Shown here: positions 1-64,000 of the stretch, piece by piece
Numbering within the stretch: position 1 is the stretch's first letter
How the letters are laid out: the number at the start of each line of letters is the position of its first letter
Source of the DNA: Labrys wisconsinensis
GTDB lineage: Bacteria; Pseudomonadota; Alphaproteobacteria; Rhizobiales; Labraceae
Direction of reading: 5' to 3'
Length of the DNA: 64,000 nt
NCBI RefSeq assembly: GCF_030814995.1
Contig: NZ_JAUSVX010000016.1
Span: 124,001 to 188,000, forward strand
Notes under the pieces: generated by a model
Told to the model about the DNA's origin: nothing
Database searches by the model: none
The model's input: the letters and a program-made list of their open reading frames with translations, nothing else
Position numbers and translations under genes: made by a program

Positions 1-1140
1 CGGCAGGGTGAGGATGCCGGCGAGCGTGATCGCGCCCTTCGCCCCGGCCAGCGAGGCGGCGGCGATCACGCGCAGGTGCGGGCGGATGACGGTCTCCCCT
101 CGCCGCCTGGCCCGGAACAGCGTGAACCGCAACGACACCCAGACCCAGGCGAAGCGGCCGGCCGCCAGGACGGCCATGATCGCCGCGGCGTAGACCGCCA
201 GCCAGATCGGCTCGTGATGGCCGGTCTGGCGCACGGTCTCGACCGCGCCGGCGAAGATGCTCGGCAACTGCTCGCCGAGCAGGATGAAGATGACGCCGTT
301 GGCGGCGAACTGGACCAGGTCCCAGACCGCTTCCCGCCGCCAGCGGCTGGCCGCCGGCAGCCGCACCGGGTTCTCGACGAAGCTCATGGTGAAGCCGGCG
401 GCGACCGCTGCCAGGATGCCGGAGCAATGCAGGTGCTCGGCCGCCAGATAGGCCGCGAACGGGATCAGCAGGCTGACCAGGATGAAGGAGCCTGGATCGC
501 TGCCGTAGCGGATCGCCAGCCAGCCCCTGGCGCGGACCACGCCCCAGGCGATGGCGGTGCCGATCGCCAGGCCGCCGGCGGCGAGCCACAGGAAGGTCGC
601 CACCGCCTCGGCCGCGGAGAAGGTGCCGGTCAGCGCCGCCGCGATGGCGAAACGCAGGCAGACCAGGCCTGAGGCGTCGTTGAGCAGCGATTCCCCCTCC
701 AGGATATGCATCAGCCGCTTGGGCACCGGCACGCGCGCCGCGATGGCCGACACCGCGATCGGATCGGTCGGCGCCAGCACGGCCGCGAGGGCGAAGGCCA
801 CGGCGAGCGGCATGGCCGGGATCATCCAGTGGATGAAGAAGCCCATGCCGACGACGGTGAACACGACCAGGCTGAGCGCCAGCTCCAGGATGGTGCCGGC
901 ATCGCGGAACAGGCCGTCCTTGGGAATGCGCCAACCGTCGAGGAACAGGAGAGGCGGCAGGAACAAGAGGAAGAAGACCTGGGGGTCCAGGCGCACCCCG
1001 AGGTCCATCGTCGAGGCGATCAGCGCGCCGATGGCGATCTGCACCAGCGGCAGCGGCACCGCGAAGGGCAGCATCCGGCCGGCCGCGCCGCTCGCCACCA
1101 CGGCGAGGAACAGGATGAGGACGGTCTCGATGCTGTCCAT
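1..1140 (-). CDS. CPA1-type Na+/H+ antiporter (3' end outside window)
   Basis: An uninterrupted reading frame of 380 codons starts at the ATG read from 1140 and runs off the left edge, so the C-terminus is missing. The protein is a chain of hydrophobic segments from residue 1 onward. It carries the CPA1/NhaP-like signatures FLPPLLFLDGW near residue 60 and LAPTDPIAVSAIAARVP near residue 105, followed by LEGESLLNDASGLV with the acidic and Asn-Asp residues of the ion-binding centre. Proteins of this family exchange external protons for internal Na+, K+ or Li+ across the inner membrane; ion specificity cannot be read here. It lies 42 bp downstream of the DUF900 hydrolase gene on the same strand and may be cotranscribed with it. 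The family call is firm, the substrate is not. Confidence 0.9.
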   Translation of the reverse strand, partial: MDSIETVLILFLAVVASGAAGRMLPFAVPLPLVQIAIGALIASTMDLGVRLDPQVFFLLFLPPLLFLDGWRIPKDGLFRDAGTILELALSLVVFTVVGMGFFIHWMIPAMPLAVAFALAAVLAPTDPIAVSAIAARVPVPKRLMHILEGESLLNDASGLVCLRFAIAAALTGTFSAAEAVATFLWLAAGGLAIGTAIAWGVVRARGWLAIRYGSDPGSFILVSLLIPFAAYLAAEHLHCSGILAAVAAGFTMSFVENPVRLPAASRWRREAVWDLVQFAANGVIFILLGEQLPSIFAGAVETVRQTGHHEPIWLAVYAAAIMAVLAAGRFAWVWVSLRFTLFRARRRGETVIRPHLRVIAAASLAGAKGAITLAGILTLP

Positions 1141-1182
1141 GTGGGTTCCCATGTCCGCGGCACGCCGTGCCGCTGCCCGCCC

Positions 1183-2445
1183 TCAATAGGGCACCTGGCC
1201 GTTGACGACCCGCGGGGCGGGCGCCTCGGCCTCGTCGATCTGTCGCCGGAACCGGCTGCGCGCCGCAGGATCCAGCACGGCCACGGGCGCGGCAAGGGCG
1301 GCGCCGGCCGCCGAGCCGAGGACGCGGGCGGAGCCCAGCGCCACCCCTCCCACCCGGTCGGCGAGGCCGATCTCGCCGGTCTCGAGCGACTGGCCGGCCA
1401 GGCGCCGTCCGAGGAGCCGGACCATCTCGGGACTGTCGGCGAAGGTGTTGTGCGCCAGCGCATCCGTGCCCTGGACATCGGTGGTGTCGATGATCGAGAT
1501 GCCGAGCCCCTTCAGGTCGGCCGCGTAGGGCCGGAGATCGGCGGCGCCGAGGCGGTCGACATCGCCGGAAATCCAGCGCGACAGCGCCAGCGCCCGATCG
1601 CCGCGGGAGGCGATGATGGTGAATTGCGGACGCCTCGGCCCCATTTCGATGATCTGACGGCGGAAGACATCGACGTCGATGTCGGGCGAGGCCAGCACCA
1701 CGTTGCGAATCTTGGGCGAAATGCCCTTGTCGCGGATCGCCATCTCGCGCAGGGCCTCCGCGGTGAGCCAGCTCCCCATGGAATGGGCGAGGATGGTGAC
1801 CTCGCCGACATCCGGGCTCGCCGCCGCATGGCGCAGCAGGTCCTCCAGGGCATAGCGCGAGAAATTGGCGCTCTCCTTGTCGTAGAGATAGTCGAAGGTG
1901 CTGCCGCGCGAGGGCCAGGCGAACAGGACCGGGGCGGCATCGATGCCGGAATCGTGGGAGACCTGCGCCAGGCGATAGACGGCATCGGCATAGGTGTTGT
2001 TGAAACCGTGCACGAAGATCAGCGCCCGGCGCTTCGGCCCGCGGTTGCGGCGGAACCAGTCGAAGATCTGGGGCTCCGAGGCCACCGTCCGGGTGCCCAG
2101 GGTCACGAACTCCGTCGCGGGATCGCCGGGCACCCGCGCCGGCCACTGGATCTCACCGACCTTGCGGTTGCGGTCGGGCGGGATGGACACCACGATATTG
2201 CTCAGCGAGACCGCCGTTCCCCGCTCACCCGAGAACAGCTCGCCGGGATCGGCGGCAGGCTTGCGGGTGGTCATGACCAGCATGTCGACCCTGCTTGCGC
2301 CCGCCACGGGCGCCGGCACGGGCTGCAGCACGTTCTCGGGGCGCGTGGCGCAGGCGGCGAGGCAGAGGCAGAGGGAGAGCACGAGGGACAGGAGCCGCGG
2401 CCCCCCTGCCCGCCGCGCAGCGGCCGTTTCGTCCGTCCCCGTCAT
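1183..2445 (-). CDS. DUF900 alpha/beta-hydrolase lipoprotein
   Basis: The product has 420 residues. A cleavable lipoprotein signal lies at residues ~17-38, ending in lipobox LAAC, so it should be anchored in the envelope. The body has the DUF900 alpha/beta-hydrolase layout: an oxyanion segment FVHGFNNTYADAV, the nucleophile elbow AHSMG with catalytic Ser, an Asp in ASPDIDVDVF, and a late His in ALAHNTF. This family is lipase/esterase-like, but no substrate can be assigned. The ATG overlaps the stop of the upstream TetR gene by four bases (ATGA), which fixes the start and implies translational coupling. A longer reading frame upstream lies inside the TetR gene and is rejected. The hydrolase is probably controlled with the regulator from the promoter before the TetR gene. 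Confidence 0.85.
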   Translation of the reverse strand: MTGTDETAAARRAGGPRLLSLVLSLCLCLAACATRPENVLQPVPAPVAGASRVDMLVMTTRKPAADPGELFSGERGTAVSLSNIVVSIPPDRNRKVGEIQWPARVPGDPATEFVTLGTRTVASEPQIFDWFRRNRGPKRRALIFVHGFNNTYADAVYRLAQVSHDSGIDAAPVLFAWPSRGSTFDYLYDKESANFSRYALEDLLRHAAASPDVGEVTILAHSMGSWLTAEALREMAIRDKGISPKIRNVVLASPDIDVDVFRRQIIEMGPRRPQFTIIASRGDRALALSRWISGDVDRLGAADLRPYAADLKGLGISIIDTTDVQGTDALAHNTFADSPEMVRLLGRRLAGQSLETGEIGLADRVGGVALGSARVLGSAAGAALAAPVAVLDPAARSRFRRQIDEAEAPAPRVVNGQVPY

Positions 2446-3056
2446 GGCCGTTCTCCCGTTGCCCAGGTCGCCAGCAAGGTCCGGATGATGGCGACCGCAT
2501 CGGGGACCAGCTCGAAGTCCGTCTCGCCCCGGACCCACTCGTGGATGAAGCCGTCGACCATGGCGTCGAAGGCGCGCGCCGCGGCGCGGGCCGTCCACGG
2601 CTCGGCCAGGGCGCCGCGCGCCTCGGCGACCGCGAAGATCTCCGCCACCAGCCCGCGCACCCGTCCGCGGAAGCGGCGCATCTCGTCGGCCTCTTCCTCC
2701 GTCACGGTCTCGACGGCCATGAAGATCCCGAGGAGCCTGCGGTGCCGCGGATCGCTCTGGAGATTGGCGAGCGTCGCCTCGATCGCGTCGCCCAGCGCAT
2801 CGAGGGGGGAGGACGTCGTGCCGGCGGCCAGGCGCTCGGACAGGTCCCGCATCGGCATCCCGATCCGGTCGCGGATGGCGGACAGCAGACCGAGCTTGTT
2901 GCCGAAATGGAAATGCACGGCGCCCCGGGTCACGCCCGCCGTCGCGGCGATCTCGTCCAGCGAGACCGCCTCGTATCCCTCCTGCAGGAACAGCGCCTCC
3001 GCCGCCTGCTGGATGGCCCGTCTCGTCTCCGCCGCCTGCTCCTTGGTCCGCCGCAT
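2442..3056 (-). CDS. TetR/AcrR-family transcriptional regulator
   Basis: A 204-residue protein with a TetR N-terminal helix-turn-helix at residues ~10-56 (TRRAIQQAAEALFLQEGYE, then SLDEIAATAGVTRGAVHFHF). The C-terminal ligand-binding region resembles AcrR/TtgR regulators (RHRRLLGIFMAVETVTEEEAD and a dimerisation helix near the end). AcrR-like regulators usually repress an RND efflux operon, but none is adjacent. Here the regulator is the first gene of a two-gene unit with the DUF900 lipoprotein, overlapping it by four bases. A near-palindromic site with a well-spaced promoter sits directly upstream, consistent with autoregulation. The ligand is unknown. Confidence 0.9.
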   Translation of the reverse strand: MRRTKEQAAETRRAIQQAAEALFLQEGYEAVSLDEIAATAGVTRGAVHFHFGNKLGLLSAIRDRIGMPMRDLSERLAAGTTSSPLDALGDAIEATLANLQSDPRHRRLLGIFMAVETVTEEEADEMRRFRGRVRGLVAEIFAVAEARGALAEPWTARAAARAFDAMVDGFIHEWVRGETDFELVPDAVAIIRTLLATWATGERP

Positions 3057-3079
3057 CGGTTCTGCCCCTGAGCGTCGGA

Positions 3080-3108
3080 CTTATATAAACATACGGTTTG
3101 TTTGTAAA
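3080..3108 (-). promoter_or_regulatory. TetR promoter and probable operator
   Basis: Read on the minus strand, TTTACA (3108-3103) and TATAAG (3085-3080) are separated by 17 bp, a good sigma-70 arrangement pointing at the TetR gene. The spacer carries the near-palindrome AAACATA-CGG-TTTGTTT (3087-3103, 6 of 7 arm bases pair), resembling operators of AcrR/TtgR-type regulators. The AT-rich patch contrasts sharply with the GC-rich surroundings. Autoregulation is inferred. Confidence 0.6.
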
Positions 3109-3216
3109 CTGCCTCGACCAAGCCGCAATGAGAATAGTCGGGCAATGCCCGGGAGACGTGACGGGCTGGTGACGCCTGGTGTGGCCGTCACCGGAGCCTT
3201 CGGGATGTCGGCGCGT

Positions 3217-4254
3217 TCAGGCCGTGAGATCGGCGATGCGCACCGGCGCCCCGCCGCGGTCGGCCGAGCGGACGGCGGCGTGGCAGAGCGCGAGGCTGCG
3301 CAGGTTGTCGCTGCCGGTGGCGAGCGGGACGCGCGCCTCGCCGCTGCGGATGGCCTCGACGAAAGCCGCGGCCGAGCCCTCACGGTCGACGAGGCCCCCG
3401 GCCGGCGGCGTGAGGTCGCGCGGCTCGCCACCGAGCGGCGTCACGGTGAAATATTCGCCCGCCAGCCGCGCCCCGACATTGCCGCGCCAGGCGAAGGCGA
3501 GGCTCGCTTCCGCCAGGTCGATGCGCCAGGCGCCGGACCAGGGCGTCACCGGCCCGCGGCTGAGATAGTTGCCGCGCCAGGTGACCGTCGCGCCGCCGTC
3601 GAACGTCACCACCGCGGCGGCGCAGGGCGCGCCCTCATAGGCGCTGCCCGGCGGGTTCCAGGTGCGGCAGCTCACCTCCACCGGCTCCTGACCGAGGATG
3701 AAGCGCATCAGGTCGAAATGGTGGATGCCCATGTCGACCAGCAGCGGATAGGCCTCGGGATAGCGGTAGCCCTCCGGGGCATAGCGCCGGAAGTCGACCT
3801 CCACGGTGATCGGCGCGCCATAGGTGCCGCGCCGCACGATGTCGGCTGCGGCGGCCGCAACCGGGAAGAAGCGATAGTTCTGGCTGACGGCGAGCAGGCG
3901 GCCCTGCCGCTGCGCCAGGGCGACGAGGTTGCCGGCCTCCAGAACGGTCGCGGCGAACGGCTTTTCCAGGAGCACGTGGCGGCCGGCCTCCAGGGCCTGC
4001 GAGGCCACCGCATGATGGACAGCGGTGCGGACCGGCGCGACCACGCCCTCCGCCTCCACGGCGGCGAGGGCCTCGCCCAGCGAGGCGAAGAGCCGAGCCG
4101 ACGGCACGCCCGCCGCTTCCGCCCGGGCGCGGGCGCCGGCATCGACGTCGACATAGGCGGCGATCTCGACGCCCGGCACGGCCGGCAGCACCTCCAGGGC
4201 CCATTGCGAGCCCCAGCCGCCGAGGCCGACATGGATCAGTCCGATGGCTTGCAT
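3217..4254 (-). CDS. Gfo/Idh/MocA-family NAD(P)-dependent oxidoreductase
   Basis: The 345-residue protein begins with a Rossmann nucleotide-binding segment (IHVGLGGWGSQWALEVL). The family's LLEKPFA motif (EKP lysine) is near residue 97 and the substrate-side motif DMGIHHFDLMRFILG near residue 175; both are hallmarks of Gfo/Idh/MocA dehydrogenases acting on sugars, polyols or inositols. The second half is the mixed alpha/beta substrate domain. The start ATG at 4254 is the only one consistent with the Rossmann start. It stands alone, divergent from the GFA gene with a gap of about 150 bp, and no sugar transporter lies next to it. Substrate and physiological direction are not determinable. Confidence 0.9.
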   Translation of the reverse strand: MQAIGLIHVGLGGWGSQWALEVLPAVPGVEIAAYVDVDAGARARAEAAGVPSARLFASLGEALAAVEAEGVVAPVRTAVHHAVASQALEAGRHVLLEKPFAATVLEAGNLVALAQRQGRLLAVSQNYRFFPVAAAAADIVRRGTYGAPITVEVDFRRYAPEGYRYPEAYPLLVDMGIHHFDLMRFILGQEPVEVSCRTWNPPGSAYEGAPCAAAVVTFDGGATVTWRGNYLSRGPVTPWSGAWRIDLAEASLAFAWRGNVGARLAGEYFTVTPLGGEPRDLTPPAGGLVDREGSAAAFVEAIRSGEARVPLATGSDNLRSLALCHAAVRSADRGGAPVRIADLTA

Positions 4255-4405
4255 GCTTCACCCCACGCTGGTTTGCTGCGCACCGCCCGCCGGCCGCACG
4301 CTGCCGGCAAACGCACGGGGCCGGATTTGGTTCGCCCCGGCGCCCACGGTGCCTATAGTGCCGATGGGGCCACACGATGACGCGCCCACGGACAAGGAGC
4401 CCCCG

Positions 4406-4897
4406 ATGCCGCTGACCCTGCATGGATCCTGCCGCTGCGGCGCCGTGCATTTCTCGGTCCAGAGCCACACGCCCTATCCCTACCAGCTCTGCTACTGCTC
4501 GATCTGCCGCAAGACCGCCGGCGGCGGCTTCGCCATCAACATCATGGGCGATGCGCGCACGTTGAAGATCCGCGGCAAGCGCTCGATCGGCCTGTTCCAT
4601 GCCGAGATCCGCGACGAGGACGGGCGCTGCGAGGTCTCCAGCGGCGAGCGGCGCCATTGCAAGGCCTGCGGCACGGCCCTGTGGGTCTATGACGAGGCCT
4701 GGCCGGACCTCATGCACCCCTTCGCCTCGGCCATCGACAGCGAGCTGCCGGTGCCGCCGGAGCGCACCCACCTGATGCTGCGCTACAAGGCCGGCTGGGT
4801 CGAGCCGGTGATCGGGCCGAAGGACCAGACCTTCGACCTCTATCCCGTCGAATCGATCGAGGCGTGGCACCGCACGCGCGGCCTGTGGGTGGACTGA
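4406..4897 (+). CDS. GFA-family zinc-binding protein
   Basis: A 163-residue protein with the cysteine pattern of the glutathione-dependent formaldehyde-activating (GFA/CENP-V) fold: GSCRCGAV at residues 6-13, CYCSIC near residue 31 and HCKACGT near residue 90, which bind zinc ions. Many family members are annotated by fold only, so the formaldehyde-glutathione reaction should not be assumed. The reading frame extends upstream, but ATG 4406 is chosen because AAGGAG lies at 4394-4399 with correct spacing and the domain starts immediately. The gene is monocistronic and divergent from the Gfo/Idh/MocA gene. Confidence 0.85.
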   Translation: MPLTLHGSCRCGAVHFSVQSHTPYPYQLCYCSICRKTAGGGFAINIMGDARTLKIRGKRSIGLFHAEIRDEDGRCEVSSGERRHCKACGTALWVYDEAWPDLMHPFASAIDSELPVPPERTHLMLRYKAGWVEPVIGPKDQTFDLYPVESIEAWHRTRGLWVD

Positions 4898-4955
4898 CGC
4901 CGCCCTTTGCGATCGCCGCCGGATCTGGCACACCGGTCCTAGTGTTCCGACTCTA

Positions 4956-5057
4956 ACGGTTCGTTCCGAACCGTCAGCCCGGAACCCTAGTTGGTTCAAT
5001 GCTTTGTGTTGTGCTTCCAACACAATGGTCAGGGACCAAGCGTCGGAAGCACAACAC
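4956..5057. promoter_or_regulatory. Cluster of inverted repeats before the amidase gene
   Basis: Four perfect inverted repeats crowd this leader: ACGGTTCG-TTC-CGAACCGT (4956-4974), GAACC-CTAGTT-GGTTC (4982-4997), TTGTGTTG-TGCTTC-CAACACAA (5004-5025), and 13-bp arms GTGTTGTGCTTCC (5006-5018) with GGAAGCACAACAC (5045-5057). The last two share an arm, so they exclude each other as RNA hairpins. They could be tandem operators or an RNA switch; no matching regulator gene is adjacent. Confidence 0.5.
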
Positions 5058-5078
5058 TAGCCCCGATGGAGACCAGCC

Positions 5079-6014
5079 ATGGCACGGCACCGGTTCGAGC
5101 CGACACGCTATTCCAACGTCCTGGCGACCCTGGAGCCGGTCCTCGCCGTCGCCGACGGCGACACGGTGGTGACGACGACGCTCGATGCCGCCGGCCGCGA
5201 CCGTGACGGCGTGCAGCGGGCGCCGCGCGGCAATCCGATGACCGGGCCGTTCTTCGTCGAGGGCGCCGAGCCGGGCGACGCTCTGCTGGTGCGCATCGAC
5301 CGGATGACGCCGATCCGCGCCACCGGCTGGACCTTCTCGGTGCTCGCGCCCAACGTGGTCGAGCCCGGCGCCGTGGCGCGCCTGCCCGAGCGGCGCGAGG
5401 TGGAATGGGCGATCGACCCGCAGGCCGGGACGGCACGCCTCGCCGATGCCGGACGCGAGCTCACCGTGCCGCTCGCCCCGATGATCGGCTGCTTCGGCGT
5501 GGCGCCGCGGCAGGGCCAGGCCATCTCCACCGCGACCAGCGGCGAGCACGGCGGCAACATGGACTATCGCCGCTTCGCCCCGGGCACCACCGCCGGTTTC
5601 CCGGTCGCTGTGCCGGGGGCGCTGTTCTTCCTCGGCGACGGCCATGCCTGCCAGGGCGACGGCGAGATCGTCGGCACCGGCATCGAGACCGCCTTCGAGA
5701 TCGAGTTCACGGCGCGCCTGCGCAAGCAGGCCGGCTTCGGCTGGCCGCGCGGCGAGACCGAGACCGACATCTTCACCGTCGGCAATGCCCGCCCGCTCGA
5801 CCAGGCGCTGCAGCACGCCACCACCGAGATGCTGCGCTGGCTCGGCCAGGATTTCGGCCTCGATGCCACCGCCGCCAGCCACCTCCTCGGCCAGGCCGTC
5901 CGCTACGACGTCGCCAACGTGTTCAACCCGGCCTATTCCGTCGCCTGCCGCCTCGCCAAGCGCTGGCTGACCCGGCCGGAGGGCACGGCGGGCGGGCTGG
6001 AGGGGACGGGCTGA
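5079..6014 (+). CDS. Acetamidase/formamidase-family protein (FmdA/AmdA)
   Basis: A 311-residue protein matching the FmdA_AmdA family, whose members hydrolyse formamide or acetamide to ammonia and the carboxylate. Visible family features are GNPMTGPFFVEGAEPGD near residue 50, the metal- and active-site region GCFGVAPRQGQAIST near residue 137, SGEHGGNMD near residue 158, and GALFFLGDGHACQGDGEI near residue 185. The length is normal. Start ATG 5079 is preceded by GGAG at 5066-5069. The gene is preceded by an unusual set of inverted repeats and is followed after 4 bp by a ParD-like gene, which is likely coincidental. Amide substrate is unknown; some family members act on other amides. Confidence 0.85.
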   Translation: MARHRFEPTRYSNVLATLEPVLAVADGDTVVTTTLDAAGRDRDGVQRAPRGNPMTGPFFVEGAEPGDALLVRIDRMTPIRATGWTFSVLAPNVVEPGAVARLPERREVEWAIDPQAGTARLADAGRELTVPLAPMIGCFGVAPRQGQAISTATSGEHGGNMDYRRFAPGTTAGFPVAVPGALFFLGDGHACQGDGEIVGTGIETAFEIEFTARLRKQAGFGWPRGETETDIFTVGNARPLDQALQHATTEMLRWLGQDFGLDATAASHLLGQAVRYDVANVFNPAYSVACRLAKRWLTRPEGTAGGLEGTG

Positions 6015-6018
6015 GACG

Positions 6019-6294
6019 ATGACCACGACCATCTCCTTCACTCTCGACGACTACGGCGCGGCCTTCGTCGAAACTCAGGTCGCGGAGGGCCGCCATGGCA
6101 ACGCAAGCGATGTCCTGCATGCCGCTCTCCGGCTACTCCAAGACCAGCAAGCGCGGCTCGCAACCTTGCGCGCGGCTCTCCTCGAAGGTGAGGAGAGTGG
6201 GCCTTCCACTGCATTCGATTTCGACGCCTTCATTGCCGGCAAGCAATGGGCCGGCAAGGCGGCTCGCCCCTCACTTGACCTGTTTGGGTCGTAG
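6019..6294 (+). CDS. ParD-like ribbon-helix-helix antitoxin (orphan)
   Basis: A 91-residue protein with an N-terminal ribbon-helix-helix of the ParD/CopG type (ISFTLDDYGAAFVETQVAEG, then GNASDVLHAALRLLQDQ), followed by an acidic C-terminal tail of the kind that wraps the ParE toxin (FDFDAFIAGK). ParD normally represses its own operon and neutralises the gyrase-targeting ParE encoded downstream. The 154 bp that follow contain no ParE-like frame; the next gene is an XRE-ImmA protein. It is therefore an orphan antitoxin or the remnant of a broken pair. It starts 4 bp after the amidase stop codon. Confidence 0.75.
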   Translation: MTTTISFTLDDYGAAFVETQVAEGRHGNASDVLHAALRLLQDQQARLATLRAALLEGEESGPSTAFDFDAFIAGKQWAGKAARPSLDLFGS

Positions 6295-6448
6295 TGCTTC
6301 ATCGGTGAATGCGCGCGGATCCGGTGCGCCGGCCAAGTGCGGCAGACGGTGTTCAGCTCTCCCGAGAAAGCCGCGAACGCCTGGAATGGGCAGATTGCAA
6401 AGACCGTAGAGGATTTTCTCCGACGCTTTGCGTCAGGCAGAGGCATCA

Positions 6449-7630
6449 ATGGCACGCAGCATCGCCGCGATCGTAGAACCGAAGATCCTGACGTGGGCAC
6501 GCGCCACGGCGGGGCTTTCGATCGACGACGCAGCGAGGAGCATCCAGACAAAGCCCGAGAAGGTCGAAGCTTGGGAAAGGGGCGAAGAGAGCCCGAGCAT
6601 GGCTCAGCTCCGGAAAATGGCAGCCGCCTACAAGCGGGTCTTGAGTGATTTCTATTTGCCCGCAGTCCCCCGGGAAGGAGCGATACCGCACGATTTTCGT
6701 CGCCTGCCCGGCGAGGTTGCGCTGCATTATTCGCGCGCGCTGCGCTATCAGCTACGGATCGCGGCCGAGCGCCGCGAACTGGCGCTTGATCTAGCCGACG
6801 AGTTGGACAGTGAGGTTCCGACCGTCGATGGACATTTGCGACTCGATGCAGACGCCGAACAGTCGGGCGCGGAGCTACGCCGTCAGTTGCGCACGACGAT
6901 AGACAAGCAGCGTATTTGGCGCGATCCGCGTGCCGGCTACAACGGATGGCGTGCTGCGATCGAGCGCGCGGGCATCCTGGTCTTTCAGGCCGTCGGCATC
7001 CCGACGACCGAAATGCTCGGCTTCTCGCTCAGCGAGCGCCCCCTGCCTGTGATCGGCGTGAATCGCAAGCTGCGCCCGAACGGACGTACGTTCACCCTGC
7101 TGCATGAATGCGTGCACGTGTACCTTGGGGAGAGCAGCATTTGCGACATCGAGGACGGCGTGCTGCGCCCCCCGGAGGAGGAGAGGGTCGAGATCTTCTG
7201 CAACGCGGTTGCAGCCGCTGCCCTGGTACCTCTTGACAACTTGCTTGCAGAGCCCCTCGTGCGTGCTCAGCCCGCCCGCCCCCGCGATTGGAGCGCTGCC
7301 GAGCTGGCGGCGTTGTCGCGCACGTTCAGCGTCAGCGAGGAGGTAATCTTGCGCCGGCTGCTCACCGCCGGACGCACGTCGCAGGATTTCTATGCAGCCC
7401 GCCGCGCGGCCTGGGGCGGCTTGATGCAGGACGTGCAACCGTCGGACCCTGACGCCGAAATGAAGCGCAATATGCCGCAGGAAGTTTTGAGCGATCTCGG
7501 CAGGCCGTTCACGCAGATCGTGGTCAACAGCTATCAGAATTCCTATACTTCATTGAGTGACGTGACGCGGTATCTCGGCCTGAAAGCCGAGAAGATTGCC
7601 AAGCTGGAAGAATTGTTGGCGGGGCACTAA
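6449..7630 (+). CDS. XRE-family regulator with ImmA/IrrE metallopeptidase domain
   Basis: A 393-residue two-domain protein. Residues ~12-65 form a Cro/C1-type helix-turn-helix (LTWARATAGLSIDDAARSI, then VEAWERGEESPSMAQLRKM). Residues ~165-290 form an ImmA/IrrE zinc peptidase with HECVH at 219-223 (HExxH, second ligand His223) and a downstream EIFCNAVAAAALVP segment. Such proteins often act as antitoxin-like repressors, or cleave a repressor when induced. The next gene, encoding a DUF4411 protein, starts at the base after this stop codon, a common pairing in type II toxin-antitoxin loci. The frame can be extended 7 codons upstream; MARSIAAI is preferred. Confidence 0.85.
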   Translation: MARSIAAIVEPKILTWARATAGLSIDDAARSIQTKPEKVEAWERGEESPSMAQLRKMAAAYKRVLSDFYLPAVPREGAIPHDFRRLPGEVALHYSRALRYQLRIAAERRELALDLADELDSEVPTVDGHLRLDADAEQSGAELRRQLRTTIDKQRIWRDPRAGYNGWRAAIERAGILVFQAVGIPTTEMLGFSLSERPLPVIGVNRKLRPNGRTFTLLHECVHVYLGESSICDIEDGVLRPPEEERVEIFCNAVAAAALVPLDNLLAEPLVRAQPARPRDWSAAELAALSRTFSVSEEVILRRLLTAGRTSQDFYAARRAAWGGLMQDVQPSDPDAEMKRNMPQEVLSDLGRPFTQIVVNSYQNSYTSLSDVTRYLGLKAEKIAKLEELLAGH

Positions 7631-8104
7631 ATGGCCTCTCCGTCGATCTACTGCATTGACACCAGTTCAATTCTCACTTGGTACGTCGACATCTACCCTC
7701 CGGCGATCTTCCCAAAGCTTCCCGAACGGATCGAGCAACTGGTGGAAGTCGGGCGCATGCGGGCGCCCAAGGCTGTGTTCGACGAAATCAAAAGTGACGA
7801 TTGCCACAAATGGGCCAAGGCCCAGACCGACCTCTTTGTGGAAGAATCGGTGGCGGTTCAGAGGATCGTGCGCCAGCTCATGGCCACCCATCACAACCCA
7901 GCCAAACCCTTGAAGGGCATCAACGGAGCAGACCCGTTCGTGATTGCCATGGCGAAGGCTGGCGGTCCCAACTGGGTCGTCGTCAGCGACGAGCATGCGG
8001 GAACGCTCGAAAGCCGCAAGATTCCCTTCGTCTGCAATGCCGAGGGAGTCTCGTGCATCAACTTCAAGGCGATGATGCTCGCAGAGGGATGGACATTCAC
8101 ATAG
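7631..8104 (+). CDS. DUF4411 PIN-like protein, probable toxin
   Basis: A 157-residue DUF4411 protein. Acidic residues expected of a PIN-like nuclease centre are visible: IDTSSIL near the N-terminus (Asp9), a Glu in VFDEIKS near residue 50, GADPFVIAMA near residue 100 and VVVSDEHAG near residue 117. DUF4411 proteins are usually encoded right after an XRE-ImmA/IrrE gene, as here with zero intergenic bases, and are treated as the toxin of that pair. RNA cleavage is inferred from the fold. The gene ends 40 bp from the convergent EAD-like membrane protein gene. Confidence 0.8.
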   Translation: MASPSIYCIDTSSILTWYVDIYPPAIFPKLPERIEQLVEVGRMRAPKAVFDEIKSDDCHKWAKAQTDLFVEESVAVQRIVRQLMATHHNPAKPLKGINGADPFVIAMAKAGGPNWVVVSDEHAGTLESRKIPFVCNAEGVSCINFKAMMLAEGWTFT

Positions 8105-8143
8105 GTTCGCTCTCCGCCTGCACTTGCTGGAGCGCATGCGCGA

Positions 8144-9784
8144 CTAGCACGTATTGCCCGGCCGGCTGGCGACGCCGTCGAAATCGGCCTCTGAGCCGAG
8201 GAGGCGCGCGCGCTGCTCGGCCGTCAGGGGCGGCAGGCAGGCGGCCTGGCTGCTGCTGCCGATCTGGATCTGGTTCTGGAGGCCATTCCTGAGCTGCAGG
8301 CGCGGCTGGACCGAGCGGATGTCGACGCCGTTGTCGAGGAAGACCTTGAGCACCTTCTGCAGCGCCGGGATCGGCACGTCGGCGCCGGCATAGACCACGT
8401 TGTAGCTGCCCGGCACCGTCGCCGACTTGGTGTTGAGCCGGGTGGCGAAGCCCGCCGCGGCGACCAATGGGGTGAGCTTGTCGGTCATCGCAGGCGTGTT
8501 CTGGCGCTCGAAGAACACGACGTCGATGGGATAGGCGAGCTGCACCACCATCTTGCCGCCGGCGCTGCCGGTGAGCTCGACCGGCTTGCCGAGCGCCATC
8601 GCGTCGGGGAGGTTGAAGCTCTCGGCATAGCCGGCCGAGAACAGCGAGCCGGACGTCCGCAACGTGATGGTCGCGCCGCCGGCGAGGCTCGGCTGCGGCA
8701 ACGCGAAGAAGCTCTGGAAATTCTGCACCGCGATGGCGCCGGGCACCACGGGGAGCTGGGCCTGCGTCGCCGACGAGAGGTCGATGCCGAGCGCCGTGAG
8801 AGGGATGCTGGCGCCGCCGGCGCTCAGCGTGGCGTCGACCTGCGCGGAGCCGGCGGACTTGTCGACCGCCACGCTCTGGACAAAGAGCCTGCCGCCCGTC
8901 GCCGGCGCCGCCTGCGCCGGCCCGACCAGGCTCCACGCGCTCGATGCGGCCGCCAGGCCGTGCCCGCCCTCATCCCACAGAAGCCCCATCGTGTCGCTCG
9001 GCCCCGGATCGTCGCTGCTCTTCTCCAGCTGGATCTGCGCGATGCTGAAGCCGCTGAAGCCCTGCACGGCCGGCGTGTTGCCGCCGCCGGGATATTGCAC
9101 GTTCAGGCTGATCCGGCCGGCGACGATCGCCCCGAGATATTGGAACGGCGACAGGGTGAGGCGGGCATCGCCGCTGCCGTTCACGGCATAGTAGTAGTCG
9201 CCATAGTGGATCGAGAAGCCGGGCCGCGGCGGGCTGTATTGCGGGCGGGTGTCGCTGGCGCTCACCCGGCCGTTGGCCACGGCCTGCTGGCGCTGCTCCG
9301 CCGAGGACTTGACCATGAGGCTGGCCGAGACCGGGATCGAGGCGATGGTGGTCAGCACGACGGCATAGGCGAGGAGCGCCGCCACCAGGATCCGGTTCGA
9401 GCGGACGGAAAGCCATTGGGCCGCGCGGGTGGCGAAGCCGGCAGCCGGGCCGGGCTCGGCCTCCGCCTCAGGCTCGGCCCGCCGGGCCTCCGGCGCGGGC
9501 CGCGCCGCCACGCTCGCCGCCAGTGCGGCCAGCCGCGCCCGCTTGTCGGGCGGCAGCAGCTCGGATTCGGCCAGGGCCTTGAGGAGCTCGACGACGAATC
9601 CCTGGTTGTTGGCCTTGCGAACCAGCTGGAAGACCTGCGTCCGCCAGACATCGGCCTCGACATAGTCGTCCAGCTGCTTGTCGAGCGCGGTGTAGAGCAG
9701 TTGCTCCAGGTCCGCGCGCTCGACGTGGCGGTTCACGATCTCGACGACGTCCTGAACCTCTTCGCCGGTGAGCACGCCCGCCAT
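8144..9784 (-). CDS. Membrane protein with N-terminal EAD1-like adaptor domain
   Basis: A 546-residue protein in three parts. Residues 5-72 form a small helical module (LTGEEVQDVVEIV, LEQLL, FQLVRKANNQGFVVELLKA) that closely parallels the first ~70 residues of the next protein upstream in the operon and fits effector-associated domain EAD1. Those are homotypic adaptors in bacterial conflict systems. A Pro/Ala/Glu-rich linker follows, then one membrane helix at ~132-156 (ILVAALLAYAVVLTTIASI). The remaining ~390 residues are an unrecognised, beta-rich, probably extracytoplasmic region ending in a cysteine-containing tail. It could tether the EAD-trypsin to the membrane by EAD-EAD contact. It is the last gene of the minus-strand run, 10 bp after the EAD-trypsin stop. 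The C-terminal function is unknown. Confidence 0.75.
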   Translation of the reverse strand: MAGVLTGEEVQDVVEIVNRHVERADLEQLLYTALDKQLDDYVEADVWRTQVFQLVRKANNQGFVVELLKALAESELLPPDKRARLAALAASVAARPAPEARRAEPEAEAEPGPAAGFATRAAQWLSVRSNRILVAALLAYAVVLTTIASIPVSASLMVKSSAEQRQQAVANGRVSASDTRPQYSPPRPGFSIHYGDYYYAVNGSGDARLTLSPFQYLGAIVAGRISLNVQYPGGGNTPAVQGFSGFSIAQIQLEKSSDDPGPSDTMGLLWDEGGHGLAAASSAWSLVGPAQAAPATGGRLFVQSVAVDKSAGSAQVDATLSAGGASIPLTALGIDLSSATQAQLPVVPGAIAVQNFQSFFALPQPSLAGGATITLRTSGSLFSAGYAESFNLPDAMALGKPVELTGSAGGKMVVQLAYPIDVVFFERQNTPAMTDKLTPLVAAAGFATRLNTKSATVPGSYNVVYAGADVPIPALQKVLKVFLDNGVDIRSVQPRLQLRNGLQNQIQIGSSSQAACLPPLTAEQRARLLGSEADFDGVASRPGNTC

Positions 9785-9794
9785 CCCCGCCTCC

Positions 9795-10853
9795 TCAAGC
9801 TGCCCCGGCCAGGGCGATCGCCCGATCCTTCAGCCAGGCGGCGACGAGGCCGATCGGGATGCCCTGGTTGTAGGTCGGGGTCCAGTTGGGATCGCCGGCA
9901 TGGTGCAGCGCCAGCAGCCCGAGGCTGGCGTCGAACACCGGGGAGCCGGAAGAGCCGGGCTCGGTGTTGGCGTCGTAGCGCAGCCGCAGGCCCGAAGGCA
10001 CCGGCGCCTCGACCACGCCCGAGGCCAGCGACAGCGGCGCGCCCTGCGGATGCTGGACGATGAAGACGACGTCGCCCTCGCTCGCCCTGGGCGCCTCGAC
10101 GCTGAGCGGGATCGAGCCGCGGAGGCCGGTCCCCTTCGCGTCCCGCCCCACCGGCTCGGCCAGCCGGACCAGCGCGAAATCGAGATCGCCCGGGCCTGCA
10201 GCGCCGGCGCCGGCCGTGAGATCCGCCTGCGCATAGGGCGCGGAGGCCACCAGCCACTGCGCCGCCGCCTTCACCACCCGGCCGGGCTGGTCGGCCCCGT
10301 CGCGGGTGGAATAGTCGAAGCGGAAGGCGAGGTCGGCCGGCGCGGCGACACCCTTCGCCTCCGCCTCCACCACGTGATAATTGGTCAGGACGAGGTCGTC
10401 GGCCACCAGGAAGGCCGTGCCGTACATCTTGCCTTCGACCCGGCAGACCCGCCCCTGGATCCTGACCAGCAGGTCGAGCCAGCGCCCGAAATCGCGCATG
10501 GTGGAGCGGTCGCGGACGATCTTCTCCAGCGGCCCCGTGGCGGCAGCCGCGCCGGCAGGCTGGCTCGGCGCCACCAGCCCGAGCGTCGTCCGCAATCCCT
10601 TGATGCGCGGCGCATCCGGCCGCTCCGCCTCGATCGCCTCGATGAGCCGCTGGCCGAAGCCCTGCATCTGGCTGGCGCGCACCACCCGGAACACCCGGAA
10701 TTCCCAGGTGCCGGGCTCGGCGAGGTCGTCGATGTCCCTGTCCAGGTCGGTGGCGAGCAGCATGGTGAGCTGCTCCTCGTCGAAGCTCGAGCGGATCGCC
10801 TCGACGACGACCTTGACCTGTGCGCCCGTGAGGTTCTCCAGATCAACCGCCAT
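9795..10853 (-). CDS. EAD1-like domain fused to trypsin-like serine protease
   Basis: A 352-residue fusion. Residues 8-75 are an EAD1-like module (LTGAQVKVVVEAIRSSF, LTMLLATDLD, FRVVRASQMQGFGQRLIEA) matching that of the membrane protein encoded 10 bp downstream. Residues ~125-345 are a trypsin-fold protease with the full triad: His160 in TNYHVVE, Asp225 in DLDFALVR, and Ser302 in PGSSGSPVF. There is no signal peptide, so it is expected in the cytoplasm. Its role is most likely an activatable effector brought to its regulator by adaptor pairing. ATG 10853 is chosen because the module starts immediately; the open frame above it runs antisense-like through the amidase gene and is rejected. Confidence 0.85.
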   Translation of the reverse strand: MAVDLENLTGAQVKVVVEAIRSSFDEEQLTMLLATDLDRDIDDLAEPGTWEFRVFRVVRASQMQGFGQRLIEAIEAERPDAPRIKGLRTTLGLVAPSQPAGAAAATGPLEKIVRDRSTMRDFGRWLDLLVRIQGRVCRVEGKMYGTAFLVADDLVLTNYHVVEAEAKGVAAPADLAFRFDYSTRDGADQPGRVVKAAAQWLVASAPYAQADLTAGAGAAGPGDLDFALVRLAEPVGRDAKGTGLRGSIPLSVEAPRASEGDVVFIVQHPQGAPLSLASGVVEAPVPSGLRLRYDANTEPGSSGSPVFDASLGLLALHHAGDPNWTPTYNQGIPIGLVAAWLKDRAIALAGAA

Positions 10854-10972
10854 GGCGGACCTCCCCTGCCGAGGCGAGGGCGAACGCGGCCGGCCGCGCC
10901 GGAGCGGCCCGTCGTCCCGTCCGGCCCCGCTTGACGCGACGTGAATGGATGCGCGCCGGCATGGCCGCCGCC

Positions 10973-11695
10973 TCAGGCCGAAACCTTGCCGGCGCTGCGG
11001 CGCGTCCTGCTCCGCCGCGGCCTTGCCGCCGCTGCGGCCGGCGCCGAGGACTCGCCGTGGCAATGGTCGGGCATGCGCGACTGGTCGCTCGCCAGGCCCG
11101 GATCCTCCTCGATCAGCGCGGAGAAGCGCCCCTCGGCGATGCCCTCGGTGTTGTCGAGCATGATGAAGTCGGCCTCGTCCTTGGTATAGGCCGGATCCCA
11201 ATGGGTGTTCTCCGGCACATGGCAATGGCCGTAATGGCCGCCCTTGCCGTCCCAGTTCGCGGCGTTGCGGTTGTGGCCGCCGGGATCGCGGCCGTCGACC
11301 GCCGGCTTGGGGCGGCCGTTCGGCCAGACCTTGGGAATGCCGTGCGTCGCCTCGAGCCAGCGGCAGAGCCGGCGGACATTGTCGAGCGTCGCCCGGGTCT
11401 TCGGGCGATGGGCGAAGCCGACCACCTCGATCTGGATGGCGGAATCCCGGTTGGTCTGCACGCCGCCCGGCGCGTTGCGCAGCGCCCGCGCCGCCATGCC
11501 GGTGTCGATGTGCTGGTAGACGGTGGTCGCGTCCACGGTGAAGTGCGGGTCCGAGCGATGCGCCTTGAAGGCGTCGAAGGCGCCCTGGGCCGTGCCGCCC
11601 TCGGTGGTGTGGTGGACGATCTTGAAGGGGCCGCCGGTGTAGGAGCCCGACGGGCCGCTGATCGGCTTGGAAACGGCGAAAGGACACATGGGCAT
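10973..11695 (-). CDS. N-acetylmuramoyl-L-alanine amidase-fold (PGRP-like) protein
   Basis: A 240-residue protein with the Amidase_2/PGRP fold: IVHHTTEGG at residues 26-34 (first zinc His and Thr), HFTVDATTVYQHID near residue 51, a central SAIQIEVVGFA strand, and a late GHYGHCHVP motif that supplies the remaining zinc His. Such enzymes cut the amide between N-acetylmuramic acid and L-alanine. No signal peptide is present, and the last ~40 residues are a basic Ala/Arg tail (AAARPRRSRTRRSAG). It sits between a protease and a muramidase in the hydrolase island. GGGAGAA lies just upstream of the ATG. Whether it acts on the cell's own wall is unknown. Confidence 0.8.
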   Translation of the reverse strand: MPMCPFAVSKPISGPSGSYTGGPFKIVHHTTEGGTAQGAFDAFKAHRSDPHFTVDATTVYQHIDTGMAARALRNAPGGVQTNRDSAIQIEVVGFAHRPKTRATLDNVRRLCRWLEATHGIPKVWPNGRPKPAVDGRDPGGHNRNAANWDGKGGHYGHCHVPENTHWDPAYTKDEADFIMLDNTEGIAEGRFSALIEEDPGLASDQSRMPDHCHGESSAPAAAAARPRRSRTRRSAGKVSA

Positions 11696-11715
11696 GGGGG
11701 TTCTCCCGTGAAGCG

Positions 11716-11775
11716 GCCGGTGGTCAAGCCACCGGCAGGGCGGCCCAGCCGGTGGTCAAGCCACCGGCAGGGCGG
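11716..11775. repeat. Tandem palindrome spanning the muramidase stop codon
   Basis: A 28-bp sequence occurs twice, at 11716-11743 and 11748-11775, with a 32-bp period. Each copy contains the palindrome GCCGGTGG-TCAAG-CCACCGGC (8-bp stem, 5-nt loop). On the minus strand the loop contains the TGA stop; the second copy encodes the last residues and stop of the muramidase, and the first repeats them downstream. It may act as a stop-associated terminator, or may simply be a recent tandem duplication. Confidence 0.7.
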
Positions 11776-12535
11776 CGAGGCCGGCTTCGAACAGCCTCGC
11801 CTCGCGTTCGCGGCGCATCTGCAGCCCCGGCACGCCCGGCCACAGGCGCTTCATCGAGCGCAGGTCGCCGGGCACCGCGGCAAAGGCGGCCGCCGCCATG
11901 TGCTGCTTGATGCTGCGCATCTCGGCATAGCGGTCGCCGGCCTTGGTGAAGGAGGCGCCACGGTTGTAGGTGAGCGAGACCAGGGCACCGAGGCAGTCCG
12001 GGCCGATCCTGGCCGTGTTGGCGAGCGAACGCTCGACCAAGCCCACCCAGCGCGGCATCACCTTGCCGCGGTGCACCTTGATGGCGGCGTCCCAGGACAC
12101 GTCGACCGAGGCCTTCAGCGCCCTGGCGATCGGCTGGGCCGAACCGCCCTGCACGCCGACGGCCCGCTCCAGGGCGGTAACCATGGCGGCGGGAATGGCA
12201 TCGTCCCAGTCGGCGTGGAGCTGCGCCCGGGTGGCATAGCCGACGTCGTAGCCGATGCCGATGGTCACGCCCGAGGCGCCCTGCGGCCAGGTCGGGCTGC
12301 GATATTTCTGCTCGTAGATCTGCTGGCTCGACACTTCGAACTCGACGATCAGGTCGAAGGCACGCTGCGAGATCGGCGTCGCCGATCCCGGGCCGGAGAT
12401 CTGCGGGCCTTCGAGCACGCCGCGCCCGGCCTCGTTGTCCCACCACCAGGCCAGGCCTTCGCGATCCCCGCGAGCCTGCTCGAGGAAGGCCTCCTCGATC
12501 GGCGCCTCGATCAGGCTGTCGGCTTTGCTGCTCAT
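11756..12535 (-). CDS. Lysozyme-like (pesticin/T4-type) muramidase
   Basis: A 259-residue protein. The recognisable block is residues ~55-105: FDLIVEFEVSSQQIYEQKY, then PTWPQGASGVTIGIGYDVGY, the Glu...TxGxGYD arrangement of the T4-lysozyme/pesticin muramidase fold. ALVSLTYNRGASF near residue 195 corresponds to the helix that packs on the active site. The family cuts the MurNAc-GlcNAc bond of peptidoglycan. There is no signal peptide, so export would need a holin or lysis. Start ATG 12535 gives a clean N-terminus; 22 more codons are open upstream. Its stop lies inside a duplicated palindrome. Assignment rests on the motif, so exact family membership is moderate. Confidence 0.7.
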   Translation of the reverse strand: MSSKADSLIEAPIEEAFLEQARGDREGLAWWWDNEAGRGVLEGPQISGPGSATPISQRAFDLIVEFEVSSQQIYEQKYRSPTWPQGASGVTIGIGYDVGYATRAQLHADWDDAIPAAMVTALERAVGVQGGSAQPIARALKASVDVSWDAAIKVHRGKVMPRWVGLVERSLANTARIGPDCLGALVSLTYNRGASFTKAGDRYAEMRSIKQHMAAAAFAAVPGDLRSMKRLWPGVPGLQMRREREARLFEAGLAALPVA

Positions 12536-12634
12536 GGCTCTCTCCTGTTGAAGGATTCCCCGCCGCGACACCGCGGTCCGGAGGCCGTCTCTCATCTGCA
12601 ATCCGCCCGGCCGGCCGACGAGGGCGGCATCCCC

Positions 12635-14275
12635 TCAGCCGCCCGGCCTTGCCGCCATGGCGGCGAGCAGGGTCGGGCTCGGCGCCAGCGCCCCGGTCGT
12701 CGCCTCCAACTGCGCGGCGCCCTGCCGGGCGAGGCCGGCCTGCATCGCCAGATGCGACAGCTCGGCGGCGAAGCGCCGGTCGGCCGCCGCAGCCGCCGGC
12801 GCCGGCACGCCCTCCAGCATCGGCGCCGCGACCGGGCTCTCGGCCAGCAGGCTGCGCAGCGAGCGCAGCCCGTCGGCCACGGCGGCCGGGCCCGGCATCT
12901 CCTCCAGCGCGGCCGGGCCGAGGCCGCGGCCCAGCAGGCCGGCGGCATCGACGACGCCGGCACCGAACTCGTCGGGGTCGAGGCCGGGCACCCGGCGCGC
13001 GCTGGCCCGCAGCAGCCCGACGAAGCGGGACTGGACCGTCTCGCCCGGCCCGAGGCTGCGCCGGATCGCGTCGGGCCCGTGATGCGCCAGCCACAGCGCC
13101 GCCACCCCGGCCGTCAGCGCCACGGCGAAGGAGGTGCCCTGGCCGCCGGCGACGCTTTCGGGGCTGCCGCCATTGGCGGGCGAGCGGTTGGCCCGCGGCA
13201 CGAACTCGCCGGGCGCCGATATGTCGACGGCCTCGCCGCGGCAACTGCCCTTCCAGGGGCGATCGGCCCGGTTCGAGCCGGCGACGGCGATGACCTCCTC
13301 GTAGCGGGCGGGCCAGACGACGAAGCCGACGCAATTGCCGGCGGCGGCGAGCACGATGACGCCGTCGCGGATGGCAGCGTCGATGGCGGCGCGCAGCGCG
13401 CTGCTCCAGGGGCCGCCGAGGCTCATGGTGATCACCTCAGCCCCGTTGCGGCGCGCATGCTCGACGGCGGCGGCGACGCGGCCGTGGTCGAACACGACGA
13501 CGCTCTCCACCGCCCGCAGCGGCACCAGGGTGGCGAGCGGCGCCGAGCCGGCCATGATGCCCGCGATGCGGCTGGCGACGACGCTGGCGGTGCCGGTGCC
13601 GTGGCCGGGATTGCCGCCATAGTTCATGGGGTCGGTGGCGCCGGGCCTGTCGGCGACGAAGTCGTGGGCGCGTCCGAGGTCGAGCATCCCCGGCTCGATC
13701 TCGACATGGTCGGCGACGCCGGTGTCGGGCTGGAACACGCTGATCCCCTCCCCGCGTGCCCGGCCGCCGGCCGCCGGCGCCGTCTCCCAGGCGGCGCGGG
13801 CGCGGATGGCGTCGAGCGCCCAATAGGGCAGCGCCGGCGTCGGATCCCCGGCCTGGTCGACCCAGCAGCCGGGCGGGAAGGCGTCCAGCCCCTCCAGGCC
13901 GGGCTCGGCGCTCTCGCGCACCACGTAGAAGCCGGCCCCGGTCTCGGGCTCGGCCGTCACCGCCCCGCTGGCGTCGGCCATGGCATAGGCGAGCTCGAAT
14001 GGGCTGCCGGCGAGGTCGGCGACGCGCACCCCGGGAATGCTCGCCGCCAGGAAGCGGTCGAGCCCGCCGGGCGCAGCCCGGGACGGCGGATCCGCCAGGA
14101 GCGGCGCCACCTCCACCTCGATGCCGAGCGCCAGGCGCAGACGCGCCGCCACGGCCGCGGGGGGCTGCGCCGCATCGAATTCGAGAACGACACGCAGTGT
14201 CCGCCGGGATGGCGCGGCGCCGGGCGCGCGCTGCAGCGACCGGACCTGGTCGAGAAGGCGCTCGCGTTCCGTCAT
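12635..14275 (-). CDS. Subtilisin-like (S8) serine protease
   Basis: A 546-residue subtilase with a complete catalytic set: Asp184 in FQPDTGVADH, His225 in GHGTGTASVVAS, oxyanion Asn314 in AAAGNCVGF, and Ser382 in GGQGTSFAVALTAG. The first ~170 residues precede the catalytic domain and end with LPYWALDAIRARAAW, the usual substrate-strand entry of subtilases, so they may be a propeptide or regulatory region. No signal peptide is seen. The last ~130 residues are Ala/Leu-rich helical sequence. It is the first gene of the minus-strand run, divergent from the trypsin-nuclease gene, and probably transcribed from the 14.28-14.61 kb spacer. ATG 14275 is chosen over the longer low-complexity extension. 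Confidence 0.85.
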   Translation of the reverse strand: MTERERLLDQVRSLQRAPGAAPSRRTLRVVLEFDAAQPPAAVAARLRLALGIEVEVAPLLADPPSRAAPGGLDRFLAASIPGVRVADLAGSPFELAYAMADASGAVTAEPETGAGFYVVRESAEPGLEGLDAFPPGCWVDQAGDPTPALPYWALDAIRARAAWETAPAAGGRARGEGISVFQPDTGVADHVEIEPGMLDLGRAHDFVADRPGATDPMNYGGNPGHGTGTASVVASRIAGIMAGSAPLATLVPLRAVESVVVFDHGRVAAAVEHARRNGAEVITMSLGGPWSSALRAAIDAAIRDGVIVLAAAGNCVGFVVWPARYEEVIAVAGSNRADRPWKGSCRGEAVDISAPGEFVPRANRSPANGGSPESVAGGQGTSFAVALTAGVAALWLAHHGPDAIRRSLGPGETVQSRFVGLLRASARRVPGLDPDEFGAGVVDAAGLLGRGLGPAALEEMPGPAAVADGLRSLRSLLAESPVAAPMLEGVPAPAAAAADRRFAAELSHLAMQAGLARQGAAQLEATTGALAPSPTLLAAMAARPGG

Positions 14276-14614
14276 CGCCCCGGCCCCTGAGCGCCCGGCC
14301 TCGGGCCCACGCCCGGTTCGAGCCTCGCGTCCGCATCGTCCGGAAGCACGGCAGCGACGGTCCCGGCGAGAGCTGGGACCCCAGCCCGCCGAAACGCGCG
14401 GCGCGAACAATCGACGGACAAAGCTATGGGGTCAACAGTAACGTCAGCAATAACTTTACGTCAAGTTCACGGCGTGACACCATGTCCCTGCGGAATCTGC
14501 GACAATGCCGAATTCTCCGGCGCAGCGCCGGCCGGCAGCCCGGCCGGCGGCGACACCCGGACCCGACAGCCTGCATCGATATCCTGGACCGACGCCCACC
14601 CCGGAGCCCTCGCC
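14276..14614. promoter_or_regulatory. Divergent spacer of the hydrolase island with direct repeats
   Basis: A 339-bp gene-free spacer between two divergent effector genes. An AT-richer patch at 14425-14470 carries TAACGTCA (14439-14446) and TTACGTCA (14456-14463), i.e. TGACGTWA twice on the minus strand with a 17-bp period. TTGACG on that strand could serve as a -35 box for the protease run. No regulator gene is adjacent. The rest of the spacer shows nothing I recognise. Confidence 0.4.
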
Positions 14615-16777
14615 ATGGCCGCACCTACGGAACGCCTGAAGTCCTATCTCGACCGCATCCTGCCGGCCGCGAGCCCGCTGGAGGCGCTGGCCGAGGACCG
14701 CTCCGGCCTGGAGTCCCTGGCCGAGCGCAAGGCGCTGCCCAAGAGCCGGGCCGACATGGCGCGCAACGCCGTGCAGAAGGCGAGCACCGGCAAGGCGCTG
14801 ACGCCGCCCGAGCAGTTCGCCCTGGAGGCGATCATCATCCCCGACCAGCGTCCGGCGATCGACATCGTCGACGGCGACTATGCCGTGAGCCACCCGCTCT
14901 GGACGCATTTCGTCACCGATCCGGCGATCCACGCCAATATCCGCCGGGCCATCCCCGCCATCGGCCGCATCGAGCTGCCGAACCATCCGAGCCTGCCCTA
15001 TGGCGGCACCGGCTTCGTCGTCGGCGCCGACCTCGTCATGACCAACCGCCACGTCGCCGAGATCTTCGCCTCGGGGCTCGGCTTGCGCGACCTCGTCTTC
15101 CGCTCGGGCCTCACGGCCGGGATCGACTTCAAGCGCGAGCGCGGCCGCGACGGCTCGACCTTCCTGACGGTGCGCGAGGTGGCGATGATCCATCCCTATT
15201 GGGACATGGCGCTGCTGCGGGTCGAGGGCCTGGCGCCCGAGCAGGCGGCGCTCTCCCTGGCGCTGCGCGATCCCGACGCGCTGGTCGACACCGAGGTGGC
15301 GGTGATCGGCTATCCCGCCTTCGATCCGCGCAACGACGCGGCGGTGCAGAACGAGGTGTTCGGCGGCGTCTACTACGTCAAGCGCCTGCAGCCGGGCAAG
15401 ATCATGAGCCGCGCGCCGATCCTGAGCTTCGGCAAGACGGTCTCGGCAATCCGCCACGATTCATCCACCCTGGGCGGGGATTCCGGCGCCGCCGTGGTGG
15501 AGGCGGCGACCGGCAAGGTGATCGCGCTGCATTTCGGCGGCGTCTATCTCGACGCCAATTACGGCGTGCCGGTCGCCGAGCTCGGCCGCGACGGCCGCGT
15601 CACCGCCCTGCAGCTCGACTTCGACGGTCGCCCGAGCCCGGGCGCGGCGCCGTGGGAGGACTGGTGGCGCAGGACCGATCCGCAGGAGGCGCCCGCCGCG
15701 CCGCCCGCAACCGCGCCGGAGCCCGCCGGCCAGCCCGCCCTGCGCTCCGCCGGCCCCGACGGCGCCACCTGGACGATCCCGATCGAGATCAGCATCCGCC
15801 TCGGCACGCCCACGGCGGCCGCGGCCGCCGTCCCAGCCGCGGCGGCGATGGAGGCCATGGTCGAGCCGACGCACGACGCCGACTATTCCACGCGCCGGGG
15901 CTATGACGCAGGCTTCCTCGGTGTGCCGGTGCCGCTGCCCGGCGCCCGGGATGCCGACAGTGTGGTGCGCTTCGCCGGCGGGGAGACGATCCCCTATCAC
16001 CATTTCTCCCTGGCCCTGCACAAGGCCCGGCGCATCGCCCTGTTCACCGCCTCGAACCTCGACGGCAGCGCCGCCGCCAAGAAGCCGGACAAGGACCACG
16101 CCTATGACCGCAAGAGCCTGGGCGGGCTCGGCCGTGTCGACATGGAGAAATGGTTCATCGATCCGAGGATCGACCCGCGCTTCCAGCTGCCCGACCGCTT
16201 CTTCACCAAGGACAGGGGCGCCTTCGACAAGGGCCATATCGTGCGGCGCGAGGACGTCGCCTGGGGGCGCAGCTTCGAGGAGGTGCGCTTCGCCAACGGC
16301 GACACGTTCCACGTCACCAATTGCTCGCCGCAGGTCAGCGGCTTCAACCAGTCCGCCGCGGGGCAGGACAATTGGGGCGACCTTGAGAACTACGTGATGA
16401 AGCAGGCGGCGGCCGAGAAGCTCTGCCTGTTCGCGGGGCCGGTGCTGGCGGAGGACGACCCGATCTTCGTCGGCGTCGACGATATCGGGCCGGTGCGGGT
16501 CAAGATCCCGCGGCAATATTGGAAGGTGGTGGTCGCCGCTTCGGACGGGAGCCTGCAGAGCTTCGGCTTCGTGCTGCGCCAGGACCTCGCCGACGTGCCG
16601 CTGGAATTCGTGGTCGACGCGGTCTGGCAGAAATACATGGTGCCGCTCGCCGCGCTCGAGGCGCTCAACCCGCTGGTGCGCTTCCCCGACGCGGTGCGTG
16701 CGGCGGACCAGTCCGGCCGGGCCGGCGGCGAGGCGGTGCGCCGGAGCCTCGCCATCGCCATGGCGCCGACGGCCTGA
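14615..16777 (+). CDS. Trypsin-like protease fused to DNA/RNA non-specific endonuclease
   Basis: A 720-residue fusion. Residues 1-90 are a helical leader (LTPPEQFALEAIIIPDQRPA). Residues ~110-340 are a trypsin-like protease with His146 in TNRHVAE, Asp197 in HPYWDMALL and Ser290 in LGGDSGAAVV. A Pro/Ala-rich linker at ~355-415 leads to a C-terminal NUC-type endonuclease (~430-690). The nuclease carries DKGH at 538-541, equivalent to the DRGH motif, with catalytic His541, and the metal-site asparagines in VTNCSPQVSGFNQ. Both active sites look intact. No signal peptide is present. ATG 14615 is preferred because the upstream 63 codons lie in the promoter spacer. Its stop is 9 bp from the convergent unknown gene. 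Confidence 0.9.
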   Translation: MAAPTERLKSYLDRILPAASPLEALAEDRSGLESLAERKALPKSRADMARNAVQKASTGKALTPPEQFALEAIIIPDQRPAIDIVDGDYAVSHPLWTHFVTDPAIHANIRRAIPAIGRIELPNHPSLPYGGTGFVVGADLVMTNRHVAEIFASGLGLRDLVFRSGLTAGIDFKRERGRDGSTFLTVREVAMIHPYWDMALLRVEGLAPEQAALSLALRDPDALVDTEVAVIGYPAFDPRNDAAVQNEVFGGVYYVKRLQPGKIMSRAPILSFGKTVSAIRHDSSTLGGDSGAAVVEAATGKVIALHFGGVYLDANYGVPVAELGRDGRVTALQLDFDGRPSPGAAPWEDWWRRTDPQEAPAAPPATAPEPAGQPALRSAGPDGATWTIPIEISIRLGTPTAAAAAVPAAAAMEAMVEPTHDADYSTRRGYDAGFLGVPVPLPGARDADSVVRFAGGETIPYHHFSLALHKARRIALFTASNLDGSAAAKKPDKDHAYDRKSLGGLGRVDMEKWFIDPRIDPRFQLPDRFFTKDRGAFDKGHIVRREDVAWGRSFEEVRFANGDTFHVTNCSPQVSGFNQSAAGQDNWGDLENYVMKQAAAEKLCLFAGPVLAEDDPIFVGVDDIGPVRVKIPRQYWKVVVAASDGSLQSFGFVLRQDLADVPLEFVVDAVWQKYMVPLAALEALNPLVRFPDAVRAADQSGRAGGEAVRRSLAIAMAPTA

Positions 16778-16786
16778 GCCTCCGGC

Positions 16787-17338
16787 TCAGGGCAGGCGAT
16801 AGCCCCGATATCCCGCATCGGGGTCGAGCCGGCCGGGAGGGGAGACCCGCGCCCGCTCGGCGAAGCCGGCATGGTCGACCAGCGCGATCTCGGCGGCGGG
16901 CGCCTCGCGCGGATCTTCGGCGGCCGGCCAGGCCCGGATGCGCAGGGCGGCGATCCCGGCCGCGCCGGCCCGGGCGAAGACGGCGTAGCGGCCGTCGGGT
17001 CGGCGCAGCCCGGCGATACGGCGCACCGGCGGCACGCGCTCGACCGGGCCCGGCGTGGCGGCCCCGGCCGAGCTCCCGCGCGGCAATGCCGAGAGCTCGA
17101 CCGCGAAGCCGCGGCCCTCGTCCGCCGACAGGCCGATCCAGAACGCCTCCTCATCCGCCACCGGCAGCAGGAAACGGCCGGGTGTGCCCGCCGGCATCGG
17201 CGCCAGCGCGCCGAGGCTCGACGGCGCCGCGCCGACCTCGCCCGAGGCGGGGCGGGCGAAGCGCTGGAACGACAGCGCGAGCGCCCCGCATCGCAGGCCC
17301 GCCGGGGATGCCTGCCAGTCCATGCCCGCTGCGATCAT
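16787..17338 (-). CDS. Unrecognised protein coupled to the caspase gene
   Basis: A 183-residue product I do not recognise. It has no membrane helix or signal, is rich in Ala, Gly, Arg and Pro, and contains short beta-like stretches (GRFLLPVADEEAFWIGL, RRPDGRYAVFARAG). Its ATG overlaps the stop of the caspase gene by four bases (ATGA), so it is almost certainly translated after it. That position suggests an accessory, inhibitor or substrate of the caspase, but no direct evidence exists. It is the last gene of the second minus-strand run and converges on the trypsin-nuclease gene. Confidence 0.65.
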   Translation of the reverse strand: MIAAGMDWQASPAGLRCGALALSFQRFARPASGEVGAAPSSLGALAPMPAGTPGRFLLPVADEEAFWIGLSADEGRGFAVELSALPRGSSAGAATPGPVERVPPVRRIAGLRRPDGRYAVFARAGAAGIAALRIRAWPAAEDPREAPAAEIALVDHAGFAERARVSPPGRLDPDAGYRGYRLP

Positions 17339-19890
17339 TCCCGCAGCTTATCATGCCCTCTGCGGAGGGCGCGAAGCGCCGCGGGCGGCAATTGCAGGGC
17401 CGCGGCGCGGCTGCGCAGGCCCCGCGCCTCCGCGGCGGTCGCGCGGGGCTTGCGCGGCGCCGGCTCCGCCGCGAAGGACTCCAGCGACTCCAAGGCCGAC
17501 TGGGGCCGAGCGCCCTTCCGCACGCCGAACGGCCGCTTCAGGATGGGCTCGAACGATTCGGCCGACACCTCGCCGGTCTCCGCCGGCCGCTCGCCGAAGG
17601 CGATATCGGCGAGGGCCTCGCGGTAATCGGCCTGCACCGCCGCATCGACGGACCAGGCGAGGAAGGGCGGCACGGGCGCGAGCGCATGCACGCGCTGCCA
17701 GAGCGACAGCGGCACCAGCCCCGGCTGGTCCTGGCTGGCAGCGATGATCAGGCGCCAGCTGCGCTCGAACATCGGCGGCGTGCGCAGCGGCCGGGTCCGC
17801 CGCAGGCCCCGGTCGGGGCAGCGCAGCGACAGGGCCTCGACATCGGGATGCTCGTCGCCCACGAGGTGGCGCAGGTTGCGCACGACCGTGTCGAGATCCG
17901 CGAGCCCCTCGCGGCGCTCACTGCGCTCATGCTGCAGCAGCAGGAGGTGGGCACCGACGATGCCCTCGATCGGATTGGCGAACTTGCGCACCAGCAGGCT
18001 CTCGAGCTCCGCGCCGAGAATCGGCCGCTCGTCGGCCAGGGCGAGGCGCGCCTTTTCCAGCAATTCATCCTCTGCCCGCAGCCCTTCACCCGGCCGGCGC
18101 ATCAGGAAGGAGAGGCGCGGCCGCACGTCGCCCGTGCCGTCGGCCATCCGACGCAGCAGATAGGTCTCCAGCCGCCAGCCGCCGGGGACGACCAGCGCCT
18201 GCTCGAAGCGCTGGTCGGCAAGCGCGTGGCGGAGAAAGTAGGTGCCCGGCGCGACGGAGACCGTGCACGTGGCGAAGGGGTCGCCCTGCTCCGAGCGCCT
18301 GCCATCGGTCTCGAGGTCGGCGAGGAGCCGGCCCTTGGCGTCGACCAGGCGGACGCCCTGCCAGGGCTTGGCCTGCGGCGAGGAGCCGGCCTCGCTCCAG
18401 CTGCGCGCCATGATCATCAGCTCGGCACCCCGGCCACGGACGAGGTCGGAGGTGCCGGCCGGCCGCTCGGCCGAGTGCCGGGCCGAATCGACCTGGTCCT
18501 TGCGCGTGGCGAAGGCATTGTGGAAGGGCACGGACGAGGCGATCCTCTGCGGCAGCTCGAGGCGCAGCTCCAGCGTCGCCGGCGCCAAGGCCTCCTCGAT
18601 GCCGGGCGGCCGGGCCGACTGGACCGTGGCCCCGTCGAGGGCCAGCACCCGGCTCGTCACCTGGCGGCCGATGCGGATACGGGTCTTGTAGAGGCCAAAG
18701 GGCAGCCTCGTGGCGAGGCGCCCGCCGGCGGTCTCCCGCGGCGAGAAATCGGCGGCGACGACGCTGATCTCGGCGGTGGGATCGTCGGGCTCGACGGTGA
18801 GCGGCAGCATGGCGCCCGGCACCGGCTGCATCACCGGCGGACCGCGCTCCGTCACCGCGATGCTGCCGGCGCGGACCACCTCGAAGCCTTGACGGTAGCC
18901 CGCACCCTCGACGAGGTGCAGGCCGGCGGGCAGGCGCAGGGCCAGCTCGGCTGCCGCGACGAGCTGCCTCGGCTGCGGCGCCTCCGTCCCCGACCACAGC
19001 CGCGCCGGCGCGCCGATCGCCTCCGCGGGAAAACGCAGCGTCACGTCGAACAGCAGCGGCGTCACGGCACGAGCGAAGACGAGGCTCTCATCCTCCGCCA
19101 CGATCTCCGGCTCCTGGGACACGTCGGGATCGCGGCGGTCGACCTCGCTGAGCCAGGGCGAGACGGCGTTGCGCAGCCAGTTGGCCAGGCTGCGGCCGGT
19201 GATCTGGCTCGCGGTGTTGACGGCGGCCCCGCGCAGGCCCTGCAGCAGCGCCCAGGTGAAGAGGCCGTGCACCTGGCCGCCGTCCTCGGCCACCGGCGCC
19301 TCGACCGCCTTGAGCGGGCGCTGCGCGGCGAAGGCGATGAAGCTGGCGCCGGGCGGATCGCCGACGGTGATCGGCGTGAGCGGCGCCGGCGTCGGCGTCG
19401 CCGTCAGCACCCGGTTCATGCAGCAGTCCATCAACAGCACATATTCGCGGAAATAGCCGGCGTCCTGCCACCATTGCAGCCAGAGGCTGGCGCCGATATT
19501 GGCGGTGATCCGCTCCGGGCCGGCATTGCCGGCGAGCAGGCAGCCCTGCCGGACCTGGGGCGAGAAGCCGTGGCCCGACATGTGGACGTAGAGGCGGCGG
19601 CCGACGCGCCGGGGGCGGCCCGCCGCCATATTGGCGAGGGCGAAGCGTTCGATGGCGAGGAAGGCGCCCTGCTCGAGCTCGTCACGCGTCGGCTGGCCCG
19701 GAGGCGGCGGGGCGCCCGCGGATTTGATGCGGATGACGTTGGCCTCGGGCAGGCCGCCTCCCGCGGGGTCGGTCAGCCAGGCATGGACGGCGTCGGCGTC
19801 GTTGCCCGGGCCTTCCAGGTCCGCCGGCGGATCGGTGAAGCCGGGATAGGCGGACAGCCCAATGACGACGGCATAGTGATCCTCGTTCAT
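17335..19890 (-). CDS. Caspase-family (C14) protease with long C-terminal region
   Basis: An 851-residue protein. The N-terminal ~250 residues are a caspase/metacaspase domain: start strand HYAVVIGLSAYPGF, LEGPGNDADAVHAWL, catalytic His107 in YVHMSGHGFS, and the Asp-Cys-Cys dyad segment VLLMDCCMNR with catalytic Cys157. About 600 residues follow with beta-rich stretches (ALRLPAGLHLVEGAG, GTYFLRHALA) and then helices; I cannot assign a domain there. Caspase-like proteases in bacteria commonly execute regulated cell death. The ATG overlaps the metzincin stop and the stop overlaps the next ATG, each by four bases, so three genes form one translationally coupled unit. No signal peptide is visible. 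Confidence 0.85.
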   Translation of the reverse strand: MNEDHYAVVIGLSAYPGFTDPPADLEGPGNDADAVHAWLTDPAGGGLPEANVIRIKSAGAPPPPGQPTRDELEQGAFLAIERFALANMAAGRPRRVGRRLYVHMSGHGFSPQVRQGCLLAGNAGPERITANIGASLWLQWWQDAGYFREYVLLMDCCMNRVLTATPTPAPLTPITVGDPPGASFIAFAAQRPLKAVEAPVAEDGGQVHGLFTWALLQGLRGAAVNTASQITGRSLANWLRNAVSPWLSEVDRRDPDVSQEPEIVAEDESLVFARAVTPLLFDVTLRFPAEAIGAPARLWSGTEAPQPRQLVAAAELALRLPAGLHLVEGAGYRQGFEVVRAGSIAVTERGPPVMQPVPGAMLPLTVEPDDPTAEISVVAADFSPRETAGGRLATRLPFGLYKTRIRIGRQVTSRVLALDGATVQSARPPGIEEALAPATLELRLELPQRIASSVPFHNAFATRKDQVDSARHSAERPAGTSDLVRGRGAELMIMARSWSEAGSSPQAKPWQGVRLVDAKGRLLADLETDGRRSEQGDPFATCTVSVAPGTYFLRHALADQRFEQALVVPGGWRLETYLLRRMADGTGDVRPRLSFLMRRPGEGLRAEDELLEKARLALADERPILGAELESLLVRKFANPIEGIVGAHLLLLQHERSERREGLADLDTVVRNLRHLVGDEHPDVEALSLRCPDRGLRRTRPLRTPPMFERSWRLIIAASQDQPGLVPLSLWQRVHALAPVPPFLAWSVDAAVQADYREALADIAFGERPAETGEVSAESFEPILKRPFGVRKGARPQSALESLESFAAEPAPRKPRATAAEARGLRSRAAALQLPPAALRALRRGHDKLRE

Positions 19891-20594
19891 AGCCGGCCGG
19901 GATAGACGTTCCGGATCAGCGTCTCGTCGTCGGCCGAAAGGTCGGCGTTGAGGCCGGCCGAGGTGCCGTCGAGGGTCCAGGCCTTCGGGATCGGGTACAT
20001 CATGATCGAGTGGGGATCGACGGGGGTGGCGACGACCGCATCCGGCGCGTAGACCTTGAACATGTTGGTCTCGATGGTCGGCAGGTCCCAGTTGTTGGGC
20101 GGGCCCTCCAGGTCGTGGATCACCGCGTCGCGGTTCCACTTGATGCCGTGCTTGGGGCTCTGGTGCTCGTGGATGAGCCCGATGGCGTGGCCGAACTCGT
20201 GCAGCACCACGCGCCGCAGCTCGTCGTCGGACGAGGCATCGGTGAGCCAGCCATAGTTCATGGTCGGCTGCGGCTCCGGAATGGTGCGGCACATGGTGCC
20301 GAGATAGGACCAGGAGCCCTTGCCGGGGGCAAACGCGATGCGGATGTCGGTCGGCCCGGCGGCGAGGAAGCTGAAATTGAGGTTGGCGATCTTCGTCCAT
20401 CGCAGGGCGACGTCGCGCACCCGCTGCTGCAGGGCCGGCGAGCCGCCGAGGAAGCGGATGCCGATCGAGGCGCCGTTGTCCCAGCGCGCGTTCTTGAGGA
20501 CGGCCGCCTTGTGGGAGGTCAGGGCCGCCCTGTCCGGCGCCGGCAGGTCGTCCGGCGTCATGCACACGCAGAAGCGATCGGGATTCTCAGCCAT
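19887..20594 (-). CDS. Metzincin zinc metalloprotease (astacin/matrixin-like)
   Basis: A 235-residue protein with the extended zinc site HEFGHAIGLIH (His132, His136 and His142, Glu133 catalytic) followed by EHQSP, and a Met-turn in HSIMMYP near residue 198, which together define metzincins. The strand preceding the site (MNYGWLTDAS, RRVVLHEFGH) is typical of astacin/matrixin relatives. There is no signal or propeptide, so it is predicted to be cytoplasmic, unlike most secreted family members. A strong GGGGGGAC ribosome site precedes the ATG. It is coupled to the caspase gene by an ATGA overlap and is encoded just after two small membrane proteins. Confidence 0.88.
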   Translation of the reverse strand: MAENPDRFCVCMTPDDLPAPDRAALTSHKAAVLKNARWDNGASIGIRFLGGSPALQQRVRDVALRWTKIANLNFSFLAAGPTDIRIAFAPGKGSWSYLGTMCRTIPEPQPTMNYGWLTDASSDDELRRVVLHEFGHAIGLIHEHQSPKHGIKWNRDAVIHDLEGPPNNWDLPTIETNMFKVYAPDAVVATPVDPHSIMMYPIPKAWTLDGTSAGLNADLSADDETLIRNVYPGRL

Positions 20595-20606
20595 GGTCCG
20601 TCCCCC

Positions 20607-21062
20607 CTATTTCGTGCGCGGATTGGTCGCGGCCACCTGCTCCAGCGCAGCCTGGCGGCCCTCCAGGGCGGCGAGGCGGCCGCCGAGATCGATGTCCATC
20701 GGCGGCCGGTCGCCGGAGGGCGGCGTGCCCTGGATCTCCTCGTCGGCGGCCGGCTTCTTGCGGCGGCCGTCGAGGAACCAGGTGGCGCCGAACACGCCGC
20801 CGGAATTATGCACGAGCACGATGAGCGCGATGAAATAACCGAAGAAGCCGACGAACAGGCCGATGCCGTAGGCGCCGAACAGCGCCTTGTCGGCCCCGCC
20901 GAACAGCGAGGTGACGCCGGCGCCGCCGACGATGCCGACGATGGTCGTCAGGTCGCTGAACTGGACGTCGGCCTTGCGGTAGCGGTTGATGTAGTAGACG
21001 AGCCAGCCGATGATGCAGCCGAAGCCGGCAGCACCGAGACCGGGAATGCAGCTGCTATCCAT
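20607..21062 (-). CDS. Small membrane protein of the hydrolase island
   Basis: A 151-residue protein with an N-terminal hydrophobic stretch (GLGAAGFGCIIGWLVYYI), then two helices around residues 38-90 (TTIVGIVGGAGVTSLFGG, GIGLFVGFFGYFIALIVLV). A basic loop and a C-terminal helix with coiled-coil character (LGGRLAALEGRQAALEQ) follow. A GGGGGAT ribosome site precedes the ATG, which overlaps the previous gene by 8 bp. The family is not recognised. Its place before the metzincin and caspase suggests a membrane sensor or anchor, or a pore for the muramidase; these are inferences. Confidence 0.65.
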   Translation of the reverse strand: MDSSCIPGLGAAGFGCIIGWLVYYINRYRKADVQFSDLTTIVGIVGGAGVTSLFGGADKALFGAYGIGLFVGFFGYFIALIVLVHNSGGVFGATWFLDGRRKKPAADEEIQGTPPSGDRPPMDIDLGGRLAALEGRQAALEQVAATNPRTK

Positions 21063-21312
21063 CGCCTGATCCCCCTTCCGCGCGATCCGCGCTCACGCCC
21101 CTTCCGGCCAGATGCGACCGCCAGGCCGCATGTGCCGCCGCCCCAGCCACGGCGCCGGCCAGCACAGCCGGCCAGGCCCCGGGCACGGCGAGCCAGCAAC
21201 CGGCGGCGGCGAGGCCGAGGAAGGCGGCAGCCGGCAGGGACGCAGGGCGAAGGACCAACCGCGCCAGCCAGCCGCACACGACCCCGAGCGCCAGCGCGCC
21301 GACGACGATCAT
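21055..21312 (-). CDS. 85-residue membrane protein, first gene of the caspase unit
   Basis: Almost entirely hydrophobic: helices at ~2-22 (IVVGALALGVVCGWLARLVL), ~27-45 (LPAAAFLGLAAAGCWLAV) and ~47-65 (AWPAVLAGAVAGAAAHAAW), then a short charged tail. Length and topology resemble holin-like or small accessory membrane proteins, but no family is recognised. It overlaps the next gene by 8 bp and is the likely first gene of the run ending at 16.8 kb. The leader upstream is AT-richer and contains TAAATA near 21335, a possible -10 element. Confidence 0.55.
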   Translation of the reverse strand: MIVVGALALGVVCGWLARLVLRPASLPAAAFLGLAAAGCWLAVPGAWPAVLAGAVAGAAAHAAWRSHLAGRGVSADRAEGGSGDG

Positions 21313-21321
21313 GGCCCGCTC

Positions 21322-21393
21322 TCAGTATTTATCCAGAACACAATCGGTCATGTCGCAATCTTCCGCAACGGAAATATCGCATTCCGGGCACAT
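21322..21393 (-). CDS. Possible cysteine-rich 23-residue leader peptide
   Basis: A short frame lies 9 bp before the 85-residue membrane protein gene. Its product has four cysteines and many acidic residues (MCPECDISVAEDCDMTDC...), a composition unlike the Arg/Ala/Pro-rich shadow frames of this genome. The frame stays open further upstream, so it could also be the end of a longer spurious frame. No convincing ribosome site is visible. Reported as a weak candidate only. Confidence 0.2.
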   Translation of the reverse strand: MCPECDISVAEDCDMTDCVLDKY

Positions 21394-21534
21394 GCTGTTC
21401 TCGTCGAAACGCGTCGCACGCGAAGGGCCGCGCGAAGGCGCATTGTCGGCGGGCGTTGGCGCGGCCCGAGGGCTCGCAACGTTCCGGCGCGGCCGGTCGT
21501 ATTCGCCGGCATGCCACGCATGCTGCCATGGGGG

Positions 21535-22029
21535 ATGCCAGTGACCACCCAGCGCTTCAACCTCGTCACGCAATGGCGCCTCGATGCGCCCATCGCGGCG
21601 GTGTGGGCCGCCCTGATCGCCGTGGAGGCGTGGCCGGACTGGTGGCGCGCCGTGCGGCGCGTCGAACTGATCGAGCCCGGCGACGCCGGCGGCCTCGGCG
21701 CCGTGCGGCGCATGACCTGGCGCACCGCCCTGCCCTACACGCTGACCTTCACGACGCGCACCAGCCGGATCGAGCCGATGACGGCGATCGAGGCGCAGGC
21801 CTCGGGCGAGCTCGACGGCGTCGGGCTCTGGACCCTGCGGGCGGAGGGCGGCGGCACCCTGGCCCGCTACGACTGGCGCGTCGAGCTCGGCAGGCCATGG
21901 ATGCGGGCGCTCGCTCCGGTCCTGCGCCCGGTCTTCGCCTGGAACCACGGCGTGGTCATGGGCTGGGGCGAAGCCGACCTCGCCCGCCACCTGGTGCGGC
22001 CGCAAGCCGGTCGGCCCGGTGCGGCATGA
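21535..22029 (+). CDS. SRPBCC-family (START/polyketide cyclase-like) protein
   Basis: A 164-residue protein with the SRPBCC helix-grip pattern: LVTQWRLDAPIAAVWAALI at the start, AWPDWWRAVRRVELIEPGD, a central strand series (YTLTFTTRTSRIEPMTAIEAQ), and a long C-terminal helix (FAWNHGVVMGWGEADLARHL). These domains bind hydrophobic ligands in a deep cavity. No ligand can be inferred. It is transcribed away from the hydrolase island and is probably a separate transcription unit. ATG 21535 is chosen; GTG 21541 is the next option. Confidence 0.75.
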   Translation: MPVTTQRFNLVTQWRLDAPIAAVWAALIAVEAWPDWWRAVRRVELIEPGDAGGLGAVRRMTWRTALPYTLTFTTRTSRIEPMTAIEAQASGELDGVGLWTLRAEGGGTLARYDWRVELGRPWMRALAPVLRPVFAWNHGVVMGWGEADLARHLVRPQAGRPGAA

Positions 22030-22071
22030 TCGGCGCCGGCCGATTCGGGCGAGGCTTGCAGCGAGCCGGCT

Positions 22072-22323
22072 TCAGGCCCAGCCACAGAAGCGGCCCTGCC
22101 ATGCCTCGATGGTCGCCCGGGCGAGCGCCATGGTCCGCTCGTCCGGCGGCGGCGTGAGACCGCAGAGCCGCCAGCGCCCCTGGGAGGGGCAGTCGTCGCC
22201 GGCAACACGGACCGCCTGCACATGCTCCAGGCCGCGAACCCGGCGCAGGATGGCGAGGCACAACGCCTCCAGGCATGCTTCGCTCATCGTGGTATGGTGA
22301 TCGACCTCGGCGCGCAGGGTCAT
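22072..22323 (-). CDS. Small hypothetical protein
   Basis: An 83-residue frame (MTLRAEVDHHTTMSEACLEA...) with helical segments, three cysteines and a Trp-rich end; no family is recognised. ATG 22323 is chosen because AGG precedes it at suitable distance. An AT-rich patch (22336-22370) directly upstream offers several TATAAT-like hexamers, which supports transcription. It converges on the SRPBCC gene. Coding status is plausible rather than certain. Confidence 0.45.
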   Translation of the reverse strand: MTLRAEVDHHTTMSEACLEALCLAILRRVRGLEHVQAVRVAGDDCPSQGRWRLCGLTPPPDERTMALARATIEAWQGRFCGWA

Positions 22324-22335
22324 GCCATGCCTCAT

Positions 22336-22787
22336 TAATATATAATAACTATATACATTATAGCTATTAGAAACACCTCGATGCTGTCAATGCGATCGTG
22401 GCGCTCTCGGATCGGGTGCTGCGCCGAAGCCGGACGGGTCCAGCTGCGGACGCCGCTCCGGTATCGCCGCCGGACGACAGGCGGATGACGAATTTGTGAA
22501 AGGCGGCGTCACCCCTCTCCGAGGCATCCGGACGTCGGGGATGTGGACCGGGCTTTTTTGAAAGAACGCACCCTGCGGTCCGCTGCTCCATCAGCACTGG
22601 TCGGGGCACGCGTCCAGGTCCTCGCTCCGCGCCCGAGGCGTCCATCTTGCGATCCTCGCCAGCTCGCCGACTGTGGGCTCAACCGCCGCTCGGCACACCT
22701 GGACGGTCCTGCTCGCGACGAAGGGATACTCGGTGACAAGCGTGATCTCTCGTATCCATGGACGTTGACCAGGTTCAGCGCATGCCG
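22336..22787. other. Gene-free spacer with AT-rich patch
   Basis: No frame here has protein-like composition. At 22336-22370 the sequence is strikingly AT-rich (TAATATATAATAACTATATA and following bases) and partly self-complementary, containing -10-like hexamers on both strands. The remainder shows no recognisable element until TTGACC at 22765-22770, a candidate -35 box for the cupin gene. Confidence 0.5.
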
Positions 22788-22801
22788 TACAAACGTTTGT
22801 A
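22788..22801 (+). promoter_or_regulatory. LacI-type operator before the cupin gene
   Basis: TACAAACGTTTGTA is a perfect 14-bp palindrome with the central CG typical of LacI-family operators. It lies 17 bp after TTGACC, so it would cover the -10 region of the cupin promoter. The identical palindrome occurs at 24412-24425, beside the LacI gene that lies between the two sites. Confidence 0.75.
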
Positions 22802-22822
22802 TTCGCCAATTGGAGTTCGCCT

Positions 22823-23182
22823 ATGTCCCTTCTCACGACGCTGCAGATCGATGTCGAGAAACTCGCGCCGCCGACAGGCCGCAAGCCGACCGAGGCGGAG
22901 CGCATCTCGGGCGATCCGGCGTTCCGGACCTGGCTGCAGGACACGTCCTTCGACGGCAAGGTGAAGACGGGCATCTGGGAGGCGACCCCCGGCCTCACGC
23001 ATGCCATCAAGGACGGCGTCTACGAGTACTGCCTCATCCTCGATGGCGTGGTCGAGATTGCGGAAGAGGGCGGCGAGACGAGGACGTATCGCAAGGGCGA
23101 CAGCTTCGTGTTCAAGCCCGGTTTCCGCGGCACCTGGAGGACCGTCGAGACCGTGCGAAAGATGTTCGTGGTCGTCAGCTGA
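22823..23182 (+). CDS. Cupin-domain protein (DUF861/Cupin_3-like)
   Basis: A 119-residue single-domain cupin. The first half carries GIWEATPGLTHAIKDGVYEY and ILDGVVEIAEEGGE; the second carries YRKGDSFVFKPGFRGTW, the Cupin_3 pattern found in ureidoglycine aminohydrolase-like and other small-molecule-binding proteins. Members bind a metal or a sugar or amine ligand; the metal His residues of classical cupins are largely absent. A perfect LacI-type operator lies 22 bp before the ATG, which places it in the same regulon as the transport and oxidation operon that begins at 24463. Its role there is unknown, perhaps mutarotation or ligand binding. Confidence 0.8.
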   Translation: MSLLTTLQIDVEKLAPPTGRKPTEAERISGDPAFRTWLQDTSFDGKVKTGIWEATPGLTHAIKDGVYEYCLILDGVVEIAEEGGETRTYRKGDSFVFKPGFRGTWRTVETVRKMFVVVS

Positions 23183-23221
23183 CAGCCTCCGGCCGTCGTG
23201 GCGGCGGCCGGTGCGTCGCCT

Positions 23222-24244
23222 TCAACGGCTCCGGGAGAGCCTGCCGCAACTTCCCCGAACGATCAGCTCGTGCCTCAGCACCACGTTTTCCGCCTTGCCT
23301 GCGCCCTCGGTCAGGTTGCGGAGCAGGATGCGCCCGCCGGCACGGCCCATGTCGCGGCGTGGAATGTGGATGGTGGAGAGCGGCGGGTTCATGACGACGC
23401 TGAAGGGAATGTCGTCGAATCCAACGAACGACATGTCGTCCGGCACCCGGATGCCTTTTCCTGTGGCGAGGCTGATCGCGCCCATGGCCATTTCGTCGCT
23501 GGCGCAGATGATCGCGGTCGGCCGGTCGGGCAGTGCCAGGAGCCGCTCCATCGCTTCGATGCCAGCCTGGATGTTGAAGGCCTGTGAAGGAATGACGGCG
23601 GGATGGGCGCCGGCCGACCGCATGGCCCGCCTGTACCCTTCCGCGCGGGCCTGGAAGGTCGGGCTGTCGAGCGGTCCGCTCAGATGCACGATGCGGCTGT
23701 GCCCGAGCGCCAGCAGATGGGCGACCGCAGTCTCCATCGCCGCCCTGTTGTCGATATTGACCTGCGGGATGCGCTTGTCGGGCACCATGCGCGTGACCGC
23801 GACGACATGCTGCTCGTAGTTCGGAAAATTGCGCACGACCTCGGGCAGCAGGCCGGTCATCAGGATGATGCCGTCCGCGGCGCCTGTCAGAAGCTGGTTG
23901 GCGAGGATCTCCTGTCGCTCCGGGTCGTTGTGCGTGCTGCCGACGAGCACGCTGTAACCATGCTCTTGCACGGCCTCCTCGATCCCGAGCACGACCTCCG
24001 GGAACGTCGTCGCGGCGATGTTGCCCAGCAAGACGAGAATCTGGTTGGAGGACCGGCTTCGCAGCATGCGGGCGCCGTGGTTCACGACATAGCCCGTCTC
24101 CTCCACGATGCGTCGGATCCGCTCCTTGGTTTCTTCCGTCACGCGCGGGGAGTTCGCCAAGGCCCGGCTGACGGTCGAGATGTCGACCTCCGCCATGCGG
24201 GCGATGTCCGTCATCGTCGGGCGCTTGTGCCTGGCCTGATCCAT
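23222..24244 (-). CDS. LacI-family transcriptional repressor
   Basis: A 340-residue repressor: LacI helix-turn-helix at residues ~10-35 (TMTDIARMAEVDISTVSRAL), hinge helix (VNHGARMLRSRSSNQI), then a periplasmic-binding-protein-like sensor domain with LGHSRIVHLSGP and SFVGFDDIPFSV. ATG 24244 is chosen because GGAGAAG precedes it and the DNA-binding domain follows; the longer frame runs into the promoter. It is flanked by two regulated units: a convergent cupin gene and a divergent catabolic operon, each with the palindrome TACAAACGTTTGTA. The effector is presumably the substrate or a metabolite of that operon. Confidence 0.92.
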   Translation of the reverse strand: MDQARHKRPTMTDIARMAEVDISTVSRALANSPRVTEETKERIRRIVEETGYVVNHGARMLRSRSSNQILVLLGNIAATTFPEVVLGIEEAVQEHGYSVLVGSTHNDPERQEILANQLLTGAADGIILMTGLLPEVVRNFPNYEQHVVAVTRMVPDKRIPQVNIDNRAAMETAVAHLLALGHSRIVHLSGPLDSPTFQARAEGYRRAMRSAGAHPAVIPSQAFNIQAGIEAMERLLALPDRPTAIICASDEMAMGAISLATGKGIRVPDDMSFVGFDDIPFSVVMNPPLSTIHIPRRDMGRAGGRILLRNLTEGAGKAENVVLRHELIVRGSCGRLSRSR

Positions 24245-24401
24245 CTTCTCCTGCCTGCCGACATCTGACCCTGGCCGGCTTTCCGCTTCGACCAACTGAC
24301 ACGAACCGATGTCGAGAGGCGGAAAATGCCGGGAGCGGGCTGCGCCCACACCTTCCTGACTGTAGCGGATTCGTCCCCGTCATAAAGTTGAAATGACGCC
24401 G

Positions 24402-24447
24402 TTGACTCTCGTACAAACGTTTGTATAGTTCGGTACATACGATTGTA
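24402..24447 (+). promoter_or_regulatory. Operon promoter with two LacI-type operators
   Basis: TTGACT (24402-24407) and TATAGT (24424-24429) with a 16-bp spacer form a strong promoter for the rightward operon. The perfect operator TACAAACGTTTGTA (24412-24425) fills the spacer, and a degenerate copy TACATACGATTGTA (24434-24447) follows 22 bp later, about two helical turns. A repressor bound here would block polymerase directly. Confidence 0.8.
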
Positions 24448-24462
24448 TCGGGAGATGACAGC

Positions 24463-25221
24463 GTGCCGACAATATCGGTTCAGCTCTACACGCTGCGCGC
24501 GATCGAGGACGATGCCCGCATGCTCGATGCGGTGGCGCAGGCCGGCTACGACCATGTCGAGCACTACGGGGCGACCTTTGCTCGCGCGGGCGCGCTGGCG
24601 CCGCTGATGGCCGATCGCGGCATCAAGGCCAGCGGCAGCCATGTCGCGCTGCAGGACCTCAGGGACGACATGTCCCGCGTTGCCGCCAATGCAGCCACGC
24701 TCGGCATGACATCGCTGTTCGTGCCCTCGGTGCCGGTGCCGCAGCGCGACATGGACGCCGCAGGCTGGCGCGGGCTCGGCAAGGAGCTCGCCGGGCTCGC
24801 GGACGCGGCGGCCGGGCACGGCCTGACCCTCGGCTATCACACGCATGATTGGGATTTCCGCCCCAAGGAAGAGGGCAAGGCGGCGCTCGATCTGGTGTTC
24901 GAGGCGGCGGGTTCGGCGCCCGTCGAATGGGAAGCCGACATCGCCTGGCTGGCGAAGGCAGGGGTCGATCCGCTGGCCTGGCTGGACCGTTATTCCGATC
25001 GCCTGTCCGCGGTCCATGTGAAGGATCTGGCGCCTGCCGGCACCAACGAGGAGGAGGCGGGATGGGCCGATGTCGGCGCCGGCGTCCTCGATTGGCCGGT
25101 GCTCTGGCGGGCTGCGCTGTCCAGGGGCGCCGAGGTCATGGTCGTCGAGCATGACAAGCCGCTCGATCCGGCGAGGACCGTCGCCGGCGGCCTCCGCTAC
25201 ATCCGGGACACTCTGCTTTGA
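24463..25221 (+). CDS. Sugar phosphate isomerase/epimerase-like TIM-barrel protein
   Basis: A 252-residue protein of the AP-endonuclease-2-like TIM-barrel family (IolE/IolI/hexulose epimerase relatives): QLYTLRAIEDDARMLDAVAQAGYDHVEHYG at the start (read in pieces), LTLGYHTHDWDF near residue 122 with metal-binding His, a central EWEADIAWL, and AVHVKDLAP near residue 185. It likely isomerises or epimerises a sugar-like intermediate using a divalent metal. The start is GTG 24463 with GGGAG at 24450-24454; an upstream in-frame codon lies inside the promoter. It is the first gene of the LacI-controlled operon and overlaps or abuts the dehydrogenase gene. Confidence 0.85.
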   Translation: MPTISVQLYTLRAIEDDARMLDAVAQAGYDHVEHYGATFARAGALAPLMADRGIKASGSHVALQDLRDDMSRVAANAATLGMTSLFVPSVPVPQRDMDAAGWRGLGKELAGLADAAAGHGLTLGYHTHDWDFRPKEEGKAALDLVFEAAGSAPVEWEADIAWLAKAGVDPLAWLDRYSDRLSAVHVKDLAPAGTNEEEAGWADVGAGVLDWPVLWRAALSRGAEVMVVEHDKPLDPARTVAGGLRYIRDTLL

Positions 25222-25232
25222 CCCGCCGTCCC

Positions 25233-26384
25233 ATGAAGATCGGCATCATCGGCTGCGGCGTCATCAGCGGCGCCTATCTGAGAGGCGCTGGACGCTCCTC
25301 GCGCCTGTCCGTCGCGAGCGTGGCCGACATCGATGCGAGCGCCGCCGGAGCGCAGGCCGAGGCGTTCGGCGTGCGGTCCCGCACCGTCGAGGCGTTGCTG
25401 GCCGACCCGCAGATCGGTCTCGTGGTCAACCTCACCGTGCCGGCCGCCCATGCGGAGGTCAGCGGCCGGATTATCGAAGCCGGCAAGCACGTCTATTCCG
25501 AAAAGCCGCTGGGCGTCAGCGCAGCCGAGGCCCGCCGGCTGATCGCCCTCGCCCAGGCCCGCGGCGTGCGCATCGGCTGCGCGCCCGACACGTTTCTCGG
25601 CGCTGCGCATCAGGCGAGCCGCGCGCTGATCGATGCCGGTGTGATCGGGACGGTGCTCAGCGGCTCCATGAGCGTTCTTTCGCGCGGCATGGAAGCCTGG
25701 CATCCCAACCCGGATTTCTTCTTCAGGCCGGGCGGCGGGCCGGTGCTCGACCTCGGGCCTTATTATGTGACGCAGCTCGTCAATCTGCTCGGGCCGATCG
25801 CTTCGGTCGCGGCCACGTCCGGGATGGGCCATGCCTCGCGCACCATCGGCAGCGGCCCGCGCGCGGGTGAAACGGTGCCGGTCACGACACCGACCAGCTA
25901 CAGCGCCTTGCTGACTTTCCGTGGCGGCGCGCGCATCAGCTTCGAAGCGTCGTGGGACGTCTGGAAGCATCAGCGTGTGCCCATCGAGCTCTACGGCACG
26001 GAAGGCAGCCTCCTGGTTCCCGACCCGAATTTCTTCGGCGACGAGCCGCGGGTGAGCCGGCGCGGCGGCGACTGGGAGCGGGTCGACATTTCCGCCTACG
26101 CGTTCGGAACGCCGAACCGCACGCTGCGAACCGGCCGCGCGGTCGCAGACCACCGTTCGATCGGCGTGGTCGACATGGTGTCGGCGATCGCCGAAGGGCG
26201 CGCCCACCGCGCCGATGCCGGTCTCGCGCTGCACGTGCTGGACGTCCTGGAGGCGATCGACGCGTCCGCGAGCAGCGGCGCTTTCGTCGAGATTTCCTCG
26301 ACCTGCGAGCGGCCGGAACCACTGCCGGCCGGCTCGGACGAGGCGGTCTTCGACACCGCCGTCAGGTCCGCGAGGGCGAGCTGA
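25233..26384 (+). CDS. Gfo/Idh/MocA-family oxidoreductase
   Basis: A 383-residue dehydrogenase: Rossmann motif KIGIIGCGVISGAYL at the start, YSEKPLGVSAAEA near residue 92 with the EKP lysine, and the substrate-side GGGPVLDLGPYYVTQLVNLLG near residue 170 (read in pieces). ATG 25233 gives the standard N-terminus; TTG 25218, which overlaps the previous stop codon, is an alternative. The family oxidises sugars, polyols or their amino derivatives with NAD(P). Grouped with the TIM-barrel isomerase and an FAD oxidase under one LacI operator, it is likely a catabolic step for the imported compound. Confidence 0.88.
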   Translation: MKIGIIGCGVISGAYLRGAGRSSRLSVASVADIDASAAGAQAEAFGVRSRTVEALLADPQIGLVVNLTVPAAHAEVSGRIIEAGKHVYSEKPLGVSAAEARRLIALAQARGVRIGCAPDTFLGAAHQASRALIDAGVIGTVLSGSMSVLSRGMEAWHPNPDFFFRPGGGPVLDLGPYYVTQLVNLLGPIASVAATSGMGHASRTIGSGPRAGETVPVTTPTSYSALLTFRGGARISFEASWDVWKHQRVPIELYGTEGSLLVPDPNFFGDEPRVSRRGGDWERVDISAYAFGTPNRTLRTGRAVADHRSIGVVDMVSAIAEGRAHRADAGLALHVLDVLEAIDASASSGAFVEISSTCERPEPLPAGSDEAVFDTAVRSARAS

Positions 26385-26435
26385 TGGACATCCGCCGCAC
26401 GAGGTTCCGTCTCGCCGTCGAAGGGAGCATCCGCA

Positions 26436-27770
26436 ATGCCCGGTCCTAGGGTCGTCGCGGTTCAGGGCGACGAGGCCGCGCCCGCGAAGGTCGATGTCGT
26501 CGTGGTCGGCGGGGGCATCGTCGGGGCGTCGACCGCGCTGGAGCTGGCCGAACGCGGCATCAGCGTGGCGCTGTGCGAAAAGGGCGGCATCGGCAAGGAG
26601 CAGTCGAGCCGCAACTGGGGCTGGGTGCGGCTGTCGCGGCGCGACCCGCGCGAAGTTCCGCTGATGGTCGAGGCGATGCGCATCTGGGACGGCCTGGATC
26701 GCCGCATCGGCCGCGATACCGGTTTCACCCGCTGCGGCATCGTCTTCGCCTGCGCTTCGGACGCCCAGCTCCAGCAATACGACGACTGGCGGCGCAACCT
26801 GGAAGGCTACCAGATCGAGACGCGGATGCTCAGCTCCGCGGAGTATGCGGCGATGTTCCCGGGCCTTCGCGGCCGGGTTCGCGGCGCCCTCTATACGCCG
26901 ACGGACGGCCGTGCCGAGCCGCAGAAGGCGGCGCCGGCGATAGCCGAGGCGGCCCGCGCCAAGGGCGCCGCGATCCTGACCGAATGCGCGGTGCGCGGCG
27001 TGGAGACGAGCGCCGGTCGCGTCAGCGCCGTCGTCACCGAGCTCGGCCGCATCGCCTGCAGCCAGGTCGTCGTGGCGGGCGGGGTGTGGAGCAACCTGTT
27101 CTGCGGCCGCCACGACATCGATGTTCCGCAGCTCAACGTCATGAACTCGGTGCTGCGGACGAAGCCGCTCGAAGACGGGCCGTCCCAGACGCTCTGGACG
27201 CGCGATTTCGCGGTGCGGAAGCGCCAGGATGGCGGATACACGATCGCATCGGGCCACGCCAACATCGTCGACATCGTCCCCAAGTCCTTCCGCTACGGCT
27301 GGAAATATCTGCCGGCCTTCCGCGAGGAATGGCGGTCGCTGCGCTTCCGGATTTCCCGACGCTTCTTCGTCGAAGCATCCATGCCGCGGCGCTGGGCCAT
27401 GGACGAGGCCAGCCCGTTCGAACATGCGCGCGTCCTCGATCCGGTGCCCTCGCAGCGCCATACCAAGGGCGTCCTGAGACGTGTCGCCGAAGCATGGCCG
27501 GCCTTTGGGAGGGCGGAGATCGCGCAGACATGGGGCGGCTACATCGACATCACCCCTGACGCTGTCCCGGTCATTTCGGCGGTCGATGCGCTGCCGGGCT
27601 TCCATATCGCCACCGGCTTCTCCGGCCATGGTTTCGGGATCGCGCCCGCGGCCGGACGCCTGATGGCCGACATCCTGACCGGCCGCCCGCCGGTCGTCGA
27701 TCCGACGCCCTTTCGGTTCTCGCGTTTTTCGGACGGCTCGAAGATCGAGCTGATGCCCGATATGCGGTGA
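26436..27770 (+). CDS. FAD-dependent oxidoreductase, DAO (D-amino-acid oxidase) type
   Basis: A 444-residue protein with an N-terminal FAD Rossmann motif VVVVGGGIVGASTALELAE at residues ~20-40, the DAO-family SSRNWGWVRLSRRDPRE segment, ATGWSN-like VVVAGGVWSNLF in the middle, and a C-terminal FAD-contact motif GFHIATGFSGHGFGIAPAAG. The family oxidises C-N bonds of amino acids, sarcosine-like or opine-like amines. Together with a Gfo/Idh/MocA dehydrogenase and a peptide/opine-type importer this hints at an amino-linked substrate such as an opine or glycosylamine; that is inference. It lies 51 bp after the dehydrogenase gene with GAAGGGAG before the ATG. Confidence 0.88.
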   Translation: MPGPRVVAVQGDEAAPAKVDVVVVGGGIVGASTALELAERGISVALCEKGGIGKEQSSRNWGWVRLSRRDPREVPLMVEAMRIWDGLDRRIGRDTGFTRCGIVFACASDAQLQQYDDWRRNLEGYQIETRMLSSAEYAAMFPGLRGRVRGALYTPTDGRAEPQKAAPAIAEAARAKGAAILTECAVRGVETSAGRVSAVVTELGRIACSQVVVAGGVWSNLFCGRHDIDVPQLNVMNSVLRTKPLEDGPSQTLWTRDFAVRKRQDGGYTIASGHANIVDIVPKSFRYGWKYLPAFREEWRSLRFRISRRFFVEASMPRRWAMDEASPFEHARVLDPVPSQRHTKGVLRRVAEAWPAFGRAEIAQTWGGYIDITPDAVPVISAVDALPGFHIATGFSGHGFGIAPAAGRLMADILTGRPPVVDPTPFRFSRFSDGSKIELMPDMR

Positions 27771-27844
27771 GCGCAACGACGCCAACCTGTCCCCAGAAGG
27801 CAGGGCACCATGAAGACATTGGCCAGTCGAGGAGAATGAAAAAA

Positions 27845-29512
27845 ATGCCTGAGACAGATGGGAACACCACGATCATGCTGACCCGTCGCCACGCCCTGCG
27901 CCTGATGGGAGCAGGCGGCGCTGCGACGTTGATCCTGCCCGGCGCGCTCGGTGCGGGAGAAGCCCTGGCGGCAAACGCTTCGCCCACCGGCCAGCTCACC
28001 ATCGGCTTCAACCAGGAGCCGACGGTGTTCAATCCGCACAAGCTGCATATCGAGGTGGACGAAGGCGTCCAGTTCGCGCTGTTCGACACGCTGTTCTTCG
28101 CCGACGGCCAGGGCCTGTTCCAGCCGTCGCTCGTCTCGGAAGTGCCGACGGTGGCCAACGGCGGCATCTCGGCGGACGGCCTCGCCTGGCGCATCAAGCT
28201 GCGCGACGACGTCAAGTGGCACGACGGCAAGCCATTCACCGCCGAGGACGTGAAGTTCACCATCGAGCTTCTCGTCAACCCGAAGTTCAACAGCTGGCGG
28301 CGCACCGGCCACGAGCTGGTTCGCGACCTCGAGGTGGTATCGCCGACGGAATTGACCTGGCGGATGGAGAAGCCCTTCGCCGCCTATCCCTCGATCCTTG
28401 CCGCAACCTTCATCGTCGCCGCGCATAGTTTCGACGGCGTGTCCGACCTGAACAACGCCCCCATCGACAGCAAGCCCGTCGGGACCGGACCTTTCAAGTT
28501 CATCAGCCGGACCTCCGGCGACAATATCGTGCTCGAGGCGAACACCGGCTATTTCGCCGAGGGGCCGCACATCCAGCGCCTGGTCTTCAAGTACATCCCC
28601 GACGCGACCGTGATGTACGCGCAATTCAAGGCCGGCGACATCGATCTGCACAGCCTCAACTACATCTCACCTGAGAACTATGAGGAGGCCAAGGGCCTGG
28701 CCGGCAAGACCGCGGCGATCTATCCGTCCTCGACCATCGAATGCATCGCCTTCAACACGGCCGTTCCGCCGCTGGACGAGCTGGCCGTGCGTCAGGCGAT
28801 CTACTATTCCTACGACAAGACTTCGATCATCCAGTCTCTCTACTACGGTGTTCCGACCGCGACCGACAGCTACATGCCGCAGCAGTCGTTCTACTACAAT
28901 CCGGACCTGCCCAAGCACGAGTTCAGCCCGGACAAGGCCAAGCAGGTCATGGAGGAGGCGGGTTGGAAGGTCGGCTCCGACGGCATCCGCGTCAAGGACG
29001 GCAAGCGGCTCTCCTTCACCAACTCGACCACGTCGGGCAACCACGTGCGCGAGCAGATGCAGCAGTTCTTCCAGCAGACGCTCGCCGAAGTCGGCATCGA
29101 GATGAAGATCGAGAACATGCCGGCTGCGGTCCTGTTCGCCGATTTCTGGATGAAGTCGCAGTTCCACAGCGTGCTGCACGGGCAGGACTACCTGACCGGA
29201 TCCGACCCGGACACGTCGGACTTCTTCCTCTCCAGCAACAGTGCGGCGAAGGGCGGCGGCGGCCTCAACTTCTGGCAATATGCCAACCCGGACGTGGACA
29301 AGCTCCTGGCCAAGGGCAATGCCCTCTTCGTGCCGGACGAGCGCAAGCCGATCTACTTCAAGATCCAGGAGATCGTGCGCCACGACCTGCCGTTCATGCC
29401 CCTGTTCCAGCGCGCCCGCATCGTCGGATACAAGACCGGCCTGACCGGCTACAAGGACAATGTGAACAACCGCATCGATACCTGGAACATCAACACCTGG
29501 ACCTTCAGGTAG
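27845..29512 (+). CDS. ABC transporter substrate-binding protein, family 5, Tat-exported
   Basis: A 555-residue SBP_bac_5 protein. The N-terminus is a twin-arginine signal (TRRHALRLMGAGGAATLIL, cleavage near ALAAN), so it folds before export. The mature part shows the family entry GQLTIGFNQEPTVFNPHK, KLRDDVKWHDGKPFTAEDVKF, GTGPFKF and LDELAVRQAIYYSYDK. Family members bind dipeptides, oligopeptides, opines, nickel or oligosaccharides. ATG 27845 is chosen because GGAGA (27831-27835) is at the right distance; ATG 27836 is too close. It feeds the two permeases and fused ATPase downstream. Confidence 0.92.
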   Translation: MPETDGNTTIMLTRRHALRLMGAGGAATLILPGALGAGEALAANASPTGQLTIGFNQEPTVFNPHKLHIEVDEGVQFALFDTLFFADGQGLFQPSLVSEVPTVANGGISADGLAWRIKLRDDVKWHDGKPFTAEDVKFTIELLVNPKFNSWRRTGHELVRDLEVVSPTELTWRMEKPFAAYPSILAATFIVAAHSFDGVSDLNNAPIDSKPVGTGPFKFISRTSGDNIVLEANTGYFAEGPHIQRLVFKYIPDATVMYAQFKAGDIDLHSLNYISPENYEEAKGLAGKTAAIYPSSTIECIAFNTAVPPLDELAVRQAIYYSYDKTSIIQSLYYGVPTATDSYMPQQSFYYNPDLPKHEFSPDKAKQVMEEAGWKVGSDGIRVKDGKRLSFTNSTTSGNHVREQMQQFFQQTLAEVGIEMKIENMPAAVLFADFWMKSQFHSVLHGQDYLTGSDPDTSDFFLSSNSAAKGGGGLNFWQYANPDVDKLLAKGNALFVPDERKPIYFKIQEIVRHDLPFMPLFQRARIVGYKTGLTGYKDNVNNRIDTWNINTWTFR

Positions 29513-29548
29513 GCGGGCGTCCGCAGACACGTGCGCTGCGCTTTCCGA

Positions 29549-29582
29549 CGTCATGGCCGGGCTCGTCGTCCCGGCCATGACG
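29549..29582. repeat. Perfect 13-bp inverted repeat (REP-like)
   Basis: CGTCATGGCCGGG (29549-29561) and CCCGGCCATGACG (29570-29582) flank an 8-nt loop. The hairpin lies in the 233-bp gap between the binding-protein gene and the permease genes. It could stabilise the upstream message or reduce downstream expression. Similar CATGGCCGGG palindromes are frequent dispersed repeats in Hyphomicrobiales genomes. Confidence 0.7.
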
Positions 29583-29745
29583 AAGCGCCTCACTTGTCCC
29601 CGGACGGCATCTGACGGTTCCATGCCTGCGCGGCGGAGGGGCGCGCCGCGCGGGTCAGGCGACACGGTCGACGCGGCCCCGCGCGGAGCCGCCACCCGAA
29701 ATACATGGCGGGGATGGCAGCGTTCGAACCGTCGGAGGCTAAGGC

Positions 29746-30696
29746 ATGTTTCAGTTCCTGCTCGCCCGGCTCTGGCAGAGCATCGTCCTGCTGGCTCTCG
29801 TGTCGGTCCTGGGGTTCGCGATCCTTCATCTCGCGCCCGGCGGCCCGCTCTCGCAGTTCGTCGCCACGCCGGGCATGACGGCGGCGGAGCTTCAGCGCAT
29901 CGCCGAGCAGATGGGGCTGAACCGGCCACTGCCGATCCAGTACCTGGACTGGGCATCGCGACTGCTGACCGGCGACTGGGGGCGCTCCTATCGCGACGGG
30001 CAGCCGGTTCTGTCGGTCATCGGATCCCACCTCTTCGCCACCCTGCTCCTGATGATCAGCGCCATCCTCATCGCCGTGACGCTGGGCTGCTGGATCGGCA
30101 TGAAGGGCGCGGTCAAGCGCAACTCGGCCTTCGACCACGTCACGACCTTCGGCGCGATGATCGGCCTTTCCATCCCCACCTTCTGGTTCGGGCTGGTGGC
30201 GATCTACGTCTTCTCCCTGAAGCTCGGATGGCTGCCGTCCGGCAACATGTACACGGTCGGCAACGGCTCGCTGGGCGACTATGCCGAGCACCTCATCCTG
30301 CCCTCGGCGGTGCTCGGGCTGGTGAGCGTCGCGGTCTGGAGCCGCTACATGCGCAGCGCCACGCTCGACACGCTGAACCAGGACTATGTCCGCACCGCCC
30401 GCGCCAAGGGCGCCTCGCCGCGGCAGGTGCTGCGGCGCCACATCCTGCGCAACTCGATGCTGCCGATAATCACGCTGGCGGGGCTCGAGCTGCCGACGCT
30501 GCTCAGCGGGGCGCTGGTCACCGAGACCGTGTTCACCTGGCCGGGCATGGGACGACTGTTCCTCGACAGCCTGAACTACAAGGACTACCCGGTCGTCATG
30601 GGCCTGCTCATGGTCTCGGCCATCCTCGTCATCCTCGCCAATAGTCTCGCGGATGTGTTCGTCGCCATCGCCGATCCGCGCATCCGGAACACCTGA
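29746..30696 (+). CDS. ABC transporter permease, DppB type
   Basis: A 316-residue permease with six predicted helices. It starts with the DppB/OppB signature FLLARLWQSIVLLALVSVLGF, then the HLAPGGPLSQF motif, and carries the cytoplasmic EAA-loop DYVRTARAKGASPRQVLRRHILRN that contacts the ATPase. It ends with FVAIADPRIR typical of the family. It pairs with the DppC-type permease 15 bp downstream to form the transmembrane channel for the Tat-exported binding protein. Normal length and no anomalies. Confidence 0.93.
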   Translation: MFQFLLARLWQSIVLLALVSVLGFAILHLAPGGPLSQFVATPGMTAAELQRIAEQMGLNRPLPIQYLDWASRLLTGDWGRSYRDGQPVLSVIGSHLFATLLLMISAILIAVTLGCWIGMKGAVKRNSAFDHVTTFGAMIGLSIPTFWFGLVAIYVFSLKLGWLPSGNMYTVGNGSLGDYAEHLILPSAVLGLVSVAVWSRYMRSATLDTLNQDYVRTARAKGASPRQVLRRHILRNSMLPIITLAGLELPTLLSGALVTETVFTWPGMGRLFLDSLNYKDYPVVMGLLMVSAILVILANSLADVFVAIADPRIRNT

Positions 30697-30711
30697 GGAG
30701 ATCGTGAACGC

Positions 30712-31587
30712 ATGACCCATGTCGCTTCGCTGTCTCCCCGGACGGAGAGCCTGCTCGGCCGCCCACTGCGCCGCTTCGCTCGCAATCACCTCGCCGTGCT
30801 CGGCCTCGTCTCGATCGTGCTCATCCTGTTCCTGAGCATCGTCGGCCCGAGCCTGATCCGATACGACCAGCTCTTCATCGACCTGCGCGCCCGCTTCGCG
30901 CCGCCGCTCACGGGAAGCCATTGGCTCGGAACGGACCCGCTCGGGCGCGACATCGCGGCCCGTCTGCTCATGGCCGGACGCGTCTCCCTGCTGGTCGCCT
31001 TCTCGTCCATGCTGATGAGCGTGCTCATCGGCTCCAGCATCGGCATCGTCGCGGGCTATTACGGCGGCAGGATCGGCGCGGCGCTGATGCGCGTCGTCGA
31101 CGCATTCCTGTGCTTTCCGTCGATCTTCCTTCTGCTGACGCTTGCGGCTTTCGTCCAGCCGAGCCCCATCATGATCACGGTGCTGATCGCGGCGACGAGC
31201 TGGATGGAAATCTCGCGCATCGTCTCCGCCGAGGTGAAATCGCTGAGGGAGCGCGAATTCGTGCTGGCCGCGCGCATGGCCGGCCTCTCGGGACGCTGGA
31301 TCATGGTGCGCGAGCTCTTGCCCAACGTCATCGGCCCGATCATCGTCGCGGCGACGCTGACGGTGGCGCGGGCCATCCTTTCCGAAGCCTATATCAGCTT
31401 CCTCGGCTACGGCATCCAGCCCCCGGCCCCGAGCTGGGGCAACATGCTGAACGGCGCGCAGCAATATCTGTCCATGGCGCCGTGGCTCGCGATCATTCCC
31501 GGGCTGATGATCACGTGGGCGGTGACGAGCTTCAACTTCATCGGCGACGGGCTGCGCGACGCTCTCGACGCGCGGAGCGAACAATGA
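30712..31587 (+). CDS. ABC transporter permease, DppC type
   Basis: A 291-residue permease. The N-terminal FARNHLAVLGLVSIVLIL helix and the periplasmic GSHWLGTDPLGRDIAARLL motif are DppC/OppC hallmarks. The EAA-loop REFVLAARMAGLSGRWIMVRELLPN is intact. The last helix region ends with ITWAVTSFNFIGDGLRDALD, the usual DppC terminus. Its stop overlaps the ATPase ATG by four bases. It forms the heterodimeric channel with the DppB-type subunit. Confidence 0.93.
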   Translation: MTHVASLSPRTESLLGRPLRRFARNHLAVLGLVSIVLILFLSIVGPSLIRYDQLFIDLRARFAPPLTGSHWLGTDPLGRDIAARLLMAGRVSLLVAFSSMLMSVLIGSSIGIVAGYYGGRIGAALMRVVDAFLCFPSIFLLLTLAAFVQPSPIMITVLIAATSWMEISRIVSAEVKSLREREFVLAARMAGLSGRWIMVRELLPNVIGPIIVAATLTVARAILSEAYISFLGYGIQPPAPSWGNMLNGAQQYLSMAPWLAIIPGLMITWAVTSFNFIGDGLRDALDARSEQ

Positions 31588-33227
31588 TGGCGGCCGCTGA
31601 AGAGACCGTGGCCGTCGCCTCGAGCGGGCCGGAGAGCCGTGTCGTCCTGTCGGTGCGCGACCTCACCATCCGCCTGCCGAAGGAGATGGAGCGCGACTAC
31701 GCCGTCGAGGGCCTGAGCTTCGACCTGCGGCAGGGCGAGATCCTCTGCATCGTGGGGGAGTCCGGATCCGGCAAGTCGGTCACCGCCAACACGATCATGG
31801 GCCTCCTGCCCTCGACGATCACCGTCGAGCGGGGCAGCATCCTCCTGAACGGGCGCGACCTGATCGGCTCGCCGGAGGCCGAGCTGCGCAGCCTGCGCGG
31901 GCGCGTGGTCTCGATCGTCTTCCAGGATCCGCTCTCCGCGCTCAACCCCCTGATGCCGATCGGCGAGCAGATCACCGAAGTCATGCAGGTCCACAAGGTC
32001 GGCACCCCGCAGACGCGCCGGGCCAAGACGCTGGAGCTGCTGGCCGAGGTCGGCCTGCCCGATCCCGGGACGATCATCAGCCAATATCCGTTCCGCCTGT
32101 CGGGCGGGCAGCGTCAGCGTGTGATGATCGCAATGGCGCTCGCGCTCGAGCCGGCCGTCCTGATCGCGGACGAGCCCACGACGGCGCTCGACGTGACGAC
32201 CCAGGCCCAGATTCTGGCGCTGATCCAGAAGCTCCGCAAAGCCAAGAACATGGGCGTCATGTTCATCACGCACGACTTCGGCGTCGTCGCGGCGATCGCC
32301 GACAGCGTCCTGGTGATGGAGAAGGGCCGCCTGATCGAGCGGGGCGCGGCGCGGCAGGTGCTCGGCGCCCCCGCGGCGGACTACACGCGGCGCCTCCTCG
32401 CCGCGGTGCCGCGGCTGGCCGAGAGCGACCGGCGGGATGGCGCGCAGACGTCCCCGATCGTCCGTATCGAGGACCTGCGCAAGGTGTTCCACGTGAGAGG
32501 GCCTGCCTTCTGGGGCCCCACCCGCATCGTGAACGCGCTGGACGGCGTGAGCCTCGAGCTGCGCAAGGGGCAGACGATCGGGATCGTCGGGGAATCGGGG
32601 TCCGGAAAATCGACGCTGGGTCGCGCCCTGCTGAAATTCACCGACTGCGACGGCGGCCGCATCCTCTACAAGGACGTCGACATCACGGCCATGTCGGAGC
32701 GCGACTTCCGCCCGATGCGCAACCGGATCCAGATGGTGTTCCAGGATCCGTTCGCCTCGCTCAACCCGCGCCAGACGATCGGCACGGCCCTGACCGCCGG
32801 CGCCGTGGCGAGCGGCATGGCAAGGGATGCCGCGCAGGCCCGCGCGGCGGAGCTCCTGCGCCTCGTGGGGCTCAGCGAGGCCGCTCGCGGTCGCTATCCG
32901 CATGAATTCTCGGGCGGCCAGAGGCAGCGCATCGGGATCGCCCGCGCGCTGATGATGGAGCCCGACGTGCTGGTCGCCGACGAGGCGGTATCGGCGCTCG
33001 ACGTCTCCATCCAGGCGCAAATCCTCGAGCTGTTGGCGGACATCCAGAAGAAGCTGTCGATCGCGATCGTCTTCATCACGCATGACCTGCGTGTCGCGAG
33101 CCAGATCTGCGACGAGATCGTGGTCATGAGCAAGGGACGCGTCGTGGAGCGCGGCACGCCGACGGCGATCTTTCGAAATCCCAAGCAGGACTACACGCAG
33201 AGGCTCGTGGCTTCGATTCCAGGTTGA
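31584..33227 (+). CDS. Fused dipeptide-type ABC ATPase (DppD-DppF)
   Basis: A 547-residue protein with two complete ABC nucleotide-binding domains. The first has Walker A GESGSGKS near residue 55, signature LSGGQRQRVMIAMAL and Walker B VLIADEPTTALDV. The second has GESGSGKST near residue 336, signature FSGGQRQRIGIARAL and VLVADEAVSALDV. In most systems these are two genes (DppD and DppF); here they are one polypeptide, so a single gene supplies both ATP sites. A DEPT to DEAV change in the second Walker B extension is tolerated in the family. It is the last gene of the LacI-controlled operon. Confidence 0.93.
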   Translation: MMAAAEETVAVASSGPESRVVLSVRDLTIRLPKEMERDYAVEGLSFDLRQGEILCIVGESGSGKSVTANTIMGLLPSTITVERGSILLNGRDLIGSPEAELRSLRGRVVSIVFQDPLSALNPLMPIGEQITEVMQVHKVGTPQTRRAKTLELLAEVGLPDPGTIISQYPFRLSGGQRQRVMIAMALALEPAVLIADEPTTALDVTTQAQILALIQKLRKAKNMGVMFITHDFGVVAAIADSVLVMEKGRLIERGAARQVLGAPAADYTRRLLAAVPRLAESDRRDGAQTSPIVRIEDLRKVFHVRGPAFWGPTRIVNALDGVSLELRKGQTIGIVGESGSGKSTLGRALLKFTDCDGGRILYKDVDITAMSERDFRPMRNRIQMVFQDPFASLNPRQTIGTALTAGAVASGMARDAAQARAAELLRLVGLSEAARGRYPHEFSGGQRQRIGIARALMMEPDVLVADEAVSALDVSIQAQILELLADIQKKLSIAIVFITHDLRVASQICDEIVVMSKGRVVERGTPTAIFRNPKQDYTQRLVASIPG

Positions 33228-33382
33228 TGCCGGACCGGATCGAATTCTGCGACTGCCGCTCGCTGGCCCTCGACGGGCGAGGAGGCCGTCTTGCCGCAGC
33301 GGTGGGCATCCGGCTCGATGTCCCACGGAACCGCCGCAGGCCGGGTCGCCGAGGATCGGTTGACCGCGCTTAGGCCACGCCG

Positions 33383-33880
33383 TCATCGTGACTGCGCACG
33401 CATGACGGGGTCGACGGGCGATCCTTGTTCGGCGATCCGCTTCAGAACCGGCAACGCCATACGCCAGTAGAATTGCCAGTGCTTCAAACCGGAATCCTCG
33501 CCTGTCTCCCATCCATTCCCTCGGCGCGGAGGTGATCGAGGCATATCTTGCTCGACGGTCAAAAGCGTATGAGCGTTTTCAGCTTTCAATGTCAGCGTGA
33601 TCATCGAATAATTCTCCGGGACGTCGGCCAGGCCGGATATCCGTGACCAATAGCTATGTTGGAGCAACCAGGGCTTGTCTGCGCGCAGAACCTCGCCCTT
33701 ATCGCGATAGCGCTTTGTTCCGATGGTTGCCGTGATCGCGATGCTCGATCCGGCTTGCCAGTCGCTTATGCAATTGGCATTGCGCCATTCATCGCCAAGT
33801 TCGGCCTTCGTGATGACGTCCCAGACACGATCGGGGCCGGCCGCTATGAGGATCGTCTGAGGGGGCATTGCCAGCTTCAT
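33383..33880 (-). CDS. SRPBCC/AHSA1-like protein
   Basis: A 165-residue protein with an AHSA1/SRPBCC layout: TILIAAGPDRVWDVITKAELGDEW at the start (read in pieces), a YRDKGEVLRADKPWLLQHSYW strand series, NYSMITLTLKAENAHTLLTVEQD, and a C-terminal helix HWQFYWRMALPVLKRI. The domain binds hydrophobic ligands or assists folding; no ligand is apparent. It is isolated, converging on the ABC operon. Codon use is less GC-extreme than in the neighbouring operon, in keeping with the accessory zone that starts here. Confidence 0.75.
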   Translation of the reverse strand: MKLAMPPQTILIAAGPDRVWDVITKAELGDEWRNANCISDWQAGSSIAITATIGTKRYRDKGEVLRADKPWLLQHSYWSRISGLADVPENYSMITLTLKAENAHTLLTVEQDMPRSPPRRGNGWETGEDSGLKHWQFYWRMALPVLKRIAEQGSPVDPVMRAQSR

Positions 33881-34207
33881 GGATTACCGTCCCCTTCGCC
33901 TTGGCACGCAGCAGCAGATATCATCGAGGACAGCGGTACGGCGTGCCCACCATTGCTCGCCTTCCCGCGCGAAGATCCGGGCGGGTGAACAGAATACCCG
34001 CCTGGTCAGCCGCCATAGACCTTCACGTGCGTTTGATCGAAGACTTGCGCACCGCGCGATCCACGCCCATCGCCACGGCCCGCGTGAGGTTCTACCTCGA
34101 TTATTCGCAAGCCCGGACGGGAGACGGAACGCAACCGGTTTCACGCTCTCCCGGAACTCCGCGAGATATGGGCCGCGACGAGGACGCTCGGCTATCCGTT
34201 CGAGCAG
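33881..34207. other. Gene-free, probably decayed sequence
   Basis: No frame has a start, ribosome site and protein-like composition together. Fragments such as RFHALPELREIWAATRTLGY on the plus strand read plausibly but are interrupted upstream by a stop. The stretch lies between an SRPBCC gene and an NTF2 pseudogene and looks like eroded coding DNA. I see no repeat or promoter. Confidence 0.4.
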
Positions 34208-34420
34208 CTACACCGCCTCATCATTACAGTGCCGATGCGCAGTCTTGCCGCGAACAACTCCATCTTTCGTAAACCCGACCCTGCGCAAGGGGTGACGTGA
34301 ATACAGCGCCCTCGGCGAAATGGGCGAGCACCGATTCGACGTCGCGGCGGTTCCATGCCGCCTCCCAGATCCGGCGGAACTCAATGGCGTTGATGTCCAG
34401 TGTCGTGCCGTCATGATCCC
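34208..34420 (-). pseudogene. Frameshifted NTF2/SnoaL-like fragment
   Basis: One frame reads FRRIWEAAWNRRDVESVLAH and then FAEGAVFTSPLAQ, the N-terminal half of an NTF2-like (SnoaL) domain. A shift of one base then continues the homology as VGFTKDGVVRGKTA, the next conserved block of the same family (usually GVVRGKxAL). The second half of the domain is missing and there is no start codon in frame. It directly follows, and slightly overlaps, the end of the sigma factor gene, which itself carries a SnoaL-like C-terminal domain. Either an independent NTF2 gene has decayed or a sequencing frameshift splits it. Confidence 0.55.
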
Positions 34421-35505
34421 CGTTGGGGTGCGTCGTCGGTGCGGGCGAAGGCGGTCTGCTGTGCACTCGGGAGGGATTGCGGCAGGCCGAGTATGGGGAG
34501 GAAAGTGTTTTCGAAGCGGATCATGGCGCGGATTCGGTCGCCGGAGAGGGTGAGGACGAGGAGGCCTACTCCCCGGATGCCGGCGGGGGTCTGTCGGTAG
34601 ACCCCGAATGCCGGCTGACCGTTGGCTCGCGTCGGCACCAGCTGGTATCTCCGTACCGAGCCGAACATGAATGCGAAGAAGCGGGCCACGCTGTCTCGGC
34701 CGTGGTATTCAAGCGGTATCGGCGGCATCGACAGGAAGACGTCGTCGGTCAGCAGAGCCACCAACGCGTCGATGTCGGCAGATTCGTAGGCGCTGACGAA
34801 CTTCGCCACGATCGCGTCCTCGGCAGGTGAGGCGCTATCAGGCGGCTGTGCTGAGGCGTCGGCTGCCGGCAGTCGGCCCTGCATTCCCGCACGCGCACGT
34901 TTGAGAGCGCTTTTGACCGATTCGACGGTCGTGTCCAGCATGTCCGCCACTTCGTTCGCGTGGAATCCGAGGACGTCGCGGAGGATGAGGACGGCGAGTT
35001 GGCGGGGCGGCAAGAGCTGCAGGGCGGTCACAAAGGCCAGGGAAATGGATTCGGTTTGCTCGTAGCGCGCCTCCGGACCGAGCGGCACGCTGATCGCACC
35101 GTCCAGAAGGCCGTCGGGATAGGGCTCGAGCCAGTGGATTTCGCCGAGTCCAGTGGGCTCCGGCGGTTCGAGTCCCGGGACGTCCCACTGCTTTGCAGGA
35201 CGTCGGCGAGCAGAGCGTAGCGCATCGAGGCACCGGTTGGTGGCTATGCGGTAGAGCCAGGTGCGCAGTGACGCGCGCCCGTCGAATTGTTCGAGACCTC
35301 GCCAAGCGGCCAGCATCGCGTCCTGCAGCGCGTCCTCGGCATCCTGAAACGATCCGAGCATCCGGTAGCAGTGCACCTGGAGTTCGCGACGGTGAGGCTC
35401 GGTCAGGGCTCTGAATGCCTCGCCATCGCCGGCTTGCGCCCTCGACATCAGGTCCGTTCTTGCCGGCTTCACTCCCGCCACCTCATCCCTCGTGTGAAGT
35501 TCCAT
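34411..35505 (-). CDS. ECF sigma factor with C-terminal SnoaL domain (SigX5/SigG-like)
   Basis: A 364-residue sigma-70 family protein. Region 2 spans ~20-90 (RAQAGDGEAFRALTEPHRRE, HCYRMLGSFQDAEDALQD, RTWLYRIATNRCLDALRS). Region 4 spans ~165-215 (LPPRQLAVLILRDVLGFHANEVADML, then VESVKSALKRAR). The C-terminal ~120 residues form a SnoaL-like domain (VAKFVSAYESADIDALVALL), as in SigX5/SigG-type factors, where it modulates activity without a separate anti-sigma factor. MELHTRDE at 35505 is taken as the start; the 128 codons above it lie antisense to the reductase gene. It is divergent from the DHFR-like gene, a likely target. Confidence 0.85.
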   Translation of the reverse strand: MELHTRDEVAGVKPARTDLMSRAQAGDGEAFRALTEPHRRELQVHCYRMLGSFQDAEDALQDAMLAAWRGLEQFDGRASLRTWLYRIATNRCLDALRSARRRPAKQWDVPGLEPPEPTGLGEIHWLEPYPDGLLDGAISVPLGPEARYEQTESISLAFVTALQLLPPRQLAVLILRDVLGFHANEVADMLDTTVESVKSALKRARAGMQGRLPAADASAQPPDSASPAEDAIVAKFVSAYESADIDALVALLTDDVFLSMPPIPLEYHGRDSVARFFAFMFGSVRRYQLVPTRANGQPAFGVYRQTPAGIRGVGLLVLTLSGDRIRAMIRFENTFLPILGLPQSLPSAQQTAFARTDDAPQRGS

Positions 35506-35620
35506 GCGGTATGGACGCCGGCCAAGGCGCAAAAGGGGCGGTCCCGGAGCGCCCCCTTTTCCGATGCCACGACGTCTACACCCAGCGTTCGCCGACATCA
35601 TGGTCGAAGGGAGCACGGAA

Positions 35621-36211
35621 ATGGGAAAGATCGTCATCAGCACGAATGTCACACTCGATGGAGTGGTCCAGGACCCGGACGGCGAGGAAGGCTTCGAGCT
35701 GGGCGGCTGGTTCCACCAGTTCGTGGGGGGCAAGGACCTCGAAGACTGGACCGCCAACGAAACGGAGGAAGCGCTGGGCGCCGAGGCGCTACTGCTGGGC
35801 AGGCGGAGCTTTGAGTGGTTCGCGTCCCGGGCGCCATTGATGGGTGCCCGCGTAGGCCGGAAGTGGGCGGACAGAATGAACCACCTCCCCAAATACGTCG
35901 TGTCGTCGACGCTCGAACATCCTCAATGGAGCAACACCACGGTCCTCGGCGGCGATGCGGTCAAGGAGGTTTCGGCGCTGAAGCAGAAGGTGGACGGGGA
36001 AATCCTGGTCTACGGCAGCTATCAGCTGGTGCGCACACTGATAGAGCAGAACTTGGCCGACGAAGTGCGGTTGATAGCTTTCCCGGTCGTGCTTGGAGCC
36101 GGCCTGCGCATCTTCGACCGGACCAGCGACAAGAGGCAACTGCACCTGGTCGACACACGAAAGATCGGTGACGGCCTTGTGTTCTATGCCTACGAGTTCG
36201 AGCCAGGCTGA
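35621..36211 (+). CDS. RibD C-terminal/dihydrofolate reductase-like protein
   Basis: A 196-residue DHFR-fold protein of the RibD_C family: VISTNVTLDGVVQDP at the start, AEALLLGRRSFEWFASRAP near residue 57, KYVVSSTLEHPQWSNTTVL, then GEILVYGSYQLVRTLIEQNL and LIAFPVVLGAGLRIFD. Such proteins are NADPH-dependent reductases of unclear substrate and are often encoded beside ECF sigma factors with SnoaL domains, as here (divergent, 115 bp apart). ATG 35621 follows GAAGGGAG at good distance. Probably regulated by the adjacent sigma factor; inferred. Confidence 0.85.
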   Translation: MGKIVISTNVTLDGVVQDPDGEEGFELGGWFHQFVGGKDLEDWTANETEEALGAEALLLGRRSFEWFASRAPLMGARVGRKWADRMNHLPKYVVSSTLEHPQWSNTTVLGGDAVKEVSALKQKVDGEILVYGSYQLVRTLIEQNLADEVRLIAFPVVLGAGLRIFDRTSDKRQLHLVDTRKIGDGLVFYAYEFEPG

Positions 36212-36259
36212 CTGCTGAACATCTACGGCGATCGAAGCTTCAACAAGGTGGACACGCAA

Positions 36260-36802
36260 ATGCCTGACAGCACATCAAATGGCAAATGGCGATCAGGCTT
36301 CCTCGCCTCGCCCGTAGCCCTGACGCGGTTGAGTTCCCTCGTGTTCGTCGTCCTGATGTTCGGACATATGTCGGGGTACCCCTGGAGTTCAGCCGAGAGC
36401 CCCCAAGAGACGCATCTCGTCGCCTCGATGAAATCCGTCGACTTCAATTTCATGGGGGAGCGATCGACCTATTGGGGCCTCTATTTCGGATGGGGGCTGC
36501 TGATCGGCGTTCTTCTGTTCTTGATGGCCGCCATGCTCTGGCTTCTATCGGACCTTTCGCGCCTTGTCCCGCAGCGCGTGGGGATCATTGCGGCGATCAA
36601 CTCCGCCGTCTGCGGGATCGGCGCCTATCTGTCGTTCCTCTATTTCTATGTGCCGCCGATGCTCTGCTTTGCGGCAAATTGCGTGATCTTGCTGATCGTC
36701 GCCGCGCGACTTCTCCGGGCGCCGACCGCAGCTGGCGGCCGGGGAACCAATGAGATCATGACGGCGGCAAGCCCAGACGTGCCCGACGGAGCGCTGCGAT
36801 GA
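36260..36802 (+). CDS. Four-helix membrane protein, unknown family
   Basis: A 180-residue protein with four predicted helices: ~19-38 (ALTRLSSLVFVVLMFGHMSG), ~72-98 (YWGLYFGWGLLIGVLLFLMA), ~108-132 (GIIAAINSAVCGIGAYLSFL) and ~133-154 (PPMLCFAANCVILLIVAARL). No catalytic motif is visible and I do not recognise the family. ATG 36260 is preferred because AAGGTGG (36245-36251) precedes it; GTG 36248 is an alternative. It lies after the DHFR-like gene and overlaps the GST gene by four bases, so the three probably form one operon. Confidence 0.7.
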   Translation: MPDSTSNGKWRSGFLASPVALTRLSSLVFVVLMFGHMSGYPWSSAESPQETHLVASMKSVDFNFMGERSTYWGLYFGWGLLIGVLLFLMAAMLWLLSDLSRLVPQRVGIIAAINSAVCGIGAYLSFLYFYVPPMLCFAANCVILLIVAARLLRAPTAAGGRGTNEIMTAASPDVPDGALR

Positions 36803-37473
36803 GACTCCATGCTTTCCTGCCCTCGCCGCGGGTGCTCGGCATCATGGCGTTGAAGACCCACCTCGGCCTCGACTTCGAAGTCCAGACATTGGACCTGAGC
36901 CAGGGCGGTCAGCGGACGCGCGGCTACCTCGCGAAGAATCCGAACGGCAAGATGCCGACGCTGGAGGACGTCGCCTTCACGCTTTGGGAATCCAACGCGA
37001 TCCTGGTCTATCTCGCTGCCCGGTCGCCGCAGAGCGGGCTTTGGCCGTCCGACCTGGCAAGGCAGGCGGATGTCCTGCGCTGGCTGTTCTGGCAGAGTGC
37101 TCACTGGGATGCGGAATCGTGGGGCATGGTCGTATTCGAAAAGATGTCCAAGGCCGTGCTGAGCTTGGGACCGCCGGACGCCGCGTTCATTGCGCGCGGG
37201 GAGCAGAACTTCGCGCGTTTCGCCGCCGTGCTCGACCGGTCGCTGAACGGGCGGACGTGGCTGACGGGCGAGACTCTGACCGTCGCCGATTTCTCGGTCG
37301 GCGCGCTCCTCCCCTCGGCGGCGCGGATCGGGCTTTCCATAGACCCGTACCCAGACATCGGTCTCTGGTACGCCCGCCTCGCCGCTCTGCCGTCCTGGCA
37401 ATTCGCTTTGGCCCAGCAGGAGTCGGCCTTGGCGGCCTGGCAGGCTGAGCACCAGGCAGGAACGATGATTTGA
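36799..37473 (+). CDS. Glutathione S-transferase family protein
   Basis: A 224-residue GST. Residues 1-80 form the thioredoxin-like domain (MRLHAFLPSPRVLGIMALKT, NPNGKMPTLEDVAFTLWESNAIL with cis-Pro and the Glu-Ser glutathione-binding pair). Residues ~90-210 form the helical domain (TWLTGETLTVADFSVGALL, containing the N-capping box ADF). It probably conjugates or reduces an electrophile with glutathione. It overlaps the preceding membrane-protein gene by ATGA and completes a stress-type operon with the RibD-like reductase. Confidence 0.88.
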   Translation: MRLHAFLPSPRVLGIMALKTHLGLDFEVQTLDLSQGGQRTRGYLAKNPNGKMPTLEDVAFTLWESNAILVYLAARSPQSGLWPSDLARQADVLRWLFWQSAHWDAESWGMVVFEKMSKAVLSLGPPDAAFIARGEQNFARFAAVLDRSLNGRTWLTGETLTVADFSVGALLPSAARIGLSIDPYPDIGLWYARLAALPSWQFALAQQESALAAWQAEHQAGTMI

Positions 37474-37513
37474 TCTCGGACCTGGCTTCGTCACCTCCGC
37501 AACATGGCCAATA

Positions 37514-37999
37514 TTACATTGCCACAATACTGTCGCCGAGATTGATGATGACGGGCGGTGCGCCTGCATCGAATAGCAATGCGGATAACGTAGCGCCCCC
37601 TCGCCCGCCGGCGAACGCATAGACAGTATCATTGGCGTGGGCGGCGGCGGCGGCGGCACGATGCTCCAGCCCCTGATGTCTGTGACGCACCAAGGCTTGG
37701 AAAAAGGATGAGACAGCCAGAGTTGCGCATTTCGCGCCATCTCTCATCCCGCCCATGCCGTCGGCGACCACTACCGCGATGACTGGCTGGCTGCTCTGCC
37801 TTGCACTGAGGCGCAGTGCCGCCACTCGATCTTGGTTCTCTTCGCGCTGCAGCCCGATGTCGGTAGCGAGGATGGCAGGTAAATCAAAGCATTGGTTTTG
37901 GGCCCGATCGGGAACGGCTCTCGACAACCAATTTGCCACGGTCTCCTGAAACGCGTCGCCTAGACTTCCAGGTAGGGCCTCTGCAATACTTTGCGTCAT
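37514..37999 (-). pseudogene. C-terminally truncated PP2C-type protein phosphatase
   Basis: The 161-residue frame contains the N-terminal half of a PP2C/SpoIIE-type Ser/Thr phosphatase: ATDIGLQREENQDRVA (first metal-site Asp region), VVVADGMGGMRDG (second), and AGGRGGATLSALLFD, then INLGDS where it stops. Full-length enzymes have another ~100 residues with the last two metal aspartates (DGL/DN motifs), which are absent here. The frame ends in INLGDSIVAM, with the family sequence breaking just after GDS. An insertion or deletion therefore probably removed the rest. It should be inactive as a phosphatase. Confidence 0.65.
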
Positions 38000-38073
38000 C
38001 AAATAAACTCGCTTCCGGCCCGGCCTGTTTGAATCATCTTTGCAGCGTCATGTGCTCTCACGACAGTTTTCGG

Positions 38074-38397
38074 CTACGCGAGGACTTTAAGCCCATGCTT
38101 TTGAACCACAGTTAGAAGCTTGAGCGCCATGCCACTCGGCCTTTTGGCGCCGGTTTCCCACTTCTCGACCGTACTTTCGCTGGTGTTGAGATAACGGGCG
38201 AATACGGGCTGACTGACATTGTTGGCTTCGCGGAGCTGCTTGATCTGCGCAGGCTCGATCTCTGTCGGGACGACCAGGTGGCGCGCATCGAAATCGCGCA
38301 TAGTTGCCTTGTCGAACGCACCGACCTTGTGAAGCATGGCCGCAGACGAATGGATCGCCTCAGACACATCGCCTTTGAACCTACTTTTCGTTGCCAT
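38074..38397 (-). CDS. HigA-like XRE antitoxin
   Basis: A 107-residue protein with a C-terminal Cro/C1-type helix-turn-helix (IKQLREANNVSQPVFARYL, then STVEKWETGAKRPSGMALKL). The ~40-residue N-terminal arm (SRFKGDVSEAIHSSAAMLHK, then RDFDARHLV) probably contacts the toxin. It overlaps the upstream toxin gene by 17 bp. Toxin-first order and this architecture match HigBA-type modules, in which the antitoxin also represses the operon. It sits in the lower-GC accessory zone, consistent with horizontal acquisition. Confidence 0.85.
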   Translation of the reverse strand: MATKSRFKGDVSEAIHSSAAMLHKVGAFDKATMRDFDARHLVVPTEIEPAQIKQLREANNVSQPVFARYLNTSESTVEKWETGAKRPSGMALKLLTVVQKHGLKVLA

Positions 38398-38740
38398 GAC
38401 AAATCTCCGTCAGGTCCTTGTCCTCTAAAAGCCGAGCAATCTGCTGAGCGTTCAGCGTTGAATAGCTCTTTGCCAGGGTGCGAAAATCCTCCAGCTCATC
38501 GTCCTCGATGTTAGCCCGATCCTTCTTTGCGAACAGATATTCGAAAATCCAGTATCGGCCACCTTTCACAAGAATGATGCTTCTGTGCATGTTCTTGTTC
38601 AGGCGCTTTTTGAAGACGCCGCCGCCAAGATCATCTACCTGGCCGTCCATCACTTCCTGGATCGCCTTACAAAGCTCACCATCCTTGATCCGCGCTTTGC
38701 GAGCCGCCTTGGAAAACCAAGCGGTTTTGAACGTCCGCAT
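38381..38740 (-). CDS. RelE/HigB-like toxin
   Basis: A 119-residue protein of the RelE/HigB PF06296-like group: MRTFKTAWFSKAARKARI at the start, KDGELCKAIQEVMDGQVDDL, a central GGGVFKKRLN and a RSIILVKGGRYWIFEYLFAK strand pair, ending with a helical region. This group cleaves ribosome-bound mRNA. Alternative upstream starts (38761) would add seven residues; MRTFKT matches the usual family start. It is the first gene of the pair and overlaps the antitoxin gene by 17 bp. Confidence 0.82.
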   Translation of the reverse strand: MRTFKTAWFSKAARKARIKDGELCKAIQEVMDGQVDDLGGGVFKKRLNKNMHRSIILVKGGRYWIFEYLFAKKDRANIEDDELEDFRTLAKSYSTLNAQQIARLLEDKDLTEICHGNEK

Positions 38741-39226
38741 GGATTCTTCAGCATCGGCCATATCGTTATGTAGCACCGAGTGCTATCGAAATCAATGGAG
38801 GTGTTGCCGGGCATCGCGATTTGCGCACCGTCGGAGGATGACCGGAATCGATGATGTAGCCGTTCCCACCATCGGTCTGCGGGAAAATCACCGGCGGCAG
38901 CACGATGCCGACGACCTCGAGCGTCGCGAGGAGCAGTAGTCTGCCTGCGGCGTAGATTTGATCTGGCGCGAACGATCGGGATTCTCGTTCAGCGCACGCG
39001 GGTCGACCTTCATGACATTTAACGTCCGACATGGGCCCAAAGCGGCGATCAACGGCGGACCATGCGACCCCTGCGCAGGGTCTGGACACACCATCAAACC
39101 CGCAAAGCGATTCGAACTATTATCCGCCGATTTTACGCTTTTTCACAGCAGGCCATTTTTCGGGTGCTTTTTGTGCGGGAAAGGGCGATGTTTGGTGTTC
39201 TTAGACAGGGCAGATTCCGGAGTATT
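38741..39226. other. Spacer with no convincing gene
   Basis: About 490 bp without a supported gene. A minus-strand frame includes RLLLLATLEVVGIVLPPVIF, which reads like a membrane segment, but it has no ribosome site or recognisable family and may be a remnant. The HigBA promoter should lie just right of 38741; no clear -35/-10 pair is evident. Confidence 0.35.
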
Positions 39227-39271
39227 TGGCACCCCCGACACGATTCGAACGTGTGACCTCGGACTTCGGAG
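39227..39271 (-). other. tRNA-Arg(CCG) 3'-half fragment, probable attachment-site scar
   Basis: Read on the minus strand, 45 nt run from the anticodon loop CTCCGAA (anticodon CCG) through half-stem GTCCG, variable AGGTC, T-arm ACACG-TTCGAAT-CGTGT, acceptor CGGGGGT and discriminator G to an encoded CCA. The 5 nt before the loop do not pair with GTCCG, and no 5' acceptor strand follows, so the 5' half is missing. Integrases commonly recombine in the anticodon or T loop and leave exactly such a 3' half. No integrase gene or second copy is visible in the window. Confidence 0.65.
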
Positions 39272-39465
39272 GGCGGAGTTCGCCACCCGAGGCCCGTCTG
39301 CCGCAGAAAAGCGCCAGCGCAAGAGCGCCGGGTGCTCAACCCCGCGAACAACGACGCACAAGCTGGAGGCGGTTCGGCGACTGGCGGGAAACCATGAGCA
39401 CGGACGGGCCAAGAGCCACTCGCCCGCCTCCGTGAAAAAGGGGCGATCGACTCTTCAGGAGGCCG

Positions 39466-39741
39466 TCAGTACCGGCCCGGCGGGTCGCTGGCCGGGAACG
39501 ATTGGTCCGCCGCCTCGTCGACCGCGTCCCATTCCCTCGGCGGATAATCCATGGACTCCGGGCCGGCGGGCCGGACGCCGTCGATCGCCCGGCGGGGCGA
39601 TGGCGGTGCCTTGCCGCTGCCGGCGTGCTGCATGTCCCGACGGCTGCGCTCCAGCTCTTCGCGCAGCCGTCGATTCTCCAAGAGGAGACCGGCCACAACG
39701 CCGACCGCGGCCACCGAGCCGATCATCCGAAGCAAGGCCAT
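39466..39741 (-). CDS. Small membrane-anchored protein, unknown
   Basis: A 91-residue protein with one N-terminal helix (LLRMIGSVAAVGVVAGLLLE), a short charged coiled segment (RRLREELERSRRDMQ), a Pro-rich middle, and a conserved-looking acidic end (WDAVDEAADQSFPASDPPGRY). The last motif recurs at the C-terminus of many small proteins in alphaproteobacteria. Function unknown. It lies 85 bp downstream of the DUF3309 gene on the same strand. Confidence 0.65.
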   Translation of the reverse strand: MALLRMIGSVAAVGVVAGLLLENRRLREELERSRRDMQHAGSGKAPPSPRRAIDGVRPAGPESMDYPPREWDAVDEAADQSFPASDPPGRY

Positions 39742-39826
39742 GCCAGTCCCTCCCTGTCGTGAACGCAGCCGGGCGGCCCCCGTCGGGCCGTGCTCCGGGC
39801 CGATCGGTTCCGGCCGCCGGGCGCGC

Positions 39827-39982
39827 TCATATGCGGCCGAGCACCACCAGGATGATCAGGATGATGACGATGACGCCGAGGCCGCCGGACGGCCCGTAGC
39901 CCCAGCTGCGGCTGTAGCCCCAGTTCGGCAAGGCGCCGACCAGGATCAGGATCAGGATGACGAGAAGGATTGTGCCCAACAT
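39827..39982 (-). CDS. DUF3309-family small hydrophobic protein
   Basis: A 51-residue protein: an Ile/Leu-rich helix (MLGTILLVILILILVGALP), a Trp/Tyr/Gly-rich turn (NWGYSRSWGYGPSGGLG) and a second hydrophobic helix (VIVIILIILVVLGRI). This two-helix pattern is the DUF3309 signature; family members are tiny membrane proteins of unknown role, common in Hyphomicrobiales. ATG 39982 is preceded by GAGGTACC. The open frame continues upstream into the sorbosone-dehydrogenase region but has no other credible start. Confidence 0.8.
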   Translation of the reverse strand: MLGTILLVILILILVGALPNWGYSRSWGYGPSGGLGVIVIILIILVVLGRI

Positions 39983-40062
39983 CGCGGTACCTCCAGTTGT
40001 CCTGTACAAACCGGAGCCGGCACATTCTGTTCCCCTGCGTCGCGCCGCTTCGCCACGGGCCG

Positions 40063-41394
40063 TCAGGTCTTGCCGGCATAGGCGATGCGCCAGATCGTGC
40101 CGTTGCCGTCCTCGCTCACCAGGAGCGCGCCGTCCGCCGCCATGGCGACGCCGACCGGACGGCCCCAGACCGCATCGTCGGACACGACCATGCCGGTGAG
40201 GAAGTCCTCGTAGTCGCCGGTCGGCCTGCCGTCCCTGAACGGCAGGCGCACCACCTTGTAGCCGGTGCGCCGGCCGCGGTTCCACGAGCCGTGGAAGGTG
40301 ACGAAGGCATCGCCGCGATAGTCCGGCGGAAAGGCCTCGCCGGTGTAGAAGGCGATGCCCAGCGGCGCCGAATGCGCCTGGAACAGCACGTCGGGCACGC
40401 TGACGTGCTGCGCCAGATCCGGGCGCGCGCCACGATGGCGCCGATCTTCGTTGGCGCCGATATAGTACCAGGGCCAGCCGTAGAAGGCGCCGGGCTTCAC
40501 CTCGGTGGCATAGTCGAAGGGCGTGTCGTCGCCGAGGCCGTCGCGCTCGTTGACCACGCACCACAGTCCGCCCGTCGCCGGCTGCAGCGCCATGCCGGAG
40601 CAGTTGCGCAATCCCGTGGCGAGGATGCGTTCGTTGCGGCCGTCGGGATCGAAGGCGAGCACGTCGGCCCGTCGCGCCTCGCCACCCCAGGCCGCGCCGA
40701 GGGCATGGCCGCCGGCCCAGTCGGCGGAAGGCGGCGCGCCGAGTCCTTCGGCGACGTTCGAGCCCGAGCCGACGGCGAGATACATGGTCCGCCCGTCGGC
40801 GGAGAAGACGAGGTCGCGCGTCCAGTGATGCACCTCGGGAATGCCGGAGACGATGGTCTCGGGCTTGCCGCTCGCCGTCATGTCGCCGTCCTTGTAGGCA
40901 AAGCGCACGACTCCGTTGCTGTTGGCGACATAGACCCATTGCGGCCGCGGCCCCGGCGGATAGAAGGCGATGCCGTAGGGCTGGTGCAGCCCCTCGGCGA
41001 ACACCGCCTGCTGCTCCGGCCGGGCGCGGCCCGGCGCCAGGCGCAGGACGCGCACCCGGTTGGCCCGGCTCTCCGCCACGAAGATGTCGCCGTTCGGGGC
41101 GACGCGGATCACCCGCGGGCCGGAGAGGCCGGCGGCGACGAGCTCGGCCCGGAAGCCCTCGGGCACGCGCGGCGCGGCGCCGACGGGCCGGCGCGCCAGC
41201 TCCGCCGCAGCCGCGCTCGCCTCGGACGGGGCCGGCAGGTCGCCCGTCCGGATCGAGCGCCGCACGCCGGGCGCATCGGCATGCCAGTCGCCGAAGGCGG
41301 ACGGGCCCTGCAGCTCCGCGCCCGCGGCGGCGGCCGCCGCGCCGGCCAGCGCGAAGACCGCGAGAAACGTCGCCCAGCGCGGCCGTCGCGGCAT
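40063..41394 (-). CDS. Sorbosone dehydrogenase-like beta-propeller protein (PQQ/GDH family)
   Basis: A 443-residue secreted protein. Residues 1-27 are a signal peptide (FLAVFALAGAAAAAAGAEL). The rest is a six-bladed propeller of the soluble glucose/sorbosone dehydrogenase family: FRAELVAAGLSGPRVIRVAP, NGDIFVAES, QPYGIAFYPPG, VYVANSNGVVRF, then GLRNCSGMALQP and GWPWYYIG with GANED. Family enzymes oxidise aldoses or sorbosone using PQQ, but many members have no known substrate. ATG 41394 precedes the signal directly. It is a single gene, 108 bp from the DUF3309 gene downstream. Confidence 0.85.
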   Translation of the reverse strand: MPRRPRWATFLAVFALAGAAAAAAGAELQGPSAFGDWHADAPGVRRSIRTGDLPAPSEASAAAAELARRPVGAAPRVPEGFRAELVAAGLSGPRVIRVAPNGDIFVAESRANRVRVLRLAPGRARPEQQAVFAEGLHQPYGIAFYPPGPRPQWVYVANSNGVVRFAYKDGDMTASGKPETIVSGIPEVHHWTRDLVFSADGRTMYLAVGSGSNVAEGLGAPPSADWAGGHALGAAWGGEARRADVLAFDPDGRNERILATGLRNCSGMALQPATGGLWCVVNERDGLGDDTPFDYATEVKPGAFYGWPWYYIGANEDRRHRGARPDLAQHVSVPDVLFQAHSAPLGIAFYTGEAFPPDYRGDAFVTFHGSWNRGRRTGYKVVRLPFRDGRPTGDYEDFLTGMVVSDDAVWGRPVGVAMAADGALLVSEDGNGTIWRIAYAGKT

Positions 41395-41562
41395 GACATC
41401 CTCCCTGCCGGTTCGTGATCGGACGAAACCCGCCGCGACGCCCGGGGTTCCCGGGCAGGCCTTGGGGCGCGGAACAATATCATGGTCCCGGCGTTCAAGC
41501 CGCGCGGCGCATACAACGCCCGGCTGACAAAACCGGGCTCTGGGCGGGACAGGAGTGGCAGC

Positions 41563-41817
41563 ATGGCCGCCATGCCGTTGAAGCGTGCGCTCCCCAGGCG
41601 GGAGCTGGAGCGCATCGCCGACCTGGTGATCCGCAACCAGCGGGGCTGCAGCGCCCTCAAGTCGCTGCGCCTGCACCGGGTGACCGGCTACGGGCTCGAG
41701 GAGACCTGGGGCGTGGTGGCGATCGAGCCGCAGTTCCGCGGCGCCGCCGCCGAGGCGATCGACGAGGCCATCGCCGGCCTGCGCGAGATCTACGCGATGA
41801 TGGACGACGAGCGCTGA
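41563..41817 (+). CDS. Small conserved hypothetical protein
   Basis: An 84-residue acidic/basic helical protein (RRELERIADLVIRNQRGCSA, LKSLRLHRVTGYGLEETWGV, EAIDEAIAGLREIYAMMDDE). Family not recognised; no membrane segment. ATG 41563 is supported by AGGAG at 41551-41555. It is divergent from the sorbosone dehydrogenase gene and converges on the sugar ABC operon. Confidence 0.6.
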   Translation: MAAMPLKRALPRRELERIADLVIRNQRGCSALKSLRLHRVTGYGLEETWGVVAIEPQFRGAAAEAIDEAIAGLREIYAMMDDER

Positions 41818-41847
41818 CAGCCCCGCGGCGCTCTGCGCCGCGCGAGC

Positions 41848-42831
41848 TCACCGCACCAGCCGCTCGCGGCCGTAGAGCAGCAGCATGACGATGATGACCA
41901 GGCCGTAAATGACCTGGCGGCCGAATTCCTCGATCTGCATCACCGACAGGATCGACTGCAGCAGCGTGATCAGGATGACGCCGGCGACGGTGCCGAGATA
42001 GGAGCCCCGCCCGCCGAGGATCGAGGTGCCGCCGAGGACGACGGCGGCGATCGAGGGCAGCAGGTAGGGATCGCCCATGGCCTGGGCCGCCTTGCTGGCA
42101 TAGCCGGCCAGCAGCACGCCGCCGAAGGCGGAGAGGCCGCCCGAGATGGCGAAGGCGAGCATCACCACGCGCTGCGTCGCCACGCCCGAGAGATAGGCGG
42201 CCCGCTCCCGGTTGCCGATGGCGTAGACGGCCCGCCCGAAGGTGGTCCGGGTCAGCAGGAAGACGGCCGCCGCGCCGACCAGGGCCCAGACGATCAGGCC
42301 GTTGGGGATGCCGAAGGCGACATCGCCGGTGGCGATGAAGCGCATGGCGGGCGAGGCCGAATCCTGCGGCGCGGCCCCGCCGGTGAAGGCGACCATCAGG
42401 CCCTGGGCGACCGCGTTGACCGCCAGGGTGACGATCATCGAGGGGATGCGCAGATAGGCCACGCCGATGCCGCTGACGATGCCGAGGGCGACGCCGCAGG
42501 CGACCCCGAAGGGGATGGCGATGAGGTTGCCGGCGACGCCGTAGGCCGTGGCGGCCGAAGCCATCATGCCGCCCATCGCCACCACCCAGGGCACCGACAG
42601 GTCGATCTGGCCGAGCAGGATGACGATCATCATGCCGGTGGCGATCACCCCGAGGAAGGAGGCGACCTTGAGCTGCTGCAGGAGATAGTCCGCCGACAGG
42701 AAGTTGGGGGAATAGAGGCTGCCGACCAGGAGCAGCAGCAGGATGCAGCCGAAGGCGGCGGCGACGGCCGGATCGATGCGGCGCAGCCAGGCGGCACGGG
42801 CGGGGGCGGTCTGCGCGTCCTCGGAGCTCAT
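41848..42831 (-). CDS. CUT2 sugar ABC transporter permease (second)
   Basis: A 327-residue RbsC/YjfF-type permease with about ten hydrophobic segments, including FLGVIATGMMIVILLGQIDLSV with the family's G-IDLS motif, and IAAVVLGGTSILGGRGSYLGT near the end, another RbsC/XylH hallmark. It lies 8 bp after the first permease gene. Two permease genes with one ATPase resemble the YtfT-YjfF arrangement, where the pair forms a heterodimeric channel. The sugar is not determinable. Confidence 0.9.
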   Translation of the reverse strand: MSSEDAQTAPARAAWLRRIDPAVAAAFGCILLLLLVGSLYSPNFLSADYLLQQLKVASFLGVIATGMMIVILLGQIDLSVPWVVAMGGMMASAATAYGVAGNLIAIPFGVACGVALGIVSGIGVAYLRIPSMIVTLAVNAVAQGLMVAFTGGAAPQDSASPAMRFIATGDVAFGIPNGLIVWALVGAAAVFLLTRTTFGRAVYAIGNRERAAYLSGVATQRVVMLAFAISGGLSAFGGVLLAGYASKAAQAMGDPYLLPSIAAVVLGGTSILGGRGSYLGTVAGVILITLLQSILSVMQIEEFGRQVIYGLVIIVMLLLYGRERLVR

Positions 42832-42839
42832 CGGGGGCC

Positions 42840-43826
42840 TCAGCCGAACAGATCGAGACGGTTGCGCACCTGGAACAGCCGCGCCGCCCCGAGCGACACC
42901 GCCAGCAGCAGCACGACGCCCTGGAACAGCGGCTGCCAGAGCGGATCGAGGTCGAAGACGAACAGGAGGTCGCCGATGGTGCGGAAGGCGAAGGCGCCGA
43001 AGATGGCGCCGACCGCGCTGCCGACGCCGCCGAACAGGGAGACGCCGCCGAGCACCACCGCGGCGATGGAATAGAGCGTGTAGGTCGCTCCGTTCGCCGC
43101 CGAGGCTTCGCCGGAATAGGTGAAGAAGGTGAGGTAGAGCCCGCCGATCCCGGCCAGCAGGCCGGAAAGCGCATAGGCGGCGAACTTGGCCGGGCGGATC
43201 GGCACGCCCGACATGTAGGCGGCGAGCTCGGACGAGCCGGTGGCGTAGACGGCGCGCCCGATCACCGAGCGGCGGAACGGCACCCACACCACCAGCACCA
43301 CGGCGGCGAGCGCCACCAGGCTGGCCGGGACGCCGCCCGGCAGCTGGCCGGTGAGGGCGTCGGCGATGTCGGAGTTGAAGTCGTCGGCCCCGCCCGGCAC
43401 CGGCCTCAGCCAGAGGGCGATGCCGAAATAGACCGCGCCGGTGGCGATGGTCGCGACGATCGGCTGCAGCCGGCCGTAGATGACGATCAGGCCGTTGACC
43501 ATGCCGCAGACGAGGCCCGCCGCCAGCACGGCTGCGATGCCGAGGCCGGCCTGCGCCGGCCCGCCGGCGACAAGGGAGGAGGCCAGGCAATTGGTCAGGA
43601 TGAAGATCGAGCCGACGGAGAGGTCGATGCCGGCGGTCAGCACCACCAGGGTCTGGGCCATGGCGACCAGGGCGAGCAGCACGCCCTTGTTGGCGGCCGT
43701 GGTCACCACGTTGGCGGTGAAGCCGGCCGGGTGGTTGGCGACGTAGATGACGAACATCAAGACGAAGATGGCGAACGCCACCAGCGTGCCGCGATGCTCG
43801 GCGAAGCGGTAGCGCCAGTCGGTCAC
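42840..43826 (-). CDS. CUT2 sugar ABC transporter permease (first)
   Basis: A 328-residue RbsC-type permease: NKGVLLALVAMAQTLVVLTAGIDLSVGS (read in pieces) near residue 45, NGLIVIYGRLQPIVATIATGA, and IAAVVLGGVSLFGGVGSAVGA near residue 255, all family signatures. The ATG overlaps the ATPase stop by four bases. It likely forms a heterodimeric channel with the next permease. Confidence 0.92.
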   Translation of the reverse strand: MTDWRYRFAEHRGTLVAFAIFVLMFVIYVANHPAGFTANVVTTAANKGVLLALVAMAQTLVVLTAGIDLSVGSIFILTNCLASSLVAGGPAQAGLGIAAVLAAGLVCGMVNGLIVIYGRLQPIVATIATGAVYFGIALWLRPVPGGADDFNSDIADALTGQLPGGVPASLVALAAVVLVVWVPFRRSVIGRAVYATGSSELAAYMSGVPIRPAKFAAYALSGLLAGIGGLYLTFFTYSGEASAANGATYTLYSIAAVVLGGVSLFGGVGSAVGAIFGAFAFRTIGDLLFVFDLDPLWQPLFQGVVLLLAVSLGAARLFQVRNRLDLFG

Positions 43827-45370
43827 GCCTCCACCGCCGGCCGGCGGCCGGCCTCCCCTGCTTGGGCCGCGATGTTGAGCGCGCTGGCGATCAGCGCCCG
43901 CTCGGTGATGCCGGCGCCGACCAGCTCGCGCTTCACGGCCCCGTCATAGAGCACCAGGACGCGATCGCAGCAGCCGACCAGCTCGTCATAGTCGGTGGAG
44001 TAGAACAGGATGGCGGCGCCGGCATCGGCGAGCCGGCGCAGGAGCTGGTAGATCTCCTGCTTGGTGCCGACGTCGATGCCGCGGGTGGGATCGTTGAGCA
44101 GGATGATGCGCGGCGCGCGCATCAGCCATTTGGCGATCACCACCTTCTGCTGGTTGCCGCCGGAGAGCGCCCCGACCGGGATGGCGGTGCCGGCGGTGCG
44201 GATGGCCAGCAGCTTGATCATGTCGTCGATCGCCCGGCGCTCCGCCGCCCGGTCGACCACGCCGCCGCGCGACAGCCGGTCGAGCGCGGCGAAGGAGAGG
44301 TTGTCGCCGACCGACATCGGCAGCATCAGGCCCTCTGTCTTGCGGTCCTCGGGGATGAGAGCCATGTCGATGCCCGCCGCCTTGGCGGCGCGGGGCGAGG
44401 CGAGGCGCACCGGCCTGCCGTCGATCAGCATCGTGCCGGTGACGCCCTTGAGCACGCCGAACAGGGCGAGCAGCAATTCGCGCTGGCCCTGGCCGTCGAG
44501 GCCGCCGAGGCCGACCACCTCGCCGGCGCGGGCGGCGAGCGAGATGTCCTTGAGGCGCTGCGTCCAGGAAAGGCCCCGCACCTCCAGCACCGGCGCCGCC
44601 TCGCGCGGCGCCGCGGGCGGACGCGGCGGGAAGACGTGGCTGTATTCGCGGCCGATCATCAGCTCGACCACCTCGTTGTCGGACTTGGCGCCGGCCTGGT
44701 AGGTGGCGACGTTGCGGCCGTTGCGGAACACCGTGCACTCGTCGGCGATCTCGGCGATCTCGTGCATGCGGTGGGAGATGTAGAGCAGCGCCAGCCCCTC
44801 CGAGCGCAGCTGGCGCAGCACGGCCATCACCTTGGCGACGTCGGCGGCGGTCAGGGCCGATGTCGCCTCGTCGAGGATGAGGATGCGCGGGCGGCGCGCC
44901 AGCGCCTTGGCGATCTCGACGATCTGGCGGCGCGACAGCGGCAGGTCCTTGACCGGCGCCATGGGATGGATGTCGCTGCCGCCGGCCCGGGCCAGCGCTT
45001 CCTCGGCGAGGCGGCGCTGGGCGCGCCGGTCGATCATGCCGAAGCGCCGCGGCGGCCGGCTGATCAGGATGTTGTCGGCGACGGAGAGGTCGGGGATCAG
45101 CGACAGTTCCTGGAAGATGCAGACGATGCCGGCATCGCCGGCCGCCGCCGGATCGGCGAAACGGACCTCGCGGCCCTCCAGCACCATGCGTCCCTCGTCC
45201 GGCGCCACCACCCCGGCCATGATCTTGATCAGGGTGGACTTGCCGGCGCCGTTCTCGCCCAGGATGGCATGGACGCTGCCGCCGCGCACGGCGAGCGAGG
45301 CCTTCTCCAGGGCGCGAACGCCGCCGTAGCGCTTGGAGACGGCGTCGAGATGCAACAGGGGAGCGTCCAT
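43823..45370 (-). CDS. CUT2 sugar ABC transporter ATPase, duplicated NBD (RbsA/YtfR type)
   Basis: A 515-residue double ABC ATPase. The N-terminal NBD has Walker A GENGAGKSTL near residue 38, signature LPLSRRQIVEIAKAL and Walker B ILILDEATSAL. The C-terminal NBD has a degenerate Walker A region (GLGGLDGQGQRELL), signature LSGGNQQKVVIAKWL and Walker B IILLNDPTRGID. The degenerate second Walker A is normal for RbsA-type proteins. ATG 45370 gives the standard start MDAPLLHL. A stem-loop lies between it and the upstream binding-protein gene, likely lowering its expression relative to the binding protein. Confidence 0.93.
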   Translation of the reverse strand: MDAPLLHLDAVSKRYGGVRALEKASLAVRGGSVHAILGENGAGKSTLIKIMAGVVAPDEGRMVLEGREVRFADPAAAGDAGIVCIFQELSLIPDLSVADNILISRPPRRFGMIDRRAQRRLAEEALARAGGSDIHPMAPVKDLPLSRRQIVEIAKALARRPRILILDEATSALTAADVAKVMAVLRQLRSEGLALLYISHRMHEIAEIADECTVFRNGRNVATYQAGAKSDNEVVELMIGREYSHVFPPRPPAAPREAAPVLEVRGLSWTQRLKDISLAARAGEVVGLGGLDGQGQRELLLALFGVLKGVTGTMLIDGRPVRLASPRAAKAAGIDMALIPEDRKTEGLMLPMSVGDNLSFAALDRLSRGGVVDRAAERRAIDDMIKLLAIRTAGTAIPVGALSGGNQQKVVIAKWLMRAPRIILLNDPTRGIDVGTKQEIYQLLRRLADAGAAILFYSTDYDELVGCCDRVLVLYDGAVKRELVGAGITERALIASALNIAAQAGEAGRRPAVEA

Positions 45371-45429
45371 CCGGCCTCCGGGGTGAGAAGGCCGCAAGGG
45401 CCCTCCGCGACGCCTGATCAGGAGGAGGC

Positions 45430-45455
45430 GCGGCGGAAGCGGTTGCTTCCGCCGC
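45430..45455 (-). terminator. Intercistronic stem-loop after the sugar-binding protein gene
   Basis: GCGGCGGAAGC-GGTT-GCTTCCGCCGC is a perfect 11-bp stem with a 4-nt loop, 7 bp after the stop codon. No U-tract follows on the minus strand. It probably acts as an RNA stabiliser or partial attenuator that keeps the binding protein in excess over the ATPase and permeases, as in many ABC operons. Confidence 0.7.
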
Positions 45456-45461
45456 TGCCGG

Positions 45462-46604
45462 CTACTGGTTCTGCTCGCTCTGGCCCATGATCTCCTGCGC
45501 CGTGAAGTTGATGCCGCAGGTCGGGAAGGCGTTGCCGACGAAGAAGTTGGGCGACTGGTTCGAATAATAGTTGTCGCCGTCCTTGAAGTTCGGATCCTCG
45601 ACGATGGCGAGCGGCAGCTTCACCGATTGCGGCACGACCTTGCCTTCGAGCGCGTCGATCGCGGTCTTGATTGCGACGGCGACCTGGGCCGGGCCGGTGC
45701 CGGCCGAGGAGCACTTCAGGCCCTCGGCCGAATATTTGCCGCAGAAGGTGCGGAAGCCGTTCTCGGTCTCCGCGCCGATCGGCACCCAGGGATGCTTGGC
45801 GTCGATCATCGCCTGGACGATGCCGGTGTCGCCGCCCTGGGAGGTGATGCCGTCGAACTTCTTGTGCACGGCGATGGCGTCGGCGGTGGCCTTCTGGGCG
45901 GTGGGGTCGTCCCACTTGCCGACCACCTCGACCACGTCCCACTTCTTGCCGGTGGCGTCGAGGGTCTCGTGGATGCCGTTGTGACGGTCCGTGTCGACCG
46001 AGGTGCCGGCGACGCCGCGGACCTCGAGGATCTTGCCGCCGTTCGGCAGGTGGCTGGCCAGCCACTTGCCCCAGAGCACGCCCAGGCCCTTCTGGTCGAC
46101 GTTGACGTTGATCGCGTCCTCGGTGTCGAGGGTGTTGTCGAAGGCGACCAGGACGACGCCGGCGGCCCGGGCGCGCTTGATCACCGGCGCGAAGGCCTTG
46201 GGGTTCTGGGCGTTGACGACGATGGCGTCATAGCCGGAATCGATGAAGTTGTTGATGGCCGAGATCTGCGCGGCGACGTCCTCGCCGGTCGAGACCACCT
46301 TGAACTCCTTCAGCTTGGCCTTGACCTCGGGCTGGGCGGCATAGGCCTTCGCCGTCTTGATCATCTGGATGCGCCAGGTGTTGGCGATATAGCCGTTGGC
46401 GAGCGCGACGCGGAAGGGCCCGGTCTTGGCCGGGAACTTGAAGAACTTGGTCTTGTCCGTCCACGGCACATAGCATTGCGGGTCGGCGGCCGGACCGCTG
46501 ACCAGCTCGGGGCCGGCAGCCAGCGCCGGGCCGGCCAGGACGCTCGATACCAGCAGCGCCGCACCGAGGGCGAGCCTGTGGCGGGAATGCGCATTCACGG
46601 TCAT
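45462..46604 (-). CDS. CUT2 sugar-binding protein (Peripla_BP_4 type)
   Basis: A 380-residue periplasmic binding protein. Signal peptide at residues 1-29 (RLALGAALLVSSVLAGPALA). The mature part has the RbsB/YtfQ-like pattern: FRVALANGYIANTWRIQMIK, DVAAQISAINNFIDSGYDAIVVNAQ, VVLVAFDNTLDTEDAINVNVDQ and ILEVRGVAGTSVDTDRHNG. It delivers a monosaccharide-like ligand to the two permeases. It is the first gene of the operon, expressed from a strong promoter overlapping a LacI-type operator. Confidence 0.92.
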   Translation of the reverse strand: MTVNAHSRHRLALGAALLVSSVLAGPALAAGPELVSGPAADPQCYVPWTDKTKFFKFPAKTGPFRVALANGYIANTWRIQMIKTAKAYAAQPEVKAKLKEFKVVSTGEDVAAQISAINNFIDSGYDAIVVNAQNPKAFAPVIKRARAAGVVLVAFDNTLDTEDAINVNVDQKGLGVLWGKWLASHLPNGGKILEVRGVAGTSVDTDRHNGIHETLDATGKKWDVVEVVGKWDDPTAQKATADAIAVHKKFDGITSQGGDTGIVQAMIDAKHPWVPIGAETENGFRTFCGKYSAEGLKCSSAGTGPAQVAVAIKTAIDALEGKVVPQSVKLPLAIVEDPNFKDGDNYYSNQSPNFFVGNAFPTCGINFTAQEIMGQSEQNQ

Positions 46605-46760
46605 GGATGATCCTCCCATTTGCGATGGATCGACGCGTCGCCCGGCGGGCGACCTGTTCTTGATCTTGTTGGTCCTGCGCCTGCACTTGCCGTCGCGACG
46701 CTCCCCAGGGGAAGCTCGCGCATTCGAGCCCATTATTCTTCTCGCTCGAAGGTAAGAAAT

Positions 46761-46789
46761 AGAATATTGTCTGATGAAAGCGCTGTCAA
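46761..46789 (-). promoter_or_regulatory. Sugar-transport promoter with LacI-type operator
   Basis: On the minus strand, TTGACA (46789-46784) and TATTCT (46766-46761) are 17 bp apart, a near-ideal promoter for the transport operon. TGAAAGCGCTGTCA (46775-46788) is a 14-bp palindrome with one mismatch and a central CG-type core overlapping the -35 box. It is a probable site for the divergent LacI regulator. Confidence 0.75.
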
Positions 46790-46871
46790 CGACGCAGTAT
46801 GCTGCGCCGCACAAGACGCAGGACGCGGGAGACCCCGCTCCAGGAGGAAGGCTGGGCCGGCACGGACATCG

Positions 46872-47966
46872 ATGAGACCGGGAGAAACGGATGTCGCGCC
46901 CGGCCAGGGTCGCCGGCGCACCACGCTTTCGGACGTGGCGGCACGCGCCGGCGTCAGCCCCGTGACGGTGTCGCGCGCCCTGCGCCGGCCGGACATGGTC
47001 TCGGCCGACCTCAGGGCCCGGATCGACCAGGCCGTGCGCGAGCTCGCCTATATCCCGAACCAGCTGGCGAGCGCCCTCGCCTCGGCCCGCACCCACATGG
47101 TGGGCGTGGTGATCCCGTCGCTGACCAACGGCGTCTTCGCCGACTATCTCAGGGCCCTGCACGACCTGTTCGTGCCGGCGGGGATCCAGCTCCTGGTCTC
47201 CAACTCGCGCTATTCGCCGGTGGAGGAGGAGGCGGCGATCGCCACCATCCTCGGCCAGAGCCCGGAGGCGATCATCGTCGCCGGCATCGACCAGACCGCA
47301 CGCGCCCGGCGCCTGCTCGAGCGGGCCGGCATCCCGGTGGTGCAGACCATGGAGCTCGCCGAGGATCCCGTCGACATCAATATCGGCCTGTCCCAGCACG
47401 AGGCCGGCCTGGCGGCGACGCGCTACCTCATCGGGCTCGGCCACCGGCGCATCGGCCACATCTCGGCCCGGCTCGATCCGCGCTCGCGCCGGCGCGCCGC
47501 CGGCTATGCCGCGGCGATGGAGCAGGCCGGGCTCGGGCGCGAGCCGCTGCTGGCGGCGACGCTGCGCCCCTCCACGGTGGCGCTCGGCGCCGAGCTCCTC
47601 GGCAGCCTGCTGGCCCGGGAGAGGCGGCTCGAAGCGGCCTTCTGCTGCAATGACGACCTCGCCCTCGGCGCGCTGTTCGAATGCCAGCGCCGCGGCATCC
47701 GCGTCCCCGGCGACATCGCCCTCATCGGCTTCAACGACCTGGAATTCTGCGCCAGTGCCTTTCCCTCGCTCTCCTCGGTGGCGGTGCCGCGCTACGAGAT
47801 GGGCCGGCGGGCGGGCGAGATCGTGCTGGAGGTCATCCGCGGCTCCGGCAACCGCCCGGCGACGCGCCGGATCGACCTCGGCTTCGCCATCCGCGAGCGC
47901 CAGAGCACGAGCCCGCGGGACGCGGCCGGGCAAGCCGGCCGGAGCCCGGCGGCATCGCAGGCCTGA
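46872..47966 (+). CDS. LacI-family regulator of the sugar transporter
   Basis: A 364-residue repressor: helix-turn-helix RTTLSDVAARAGVSPVTVSRAL near residue 17 (read in pieces), hinge YIPNQLASALASARTHMVGV, then a sensor domain with GLGHRRIGHISAR and ALIGFNDLEFCAS. The sequence resembles GntR-type (gluconate repressor) LacI members, but that does not prove gluconate as effector. It is divergent from the sugar-binding protein gene, with a palindromic operator in between. ATG 46872 starts the product MRPGETDV just before the DNA-binding domain; the upstream frame is antisense to the promoter. Confidence 0.9.
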   Translation: MRPGETDVAPGQGRRRTTLSDVAARAGVSPVTVSRALRRPDMVSADLRARIDQAVRELAYIPNQLASALASARTHMVGVVIPSLTNGVFADYLRALHDLFVPAGIQLLVSNSRYSPVEEEAAIATILGQSPEAIIVAGIDQTARARRLLERAGIPVVQTMELAEDPVDINIGLSQHEAGLAATRYLIGLGHRRIGHISARLDPRSRRRAAGYAAAMEQAGLGREPLLAATLRPSTVALGAELLGSLLARERRLEAAFCCNDDLALGALFECQRRGIRVPGDIALIGFNDLEFCASAFPSLSSVAVPRYEMGRRAGEIVLEVIRGSGNRPATRRIDLGFAIRERQSTSPRDAAGQAGRSPAASQA

Positions 47967-48100
47967 ACCCCGCAGCCCGCCCCGATTGCAGCCGGCGGAC
48001 CGGCGCGGCCATGACCTCGGAGGTAATTGCGGGGGCGCGGCGGCGACCGCATGGTTCGCGGGCCTGGCACGACCAGGCGACACGAACCGGAGCCTTCCCG

Positions 48101-48466
48101 ATGACCGACGCAGCCACCATCGCCGACCGCTACATCGCAGTCTGGAACGAAGCGGACCCGGCGCGCCGCCGCGATCTCCTCGCCAGCGGCTGGGCGGAGG
48201 ACGCCACCTATCGCGACCCGCTGATGCAGGGCCGCGGCCACGGCGAGATCGACGGCCTGATCGCGGCCGTGCAGGCGCGCTTCCCCGGCTGGCGCTTCGC
48301 CCTCGCCGGCCGCCCCGACGGCTTCGCCGACCATGTGCGCTTCTCCTGGGAGCTCGGTCCCGAGGACGGCGAGCGTCCGATCGGCGGCACCGACTTCGCC
48401 GTGCTCGACGGCGGTCGCCTCAAGGTGGTGACGGGCTTCCTCGACAAGGTGCCCGCCGGCGCCTGA
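48101..48466 (+). CDS. SnoaL/NTF2-like protein
   Basis: A 121-residue NTF2-fold protein: IADRYIAVWNEADPARRRDLLA, then WAEDATYRDPLMQGRGHGEI, IDGLIAAVQARFPGWRFALA and a C-terminal LKVVTGFLDKVPAG. Such proteins bind or isomerise small molecules. It precedes an alpha/beta hydrolase and an XRE regulator with an MmyB-type domain on the same strand, a frequent grouping. ATG 48101 follows an AGCC-rich gap with a weak ribosome site. Confidence 0.8.
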   Translation: MTDAATIADRYIAVWNEADPARRRDLLASGWAEDATYRDPLMQGRGHGEIDGLIAAVQARFPGWRFALAGRPDGFADHVRFSWELGPEDGERPIGGTDFAVLDGGRLKVVTGFLDKVPAGA

Positions 48467-48538
48467 AGCCGGCGCCGGGACGCGGCGGGGCGACGGGCTC
48501 CGCCGCATCCGCTCCCCTTCTCACCGAGGCAGATCATC

Positions 48539-49417
48539 ATGAGACGGATCGACGAAACCGCCGGCATGCCGGCCGACGAGCCCTTCGGCATCCGCAGCGC
48601 TCCGAACCAGGTCCGCACCGCCGACGGCACCACCCTGTTCGTCCGCGACTGGGGCGAGGGCCGGCCGGTGCTGTTCCTGTCGGGCTGGACGCTCAATGCC
48701 GACATGTGGGCCTACCAGATGGAGCCGCTGTCGCGGCAGGGCCTGCGCTGCATCGCCTATGATCGGCGTGGCCATGGCCGCTCGAGCGATCCGGGCCGCG
48801 GCTACGACTACGACACCCTGGCCGACGACCTCGCCGCGGTGCTGGCCGCGCTCGACCTCTCCGACGTGATGCTGGTCGGCCACTCCTTCGCCAGCGGCGA
48901 GATCGTGCGCTACCTCACCCGCCATGCGGCGCGGCGGATCGGCCGGGTCGTGCTGGTCTCGCCGGCGGCGGTGCCCTATCTGACCAGGACGCCGGACAAT
49001 CCCGTCGGCGTCGACGCCGCGGTGTTCGAGCGCCTGCGCGAGATGCTGCTCGACGATTTCCCGGGCTGGGCCGAGACCGGCGCGGACGCCTATTTCGTGC
49101 CGGGCACGTCGCGGCCGATCAAGGACTGGACTGTTCGCATGATGATGCAGACCACGCTGCAGGCCGCGCTGGCGCTGAGCCGCATCCAGACCGCCACGGA
49201 TTTCCGCGGCGCGCTCGCCGGCATCGCCGTGCCGACGCTGGTGGTCCACGGCGACCGCGATGCCTCCGCCCCGCTCGACCTCACCGGCCGGCCGGCGGCG
49301 GCCCTGATCCCCGGCGCCCGGCTGGCAATCTACGAGGATGGGCCGCACGGGCTCTACTTCACCCACAAGGAGCGGCTGAACCGCGACCTCCTCGCCTTCG
49401 CGGGAGCCGTGCCGTGA
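48539..49417 (+). CDS. Alpha/beta hydrolase (haloperoxidase/esterase-like)
   Basis: A 292-residue enzyme with oxyanion motif LFLSGWTLNADMW, the YDRRGHGRSSDPG segment, nucleophile elbow VGHSFASG (Ser near residue 122), catalytic Asp in HGDRDASAPL and His in DGPHGLYFTH. The GHS-F and RGHGRS pattern places it with cofactor-free haloperoxidase-like esterases. The stop overlaps the start of the XRE gene, so expression is coupled. The substrate is unknown. Confidence 0.9.
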   Translation: MRRIDETAGMPADEPFGIRSAPNQVRTADGTTLFVRDWGEGRPVLFLSGWTLNADMWAYQMEPLSRQGLRCIAYDRRGHGRSSDPGRGYDYDTLADDLAAVLAALDLSDVMLVGHSFASGEIVRYLTRHAARRIGRVVLVSPAAVPYLTRTPDNPVGVDAAVFERLREMLLDDFPGWAETGADAYFVPGTSRPIKDWTVRMMMQTTLQAALALSRIQTATDFRGALAGIAVPTLVVHGDRDASAPLDLTGRPAAALIPGARLAIYEDGPHGLYFTHKERLNRDLLAFAGAVP

Positions 49418-50241
49418 TGCCGGCCCGCACCGTCGGCGAAGCCCTGCGCGACTGGCGCCAGCGCCGGCGCATGAGCCAGCTCGACCTCGCGCTCGAGGCG
49501 GAGATCTCGCAGCGGCATCTGAGCTTCCTCGAAAGCGGCCGTTCGCTGCCGAGCCGGGAGATGCTGCTGCATCTGGCCGAGCGGCTGGAGGTGCCGCTGC
49601 GCGAGCGCAATCCGATGCTGCTGGCCGCCGGCTATGCGCCGGTCTATGCCGAGCGCCGGCTCGACGATCCGGCGATGAAGCCGGCGCGCGAGGCGATCGA
49701 GCTGGTGCTCCGGGGACACGAACCCTTCCCGGCCCTGGCGGTCGACCGGCACTGGACGCTGGTCTCGGCCAATGCGGCGCTCGGGCCGCTGCTGGCCGAG
49801 GTGCGCGACGCGGCGCTGCTGCGCCCGCCGGTCAACGTGCTGCGCCTCGCCCTGCACCCCGCGGGCCTGGCGCCGGCCATCGCCAACCTGCCGGAATGGC
49901 GCGCCCACCTCCTGGACCGGCTGCGCCACCAGATCGCCGTCGGCGGCGACACGGTGCTGTCGGACCTGATGCGCGAGCTCGCCGCCTATCCCGTGCCAGC
50001 TCTGCCGGTGCCGCGACCGGCCGTGCCGGCGCGCGACTATGCCGGCGTGGTGGTGCCGCTGGAGCTGGTGACCCGGGCCGGGCCGCTCTCCTTCTTCTCC
50101 ACCACGACGGTGTTCGGCACGCCGGTCGACGTCACGCTGTCGGAGCTGGCGCTGGAATCCTTCTTCCCCGCCGACGCCGCCACGGCCGAGCGCCTGCGCG
50201 CCCTCGCCGCCCCGGCCAAGGCTCCGGGCCTGTCGTCCTGA
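49417..50241 (+). CDS. XRE regulator with MmyB-like ligand domain
   Basis: A 274-residue protein. Residues ~5-65 form a Cro/C1-type helix-turn-helix (ALRDWRQRRRMSQLDLALEA, then ISQRHLSFLESGRSLPSREML). The remainder matches the MmyB-like ligand-binding domain seen in many of these regulators (GHEPFPALAVDRHWTLVSAN, then a Phe-rich FFSTTTVFGTPVDVTLSELAL). It probably controls the preceding hydrolase and the DUF1330 gene. ATG 49417 gives a one-base overlap (TGATG); GTG 49414 is an alternative. Confidence 0.88.
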   Translation: MPARTVGEALRDWRQRRRMSQLDLALEAEISQRHLSFLESGRSLPSREMLLHLAERLEVPLRERNPMLLAAGYAPVYAERRLDDPAMKPAREAIELVLRGHEPFPALAVDRHWTLVSANAALGPLLAEVRDAALLRPPVNVLRLALHPAGLAPAIANLPEWRAHLLDRLRHQIAVGGDTVLSDLMRELAAYPVPALPVPRPAVPARDYAGVVVPLELVTRAGPLSFFSTTTVFGTPVDVTLSELALESFFPADAATAERLRALAAPAKAPGLSS

Positions 50242-50276
50242 CCGGCACAGCCATTCCAGACCTGCAAGGACGTGTC

Positions 50277-50600
50277 ATGACAAGCTATGCCATCGCCCAT
50301 CTGCGCCAGGTCGCGCTCGGACCCGCCATCGTGGAGTATCTCCAGCGCATCGACGCGACGCTGGCGCCGTTCCGGGGCCGCTTCATCGTGCATGGCGGCG
50401 CGGTGGAGCGGCTCGAAGGCGACTGGAGCGGCGACCTGATCATGATCGCCTTCCCCGACCGCGACCATGCCCGCCGCTGGTACGCTTCGCCGGCCTACCA
50501 GGCGATCCTGCCGCTGCGGACGCAGAATTCCGTGGGCGACGTGATCTTCGTCGACGGCGTGCCGGAGGACCATCGGGCCACCGACGTGCTGGCGGCGTGA
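50277..50600 (+). CDS. DUF1330-family protein
   Basis: A 107-residue dimeric alpha/beta-barrel-type protein of DUF1330: YAIAHLRQVALGPAIVEYLQ, FRGRFIVHGGAVERLEGDW, IMIAFPDRDHARRWYASPAYQAI and a terminal VIFVDGV. The fold resembles EthD/ABM proteins; function is unknown. It follows the XRE gene by 35 bp and likely belongs to the same operon. Confidence 0.85.
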   Translation: MTSYAIAHLRQVALGPAIVEYLQRIDATLAPFRGRFIVHGGAVERLEGDWSGDLIMIAFPDRDHARRWYASPAYQAILPLRTQNSVGDVIFVDGVPEDHRATDVLAA

Positions 50601-50628
50601 GGAAAGGTACCAGGCATCGCTCTTGTCC

Positions 50629-50655
50629 AGCTTGTCGAAGTTGACAAAGTTGCAT
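50629..50655 (+). promoter_or_regulatory. Promoter/operator of the RES-Xre pair
   Basis: TTGACA (50641-50646) offers a -35 box. Around it TTGTC-GAAGTT-GACAA forms an inverted repeat (5-bp arms), and AAGTTG-ACA-AAGTTG a direct repeat. Such compact repeats are expected if the antitoxin represses its own operon. No good -10 hexamer is evident in the GC-richer bases that follow. Confidence 0.45.
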
Positions 50656-50687
50656 CCGTCTCTCACATCTGCGGCAGGAGGCCTGCG

Positions 50688-51368
50688 ATGGCGGAGATGG
50701 TGCAACCCAAGATGACGCCTCGCGCGCGAGCGCCGCGCGGCGTCATGACCGTGCTGACGGTCCGGGGCGATCAGGCGGCGGCGCTGCGGGACATGGCGCT
50801 GCCGGCCGGGGTCGAGCTCGCCATCGTCTCGCCGGGCTCGCTGGACGCGGAGGATGTCCGCAAGATCCGGCGCGGCGCCAAGGTCCGGCTCGGCGCGCCC
50901 CGCACGGTCTATGCCGAGCCGGCGGCGGAGCGCCGGGACATGGTCGCCCGGGACGCCTTCGAGCCCGACGCCCGGGCGCGCGCCCTGCTCGAGGGCGTGC
51001 GCATCGCCCAGGACGACCTGCGCCGCGCCGGCGGCGCCTATGACCTGGAGCAGGTCAGGACGCTGATGCGGGGCGTCTCGCGCCAGGCGATCGACAAGCG
51101 GGTGCAGGAGGGAAGCCTCATCGCCGTGCCCGGCCCCAGCAATCGCCGCAGCTACCCCACCCTGCAGTTCGGCCGGGACGGGGCGGTGGTGAGCGGCCTG
51201 AAGGCGGTGCGCGAGGCTCTGGAGACGGACAATCCCTGGACCGTCCTCAACTTCCTCGCCAACCCCGACGACCGGCTGCAGGGGCGCCGGCCGATCGACC
51301 TCCTCAAGGGCGGCGACGTGGCGCTGGTGGTGGAGGCGGCGCGGCGGCTGGGCCAGCAGGGCGCTTGA
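50688..51368 (+). CDS. Xre/MbcA/ParS-type antitoxin
   Basis: A 226-residue protein whose last ~55 residues match the MbcA/ParS/Xre toxin-binding domain (DUF2384): NPWTVLNFLANPDDRLQGRR, then PIDLLKGGDVALVVEAARRL. The middle (LEQVRTLMRGVSRQAIDKRV) looks like a helix-turn-helix for operator binding. The N-terminal ~80 residues are an unusual extension for this family. Its stop overlaps the start of the RES-domain gene (TTGA), the standard order in RES-Xre modules. Confidence 0.85.
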   Translation: MAEMVQPKMTPRARAPRGVMTVLTVRGDQAAALRDMALPAGVELAIVSPGSLDAEDVRKIRRGAKVRLGAPRTVYAEPAAERRDMVARDAFEPDARARALLEGVRIAQDDLRRAGGAYDLEQVRTLMRGVSRQAIDKRVQEGSLIAVPGPSNRRSYPTLQFGRDGAVVSGLKAVREALETDNPWTVLNFLANPDDRLQGRRPIDLLKGGDVALVVEAARRLGQQGA

Positions 51369-51955
51369 GCGCGCCCGCCCCTCCCCCGGACCTGGCGCAC
51401 CGGGCCCCGGATCTCCTCGTTCTGCCGGCGGGGACGATCGTCCATCGCTTCTACACCGCGGCCTATGATCCGATCTTCTTCGATGCCTCGCGCAGCGGCC
51501 GCTTCAACGCGCCGGACGGCAGCTACGGCGTGCTCTATGTCGCACGGGAGGAGAGCGGCGCCTTCGCCGAGACTTTCCTGCGCAATCCCGGCCGGACGCT
51601 GATCGACCCGGACCTGCTGCGCCGCAAGGCCTATGTCCGCCTGGAGGTCACCGCCGGGCTCAGGCTGGTGAAGTTCGCCGGCCCCGGCCTCGCCATCCTC
51701 GGCGCCACGGCCGAGGTGGCGCATGGCGGGCTGCCCTACGACATTCCCCAGGCCTGGTCGCAGGCCCTGCGCGCCCATCCCGCCGCGCCGGACGGCATCG
51801 CCTATCACGCCCGGCACGACGACGAGGCGCTGTGCCATGCGATGTTCGACCGGGCCGCGGCCCACCTCGTCGAGGTCGAGCGGCGCGTCGATCTCGACCA
51901 GGACTGGTTCTGGCGTCTGGCGCTGCGCTACCGGGTCGGCCTGGCGCCGCGGTGA
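51365..51955 (+). CDS. RES-domain toxin (NAD+-degrading type)
   Basis: A 196-residue RES-domain protein: conserved Arg in GTIVHRFYTA (Arg28), the GRFNAPDGSYGVLYVAREES block, Glu in GAFAETFLR (Glu69), and the downstream PYDIPQAWSQALRAHPA and GIAYHARHDDEALCHAMFD segments. RES toxins degrade NAD+ and the conserved Arg, Glu and Ser give the family its name. Translation starts at TTG inside TTGA overlapping the antitoxin stop, a weak start that would keep toxin levels below antitoxin. Confidence 0.88.
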   Translation: MSAPAPPPDLAHRAPDLLVLPAGTIVHRFYTAAYDPIFFDASRSGRFNAPDGSYGVLYVAREESGAFAETFLRNPGRTLIDPDLLRRKAYVRLEVTAGLRLVKFAGPGLAILGATAEVAHGGLPYDIPQAWSQALRAHPAAPDGIAYHARHDDEALCHAMFDRAAAHLVEVERRVDLDQDWFWRLALRYRVGLAPR

Positions 51956-51969
51956 GGAGCGCCCGGCGC

Positions 51970-52254
51970 CTACGGCACCGCCGTCTCGCGCCGGCGCTGC
52001 CAGAGGGCGTAGCGCAGGCGGGCGAGGCGATAGGCGTCGGGGATCGACAGGGCCCAGACGAACAGGCCGAAGGCGCTGCGGCCGATGAAGGACTGGTCGG
52101 GCGTGGTCAGGTGGAAGCTGATCAGGGCGAGCAGCAGGGAGAAGAAGGCGATGCCGAGCCCGCGCTGGGGCTGGCCGACGGCGACGTGCCCCATGCCGGG
52201 AAGAAGGATGGCGAGGGCGAGCACGGCATAGGGGTGGATCGGCCGGGTCATCAT
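51970..52254 (-). CDS. Small membrane protein at the end of the permease operon
   Basis: A 94-residue protein with hydrophobic stretches at ~9-25 (YAVLALAILLPGMGHVAVGQ) and ~32-47 (LGIAFFSLLLALISFHL) and a third near 60-75 (GLFVWALSIPDAYRL), then a basic tail. The LLPGMGHVAVGQPQRGL stretch resembles the TM2-like PGxGH...Q pattern. Its ATG overlaps the previous gene by ATGA, so it is coupled. Role unknown. Confidence 0.7.
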   Translation of the reverse strand: MMTRPIHPYAVLALAILLPGMGHVAVGQPQRGLGIAFFSLLLALISFHLTTPDQSFIGRSAFGLFVWALSIPDAYRLARLRYALWQRRRETAVP

Positions 52255-52946
52255 GGGCGCACCTCGTCCTTGTCGGTCGGCGCGGGCTCGGCAGCCAGAG
52301 CATCCTCGAGCCCGACCAGGGCGTCGTGCAGCGCCAGCAGGGTGGCGGCGGCGACGGGCGTGTCGCCGAAGACGCATTGGCGCAGCAGGAGATAGTCGCC
52401 GCGCCGGCCCTCGGCCGCCTGGCGGACGACGCGCAGCGCGCCGGGCAGCGCCGCCACCTCCTTGATGCGGGGATCGGCGAACAGCGCCCGAAGCGGCGCG
52501 CCGGCGCGATCGAGCAGGGCCTGCGCCCGCCGCGCGGCGCCGCGCGCCAGGATCTCCGCCGGCAGGCCGGCGGGCGGGTCGAGGCGCAGCGCCAGCCGAT
52601 GGGTGGCGGCGAAGAACTCGGCGCCGGTCGCGCGCGTCAGCAGCGCGAAGGCGGGCCGCGGCACACGCCGGGTCGAGATCGTCACGGCGAGCCAGAGCTG
52701 CGGCAGGCGGCGCAGGGTCAGGCTGTCGGGGATCAGCTCCAGGCGCACCGCCCGGCTGCCGATGGTGCCGTCGAGCCGGGGAAAGCCGTCCGGCGCCAGG
52801 GTGAGGCGCGCCGTGTCGAGCACGGCGCGGCAGTCGTCGAGCAGGGCGGCGCGGGCCGCCGCCACGGCGCGGTGCTCGCGCCGGGCGAGCCAGGCCAGGG
52901 CGCCGCCGCCGAGCAGCGCCAGGACGAGGGCGAGGGCCGGCCCCAC
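52251..52946 (-). CDS. Membrane-anchored protein of the permease operon, unknown
   Basis: A ~231-residue protein with a single N-terminal helix (GPALALVLALLGGGALAWLA), an RREHR basic stop-transfer and a soluble remainder of mixed strands and helices (IGSRAVRLELIPDSLTLRRL, then QLWLAVTIST). No family recognised. GTG 52946 is taken as start; TTG 52952, overlapping the permease stop codon, is also possible. ATGA overlap with the next gene and tight linkage to the permease suggest a shared function. Confidence 0.6.
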   Translation of the reverse strand: MGPALALVLALLGGGALAWLARREHRAVAAARAALLDDCRAVLDTARLTLAPDGFPRLDGTIGSRAVRLELIPDSLTLRRLPQLWLAVTISTRRVPRPAFALLTRATGAEFFAATHRLALRLDPPAGLPAEILARGAARRAQALLDRAGAPLRALFADPRIKEVAALPGALRVVRQAAEGRRGDYLLLRQCVFGDTPVAAATLLALHDALVGLEDALAAEPAPTDKDEVRP

Positions 52947-52948
52947 GG

Positions 52949-54361
52949 TCAATACCCCCGCGGCCGCGGCCAGGGCATGGTGAACTGGTCGCCGCGCCGC
53001 ACGAACTTGTAGCGGTGGAAGGCGAACCAGGCCGAGGCGACGATGTAGAACACCATCATCGCCACCAGCTGCGTGCCATAGCCCAGGAACACCGCGAAAT
53101 AGGTCACGGCGCACAGGATGAACAGCACGATCGCCGGCAGGGGATGGAAGGGGTGGACATAGCCGCGCTTGATCGTGTCCAGCGGCCATTTGCGCCGGAA
53201 CAGGATCATGTTGATCGGCATGAAGGTATAGCCGAGCAGGCCGGACAGGATCGAGAAGGTGATCACCTGGTCGAGCGGGGCGCCGAGGGCGAAGATCAGG
53301 GCGATCGGCACCAGGAAGACGATCGAGCGGAACGGCGTGCGATATTTCGGGTGCACGGCGCCGAACCAGATCGGCATGTAGCGGTCACGGCCCATGGAGA
53401 ACCAGGCGCGCGAGGCGTCGTTGATGCAGCCATTGGCCGAGGCGAGCGTCGAGAAGATGGTGCCGACGAACAGGAACACCATCAGGAAAGTGGAGTCGGT
53501 CATGCGCGCCGCGTCGAACAGCGGCGTGATCGCCTGGCCGAGATATTCCCACGGCATCAGCCCGACGCAGATATACCAGGTCATGGTGGCGGCGATCAGC
53601 AGCGTGATCATGCCGAGCATGGTGCCGAGCGGCAGGGCGCGGGCCGGCGAGCGCACCTCCTCGGCCGCCTGGGTGGTGCCCTCGATGCCGAGATAGAACC
53701 ACAGGCCGAAATGCAGCGAGGCGACCACGCCGAGCCAGCCATAGGGCAGGCCGACCAGGAACTCGTTCGGCTTCAGCACCGCCGTCGACCAGGGCCGCAC
53801 GCCGAGGAACAGCACGACGATGGAGACGAAGGCGATGGCGGTGATGACCAGGTTGAAGGTGAGCGTGGCGTAGACGCCGCGATAGTTCAGCCAGGCCAGG
53901 AACAGGATGGTCAGCACGATGAACGGCTTGTCCTGCACCGCGTCGAAGCCGGCCATGCCGCCGACGGTCTGGATGAGGTAGCCGGCGGTGATGGCGTTGC
54001 CGGCCTCCAGCATGGTGTAGGCCATGACCAGGAACAGGCCGACATTGAAGGCCATCAGCGGGCCGACGATGTGCTTGGCCTGGGCATATTGGCCGCCGGC
54101 GGCGGCCACGGTGGACGTCACCTCCGAATCGATCATGGCGACGCAGGTGTAGAGCAGGCCCGCCGTCCAGCAGGCGATCAGCGCCGCCAGGGCGCCGCCC
54201 TTGCCGACGGCGAAGTTCCAGCCCATGAACTCGCCGACCAGCACGATGCCGACCCCCAGCGCCCAGACATGGGCCGGGCCGAGCACGCGCAGGAGCGAGA
54301 TCTTCTCGCCGTGGATGACGGTCGCCGGCGCGTTCGCGGCGGACTCCGAGGCTGCGGTCAT
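52949..54361 (-). CDS. APC-family amino acid/amine permease
   Basis: A 470-residue transporter with about twelve helices. The APC entry ISLLRVLGPAHVWALGVGIVLVGEFMGWNF (read in pieces) and the following GGALAALIACWTAGLLYTC, VASLHFGLWFYLGIEGTTQA and TLASANGCINDASRAWFSM are typical of the amino acid-polyamine-organocation family, closest in style to ethanolamine-permease-like members. Substrate is unproven. It overlaps the upstream 60-residue gene by ATGA and sits in a run of five small membrane proteins. Confidence 0.9.
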   Translation of the reverse strand: MTAASESAANAPATVIHGEKISLLRVLGPAHVWALGVGIVLVGEFMGWNFAVGKGGALAALIACWTAGLLYTCVAMIDSEVTSTVAAAGGQYAQAKHIVGPLMAFNVGLFLVMAYTMLEAGNAITAGYLIQTVGGMAGFDAVQDKPFIVLTILFLAWLNYRGVYATLTFNLVITAIAFVSIVVLFLGVRPWSTAVLKPNEFLVGLPYGWLGVVASLHFGLWFYLGIEGTTQAAEEVRSPARALPLGTMLGMITLLIAATMTWYICVGLMPWEYLGQAITPLFDAARMTDSTFLMVFLFVGTIFSTLASANGCINDASRAWFSMGRDRYMPIWFGAVHPKYRTPFRSIVFLVPIALIFALGAPLDQVITFSILSGLLGYTFMPINMILFRRKWPLDTIKRGYVHPFHPLPAIVLFILCAVTYFAVFLGYGTQLVAMMVFYIVASAWFAFHRYKFVRRGDQFTMPWPRPRGY

Positions 54362-54540
54362 TGCGCCCCCCTGTGCGTCGGATCGATCACGAGCTGGTCC
54401 TCGATCTCGCCTTCACGGGACGACATCAGCACGTCCTCGGAATAGGCGGTGTTGGTCTTGACGAGGTCGTAGAGCATCCACAGGCCGAACACGGCCGACA
54501 GCGCCCACGCGAGATATTCCAGAGCCTGGAAAGCGTTCAT
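54358..54540 (-). CDS. 60-residue membrane protein next to APC permease
   Basis: One helix (ALEYLAWALSAVFGLWMLYDLV) at the N-terminus and an acidic polar tail (SSREGEIEDQLVIDPTHRG). The stop overlaps the permease ATG by four bases, arguing for a permease subunit-like or assembly role. No family is recognised. Confidence 0.7.
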   Translation of the reverse strand: MNAFQALEYLAWALSAVFGLWMLYDLVKTNTAYSEDVLMSSREGEIEDQLVIDPTHRGAQ

Positions 54541-54550
54541 CGCGGCCCCC

Positions 54551-54934
54551 TCACCTGTCGTCGAAGCGTTCGGCGATGACGTCCCGGTATTCCTTGTCCG
54601 AGAAGCGGACGACGAACACGAAGTAGACGATCACCACCAGGGCGGTCAGGAGGAAGGCGCCGATCGAGAAGGTGTAGTCGAAGCGCGAGGCGATCAGCGG
54701 CGCGGCGGTCTCGGGGGTGAAGCCGAGCTTCTCCCAGGCGGCCTGCATGAGCGGGCTCTGCTGCATGGCGGCCCAGCTCTTCTCGGCGAAGGAAAGGTCG
54801 AGCTTGCCGCCGCCGGCCAGGCCCAGGGCGACGGGCGCGAACAGGCTCGCCACCACCAGGGCGAGGAGGAAGAGGGAATCGACGATCTGCCCCGTGGCGG
54901 ACTGCTGCGGCGGACGATAGGTCGGCTTGGCCAT
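54551..54934 (-). CDS. Two-helix membrane protein of the permease operon
   Basis: A 127-residue protein with helices at ~19-40 (IVDSLFLLALVVASLFAPVAL) and ~90-110 (FSIGAFLLTALVVIVYFVFVV), a polar middle region with SWAAMQQSPLMQAAWEKLGF, and a short charged C-terminus. Unknown family. ATG 54934 is chosen because MAKPTYRPP gives a normal polar start; four extra codons upstream are open. It lies 10 bp before the 60-residue gene. Confidence 0.7.
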   Translation of the reverse strand: MAKPTYRPPQQSATGQIVDSLFLLALVVASLFAPVALGLAGGGKLDLSFAEKSWAAMQQSPLMQAAWEKLGFTPETAAPLIASRFDYTFSIGAFLLTALVVIVYFVFVVRFSDKEYRDVIAERFDDR

Positions 54935-54942
54935 CGCTGTCC

Positions 54943-55233
54943 TCACTTGCGGTTCTTCATTTCGTCGAGATAGTGCAGGTCGAGGCCGTAGATGTGGCTC
55001 TTGTCCTCGCGGTAGTGGCGTACCAGCGCGGTGATCGAGGCGGTGTTGAACAGCAGCACCAGCCCGCCGGCGACCGCGAGCGCGGCGACGACGGCGCTCG
55101 TGCCGGTGTCGGGCAGGATCTGGACGAAGACGAACAGGACCGTGAGCCAGAGCACGACCACGGCGCCGATCGCCCAGGCGCGGTCGCCTCGATACATGCC
55201 CTCGATCCGCGGATCCTGGGATCCCGGTTGCAT
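54943..55233 (-). CDS. Two-helix membrane protein, first gene of the permease operon
   Basis: A 96-residue protein with helices at ~20-41 (WAIGAVVVLWLTVLFVFVQI) and ~47-66 (TSAVVAALAVAGGLVLLFNT), and a cytoplasmic tail with HYREDKSHIYGLDLHYLDEM. Unknown family. GAGAGGAAA precedes ATG 55233. It starts the run ending at 51970 and is probably transcribed from the promoter area around the palindrome at 55420. Confidence 0.7.
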   Translation of the reverse strand: MQPGSQDPRIEGMYRGDRAWAIGAVVVLWLTVLFVFVQILPDTGTSAVVAALAVAGGLVLLFNTASITALVRHYREDKSHIYGLDLHYLDEMKNRK

Positions 55234-55419
55234 GGCGTGTTTCCTCTCAGTGAACTCCCGCTCATTAGCGAGCGTGGAGAGTTGCCTCACAGGCAACTAG
55301 TTTTGATACGCGGAAAGTCTGCGACGGCCGATGGCGCGAAGTCAAGCAAGGATCTGCACGGATATCGTGCAAATGCCCAGGATTCCGGCAGGAATCGCGG
55401 GCATAGATCCGGTATTTCA

Positions 55420-55446
55420 CTAATGAGAAATATTATTTCTCATTAG
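55420..55446. promoter_or_regulatory. Perfect 27-bp palindrome between two transport operons
   Basis: CTAATGAGAAATA-T-TATTTCTCATTAG has 13-bp perfect arms around a single T, in an AT-rich island between the permease operon (leftward) and the Liv-type operon (rightward). Its length and symmetry suit a dimeric regulator, but no regulator gene is adjacent. It lies 187 bp from the leftward and 286 bp from the rightward start codon. The rest of 55234-55731 shows no other recognisable element. Confidence 0.65.
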
Positions 55447-55731
55447 GAATAATGGTTGACATCGGACGATGTCGGCAGCGTCGCGCCCGCATGGACCGAC
55501 GGGTCGATCCCCGCCCTTGAGGGTCGAGGATGGGGCGAGCCTCGCCGCATCCCTGCCCGCAATTTGCGCAATCCCGGCCCGCCGCCGCCTGTCAAATCGG
55601 CTTGCGCGCCGCGGCCGCCGGTCCATAATCGTTCGTATACCAATAAATTTTCCGGCGGCACGGGGCTTTGCCTCCGGCGCCGGCTGGTAGAGGATCGGCC
55701 GACGCGCCGGGACGGCTCGATGGAGGGGACG

Positions 55732-56931
55732 ATGATCAAGATGCTGCTCGCCGGGACGGCCGCCGCTGCCGCCCTCCTCGGCCTCGCCCTTCCCGCAGGG
55801 GCGGCCGACATCAAGATCGGCGACATCAACAGCTATTCCGCCCTGCCCGCCTTCGCCGAGCCCTATCGCAAGGGCTGGCAGATGGCGGTGGAGGAGATCA
55901 ATGCCGCCGGCGGCGTCAACGGCGACACGCTGGTGGTGGTCTCCAGGGACGATGCGGGCAAGCCGGGCAATGCCATCACCGCCGCCAACGAGCTCGTCGC
56001 CCAGGACGGCGCGGTGCTGCTGACCGGCGGCTTCTTCTCCAATGTCGGCCTCGCCCTCTCCGACTATGCCAAGCAGAAGGGCATCCTTTACATCGCCGGC
56101 GAGCCGCTGACCGACGCCATCACCTGGTCCAAGGGCAATGCCTACACCTTCCGCCTGCGCCCCTCCAACTACATGCAGGCGGCGATGCTGGCGGAGGAAG
56201 CGGCCAAGCTCCCGGCCAAGCGCTGGGCGACGATCGCGCCCAACTACGAATATGGCCAGTCCGCCGTCGCCGTGTTCAAGCAGCTGCTGCAGAAGAAGCG
56301 CCCCGACGTCAGCTTCGTCGGCGAGCAATGGCCGCCGCAGGGCAAGATCGACGCCGGCGCGGTGGCCGAGGCGATCAAGGCGACCCAGCCCGAGGCCATC
56401 CTCAACGTCGAGTTCGGCGCCGACCTCATCAAGCTGGTGCGCGAGGGCACGGCCCGCGGCCTGTTCGAGGGCCGCTCGGTGGTGAGCTTCCTCACCGGCG
56501 AGCCGGAATATCTCGATCCCCTCAAGGCGGACGCGCCGGTCGGCTGGATCGTCACCGGCTATCCCTGGGACAAGGACCAGTCCCCGGCCAACCTCGCCTT
56601 CGTCAAGGCCTACCAGGCCAGGTACGCCGACTATCCCAGGCTCGGCTCGGTGGTCGGCTATGCCGAGATGAAGGCGATCGCCGCCGTCCTCGCCAAGGCG
56701 AAGTCGACGAAGACCGAGGACCTGATCAAGGCGGCGGAAGGCATCGGCTTCGACACGCCCTTCGGCCCGGTGTCCTTCCGCGCCATCGACCACCAGTCCA
56801 CCATGGGCGCCTTCGTCGGCAAGACCGCGGTGGTCGACGGCAAGGGCGTGATGGTCGACTTCCGCTACGTGCCGGGCGCCCAGGTGCTGCCGCCCGACAG
56901 CGAGGTGAAGACGCTGCGCCCGCAGGGCTGA
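55732..56931 (+). CDS. Liv-type ABC transporter substrate-binding protein
   Basis: A 399-residue periplasmic binding protein. Signal peptide at residues 1-25 (LLAGTAAAAALLGLALPAGA). The mature protein has the Peripla_BP_6 pattern: IKIGDINSYSALPAFAEPYR, GWQMAVEEINAAGGVNGDTL, ITAANELVAQDGAVLLTGGF, then WATIAPNYEYGQSAVAVFKQ. Binds branched-chain amino acids, amides or aromatic acids in various members. ATG 55732 is placed by GGAGGGG at 55722-55728. First gene of a four-gene importer operon. Confidence 0.92.
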   Translation: MIKMLLAGTAAAAALLGLALPAGAADIKIGDINSYSALPAFAEPYRKGWQMAVEEINAAGGVNGDTLVVVSRDDAGKPGNAITAANELVAQDGAVLLTGGFFSNVGLALSDYAKQKGILYIAGEPLTDAITWSKGNAYTFRLRPSNYMQAAMLAEEAAKLPAKRWATIAPNYEYGQSAVAVFKQLLQKKRPDVSFVGEQWPPQGKIDAGAVAEAIKATQPEAILNVEFGADLIKLVREGTARGLFEGRSVVSFLTGEPEYLDPLKADAPVGWIVTGYPWDKDQSPANLAFVKAYQARYADYPRLGSVVGYAEMKAIAAVLAKAKSTKTEDLIKAAEGIGFDTPFGPVSFRAIDHQSTMGAFVGKTAVVDGKGVMVDFRYVPGAQVLPPDSEVKTLRPQG

Positions 56932-56971
56932 GCCCGGCCGGCCGCCCGCCGCGCACAGGAGTCTGCGGCCC

Positions 56972-58888
56972 ATGCTGGACCTCGTCGTCGCCCAGGGGGT
57001 GACCGGCCTCGCCAACGCGTCGTCGCTGTTCCTGGTCGCCTCGGGCCTGTCGCTGATCTTCGGCGTCACCCGCATCGTCAACTTCGCCCACGGCGCCTTC
57101 TACATGCTCGGCGCCTATGCAGCGGTCACGCTGGCGCCCGGGCTGGCCGAGCGGCTGGGGCCGGGGCCGGGCTTCTGGCTCGCGCTGCCGCTCGCCGCGG
57201 CGATCGTCGCCGCCATCGGCGTCGCCGTGGAAGTGCTGCTGCTCCGGCGCATCTACCGGGCGCCGAGCCTGTTCCAGCTGCTCGCCACCTTCGGCGTGAC
57301 GCTGATGGTGGAAGACCTCGTGGTCCTGGTCTTCGGCCCCGACGACCTGATCGGGCCGCGCGCGCCGGGCCTCGGCGGCTCGGTCACGCTGCTCGGCCAC
57401 GCCTTCCCCAGCTACGACCTGTTCCTGATGCTGCTCGGGCCGGCGGTGCTCGGCCTGATCTCGGCCCTGCTGCACCGCACCCGCTTCGGCATCCTGCTGC
57501 GCGCCGCGACCGAGGATCGCGACATGGTCGCCGCGCTCGGCGTCAACCAGAGCCGGCTGTTCACCGGCATCTTCGCCCTCGGCATCTTCCTCGCCGCGCT
57601 CGGCGGCGCCCTGCAGATCCCGCGCGACGCCGTCACCCACCAGATGGACCTGTCGATCATCGTCGAGGTGTTCGCGGTCGTCATCATCGGCGGGCTGGGA
57701 AGCCTCGCCGGCGCCTTCCTCGCCGCGGTCCTGGTGGCCGAGCTCAATGCCTTCGGCATCCTCGTCTTCCCCGGCATCTCGATGGTCATGGTGTTCCTGG
57801 CCATGGCTGTCGTGCTGGTGGTGCGCCCCTACGGCCTCCTCGGCCGCCCCTTCGCGCCGGACCGGGCCGCGGCGGCGGCGACCGCCCGGCCCTGGCGCCC
57901 CTTCACGGCGCGGGAGCGCCTCGCCGTCGCCGCGGGGATCGCCGCCGCCGCGGCGCTGCCGCTCGTCGCCGGCGCCTATGGGCTGACGGTCGCGGCCGAG
58001 GTGATGATCGCCGTCGTCTTCGCCGCCAGCCTGCAGCTCCTGATGTCGGCGGGGGGCCTGGATTCCTTCGGCCACGCCGCCTTCTTCGGCCTCGGCGCCT
58101 ATGGCGCGGCCCTGGCGGTCCAGCATGTCCAGGCGCCGATGGCGCTCGCCCTGCTCGCCGGCCCGCTGCTGGCGCTCGCCGGCGCCCTCGCCGTCGGCTG
58201 GTTCTGCATCCGCCTCACCGGCGTGCATTTCGCCATGCTGACGCTCGCCCTCGCCCAGATCGCCTGGGCGGTCGCCTTCCAGTGGGTCGACGTGACGGGC
58301 GGCGACAACGGCCTGCTCGGCATCTGGCCGGCGCCCTGGGCCACCGGCCCCGCCGCCTATTACTGGCTGACCCTGGCGGCGGCGCTGCTCACCCTCGCCT
58401 TCGTGCGGCAGGTCGTGTTCTCGCCGTTCGGCTACGCCCTGCGCGCGGCGCGCGACTCGGCCGGCCGGGCGGAGGCCATCGGCATCGACCGCCGGCGCAT
58501 GCAATATGCCGCCTTCGCCATGGCGGGCACGCTGGCCGGGCTCGCCGGCGCCCTGTTCGCCTTCCTCAAGGGCAGCATCTTTCCCGACAGCTTCGCCGTG
58601 CCGCTCTCGGTCGACGCGCTGGTGATGGTGCTGATCGGCGGCGTCGGCACCGTGTCGGGCGCGGCGGTCGGCGCCGTGCTCTACAAGACCGCCGAGATCT
58701 GGCTGATCTCGACCACCGACCATTCCAAGCTGGTGCTCGGCGCCGGCATCGTGGCGCTGGTGCTCGTCTTCCCGCGCGGCGTGGTCGGCACCGCCGCCGT
58801 GCTCGCCGACCGCCTGCCCTGGCCGCGGCGGCGGACCGCCGGGCTGCGGCCGGCCCTGGCGCCGCCCGGCGGAGCGGCCGAGCCATGA
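56972..58888 (+). CDS. Fused LivH-LivM permease
   Basis: A 638-residue protein joining both Liv permeases. Residues ~1-295 are LivH-like (SLIFGVTRIVNFAHGAFYML, then FEVFAVVIIGGLGSLAGAFL-type segment). Residues ~320-620 are LivM-like (AGGLDSFGHAAFFGLGAYGA, FGYALRAARDSAGRAEAIGI, ALVMVLIGGVGTVSGAAVGA). In most systems they are two genes; here one gene supplies both membrane halves. The stop overlaps the LivG ATG by four bases. Substrate follows the binding protein and is not known. Confidence 0.9.
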   Translation: MLDLVVAQGVTGLANASSLFLVASGLSLIFGVTRIVNFAHGAFYMLGAYAAVTLAPGLAERLGPGPGFWLALPLAAAIVAAIGVAVEVLLLRRIYRAPSLFQLLATFGVTLMVEDLVVLVFGPDDLIGPRAPGLGGSVTLLGHAFPSYDLFLMLLGPAVLGLISALLHRTRFGILLRAATEDRDMVAALGVNQSRLFTGIFALGIFLAALGGALQIPRDAVTHQMDLSIIVEVFAVVIIGGLGSLAGAFLAAVLVAELNAFGILVFPGISMVMVFLAMAVVLVVRPYGLLGRPFAPDRAAAAATARPWRPFTARERLAVAAGIAAAAALPLVAGAYGLTVAAEVMIAVVFAASLQLLMSAGGLDSFGHAAFFGLGAYGAALAVQHVQAPMALALLAGPLLALAGALAVGWFCIRLTGVHFAMLTLALAQIAWAVAFQWVDVTGGDNGLLGIWPAPWATGPAAYYWLTLAAALLTLAFVRQVVFSPFGYALRAARDSAGRAEAIGIDRRRMQYAAFAMAGTLAGLAGALFAFLKGSIFPDSFAVPLSVDALVMVLIGGVGTVSGAAVGAVLYKTAEIWLISTTDHSKLVLGAGIVALVLVFPRGVVGTAAVLADRLPWPRRRTAGLRPALAPPGGAAEP

Positions 58889-59652
58889 GCGCCGCCCCGC
58901 TCCTGCAAGTCCGCGGCCTCACCAAGCGCTATGGCGGGGTGACGGCGGTCGCCGATGTCGGCTTCGACCTCGCGGCCGGCGAGCTCCTGGCCATGGTCGG
59001 CCCGAACGGCGCCGGCAAGACCACCTGCTTCAACATGCTCAACGGCCAGCTTGCGCCCGACGGCGGCACGGTGCGCATCGCCGGCATCGACACGGCCGGG
59101 CTGCCGCCGCGCCGCATCTGGCAGATCGGGGTCGGCCGCACCTTCCAGATCGCCGCCACCTTCCAGTCGATGACCGTGAGCGAGAACGTCGAGACCGCCC
59201 TGCTCTCCCATGCCGGCCGCCTCGGTTCGGTCTTCGGCCGGGCGCACGCCTTCCGCGCCGAGGCCGAGGCGCTGCTGGAGCGGGTCGGCCTCGGCCCTCT
59301 CGCCGGCCGGCCCGCCGGCATTCTCGCCTATGGCGACGTCAAGCGGCTGGAGCTCGCCCTGGCGCTCGCGAGCCGCCCCCGGCTCCTGCTGATGGACGAG
59401 CCGGCCGCCGGCATGGCGCCGCGCGAGCGGGTGGCGCTGATGCGCCTGGTGGCGCAGACCGCGCGGTCCGGCACCATCGGCGTGCTGTTCACCGAGCACG
59501 ACATGGACGTGGTGTTCGAGAATGCCGACCGGGTGATGGTGCTCGACCGCGGGCGGCTGATCGCCGAGGGCTCGCCCGCCGCGGTGCGCAGCGATCCCGA
59601 GGTGCAGGCCGTCTATCTCGGCAAGGGGCTGACCTACGAGGCCGGGGCATGA
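58885..59652 (+). CDS. Liv-type ABC ATPase, LivG-like
   Basis: A 255-residue ATPase: Walker A GPNGAGKTTC near residue 38, Q-loop in GRTFQIAATF, an atypical signature AYGDVKRLELALAL (family usually LSYGxQRRLEIARAL), Walker B LLLMDEPAAGM and switch His in LFTEHDMDVVF. The LivG family has the C-terminal extension present here. It overlaps the permease stop and the LivF start by ATGA on each side. Confidence 0.92.
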   Translation: MSAAPLLQVRGLTKRYGGVTAVADVGFDLAAGELLAMVGPNGAGKTTCFNMLNGQLAPDGGTVRIAGIDTAGLPPRRIWQIGVGRTFQIAATFQSMTVSENVETALLSHAGRLGSVFGRAHAFRAEAEALLERVGLGPLAGRPAGILAYGDVKRLELALALASRPRLLLMDEPAAGMAPRERVALMRLVAQTARSGTIGVLFTEHDMDVVFENADRVMVLDRGRLIAEGSPAAVRSDPEVQAVYLGKGLTYEAGA

Positions 59653-60371
59653 ACGCGGGCGAGCCGACGGCGATGCTGGAGGTCCGCGATCTCGACGCCT
59701 GGTACGGGCCGGCGCAGATCCTGTTCGGCGTGGCGCTGGACGTGCCGCGCGGCGCGGTCACCGCCCTGCTCGGGCGCAACGGCGCGGGCAAGTCGACCAC
59801 CTTCAAGGCCCTGATCGGGCTCGGCCCGCGCCGCGGCGGCACGATCCGCTTCGCGGGCCGCGACATCGCGGGCCTGCCGACCCATGCCGTGGCGCGGCTG
59901 GGCCTGGGCTATGTCCCGGAGGACCGGCGCGTCTTCGCCGATCTCACGGTCGAGGAGAACCTCGCCGTCGGCCGGCAGCCGCCGCGGCCGGGGCTGGAGC
60001 CCTGGACGCCGGAACGGCTCTACGCGCTCTTTCCCAACCTGGCGGCGATGCGCGGGCGCCCCGGCGGCCGGATGAGCGGCGGCGAGCAGCAGATGCTGAC
60101 CATCGCCCGCACCCTGATGGGCAATCCCCTCATGGTGCTGCTGGACGAGCCGTCGGAGGGCCTCGCCCCCCGGATCGTCGAGGAGATGGCCGCCGCCATC
60201 CTCGCCATGAAGCGTCAGGGCGTCAGCCTGCTCGTCTCGGAGCAGAACCTGCACTTCGCCCGGCTGATCGCCGACCGCGCCGTCATCCTGGAGAGCGGAC
60301 GGACGCGCTTTTCCGGCACGATGCGGGAGCTGGAGACCGACGCGGCGGGAAGCGCCTATCTCTCGCTGTAA
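59649..60371 (+). CDS. Liv-type ABC ATPase, LivF-like
   Basis: A 240-residue ATPase with Walker A GRNGAGKSTT near residue 43, the LivF-type YVPEDRRVFADLTVEENL segment, signature MSGGEQQMLTIARTL, Walker B VLLDEPSEGLAP and the switch His region VSEQNLHFA. Pairs with LivG to power the fused permease. Last gene of the importer operon. Confidence 0.93.
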   Translation: MNAGEPTAMLEVRDLDAWYGPAQILFGVALDVPRGAVTALLGRNGAGKSTTFKALIGLGPRRGGTIRFAGRDIAGLPTHAVARLGLGYVPEDRRVFADLTVEENLAVGRQPPRPGLEPWTPERLYALFPNLAAMRGRPGGRMSGGEQQMLTIARTLMGNPLMVLLDEPSEGLAPRIVEEMAAAILAMKRQGVSLLVSEQNLHFARLIADRAVILESGRTRFSGTMRELETDAAGSAYLSL

Positions 60372-60481
60372 GCGGCACAGGCGCGGGGGCTGCGTACGCC
60401 TGCGCAGGAGCCGGGCCGCAATTCCGCCAGAATGCACGTCAACCTAACCCGACGGGTGGGGGCGCTGCGCCGGAGGATGCG

Positions 60482-60808
60482 ATGCGCCTTTTGATCGTTA
60501 CCGGAATTCTCGCCGCCCTCGTGGCGCCCGTGCCGCAGGCACAGGCCGTCGGGTGCCTCTCCGGAGCCGTGGCCGGCGGCGTCGCCGGGCACTATGCCGG
60601 TCACCACGCCGTGCTCGGCGCGCTCGGGGGCTGCGTGGTCGGGCACCACCTCGCCGTCCAGAAGAAGAAGAGGCTGAAGGAGCAGCAGCTCCAGGCCCAG
60701 CCGACGGCGGCGCCCGCCACGCCCCCGCCGACCACGCCCGCCCCGACGACGCCCGCTCCGGCCACGCCCGTTCCGGCCACGCCGGCGCCGGCCACACAGA
60801 CCCCGTGA
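60482..60808 (+). CDS. Small exported protein with Gly-rich segment and Pro/Thr/Ala tail
   Basis: A 108-residue protein with a signal peptide (LLIVTGILAALVAPVPQAQA) and a glycine-zipper-like hydrophobic segment (SGAVAGGVAGHYAGHHAVLG, then ALGGCVVGHH). A basic QKKKRLKEQQ patch follows, then a low-complexity tail of TPAP/ATPxP repeats. The tail would span the periplasm or lie on the surface. No enzyme motif is seen. Function unknown. Confidence 0.65.
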   Translation: MRLLIVTGILAALVAPVPQAQAVGCLSGAVAGGVAGHYAGHHAVLGALGGCVVGHHLAVQKKKRLKEQQLQAQPTAAPATPPPTTPAPTTPAPATPVPATPAPATQTP

Positions 60809-60921
60809 GCCGACGGCCCGGGCCTTCCGGCCCGGAGCCCCCCAAAGCTCCCCCTTGCGTCCTGCAACCGTCGGTTCATAGTCCCGAGGCGTTGCGTCGA
60901 TCCGACCGGAGGGTTGAGACA

Positions 60922-61176
60922 ATGGTTCCGAGCATGCGTATCTTCGCTGCCGCCGTCCTGCTGCCGTTCATGGCCTCGGGCGCCCTGGCCGATGCGACCT
61001 GCAAGGCCCAGGCGACCGACAAGAAGCTGGCGGGCGCCGCCCTGGCCAGCTTCACCAAGAAATGCACCGGCGACGCGCAGACCGCCTGCGACGCGCAGGC
61101 GACGGCCAAGAAGCTGGCGGGGGCGGCCAAGACCTCCTTCACCAAGAAATGCGTCGCCGACGCGGTCGGCGGCTGA
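60922..61176 (+). CDS. PsiF-repeat small secreted protein
   Basis: An 84-residue protein: signal peptide (MRIFAAAVLLPFMASGALA), then two near-identical PsiF-type repeats, CKAQATDKKLAGAALASFTK and CDAQATAKKLAGAAKTSFTK, each followed by a KKC end that gives paired cysteines. PsiF-like proteins are induced by phosphate starvation in enterobacteria; the role here is unknown. ATG 60922 follows GGAGGG. Confidence 0.8.
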   Translation: MVPSMRIFAAAVLLPFMASGALADATCKAQATDKKLAGAALASFTKKCTGDAQTACDAQATAKKLAGAAKTSFTKKCVADAVGG

Positions 61177-61327
61177 CCGCCGGCGCCCGTCGCCGCATCC
61201 CTCCGGCGGCCCGCGACGGGGCCGCCGCCCTCCACGGACGTGATGCCATGGCGGAGCTGATCGAGCGGGCCGGCGCGACGGCACATCGGCATGGTTGCGG
61301 CGATGCCCCGACGAGGAGGCCGTGTCG

Positions 61328-63067
61328 ATGAGCGCCGCCTCCGGCAGGGACGAGCCGGCGCGCCGGTCCTGGCCGCTCCTGCGCTCGCTGTCCGGCTGGA
61401 CGATCGCCGATCTCGGCCGGGACGTCCTCGCCGGCGTCACGCTCGCGGCCATCGCCGTTCCCGAGCAGATGGCGACGGCGCGCCTGGCCGGCTTCGCGCC
61501 GCAGATCGGCTTCCATGCCTTCATCGCGGGATCGCTGGCCTTCGCGGTGTTCGGCGCCAGCCGCTTCCTCTCCGTGGGCGCCGATTCCACCGTCGCGCCG
61601 ATCTTCGCCGCCGGCCTGGCGCTGCTGGCGGCGGCCGGCTCGCCGCAATCCCTGGCCGCCGCCGCGGCCCTGGCGATGATGGTGGGCGTGCTGGTCTGCG
61701 CCTGCGGCCTCCTGCGCTTCGGGTGGATCGCCGACCTCCTGTCGGTTCCGGTGACGACCGGCTTCCTGGCCGGCATCGCCATCCATATCGCCATCTCGCA
61801 ATTGCCGAGCCTGCTCGACCTGCCGCCGCCCGACGGCGGCACGATGATCCAGCGGCTGATCACGCTGCTGCAGGGCCTGCCCGGCCTCAATCCGTTCAGC
61901 ACGGCGATCGGCCTCGGCGTCCTCGCCACCGTGCTGGTCTGCGAGCGGATCAGCCCGCGGATCCCGGGCGCCCTCATCGCCCTCGCCCTGGCGACGCTGG
62001 CGGTGATGGCCTTCGGCCTGGAGAGCCGCGGCGTCACGGTGCTCGGGCCGCTCCCGAGCGGATTGCCCCGGCCCAGCCTGCCGGCGATCGAGCTGATCGA
62101 GCTGCGCTCGCTCGTGCCTCTCGCGATGATCGTCGCGATGGTGGTGATGATGCAGACGGCCGCGACGACGCGCTCCTTCCCGCCGCCCGGGGCGATGCCG
62201 GACGTCGACCGGGACTTCATCGGCGCCGGGGCCGGCAACATCCTGTCCGGGCTGCTCGGGGCCTTCCCGGTGAATGCCAGCCCGCCGCGCACCGCCATCG
62301 TCGCGGAGACCGGCGGCCGCTCCCAGCTCGGCAGCCTGGTGGCGGCCGCCATCGTGCTGGTGCTGGCGATGGCGGCGGGCGGGCTGCTGGCCCATGTGCC
62401 GCACGCGGCGCTCGCGGGCGTGCTCCTGTTCGTGGCGCAGCGGATCTTCCGCCTCCAGACCTTCGCCAGGGTCTGGCGTGAAACCCGGGCCGAATTCGCC
62501 CTGATCCTCGTCACCATGATCGCGATCGTCACGCTGCCGATCGAGGTCGGGGTGGCCGTCGGGATCGGCCTCTCCCTGCTGCACGGCATCTGGAGCATGA
62601 CGCGGGCCCAGCCCCTGCGCTTCGAGAGGATCGTCGGGACCCCGGTGTGGTGGCCGCCGGCGCCGGGCCTGCAGACCGAGCCGGTGCCCGGCGTGCTGGT
62701 GGTGGGCTTCCAGGCCCCCCTCTCCTTCCTCAACGCCGACGTGTTCCGGCGCGGCGTCCGGGCCCTGGTCGACGGCCTCGCCGAGCCGCCCGGGCTCATC
62801 GTGCTGGAGGCGAGCAGCATCATCGAGATCGACTTCACCGCGGCGCAGGCCCTGCGCGAGGTGATCCTTGGCTGCCGCTCCGGCGGCGCCGTCTTCGCCA
62901 TGGCGCGGCTGGAATCGATCCGCGCCCGGGAGGCCCTCGCCCGCTTCGGCCTCGAGGACGTGCTCGGGCCGGGGCATCTCTTCCCCAGCGTCGATGCGGC
63001 GGTCACGGCCCTGGCGGGAGCAGCGGCCGCGCATGCGCCCTCCCCGCCGGAGGCGGCCCGGCGCTGA
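61328..63067 (+). CDS. SulP-family anion transporter with STAS domain
   Basis: A 579-residue transporter. The SulP membrane part spans ~25-400 (DVLAGVTLAAIAVPEQMATA, PQIGFHAFIAGSLAFAVFGA, VPVTTGFLAGIAIHIAISQL, and AGNILSGLLGAFPVNASPPRTA with the SulP consensus). The cytoplasmic STAS domain spans ~465-560 (GVLVVGFQAPLSFLNADVFR, LIVLEASSIIEIDFTAAQAL). The family carries sulfate, bicarbonate or dicarboxylates, usually with H+ or Na+. ATG 61328 precedes a polar start. A short hairpin follows the stop. Confidence 0.92.
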   Translation: MSAASGRDEPARRSWPLLRSLSGWTIADLGRDVLAGVTLAAIAVPEQMATARLAGFAPQIGFHAFIAGSLAFAVFGASRFLSVGADSTVAPIFAAGLALLAAAGSPQSLAAAAALAMMVGVLVCACGLLRFGWIADLLSVPVTTGFLAGIAIHIAISQLPSLLDLPPPDGGTMIQRLITLLQGLPGLNPFSTAIGLGVLATVLVCERISPRIPGALIALALATLAVMAFGLESRGVTVLGPLPSGLPRPSLPAIELIELRSLVPLAMIVAMVVMMQTAATTRSFPPPGAMPDVDRDFIGAGAGNILSGLLGAFPVNASPPRTAIVAETGGRSQLGSLVAAAIVLVLAMAAGGLLAHVPHAALAGVLLFVAQRIFRLQTFARVWRETRAEFALILVTMIAIVTLPIEVGVAVGIGLSLLHGIWSMTRAQPLRFERIVGTPVWWPPAPGLQTEPVPGVLVVGFQAPLSFLNADVFRRGVRALVDGLAEPPGLIVLEASSIIEIDFTAAQALREVILGCRSGGAVFAMARLESIRAREALARFGLEDVLGPGHLFPSVDAAVTALAGAAAAHAPSPPEAARR

Positions 63068-63102
63068 GCCGGCCGGCATGGCCGCCCCTCCCGTTGACGC
63101 TG

Positions 63103-63119
63103 ATCCGGCATCGCCGGAT
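63103..63119. terminator. Short hairpin after the SulP gene
   Basis: ATCCGGC-ATC-GCCGGAT is a 7-bp stem with a 3-nt loop 36 bp after the SulP stop. No T-tract follows directly, so it is at best a weak terminator. The remaining ~300-bp spacer holds one other short palindrome. Confidence 0.4.
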
Positions 63120-63309
63120 AGTGAACATAACGGGAACATTTGGGAGCCTGTCCATGCCCGATGCCAGTTTTGCCGGCGCTGCGCGGCGCCGGAGCGATAT
63201 CGCCGCGGCCGATGCCGCGCCAGCGACGGGCGCGGGCTCGCCGATGGCGTTACAGCGTCGTGACGCGGCTTGCGCAACCACTGGTCGCGCCCCTTGCCAT
63301 GCAACCCTC

Positions 63310-63326
63310 TCTGACGTAGCGTCAGA
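63310..63326 (+). promoter_or_regulatory. Palindrome before the SpvB/TcB-like gene
   Basis: TCTGACG-TAG-CGTCAGA, 7-bp arms, 43 bp before the toxin start codon. It could be an operator or the start of the leader RNA. No clear -35/-10 pair is seen around it. Confidence 0.4.
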
Positions 63327-63369
63327 CCACTTCGCCGGGGCTGGTGGGCACGGGGCTCGGGGAAGCACC

Positions 63370-64000
63370 ATGACAGGGACGAACGGCAAGGGCCGGCGTC
63401 GGGCCGGTGTGGCCTGCTTGCTGGCCGCGATGAGCACGATGGTGCTTGCAGCGCCGGCCTGGTCCGCTGCGGGTGACGGCGCGCGACAGGATGCACGCCC
63501 GATCGCAATGGCCGCAGCGCTGACTCCTGTCGCAGCTCCGGCCGTGCCGGTTGCGGGCGGCCCTCGCGTGCCGGTGGCGGATCCCACCCGCGAACCGCCG
63601 GCGTCGAGTCCGACGCCGTCGCACGCGTCCGAGACGATTCCAAAAGACGAGCCGGCACGGACGGCCGAACCGAGCCCGTCGGCGCAGACGTCGCCTCCCC
63701 TGGCGACGGCCGACGGCAAGGACGCGCCGGCCGTCGACGGCGCTGTGAAGGCCGAGGCCGCCGCAGCTCCGGCCGCCACGCTCGCCGCCGCAACCGATCA
63801 GGACGACCCGCTTGCCGCCTTCGGAGCGAAGACCGGCGTCGTCGGCAAGATCCAGCCGCCGCCCTCGAACGGCTCCTTCACCCAGCGCGTGTCCCTGGAG
63901 GCGCCCTCCTTCCACGGCATCGAGCCGAAGCTCGCCCTGGTCTACGATTCCAACGGCGGCGTCCGCGCCGGCGGCTGGTGGGCGGGCTTCGCCGGCATCG
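63370..64000 (+). CDS. Secreted SpvB/TcB-type (Rhs-like) toxin, 5' part only
   Basis: An open frame of 210 codons continues past the right edge. It begins with a signal peptide (RRRAGVACLLAAMSTMVLAAPAWSA, read in pieces), followed by ~120 residues of Ala/Pro/Ser/Thr-rich linker. Around residue 155 comes the conserved SpvB/TcB N-terminal block: GKIQPPPSNGSFTQRVSLEA, then HGIEPKLALVYDSNGGVRAG and GWWAGFAGI. In Tc and Rhs/polymorphic toxins this starts the large shell that encloses a C-terminal toxin. What toxin it carries cannot be seen here. Confidence 0.8.
   Translation, partial: MTGTNGKGRRRAGVACLLAAMSTMVLAAPAWSAAGDGARQDARPIAMAAALTPVAAPAVPVAGGPRVPVADPTREPPASSPTPSHASETIPKDEPARTAEPSPSAQTSPPLATADGKDAPAVDGAVKAEAAAAPAATLAAATDQDDPLAAFGAKTGVVGKIQPPPSNGSFTQRVSLEAPSFHGIEPKLALVYDSNGGVRAGGWWAGFAGI

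Follow-up and report, generated by a model that had tools for sequence, protein, structure and literature searches.

A probable NucA-trypsin-type conflict island of Labrys wisconsinensis, enlarged by separate wall hydrolases and a metzincin-caspase module

We propose that the genes at positions 8144–21312 of the window (the whole 64,000-nucleotide stretch of Labrys wisconsinensis DNA analysed here) probably form an enlarged NucA-trypsin conflict system together with a metzincin-caspase module, and that, judging from their sequences, they may carry out a cascade of killing and lysis. The core of this arrangement is already known as “System 3” of Kaur et al. (2020, eLife 9:e52696; PMC7159879), as described in the available part of that paper; what the island adds is a set of separate wall hydrolases and the metzincin-caspase-g7 module. 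The first-pass annotation had presented the block as a candidate undescribed system of ten genes. The match of the core to System 3 removes the first of these claims, and the list of that annotation itself sums to eleven, including an 85-aa ORF (g11) that begins exactly at 21312. The eleven genes, g1–g11, are intact, show a codon-position G+C typical of coding DNA, and include every hydrolase class that had been named. As g6 lies on the strand opposite to its neighbours, the island comprises at least three transcription units, and a single operon is ruled out.

The system core is g6 (14615–16777, plus strand; 720 aa), which combines a trypsin-like peptidase with a NucA-type endonuclease, both over the Pfam cut-off (Trypsin_2, 58.7 bits, cut-off 27.6, 1.5e-15; Endonuclease_NS, 112.8 bits, cut-off 23, 2.5e-32); H146, D197 and S290 of the trypsin and H541, N569 and E591 of the endonuclease are invariant in 46 of 46 sequences. 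Its neighbour g5 (12635–14275, minus strand; 546 aa) is a subtilisin of family S8 (Peptidase_S8, 87.9 bits, cut-off 21.8, 9.4e-25), and in relatives the g6-type protein itself incorporates a domain homologous to g5: trypsin-endonuclease-S8 fusions occur in loci L026, L040 and L041 (the last by Pfam), and a trypsin-S8 fusion occurs in L074.

Two further proteins share an EAD1-like adaptor, as had been claimed from the letters alone. g2 (9795–10853, minus strand; 352 aa) joins EAD1 (31.0 bits, cut-off 24.2) to a trypsin-like peptidase (Trypsin_2, 73.1 bits, cut-off 27.6, 5.1e-20; motifs TNYHV, DLDFALV and GSSGSP). g1 (8144–9784, minus strand; 546 aa) has an EAD1-like domain at about aa 1–100 and one predicted transmembrane segment at 132–150; its EAD is not reported by PF19955 and is recognized through its phmmer match to the EAD of g2 (2.5e-9), the two being a reciprocal best pair with an alignment-dependent identity of 30–35%. 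Across the whole genome, PF19955 places g2 alone over the cut-off, with three weak sub-cut-off matches elsewhere, and our own EAD1 profile finds at E≤1 only g1 and g2, both of which are among its members. EAD1 domains also adjoin g6 relatives in further fetched loci. We propose that g1 is a membrane sensor or adaptor. No match to g1 was found among plasmids and no relative of its C-terminal region in the fetched loci, and a profile comparison of that region with the LytR_C-like transmembrane protein family A2 was not significant (E 0.45).

In the available part of Kaur et al. (PMC7159879), System 3 comprises NucA-trypsin systems, their endonuclease and trypsin either joined in one protein or encoded at the same locus, with S8 fusions, EAD1-trypsin proteins in some members and peptidoglycan-attacking effectors; a genome with System 3 has no other EAD1 system, and a pattern of EAD pairs is described. 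The island resembles this description in its trypsin and NucA endonuclease within one protein, its S8 partner g5, its EAD1-trypsin g2 and second EAD1 protein g1, whose EADs form such a pair, its peptidoglycan-attacking partners, and in a genome where we found no other EAD1. The reading as an EAD1-linked conflict system is upheld, for a kind of system that is predicted and has seen little experimental testing. The first-pass annotation saw no STAND NTPase, and we likewise found none among the genes at 1–41.7 kb, the range of our Pfam scans; a STAND NTPase with bDLD2 is present in certain System 3 operons, where it is optional (PMC7159879, available part). A single NLR query, the NLR-like protein of L027, had no match in the whole genome, an empty answer that carries little weight. 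The island differs from System 3 at two points: its lysozyme g4 and amidase g3 are separate genes without EAD1, and it has the metzincin-caspase-g7 module attached. Neither caspase, metzincin nor amidase is mentioned in the System 3 section of that paper, as far as the section is available.

On the sequence evidence, g9-g8-g7 is a separate conserved module. g9 (19887–20594, minus strand; 235 aa) is a matrixin-type metzincin (Peptidase_M10, 31.8 bits, cut-off 24; motifs HEFGHAIGLIH and SIMMYP), whose relatives of 56% and 60% identity adjoin g8 relatives. g8 (17335–19890, minus strand; 851 aa) consists of a caspase-like domain at aa ~1–260 and a domain of ~370 aa without Pfam match, g8C, found in 8 proteins; the caspase domain scores below the Pfam cut-off (14.2 against 21.4), is matched by a PADLOC caspase model (1.1e-9), and in a 9-member profile finds solved metacaspases (9.2e-7), with H107 and C157 invariant in 9/9. 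g7 (16787–17338, minus strand; 183 aa) has no known domain; a 36% homolog occupies the same position on a Sinorhizobium terangae plasmid (L140; 1.9e-17), and the fetched loci held no further relative. Next to the module lie two predicted membrane proteins, g10 (20607–21062, minus strand; 151 aa) and g11 (21055–21312, minus strand; 85 aa), each with two hydrophobic segments (for g10, by the cut-off used), which at a guess provide a pore or an anchor. For g10 we found no relative in 199 genomes of the order except its own, and none in the fetched loci; g11 has no Pfam match over the cut-off and no relative in the fetched loci. That g10, g11 and the C-terminal part of g1 lack relatives counts against our best explanation.

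The available part of Kaur et al. (PMC7159879) also describes a System 4, in which an EACC1 component lies upstream of a caspase gene, and the island is similar in that its caspase ends in a different type of domain and has small membrane proteins nearby. However, g8 scores 36 bits against NCBIfam caspase_w_EACC1 (cut-off 140), and Pfam scans found no EACC1 in g9, g10 or g11; we therefore rejected membership in the EACC1-caspase group.

Synteny comparison does not support inheritance of the block as one unit: modules of the g2–g6 and g7–g9 types recur apart and sometimes together, the whole block occurs in none of the fetched relatives, and none of the fetched g6 relatives is accompanied by all partners (a point against our best explanation), so a single inherited ten-gene unit is rejected. 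It could be supposed that two unrelated mobile modules, NucA-trypsin (g1–g6) and metzincin-caspase (g7–g11), lie side by side with no joint function, which we consider unlikely. This would fit the change of strand between the two parts, the module of S. terangae and Cupriavidus without trypsin-endonuclease in the fetched stretch, and the scarcity of g7–g10 relatives beside g6 relatives, namely g9 in L080 and the caspase in L077 alone, the latter being the one locus in 67 with a g8-type caspase near a g6 relative. Against it stand links between the modules: g8C is fused to trypsin-endonuclease directly after a caspase gene in Rhizobium gallicum (L146) and to trypsin, with a caspase adjoining, in L143; caspase and g8C adjoin an endonuclease-trypsin ORF in L144 and S8 in L147; both modules lie within ~19 kb in L142 and on one stretch of a Bradyrhizobium barranii plasmid; and a g8-like caspase occurs in seven plasmid records, four of which show trypsin, nuclease or S8 within 10 kb. 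The rarity of g6-side caspases, and the three caspase stretches (S. terangae, Cupriavidus and R. leguminosarum) in which no trypsin, nuclease or S8 was found, also count against our best explanation.

Both wall hydrolases of the island resemble phage enzymes, with no signal peptide seen. g3 (10973–11695, minus strand; 240 aa) is an Amidase_2 of phage-endolysin type (42.2 bits, cut-off 26; PHROG endolysin, 3.6e-17), and its relatives of 70–77% identity adjoin trypsins in L101, L048 and L068. g4 (11756–12535, minus strand; 259 aa) is lysozyme-like, of the pesticin/phage-lysozyme type; its Pfam matches are all below cut-off and a PHROG search gave no match, while it sits in an alignment of 7 members in which many residues are invariant and has two phage relatives, one annotated as endolysin. 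Eight viral-contig loci carry g3 or g4 relatives of 27–49% identity. Relatives of g4 adjoin trypsin-endonuclease in L048 (66%), where the lysozyme is followed by an amidase (73%) in the order of the window, and in L027 (58%), where the lysozyme gene starts 38 bp after the trypsin-endonuclease gene within a LypABC-like operon. A Geminocystis plasmid carries a trypsin protein, GH19, a TPR gene, an amidase (70%) and a fusion protein of trypsin and the murein endopeptidase M74.

Altogether, wall hydrolases or candidate domains are fused to g6 relatives, or lie within 4.3 kb of them, in at least 13 of 67 loci, seven of which enter the count through an unconfirmed, M15-like domain alone. Without that domain there remain six, L027, L043, L048, L067, L068 and L077, the lysozyme call in L027, L048, L067 and L077 being similarity to g4, itself under the Pfam cut-off. 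When loci with g6-type proteins of ≥80% identity are pooled, 11 of ~59 remain (L083, L085 and L086 are all Massilia). The count is a lower bound, because Pfam annotation of the neighbourhood extended to 84 proteins (82 of 230 non-redundant neighbours and 2 from L099) and to the top 25 families; it derives from the seeded families and a single Pfam match met by chance. The M15-like domain, of ~145 aa, is C-terminally fused to trypsin or trypsin-endonuclease in L047, L051, L083, L085 and L086, is also present in L050, L064 and L067, and from its motifs we take it to be a candidate M15-type wall peptidase; Pfam does not recognize it, PHROGs assign it to a family of unknown function, solved structures gave no match, and its structure model is poor (mean pLDDT 43.8). 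A domain in L077 and L099 may be YkuD-like, again from its motifs, a label that Pfam does not confirm.

The lysozyme family is not exclusive to protease loci of the g6 type: in seven of nine class-wide matches no trypsin, nuclease, S8 or EAD1 was found in the available stretch, which for two of the seven is a contig shorter than 8 kb, and this counts against our best explanation. The same is true of the placement of EAD1, as the wall enzymes of Kaur et al. (lysozyme, papain-like peptidase) are EAD1-fused in EAD1 variants outside the core (PMC7159879, available part), whereas g3 and g4 match EAD1 neither by Pfam nor by our own profile.

A role in lysis has experimental precedent, since LypABC, a system with a protein of g6 architecture, lyses cells. 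According to the available part of Banks et al. (2026; PMC13236601), LypABC is a CARD-NLR-like system of Caulobacter crescentus in which the trypsin serine of LypC is required for lysis and its endonuclease is dispensable, and which is required for release of gene transfer agents (GTAs). g6 has the domain order of LypC, trypsin then endonuclease, a likeness by architecture, and, as LypA does in Caulobacter, g2 supplies a trypsin-like peptidase that carries a helical adaptor domain. The island differs in that its wall hydrolases adjoin the core and in that EAD1 takes the place of the CARD-trypsin and NLR ATPase, neither of which was found among the genes at 1–41.7 kb. Caulobacter ghost cells retain their shape, holin-endolysin genes were not found, and the lytic effector is still unidentified there (PMC13236601, available part); ghost-cell shape, missing holin-endolysin genes and dispensable endonuclease count against our best explanation. 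On the strength of this precedent and of the likeness of g3 and g4 to phage proteins, the island might instead be a LypABC-like programme that releases GTAs or prophage and does not serve defence. We hold this to be rather improbable, as no prophage genes were recognized among the scanned window genes and g6 is absent from four same-genus genomes searched.

That the island is an exported set of digestive or predatory enzymes directed at other bacteria is very improbable, even though wall hydrolases, proteases and a nuclease would suit digestion and the proteins of L098, where a lysozyme relative lies alongside trypsins, bear export-type N-termini (which also counts against our best explanation): by hydropathy, the sole basis of our transmembrane and signal-peptide calls, g2–g4 and g6–g9 have neither signal peptide nor transmembrane segment, in line with the first-pass annotation; 45 of 46 full-length g6 sequences, including that of the window, lack an export signal, the odd one (L090) probably having its start called too far upstream; and EAD1 is proposed to be an intracellular coupling adaptor (PMC7159879, available part).

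For the enlarged NucA-trypsin system we propose the following course of events. g1 would anchor a complex at the inner membrane and sense damage or infection; EAD1-EAD1 contact would recruit g2 to g1; trypsin, subtilisin, caspase and metzincin would act as a processing cascade; and this cascade would activate the nuclease of g6 together with the two endolysin-type wall enzymes, amidase and lysozyme, leading to cell death and lysis. In the weakest step, g10 and g11 would give the wall enzymes a holin-like passage. We infer that such a programme may serve suicide or phage defence.

A broader reading, which we offer tentatively and regard as doubtful, is that NucA-trypsin and LypC-type systems kill via a built-in lysis module and that caspase-g8C feeds the same executor. 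A death-domain-like adaptor would bring in a trypsin at the membrane, to be processed by a cascade of several protease classes (trypsin, subtilisin, caspase and metzincin), and the wall would be dissolved by dedicated endolysins, domesticated from phages and encoded next to the core or as fusions with it; caspase-g8C would be a second input to the trypsin-nuclease executor, in an apoptosis-like caspase-to-endonuclease pathway.

In conclusion, the wall-cutting genes suggest a route by which such self-destruct systems might burst the cell. If the broader reading is true, the lytic effector sought for LypABC could be a wall hydrolase of the g3 or g4 kind. Endolysin-type genes that lie within such cores or are fused to them, first among them the lysozyme gene of L027, make that question directly testable. 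The pairing of caspase and nuclease brings to mind eukaryotic cell death, with its caspases and EndoG, and the fusion of the caspase module with trypsin-NucA would tie bacterial caspases to a nuclease.

The hydrolase block reported in the first-pass annotation is present at 8144-21312 of the window, although it comprises eleven intact ORFs and not ten consecutive genes: g5 to g1 lie on the minus strand, spaced by 10-119 bp in ORF coordinates; g6, a trypsin-endonuclease, lies divergently on the plus strand; and g11 to g7 lie on the minus strand, with three of the four junctions overlapping in ORF coordinates (by 8, 4 and 4 bp) and the remaining one a 12-bp gap. The island genes resemble the flanking genes in codon-position G+C. 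At 6019-8104, a ParD antitoxin ORF precedes the genes for an XRE-M78 protein and a DUF4411 protein, the latter of which we take to be PIN-like; the arrangement is toxin-antitoxin-like. Third-position G+C in these genes is 0.72-0.75 vs. 0.84-0.95 in the other listed genes, and they are therefore probably a recent arrival next to the island.

The system had been put forward as a candidate undescribed one, a claim that has to be withdrawn: Kaur et al. 2020 (PMC7159879) already predicts this kind of system, with a NucA-trypsin core, and proposes wall attack by its EAD1-linked effectors. All 46 full-length g6-type sequences, window included, share the same catalytic residues (trypsin H146, D197 and S290; endonuclease H541, N569 and E591); the nuclease is therefore retained, despite the LypC endonuclease of Caulobacter being dispensable for lysis according to Banks et al. 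2026 (PMC13236601). The PADLOC model “nacht” matches g6 (14426-16777) at 1.2e-19 over its N-terminal and trypsin part; g6 has no NTPase, and a trypsin domain is probably included in the model.

Among the neighbourhoods of g6 relatives, in loci fetched from other genomes, plasmids or contigs (L numbers), two types recur. Type A (L026, L040, L041, L074 and L027) runs from the trypsin-endonuclease through trypsin proteins to an NLR-like protein of ~1060-1200 aa, and these NLR-like proteins form a single cluster; the core is trypsin only in L074, an S8 fusion occurs in all except L027, a trypsin partner in L040 carries bDLD2 (144.5 bits), and L041 has NACHT above the cut-off. Type A represents the form that resembles LypABC/CARD-NLR. 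Type B (L043, L048, L053, L064, L067 and others) combines EAD1- or EAD1-like trypsins and other proteins with TM proteins, and L048 has an EAD1-trypsin, a trypsin-endonuclease, a lysozyme and an amidase together. Of the two, type B is the nearer to the window, which has S8 and wall hydrolases in addition. On Ti plasmid L102, S8, CHAT and S8 genes precede the trypsin-endonuclease. On Bradyrhizobium sp. 41S5 plasmid pB41S5 (L103), a trypsin-endonuclease, a trypsin and a serine protease stand in a row near dpd/que 7-deazaguanine genes, from which two other genes separate them.

At 67 loci with g6 relatives, window excluded, we counted wall hydrolases that share the ORF of the g6 relative or lie no more than 4.3 kb from it. 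Twelve of the 67 match a seeded wall-hydrolase or candidate family, and L043 encodes NlpC/P60 (50 bits; cut-off 23) 76 bp downstream of the g6-type gene; the total with a wall hydrolase or candidate is 13/67, seven of them via the candidate M15-like domain alone, or 11 of about 59 once near-identical loci are merged. In L027, a lysozyme gene lies 38 bp downstream of the trypsin-endonuclease, inside the NLR-bearing operon. A Geminocystis plasmid encodes, in successive genes, a trypsin protein (with a GDSL match below cut-off), a GH19 protein, a TPR protein, an amidase resembling g3, and a trypsin fused to an M74 murein endopeptidase. The class-wide lysozyme profile gave nine matches, with a trypsin-endonuclease nearby only for the window and G117 (the L027 locus); the remaining 7/9 show no trypsin, endonuclease, S8 or EAD1 by the profiles used, contigs L136 and L137 being just 3.7 and 7.9 kb, and this result goes against the wall-hydrolase link. 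The four order-sample lysozyme matches besides the window adjoin a trypsin-endonuclease (L027), exported trypsins and CHAP (G030) or S8 (G009), or stand alone (G011). The stretch L098:4704-10215 encodes two trypsins along with a CHAP protein and a g4-family lysozyme; they have export-type N-termini, and phage-like genes are close by. This set is possibly an exported counterpart. At L133:7462-10560 and L134:9618-12443, the lysozyme domain shares its ORF with further putative domains, which by their motifs we take to resemble a papain-type peptidase and an alpha/beta-hydrolase.

The caspase module occurs in several forms. Plasmid tblastn placed g8-like caspases in 7 records and g9-like metzincins in 15; S. 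terangae keeps the order g9-g8-g7 (56%, 40% and 36%), and Cupriavidus has the g9-g8 pair (60% and 46%). The ~370-aa caspase C-terminal domain, g8C, has no Pfam match and is present in eight proteins: joined to the caspase in the window, L140 and L141; as a separate protein directly after the caspase (L144, L145, L147); fused to a trypsin-endonuclease (R. gallicum L146); and fused to a trypsin in a protein annotated as phospholipase D-like (L143). The 576-aa R. leguminosarum protein (L145) and the 1252-aa R. gallicum fusion share 60% identity over 538 residues. A trypsin, endonuclease or S8 lies in the fetched stretch of 4/7 caspase records (L143, L144, L146 and L147), and none in that of L140, L141 and L145 (3/7). 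Outside these seven, B. barranii L142, found via g9 and g6, holds a trypsin, caspase, metzincin, second metallopeptidase, trypsin-endonuclease and EAD1-trypsin within ~19 kb. We found no paper in the open PMC literature that links NucA-trypsin systems with the caspase-g8C module, and none that identifies wall hydrolases as effectors of the LypABC type.

With a limited number of candidates scored per genome, g6 relatives occur in at least 17/150 order genomes (E<=1e-10) and, at E<=1e-30, in 1/5 family genomes, its own; g4 occurs in at least 5/150 (E<=1e-6) and g9 in at least 7/199 (E<=1e-6) order genomes, own genome included in each count; and g3 (1/150; E<=1e-8), g8 (1/199; E<=1e-5) and g10 (1/199; E<=0.001) were found in the own genome only. 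Genome contigs scanned with g6 yielded 52 loci in Alpha- and Betaproteobacteria, Planctomycetes, Myxococcota, Bacteroidota and others. Such sporadic spread is as expected of a horizontally moved system. The right-flank LacI gene has no counterpart in four same-genus genomes (E<=1e-60).

Beyond the domain calls, we infer each step of a possible mechanism. Kaur et al. propose that a proteolytic cascade activates the NucA-trypsin core and that homotypic EAD1 contact recruits effectors (PMC7159879); Banks et al. show that LypABC lysis needs the LypC trypsin serine and the LypB ATPase, and describe the lytic effector as unknown (PMC13236601). In the island, g1 (EAD1 and TM) would act as sensor and anchor, g2 as initiator protease and g6 as core executor; g8, g9 and g5 would be additional proteases, and g3 and g4 would provide the enzymes for lysis. 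Because Caulobacter ghost cells retain their shape and holin-endolysin homologues were not found there, according to Banks et al. (PMC13236601), lysis through wall hydrolases may be one variant rather than the general case.
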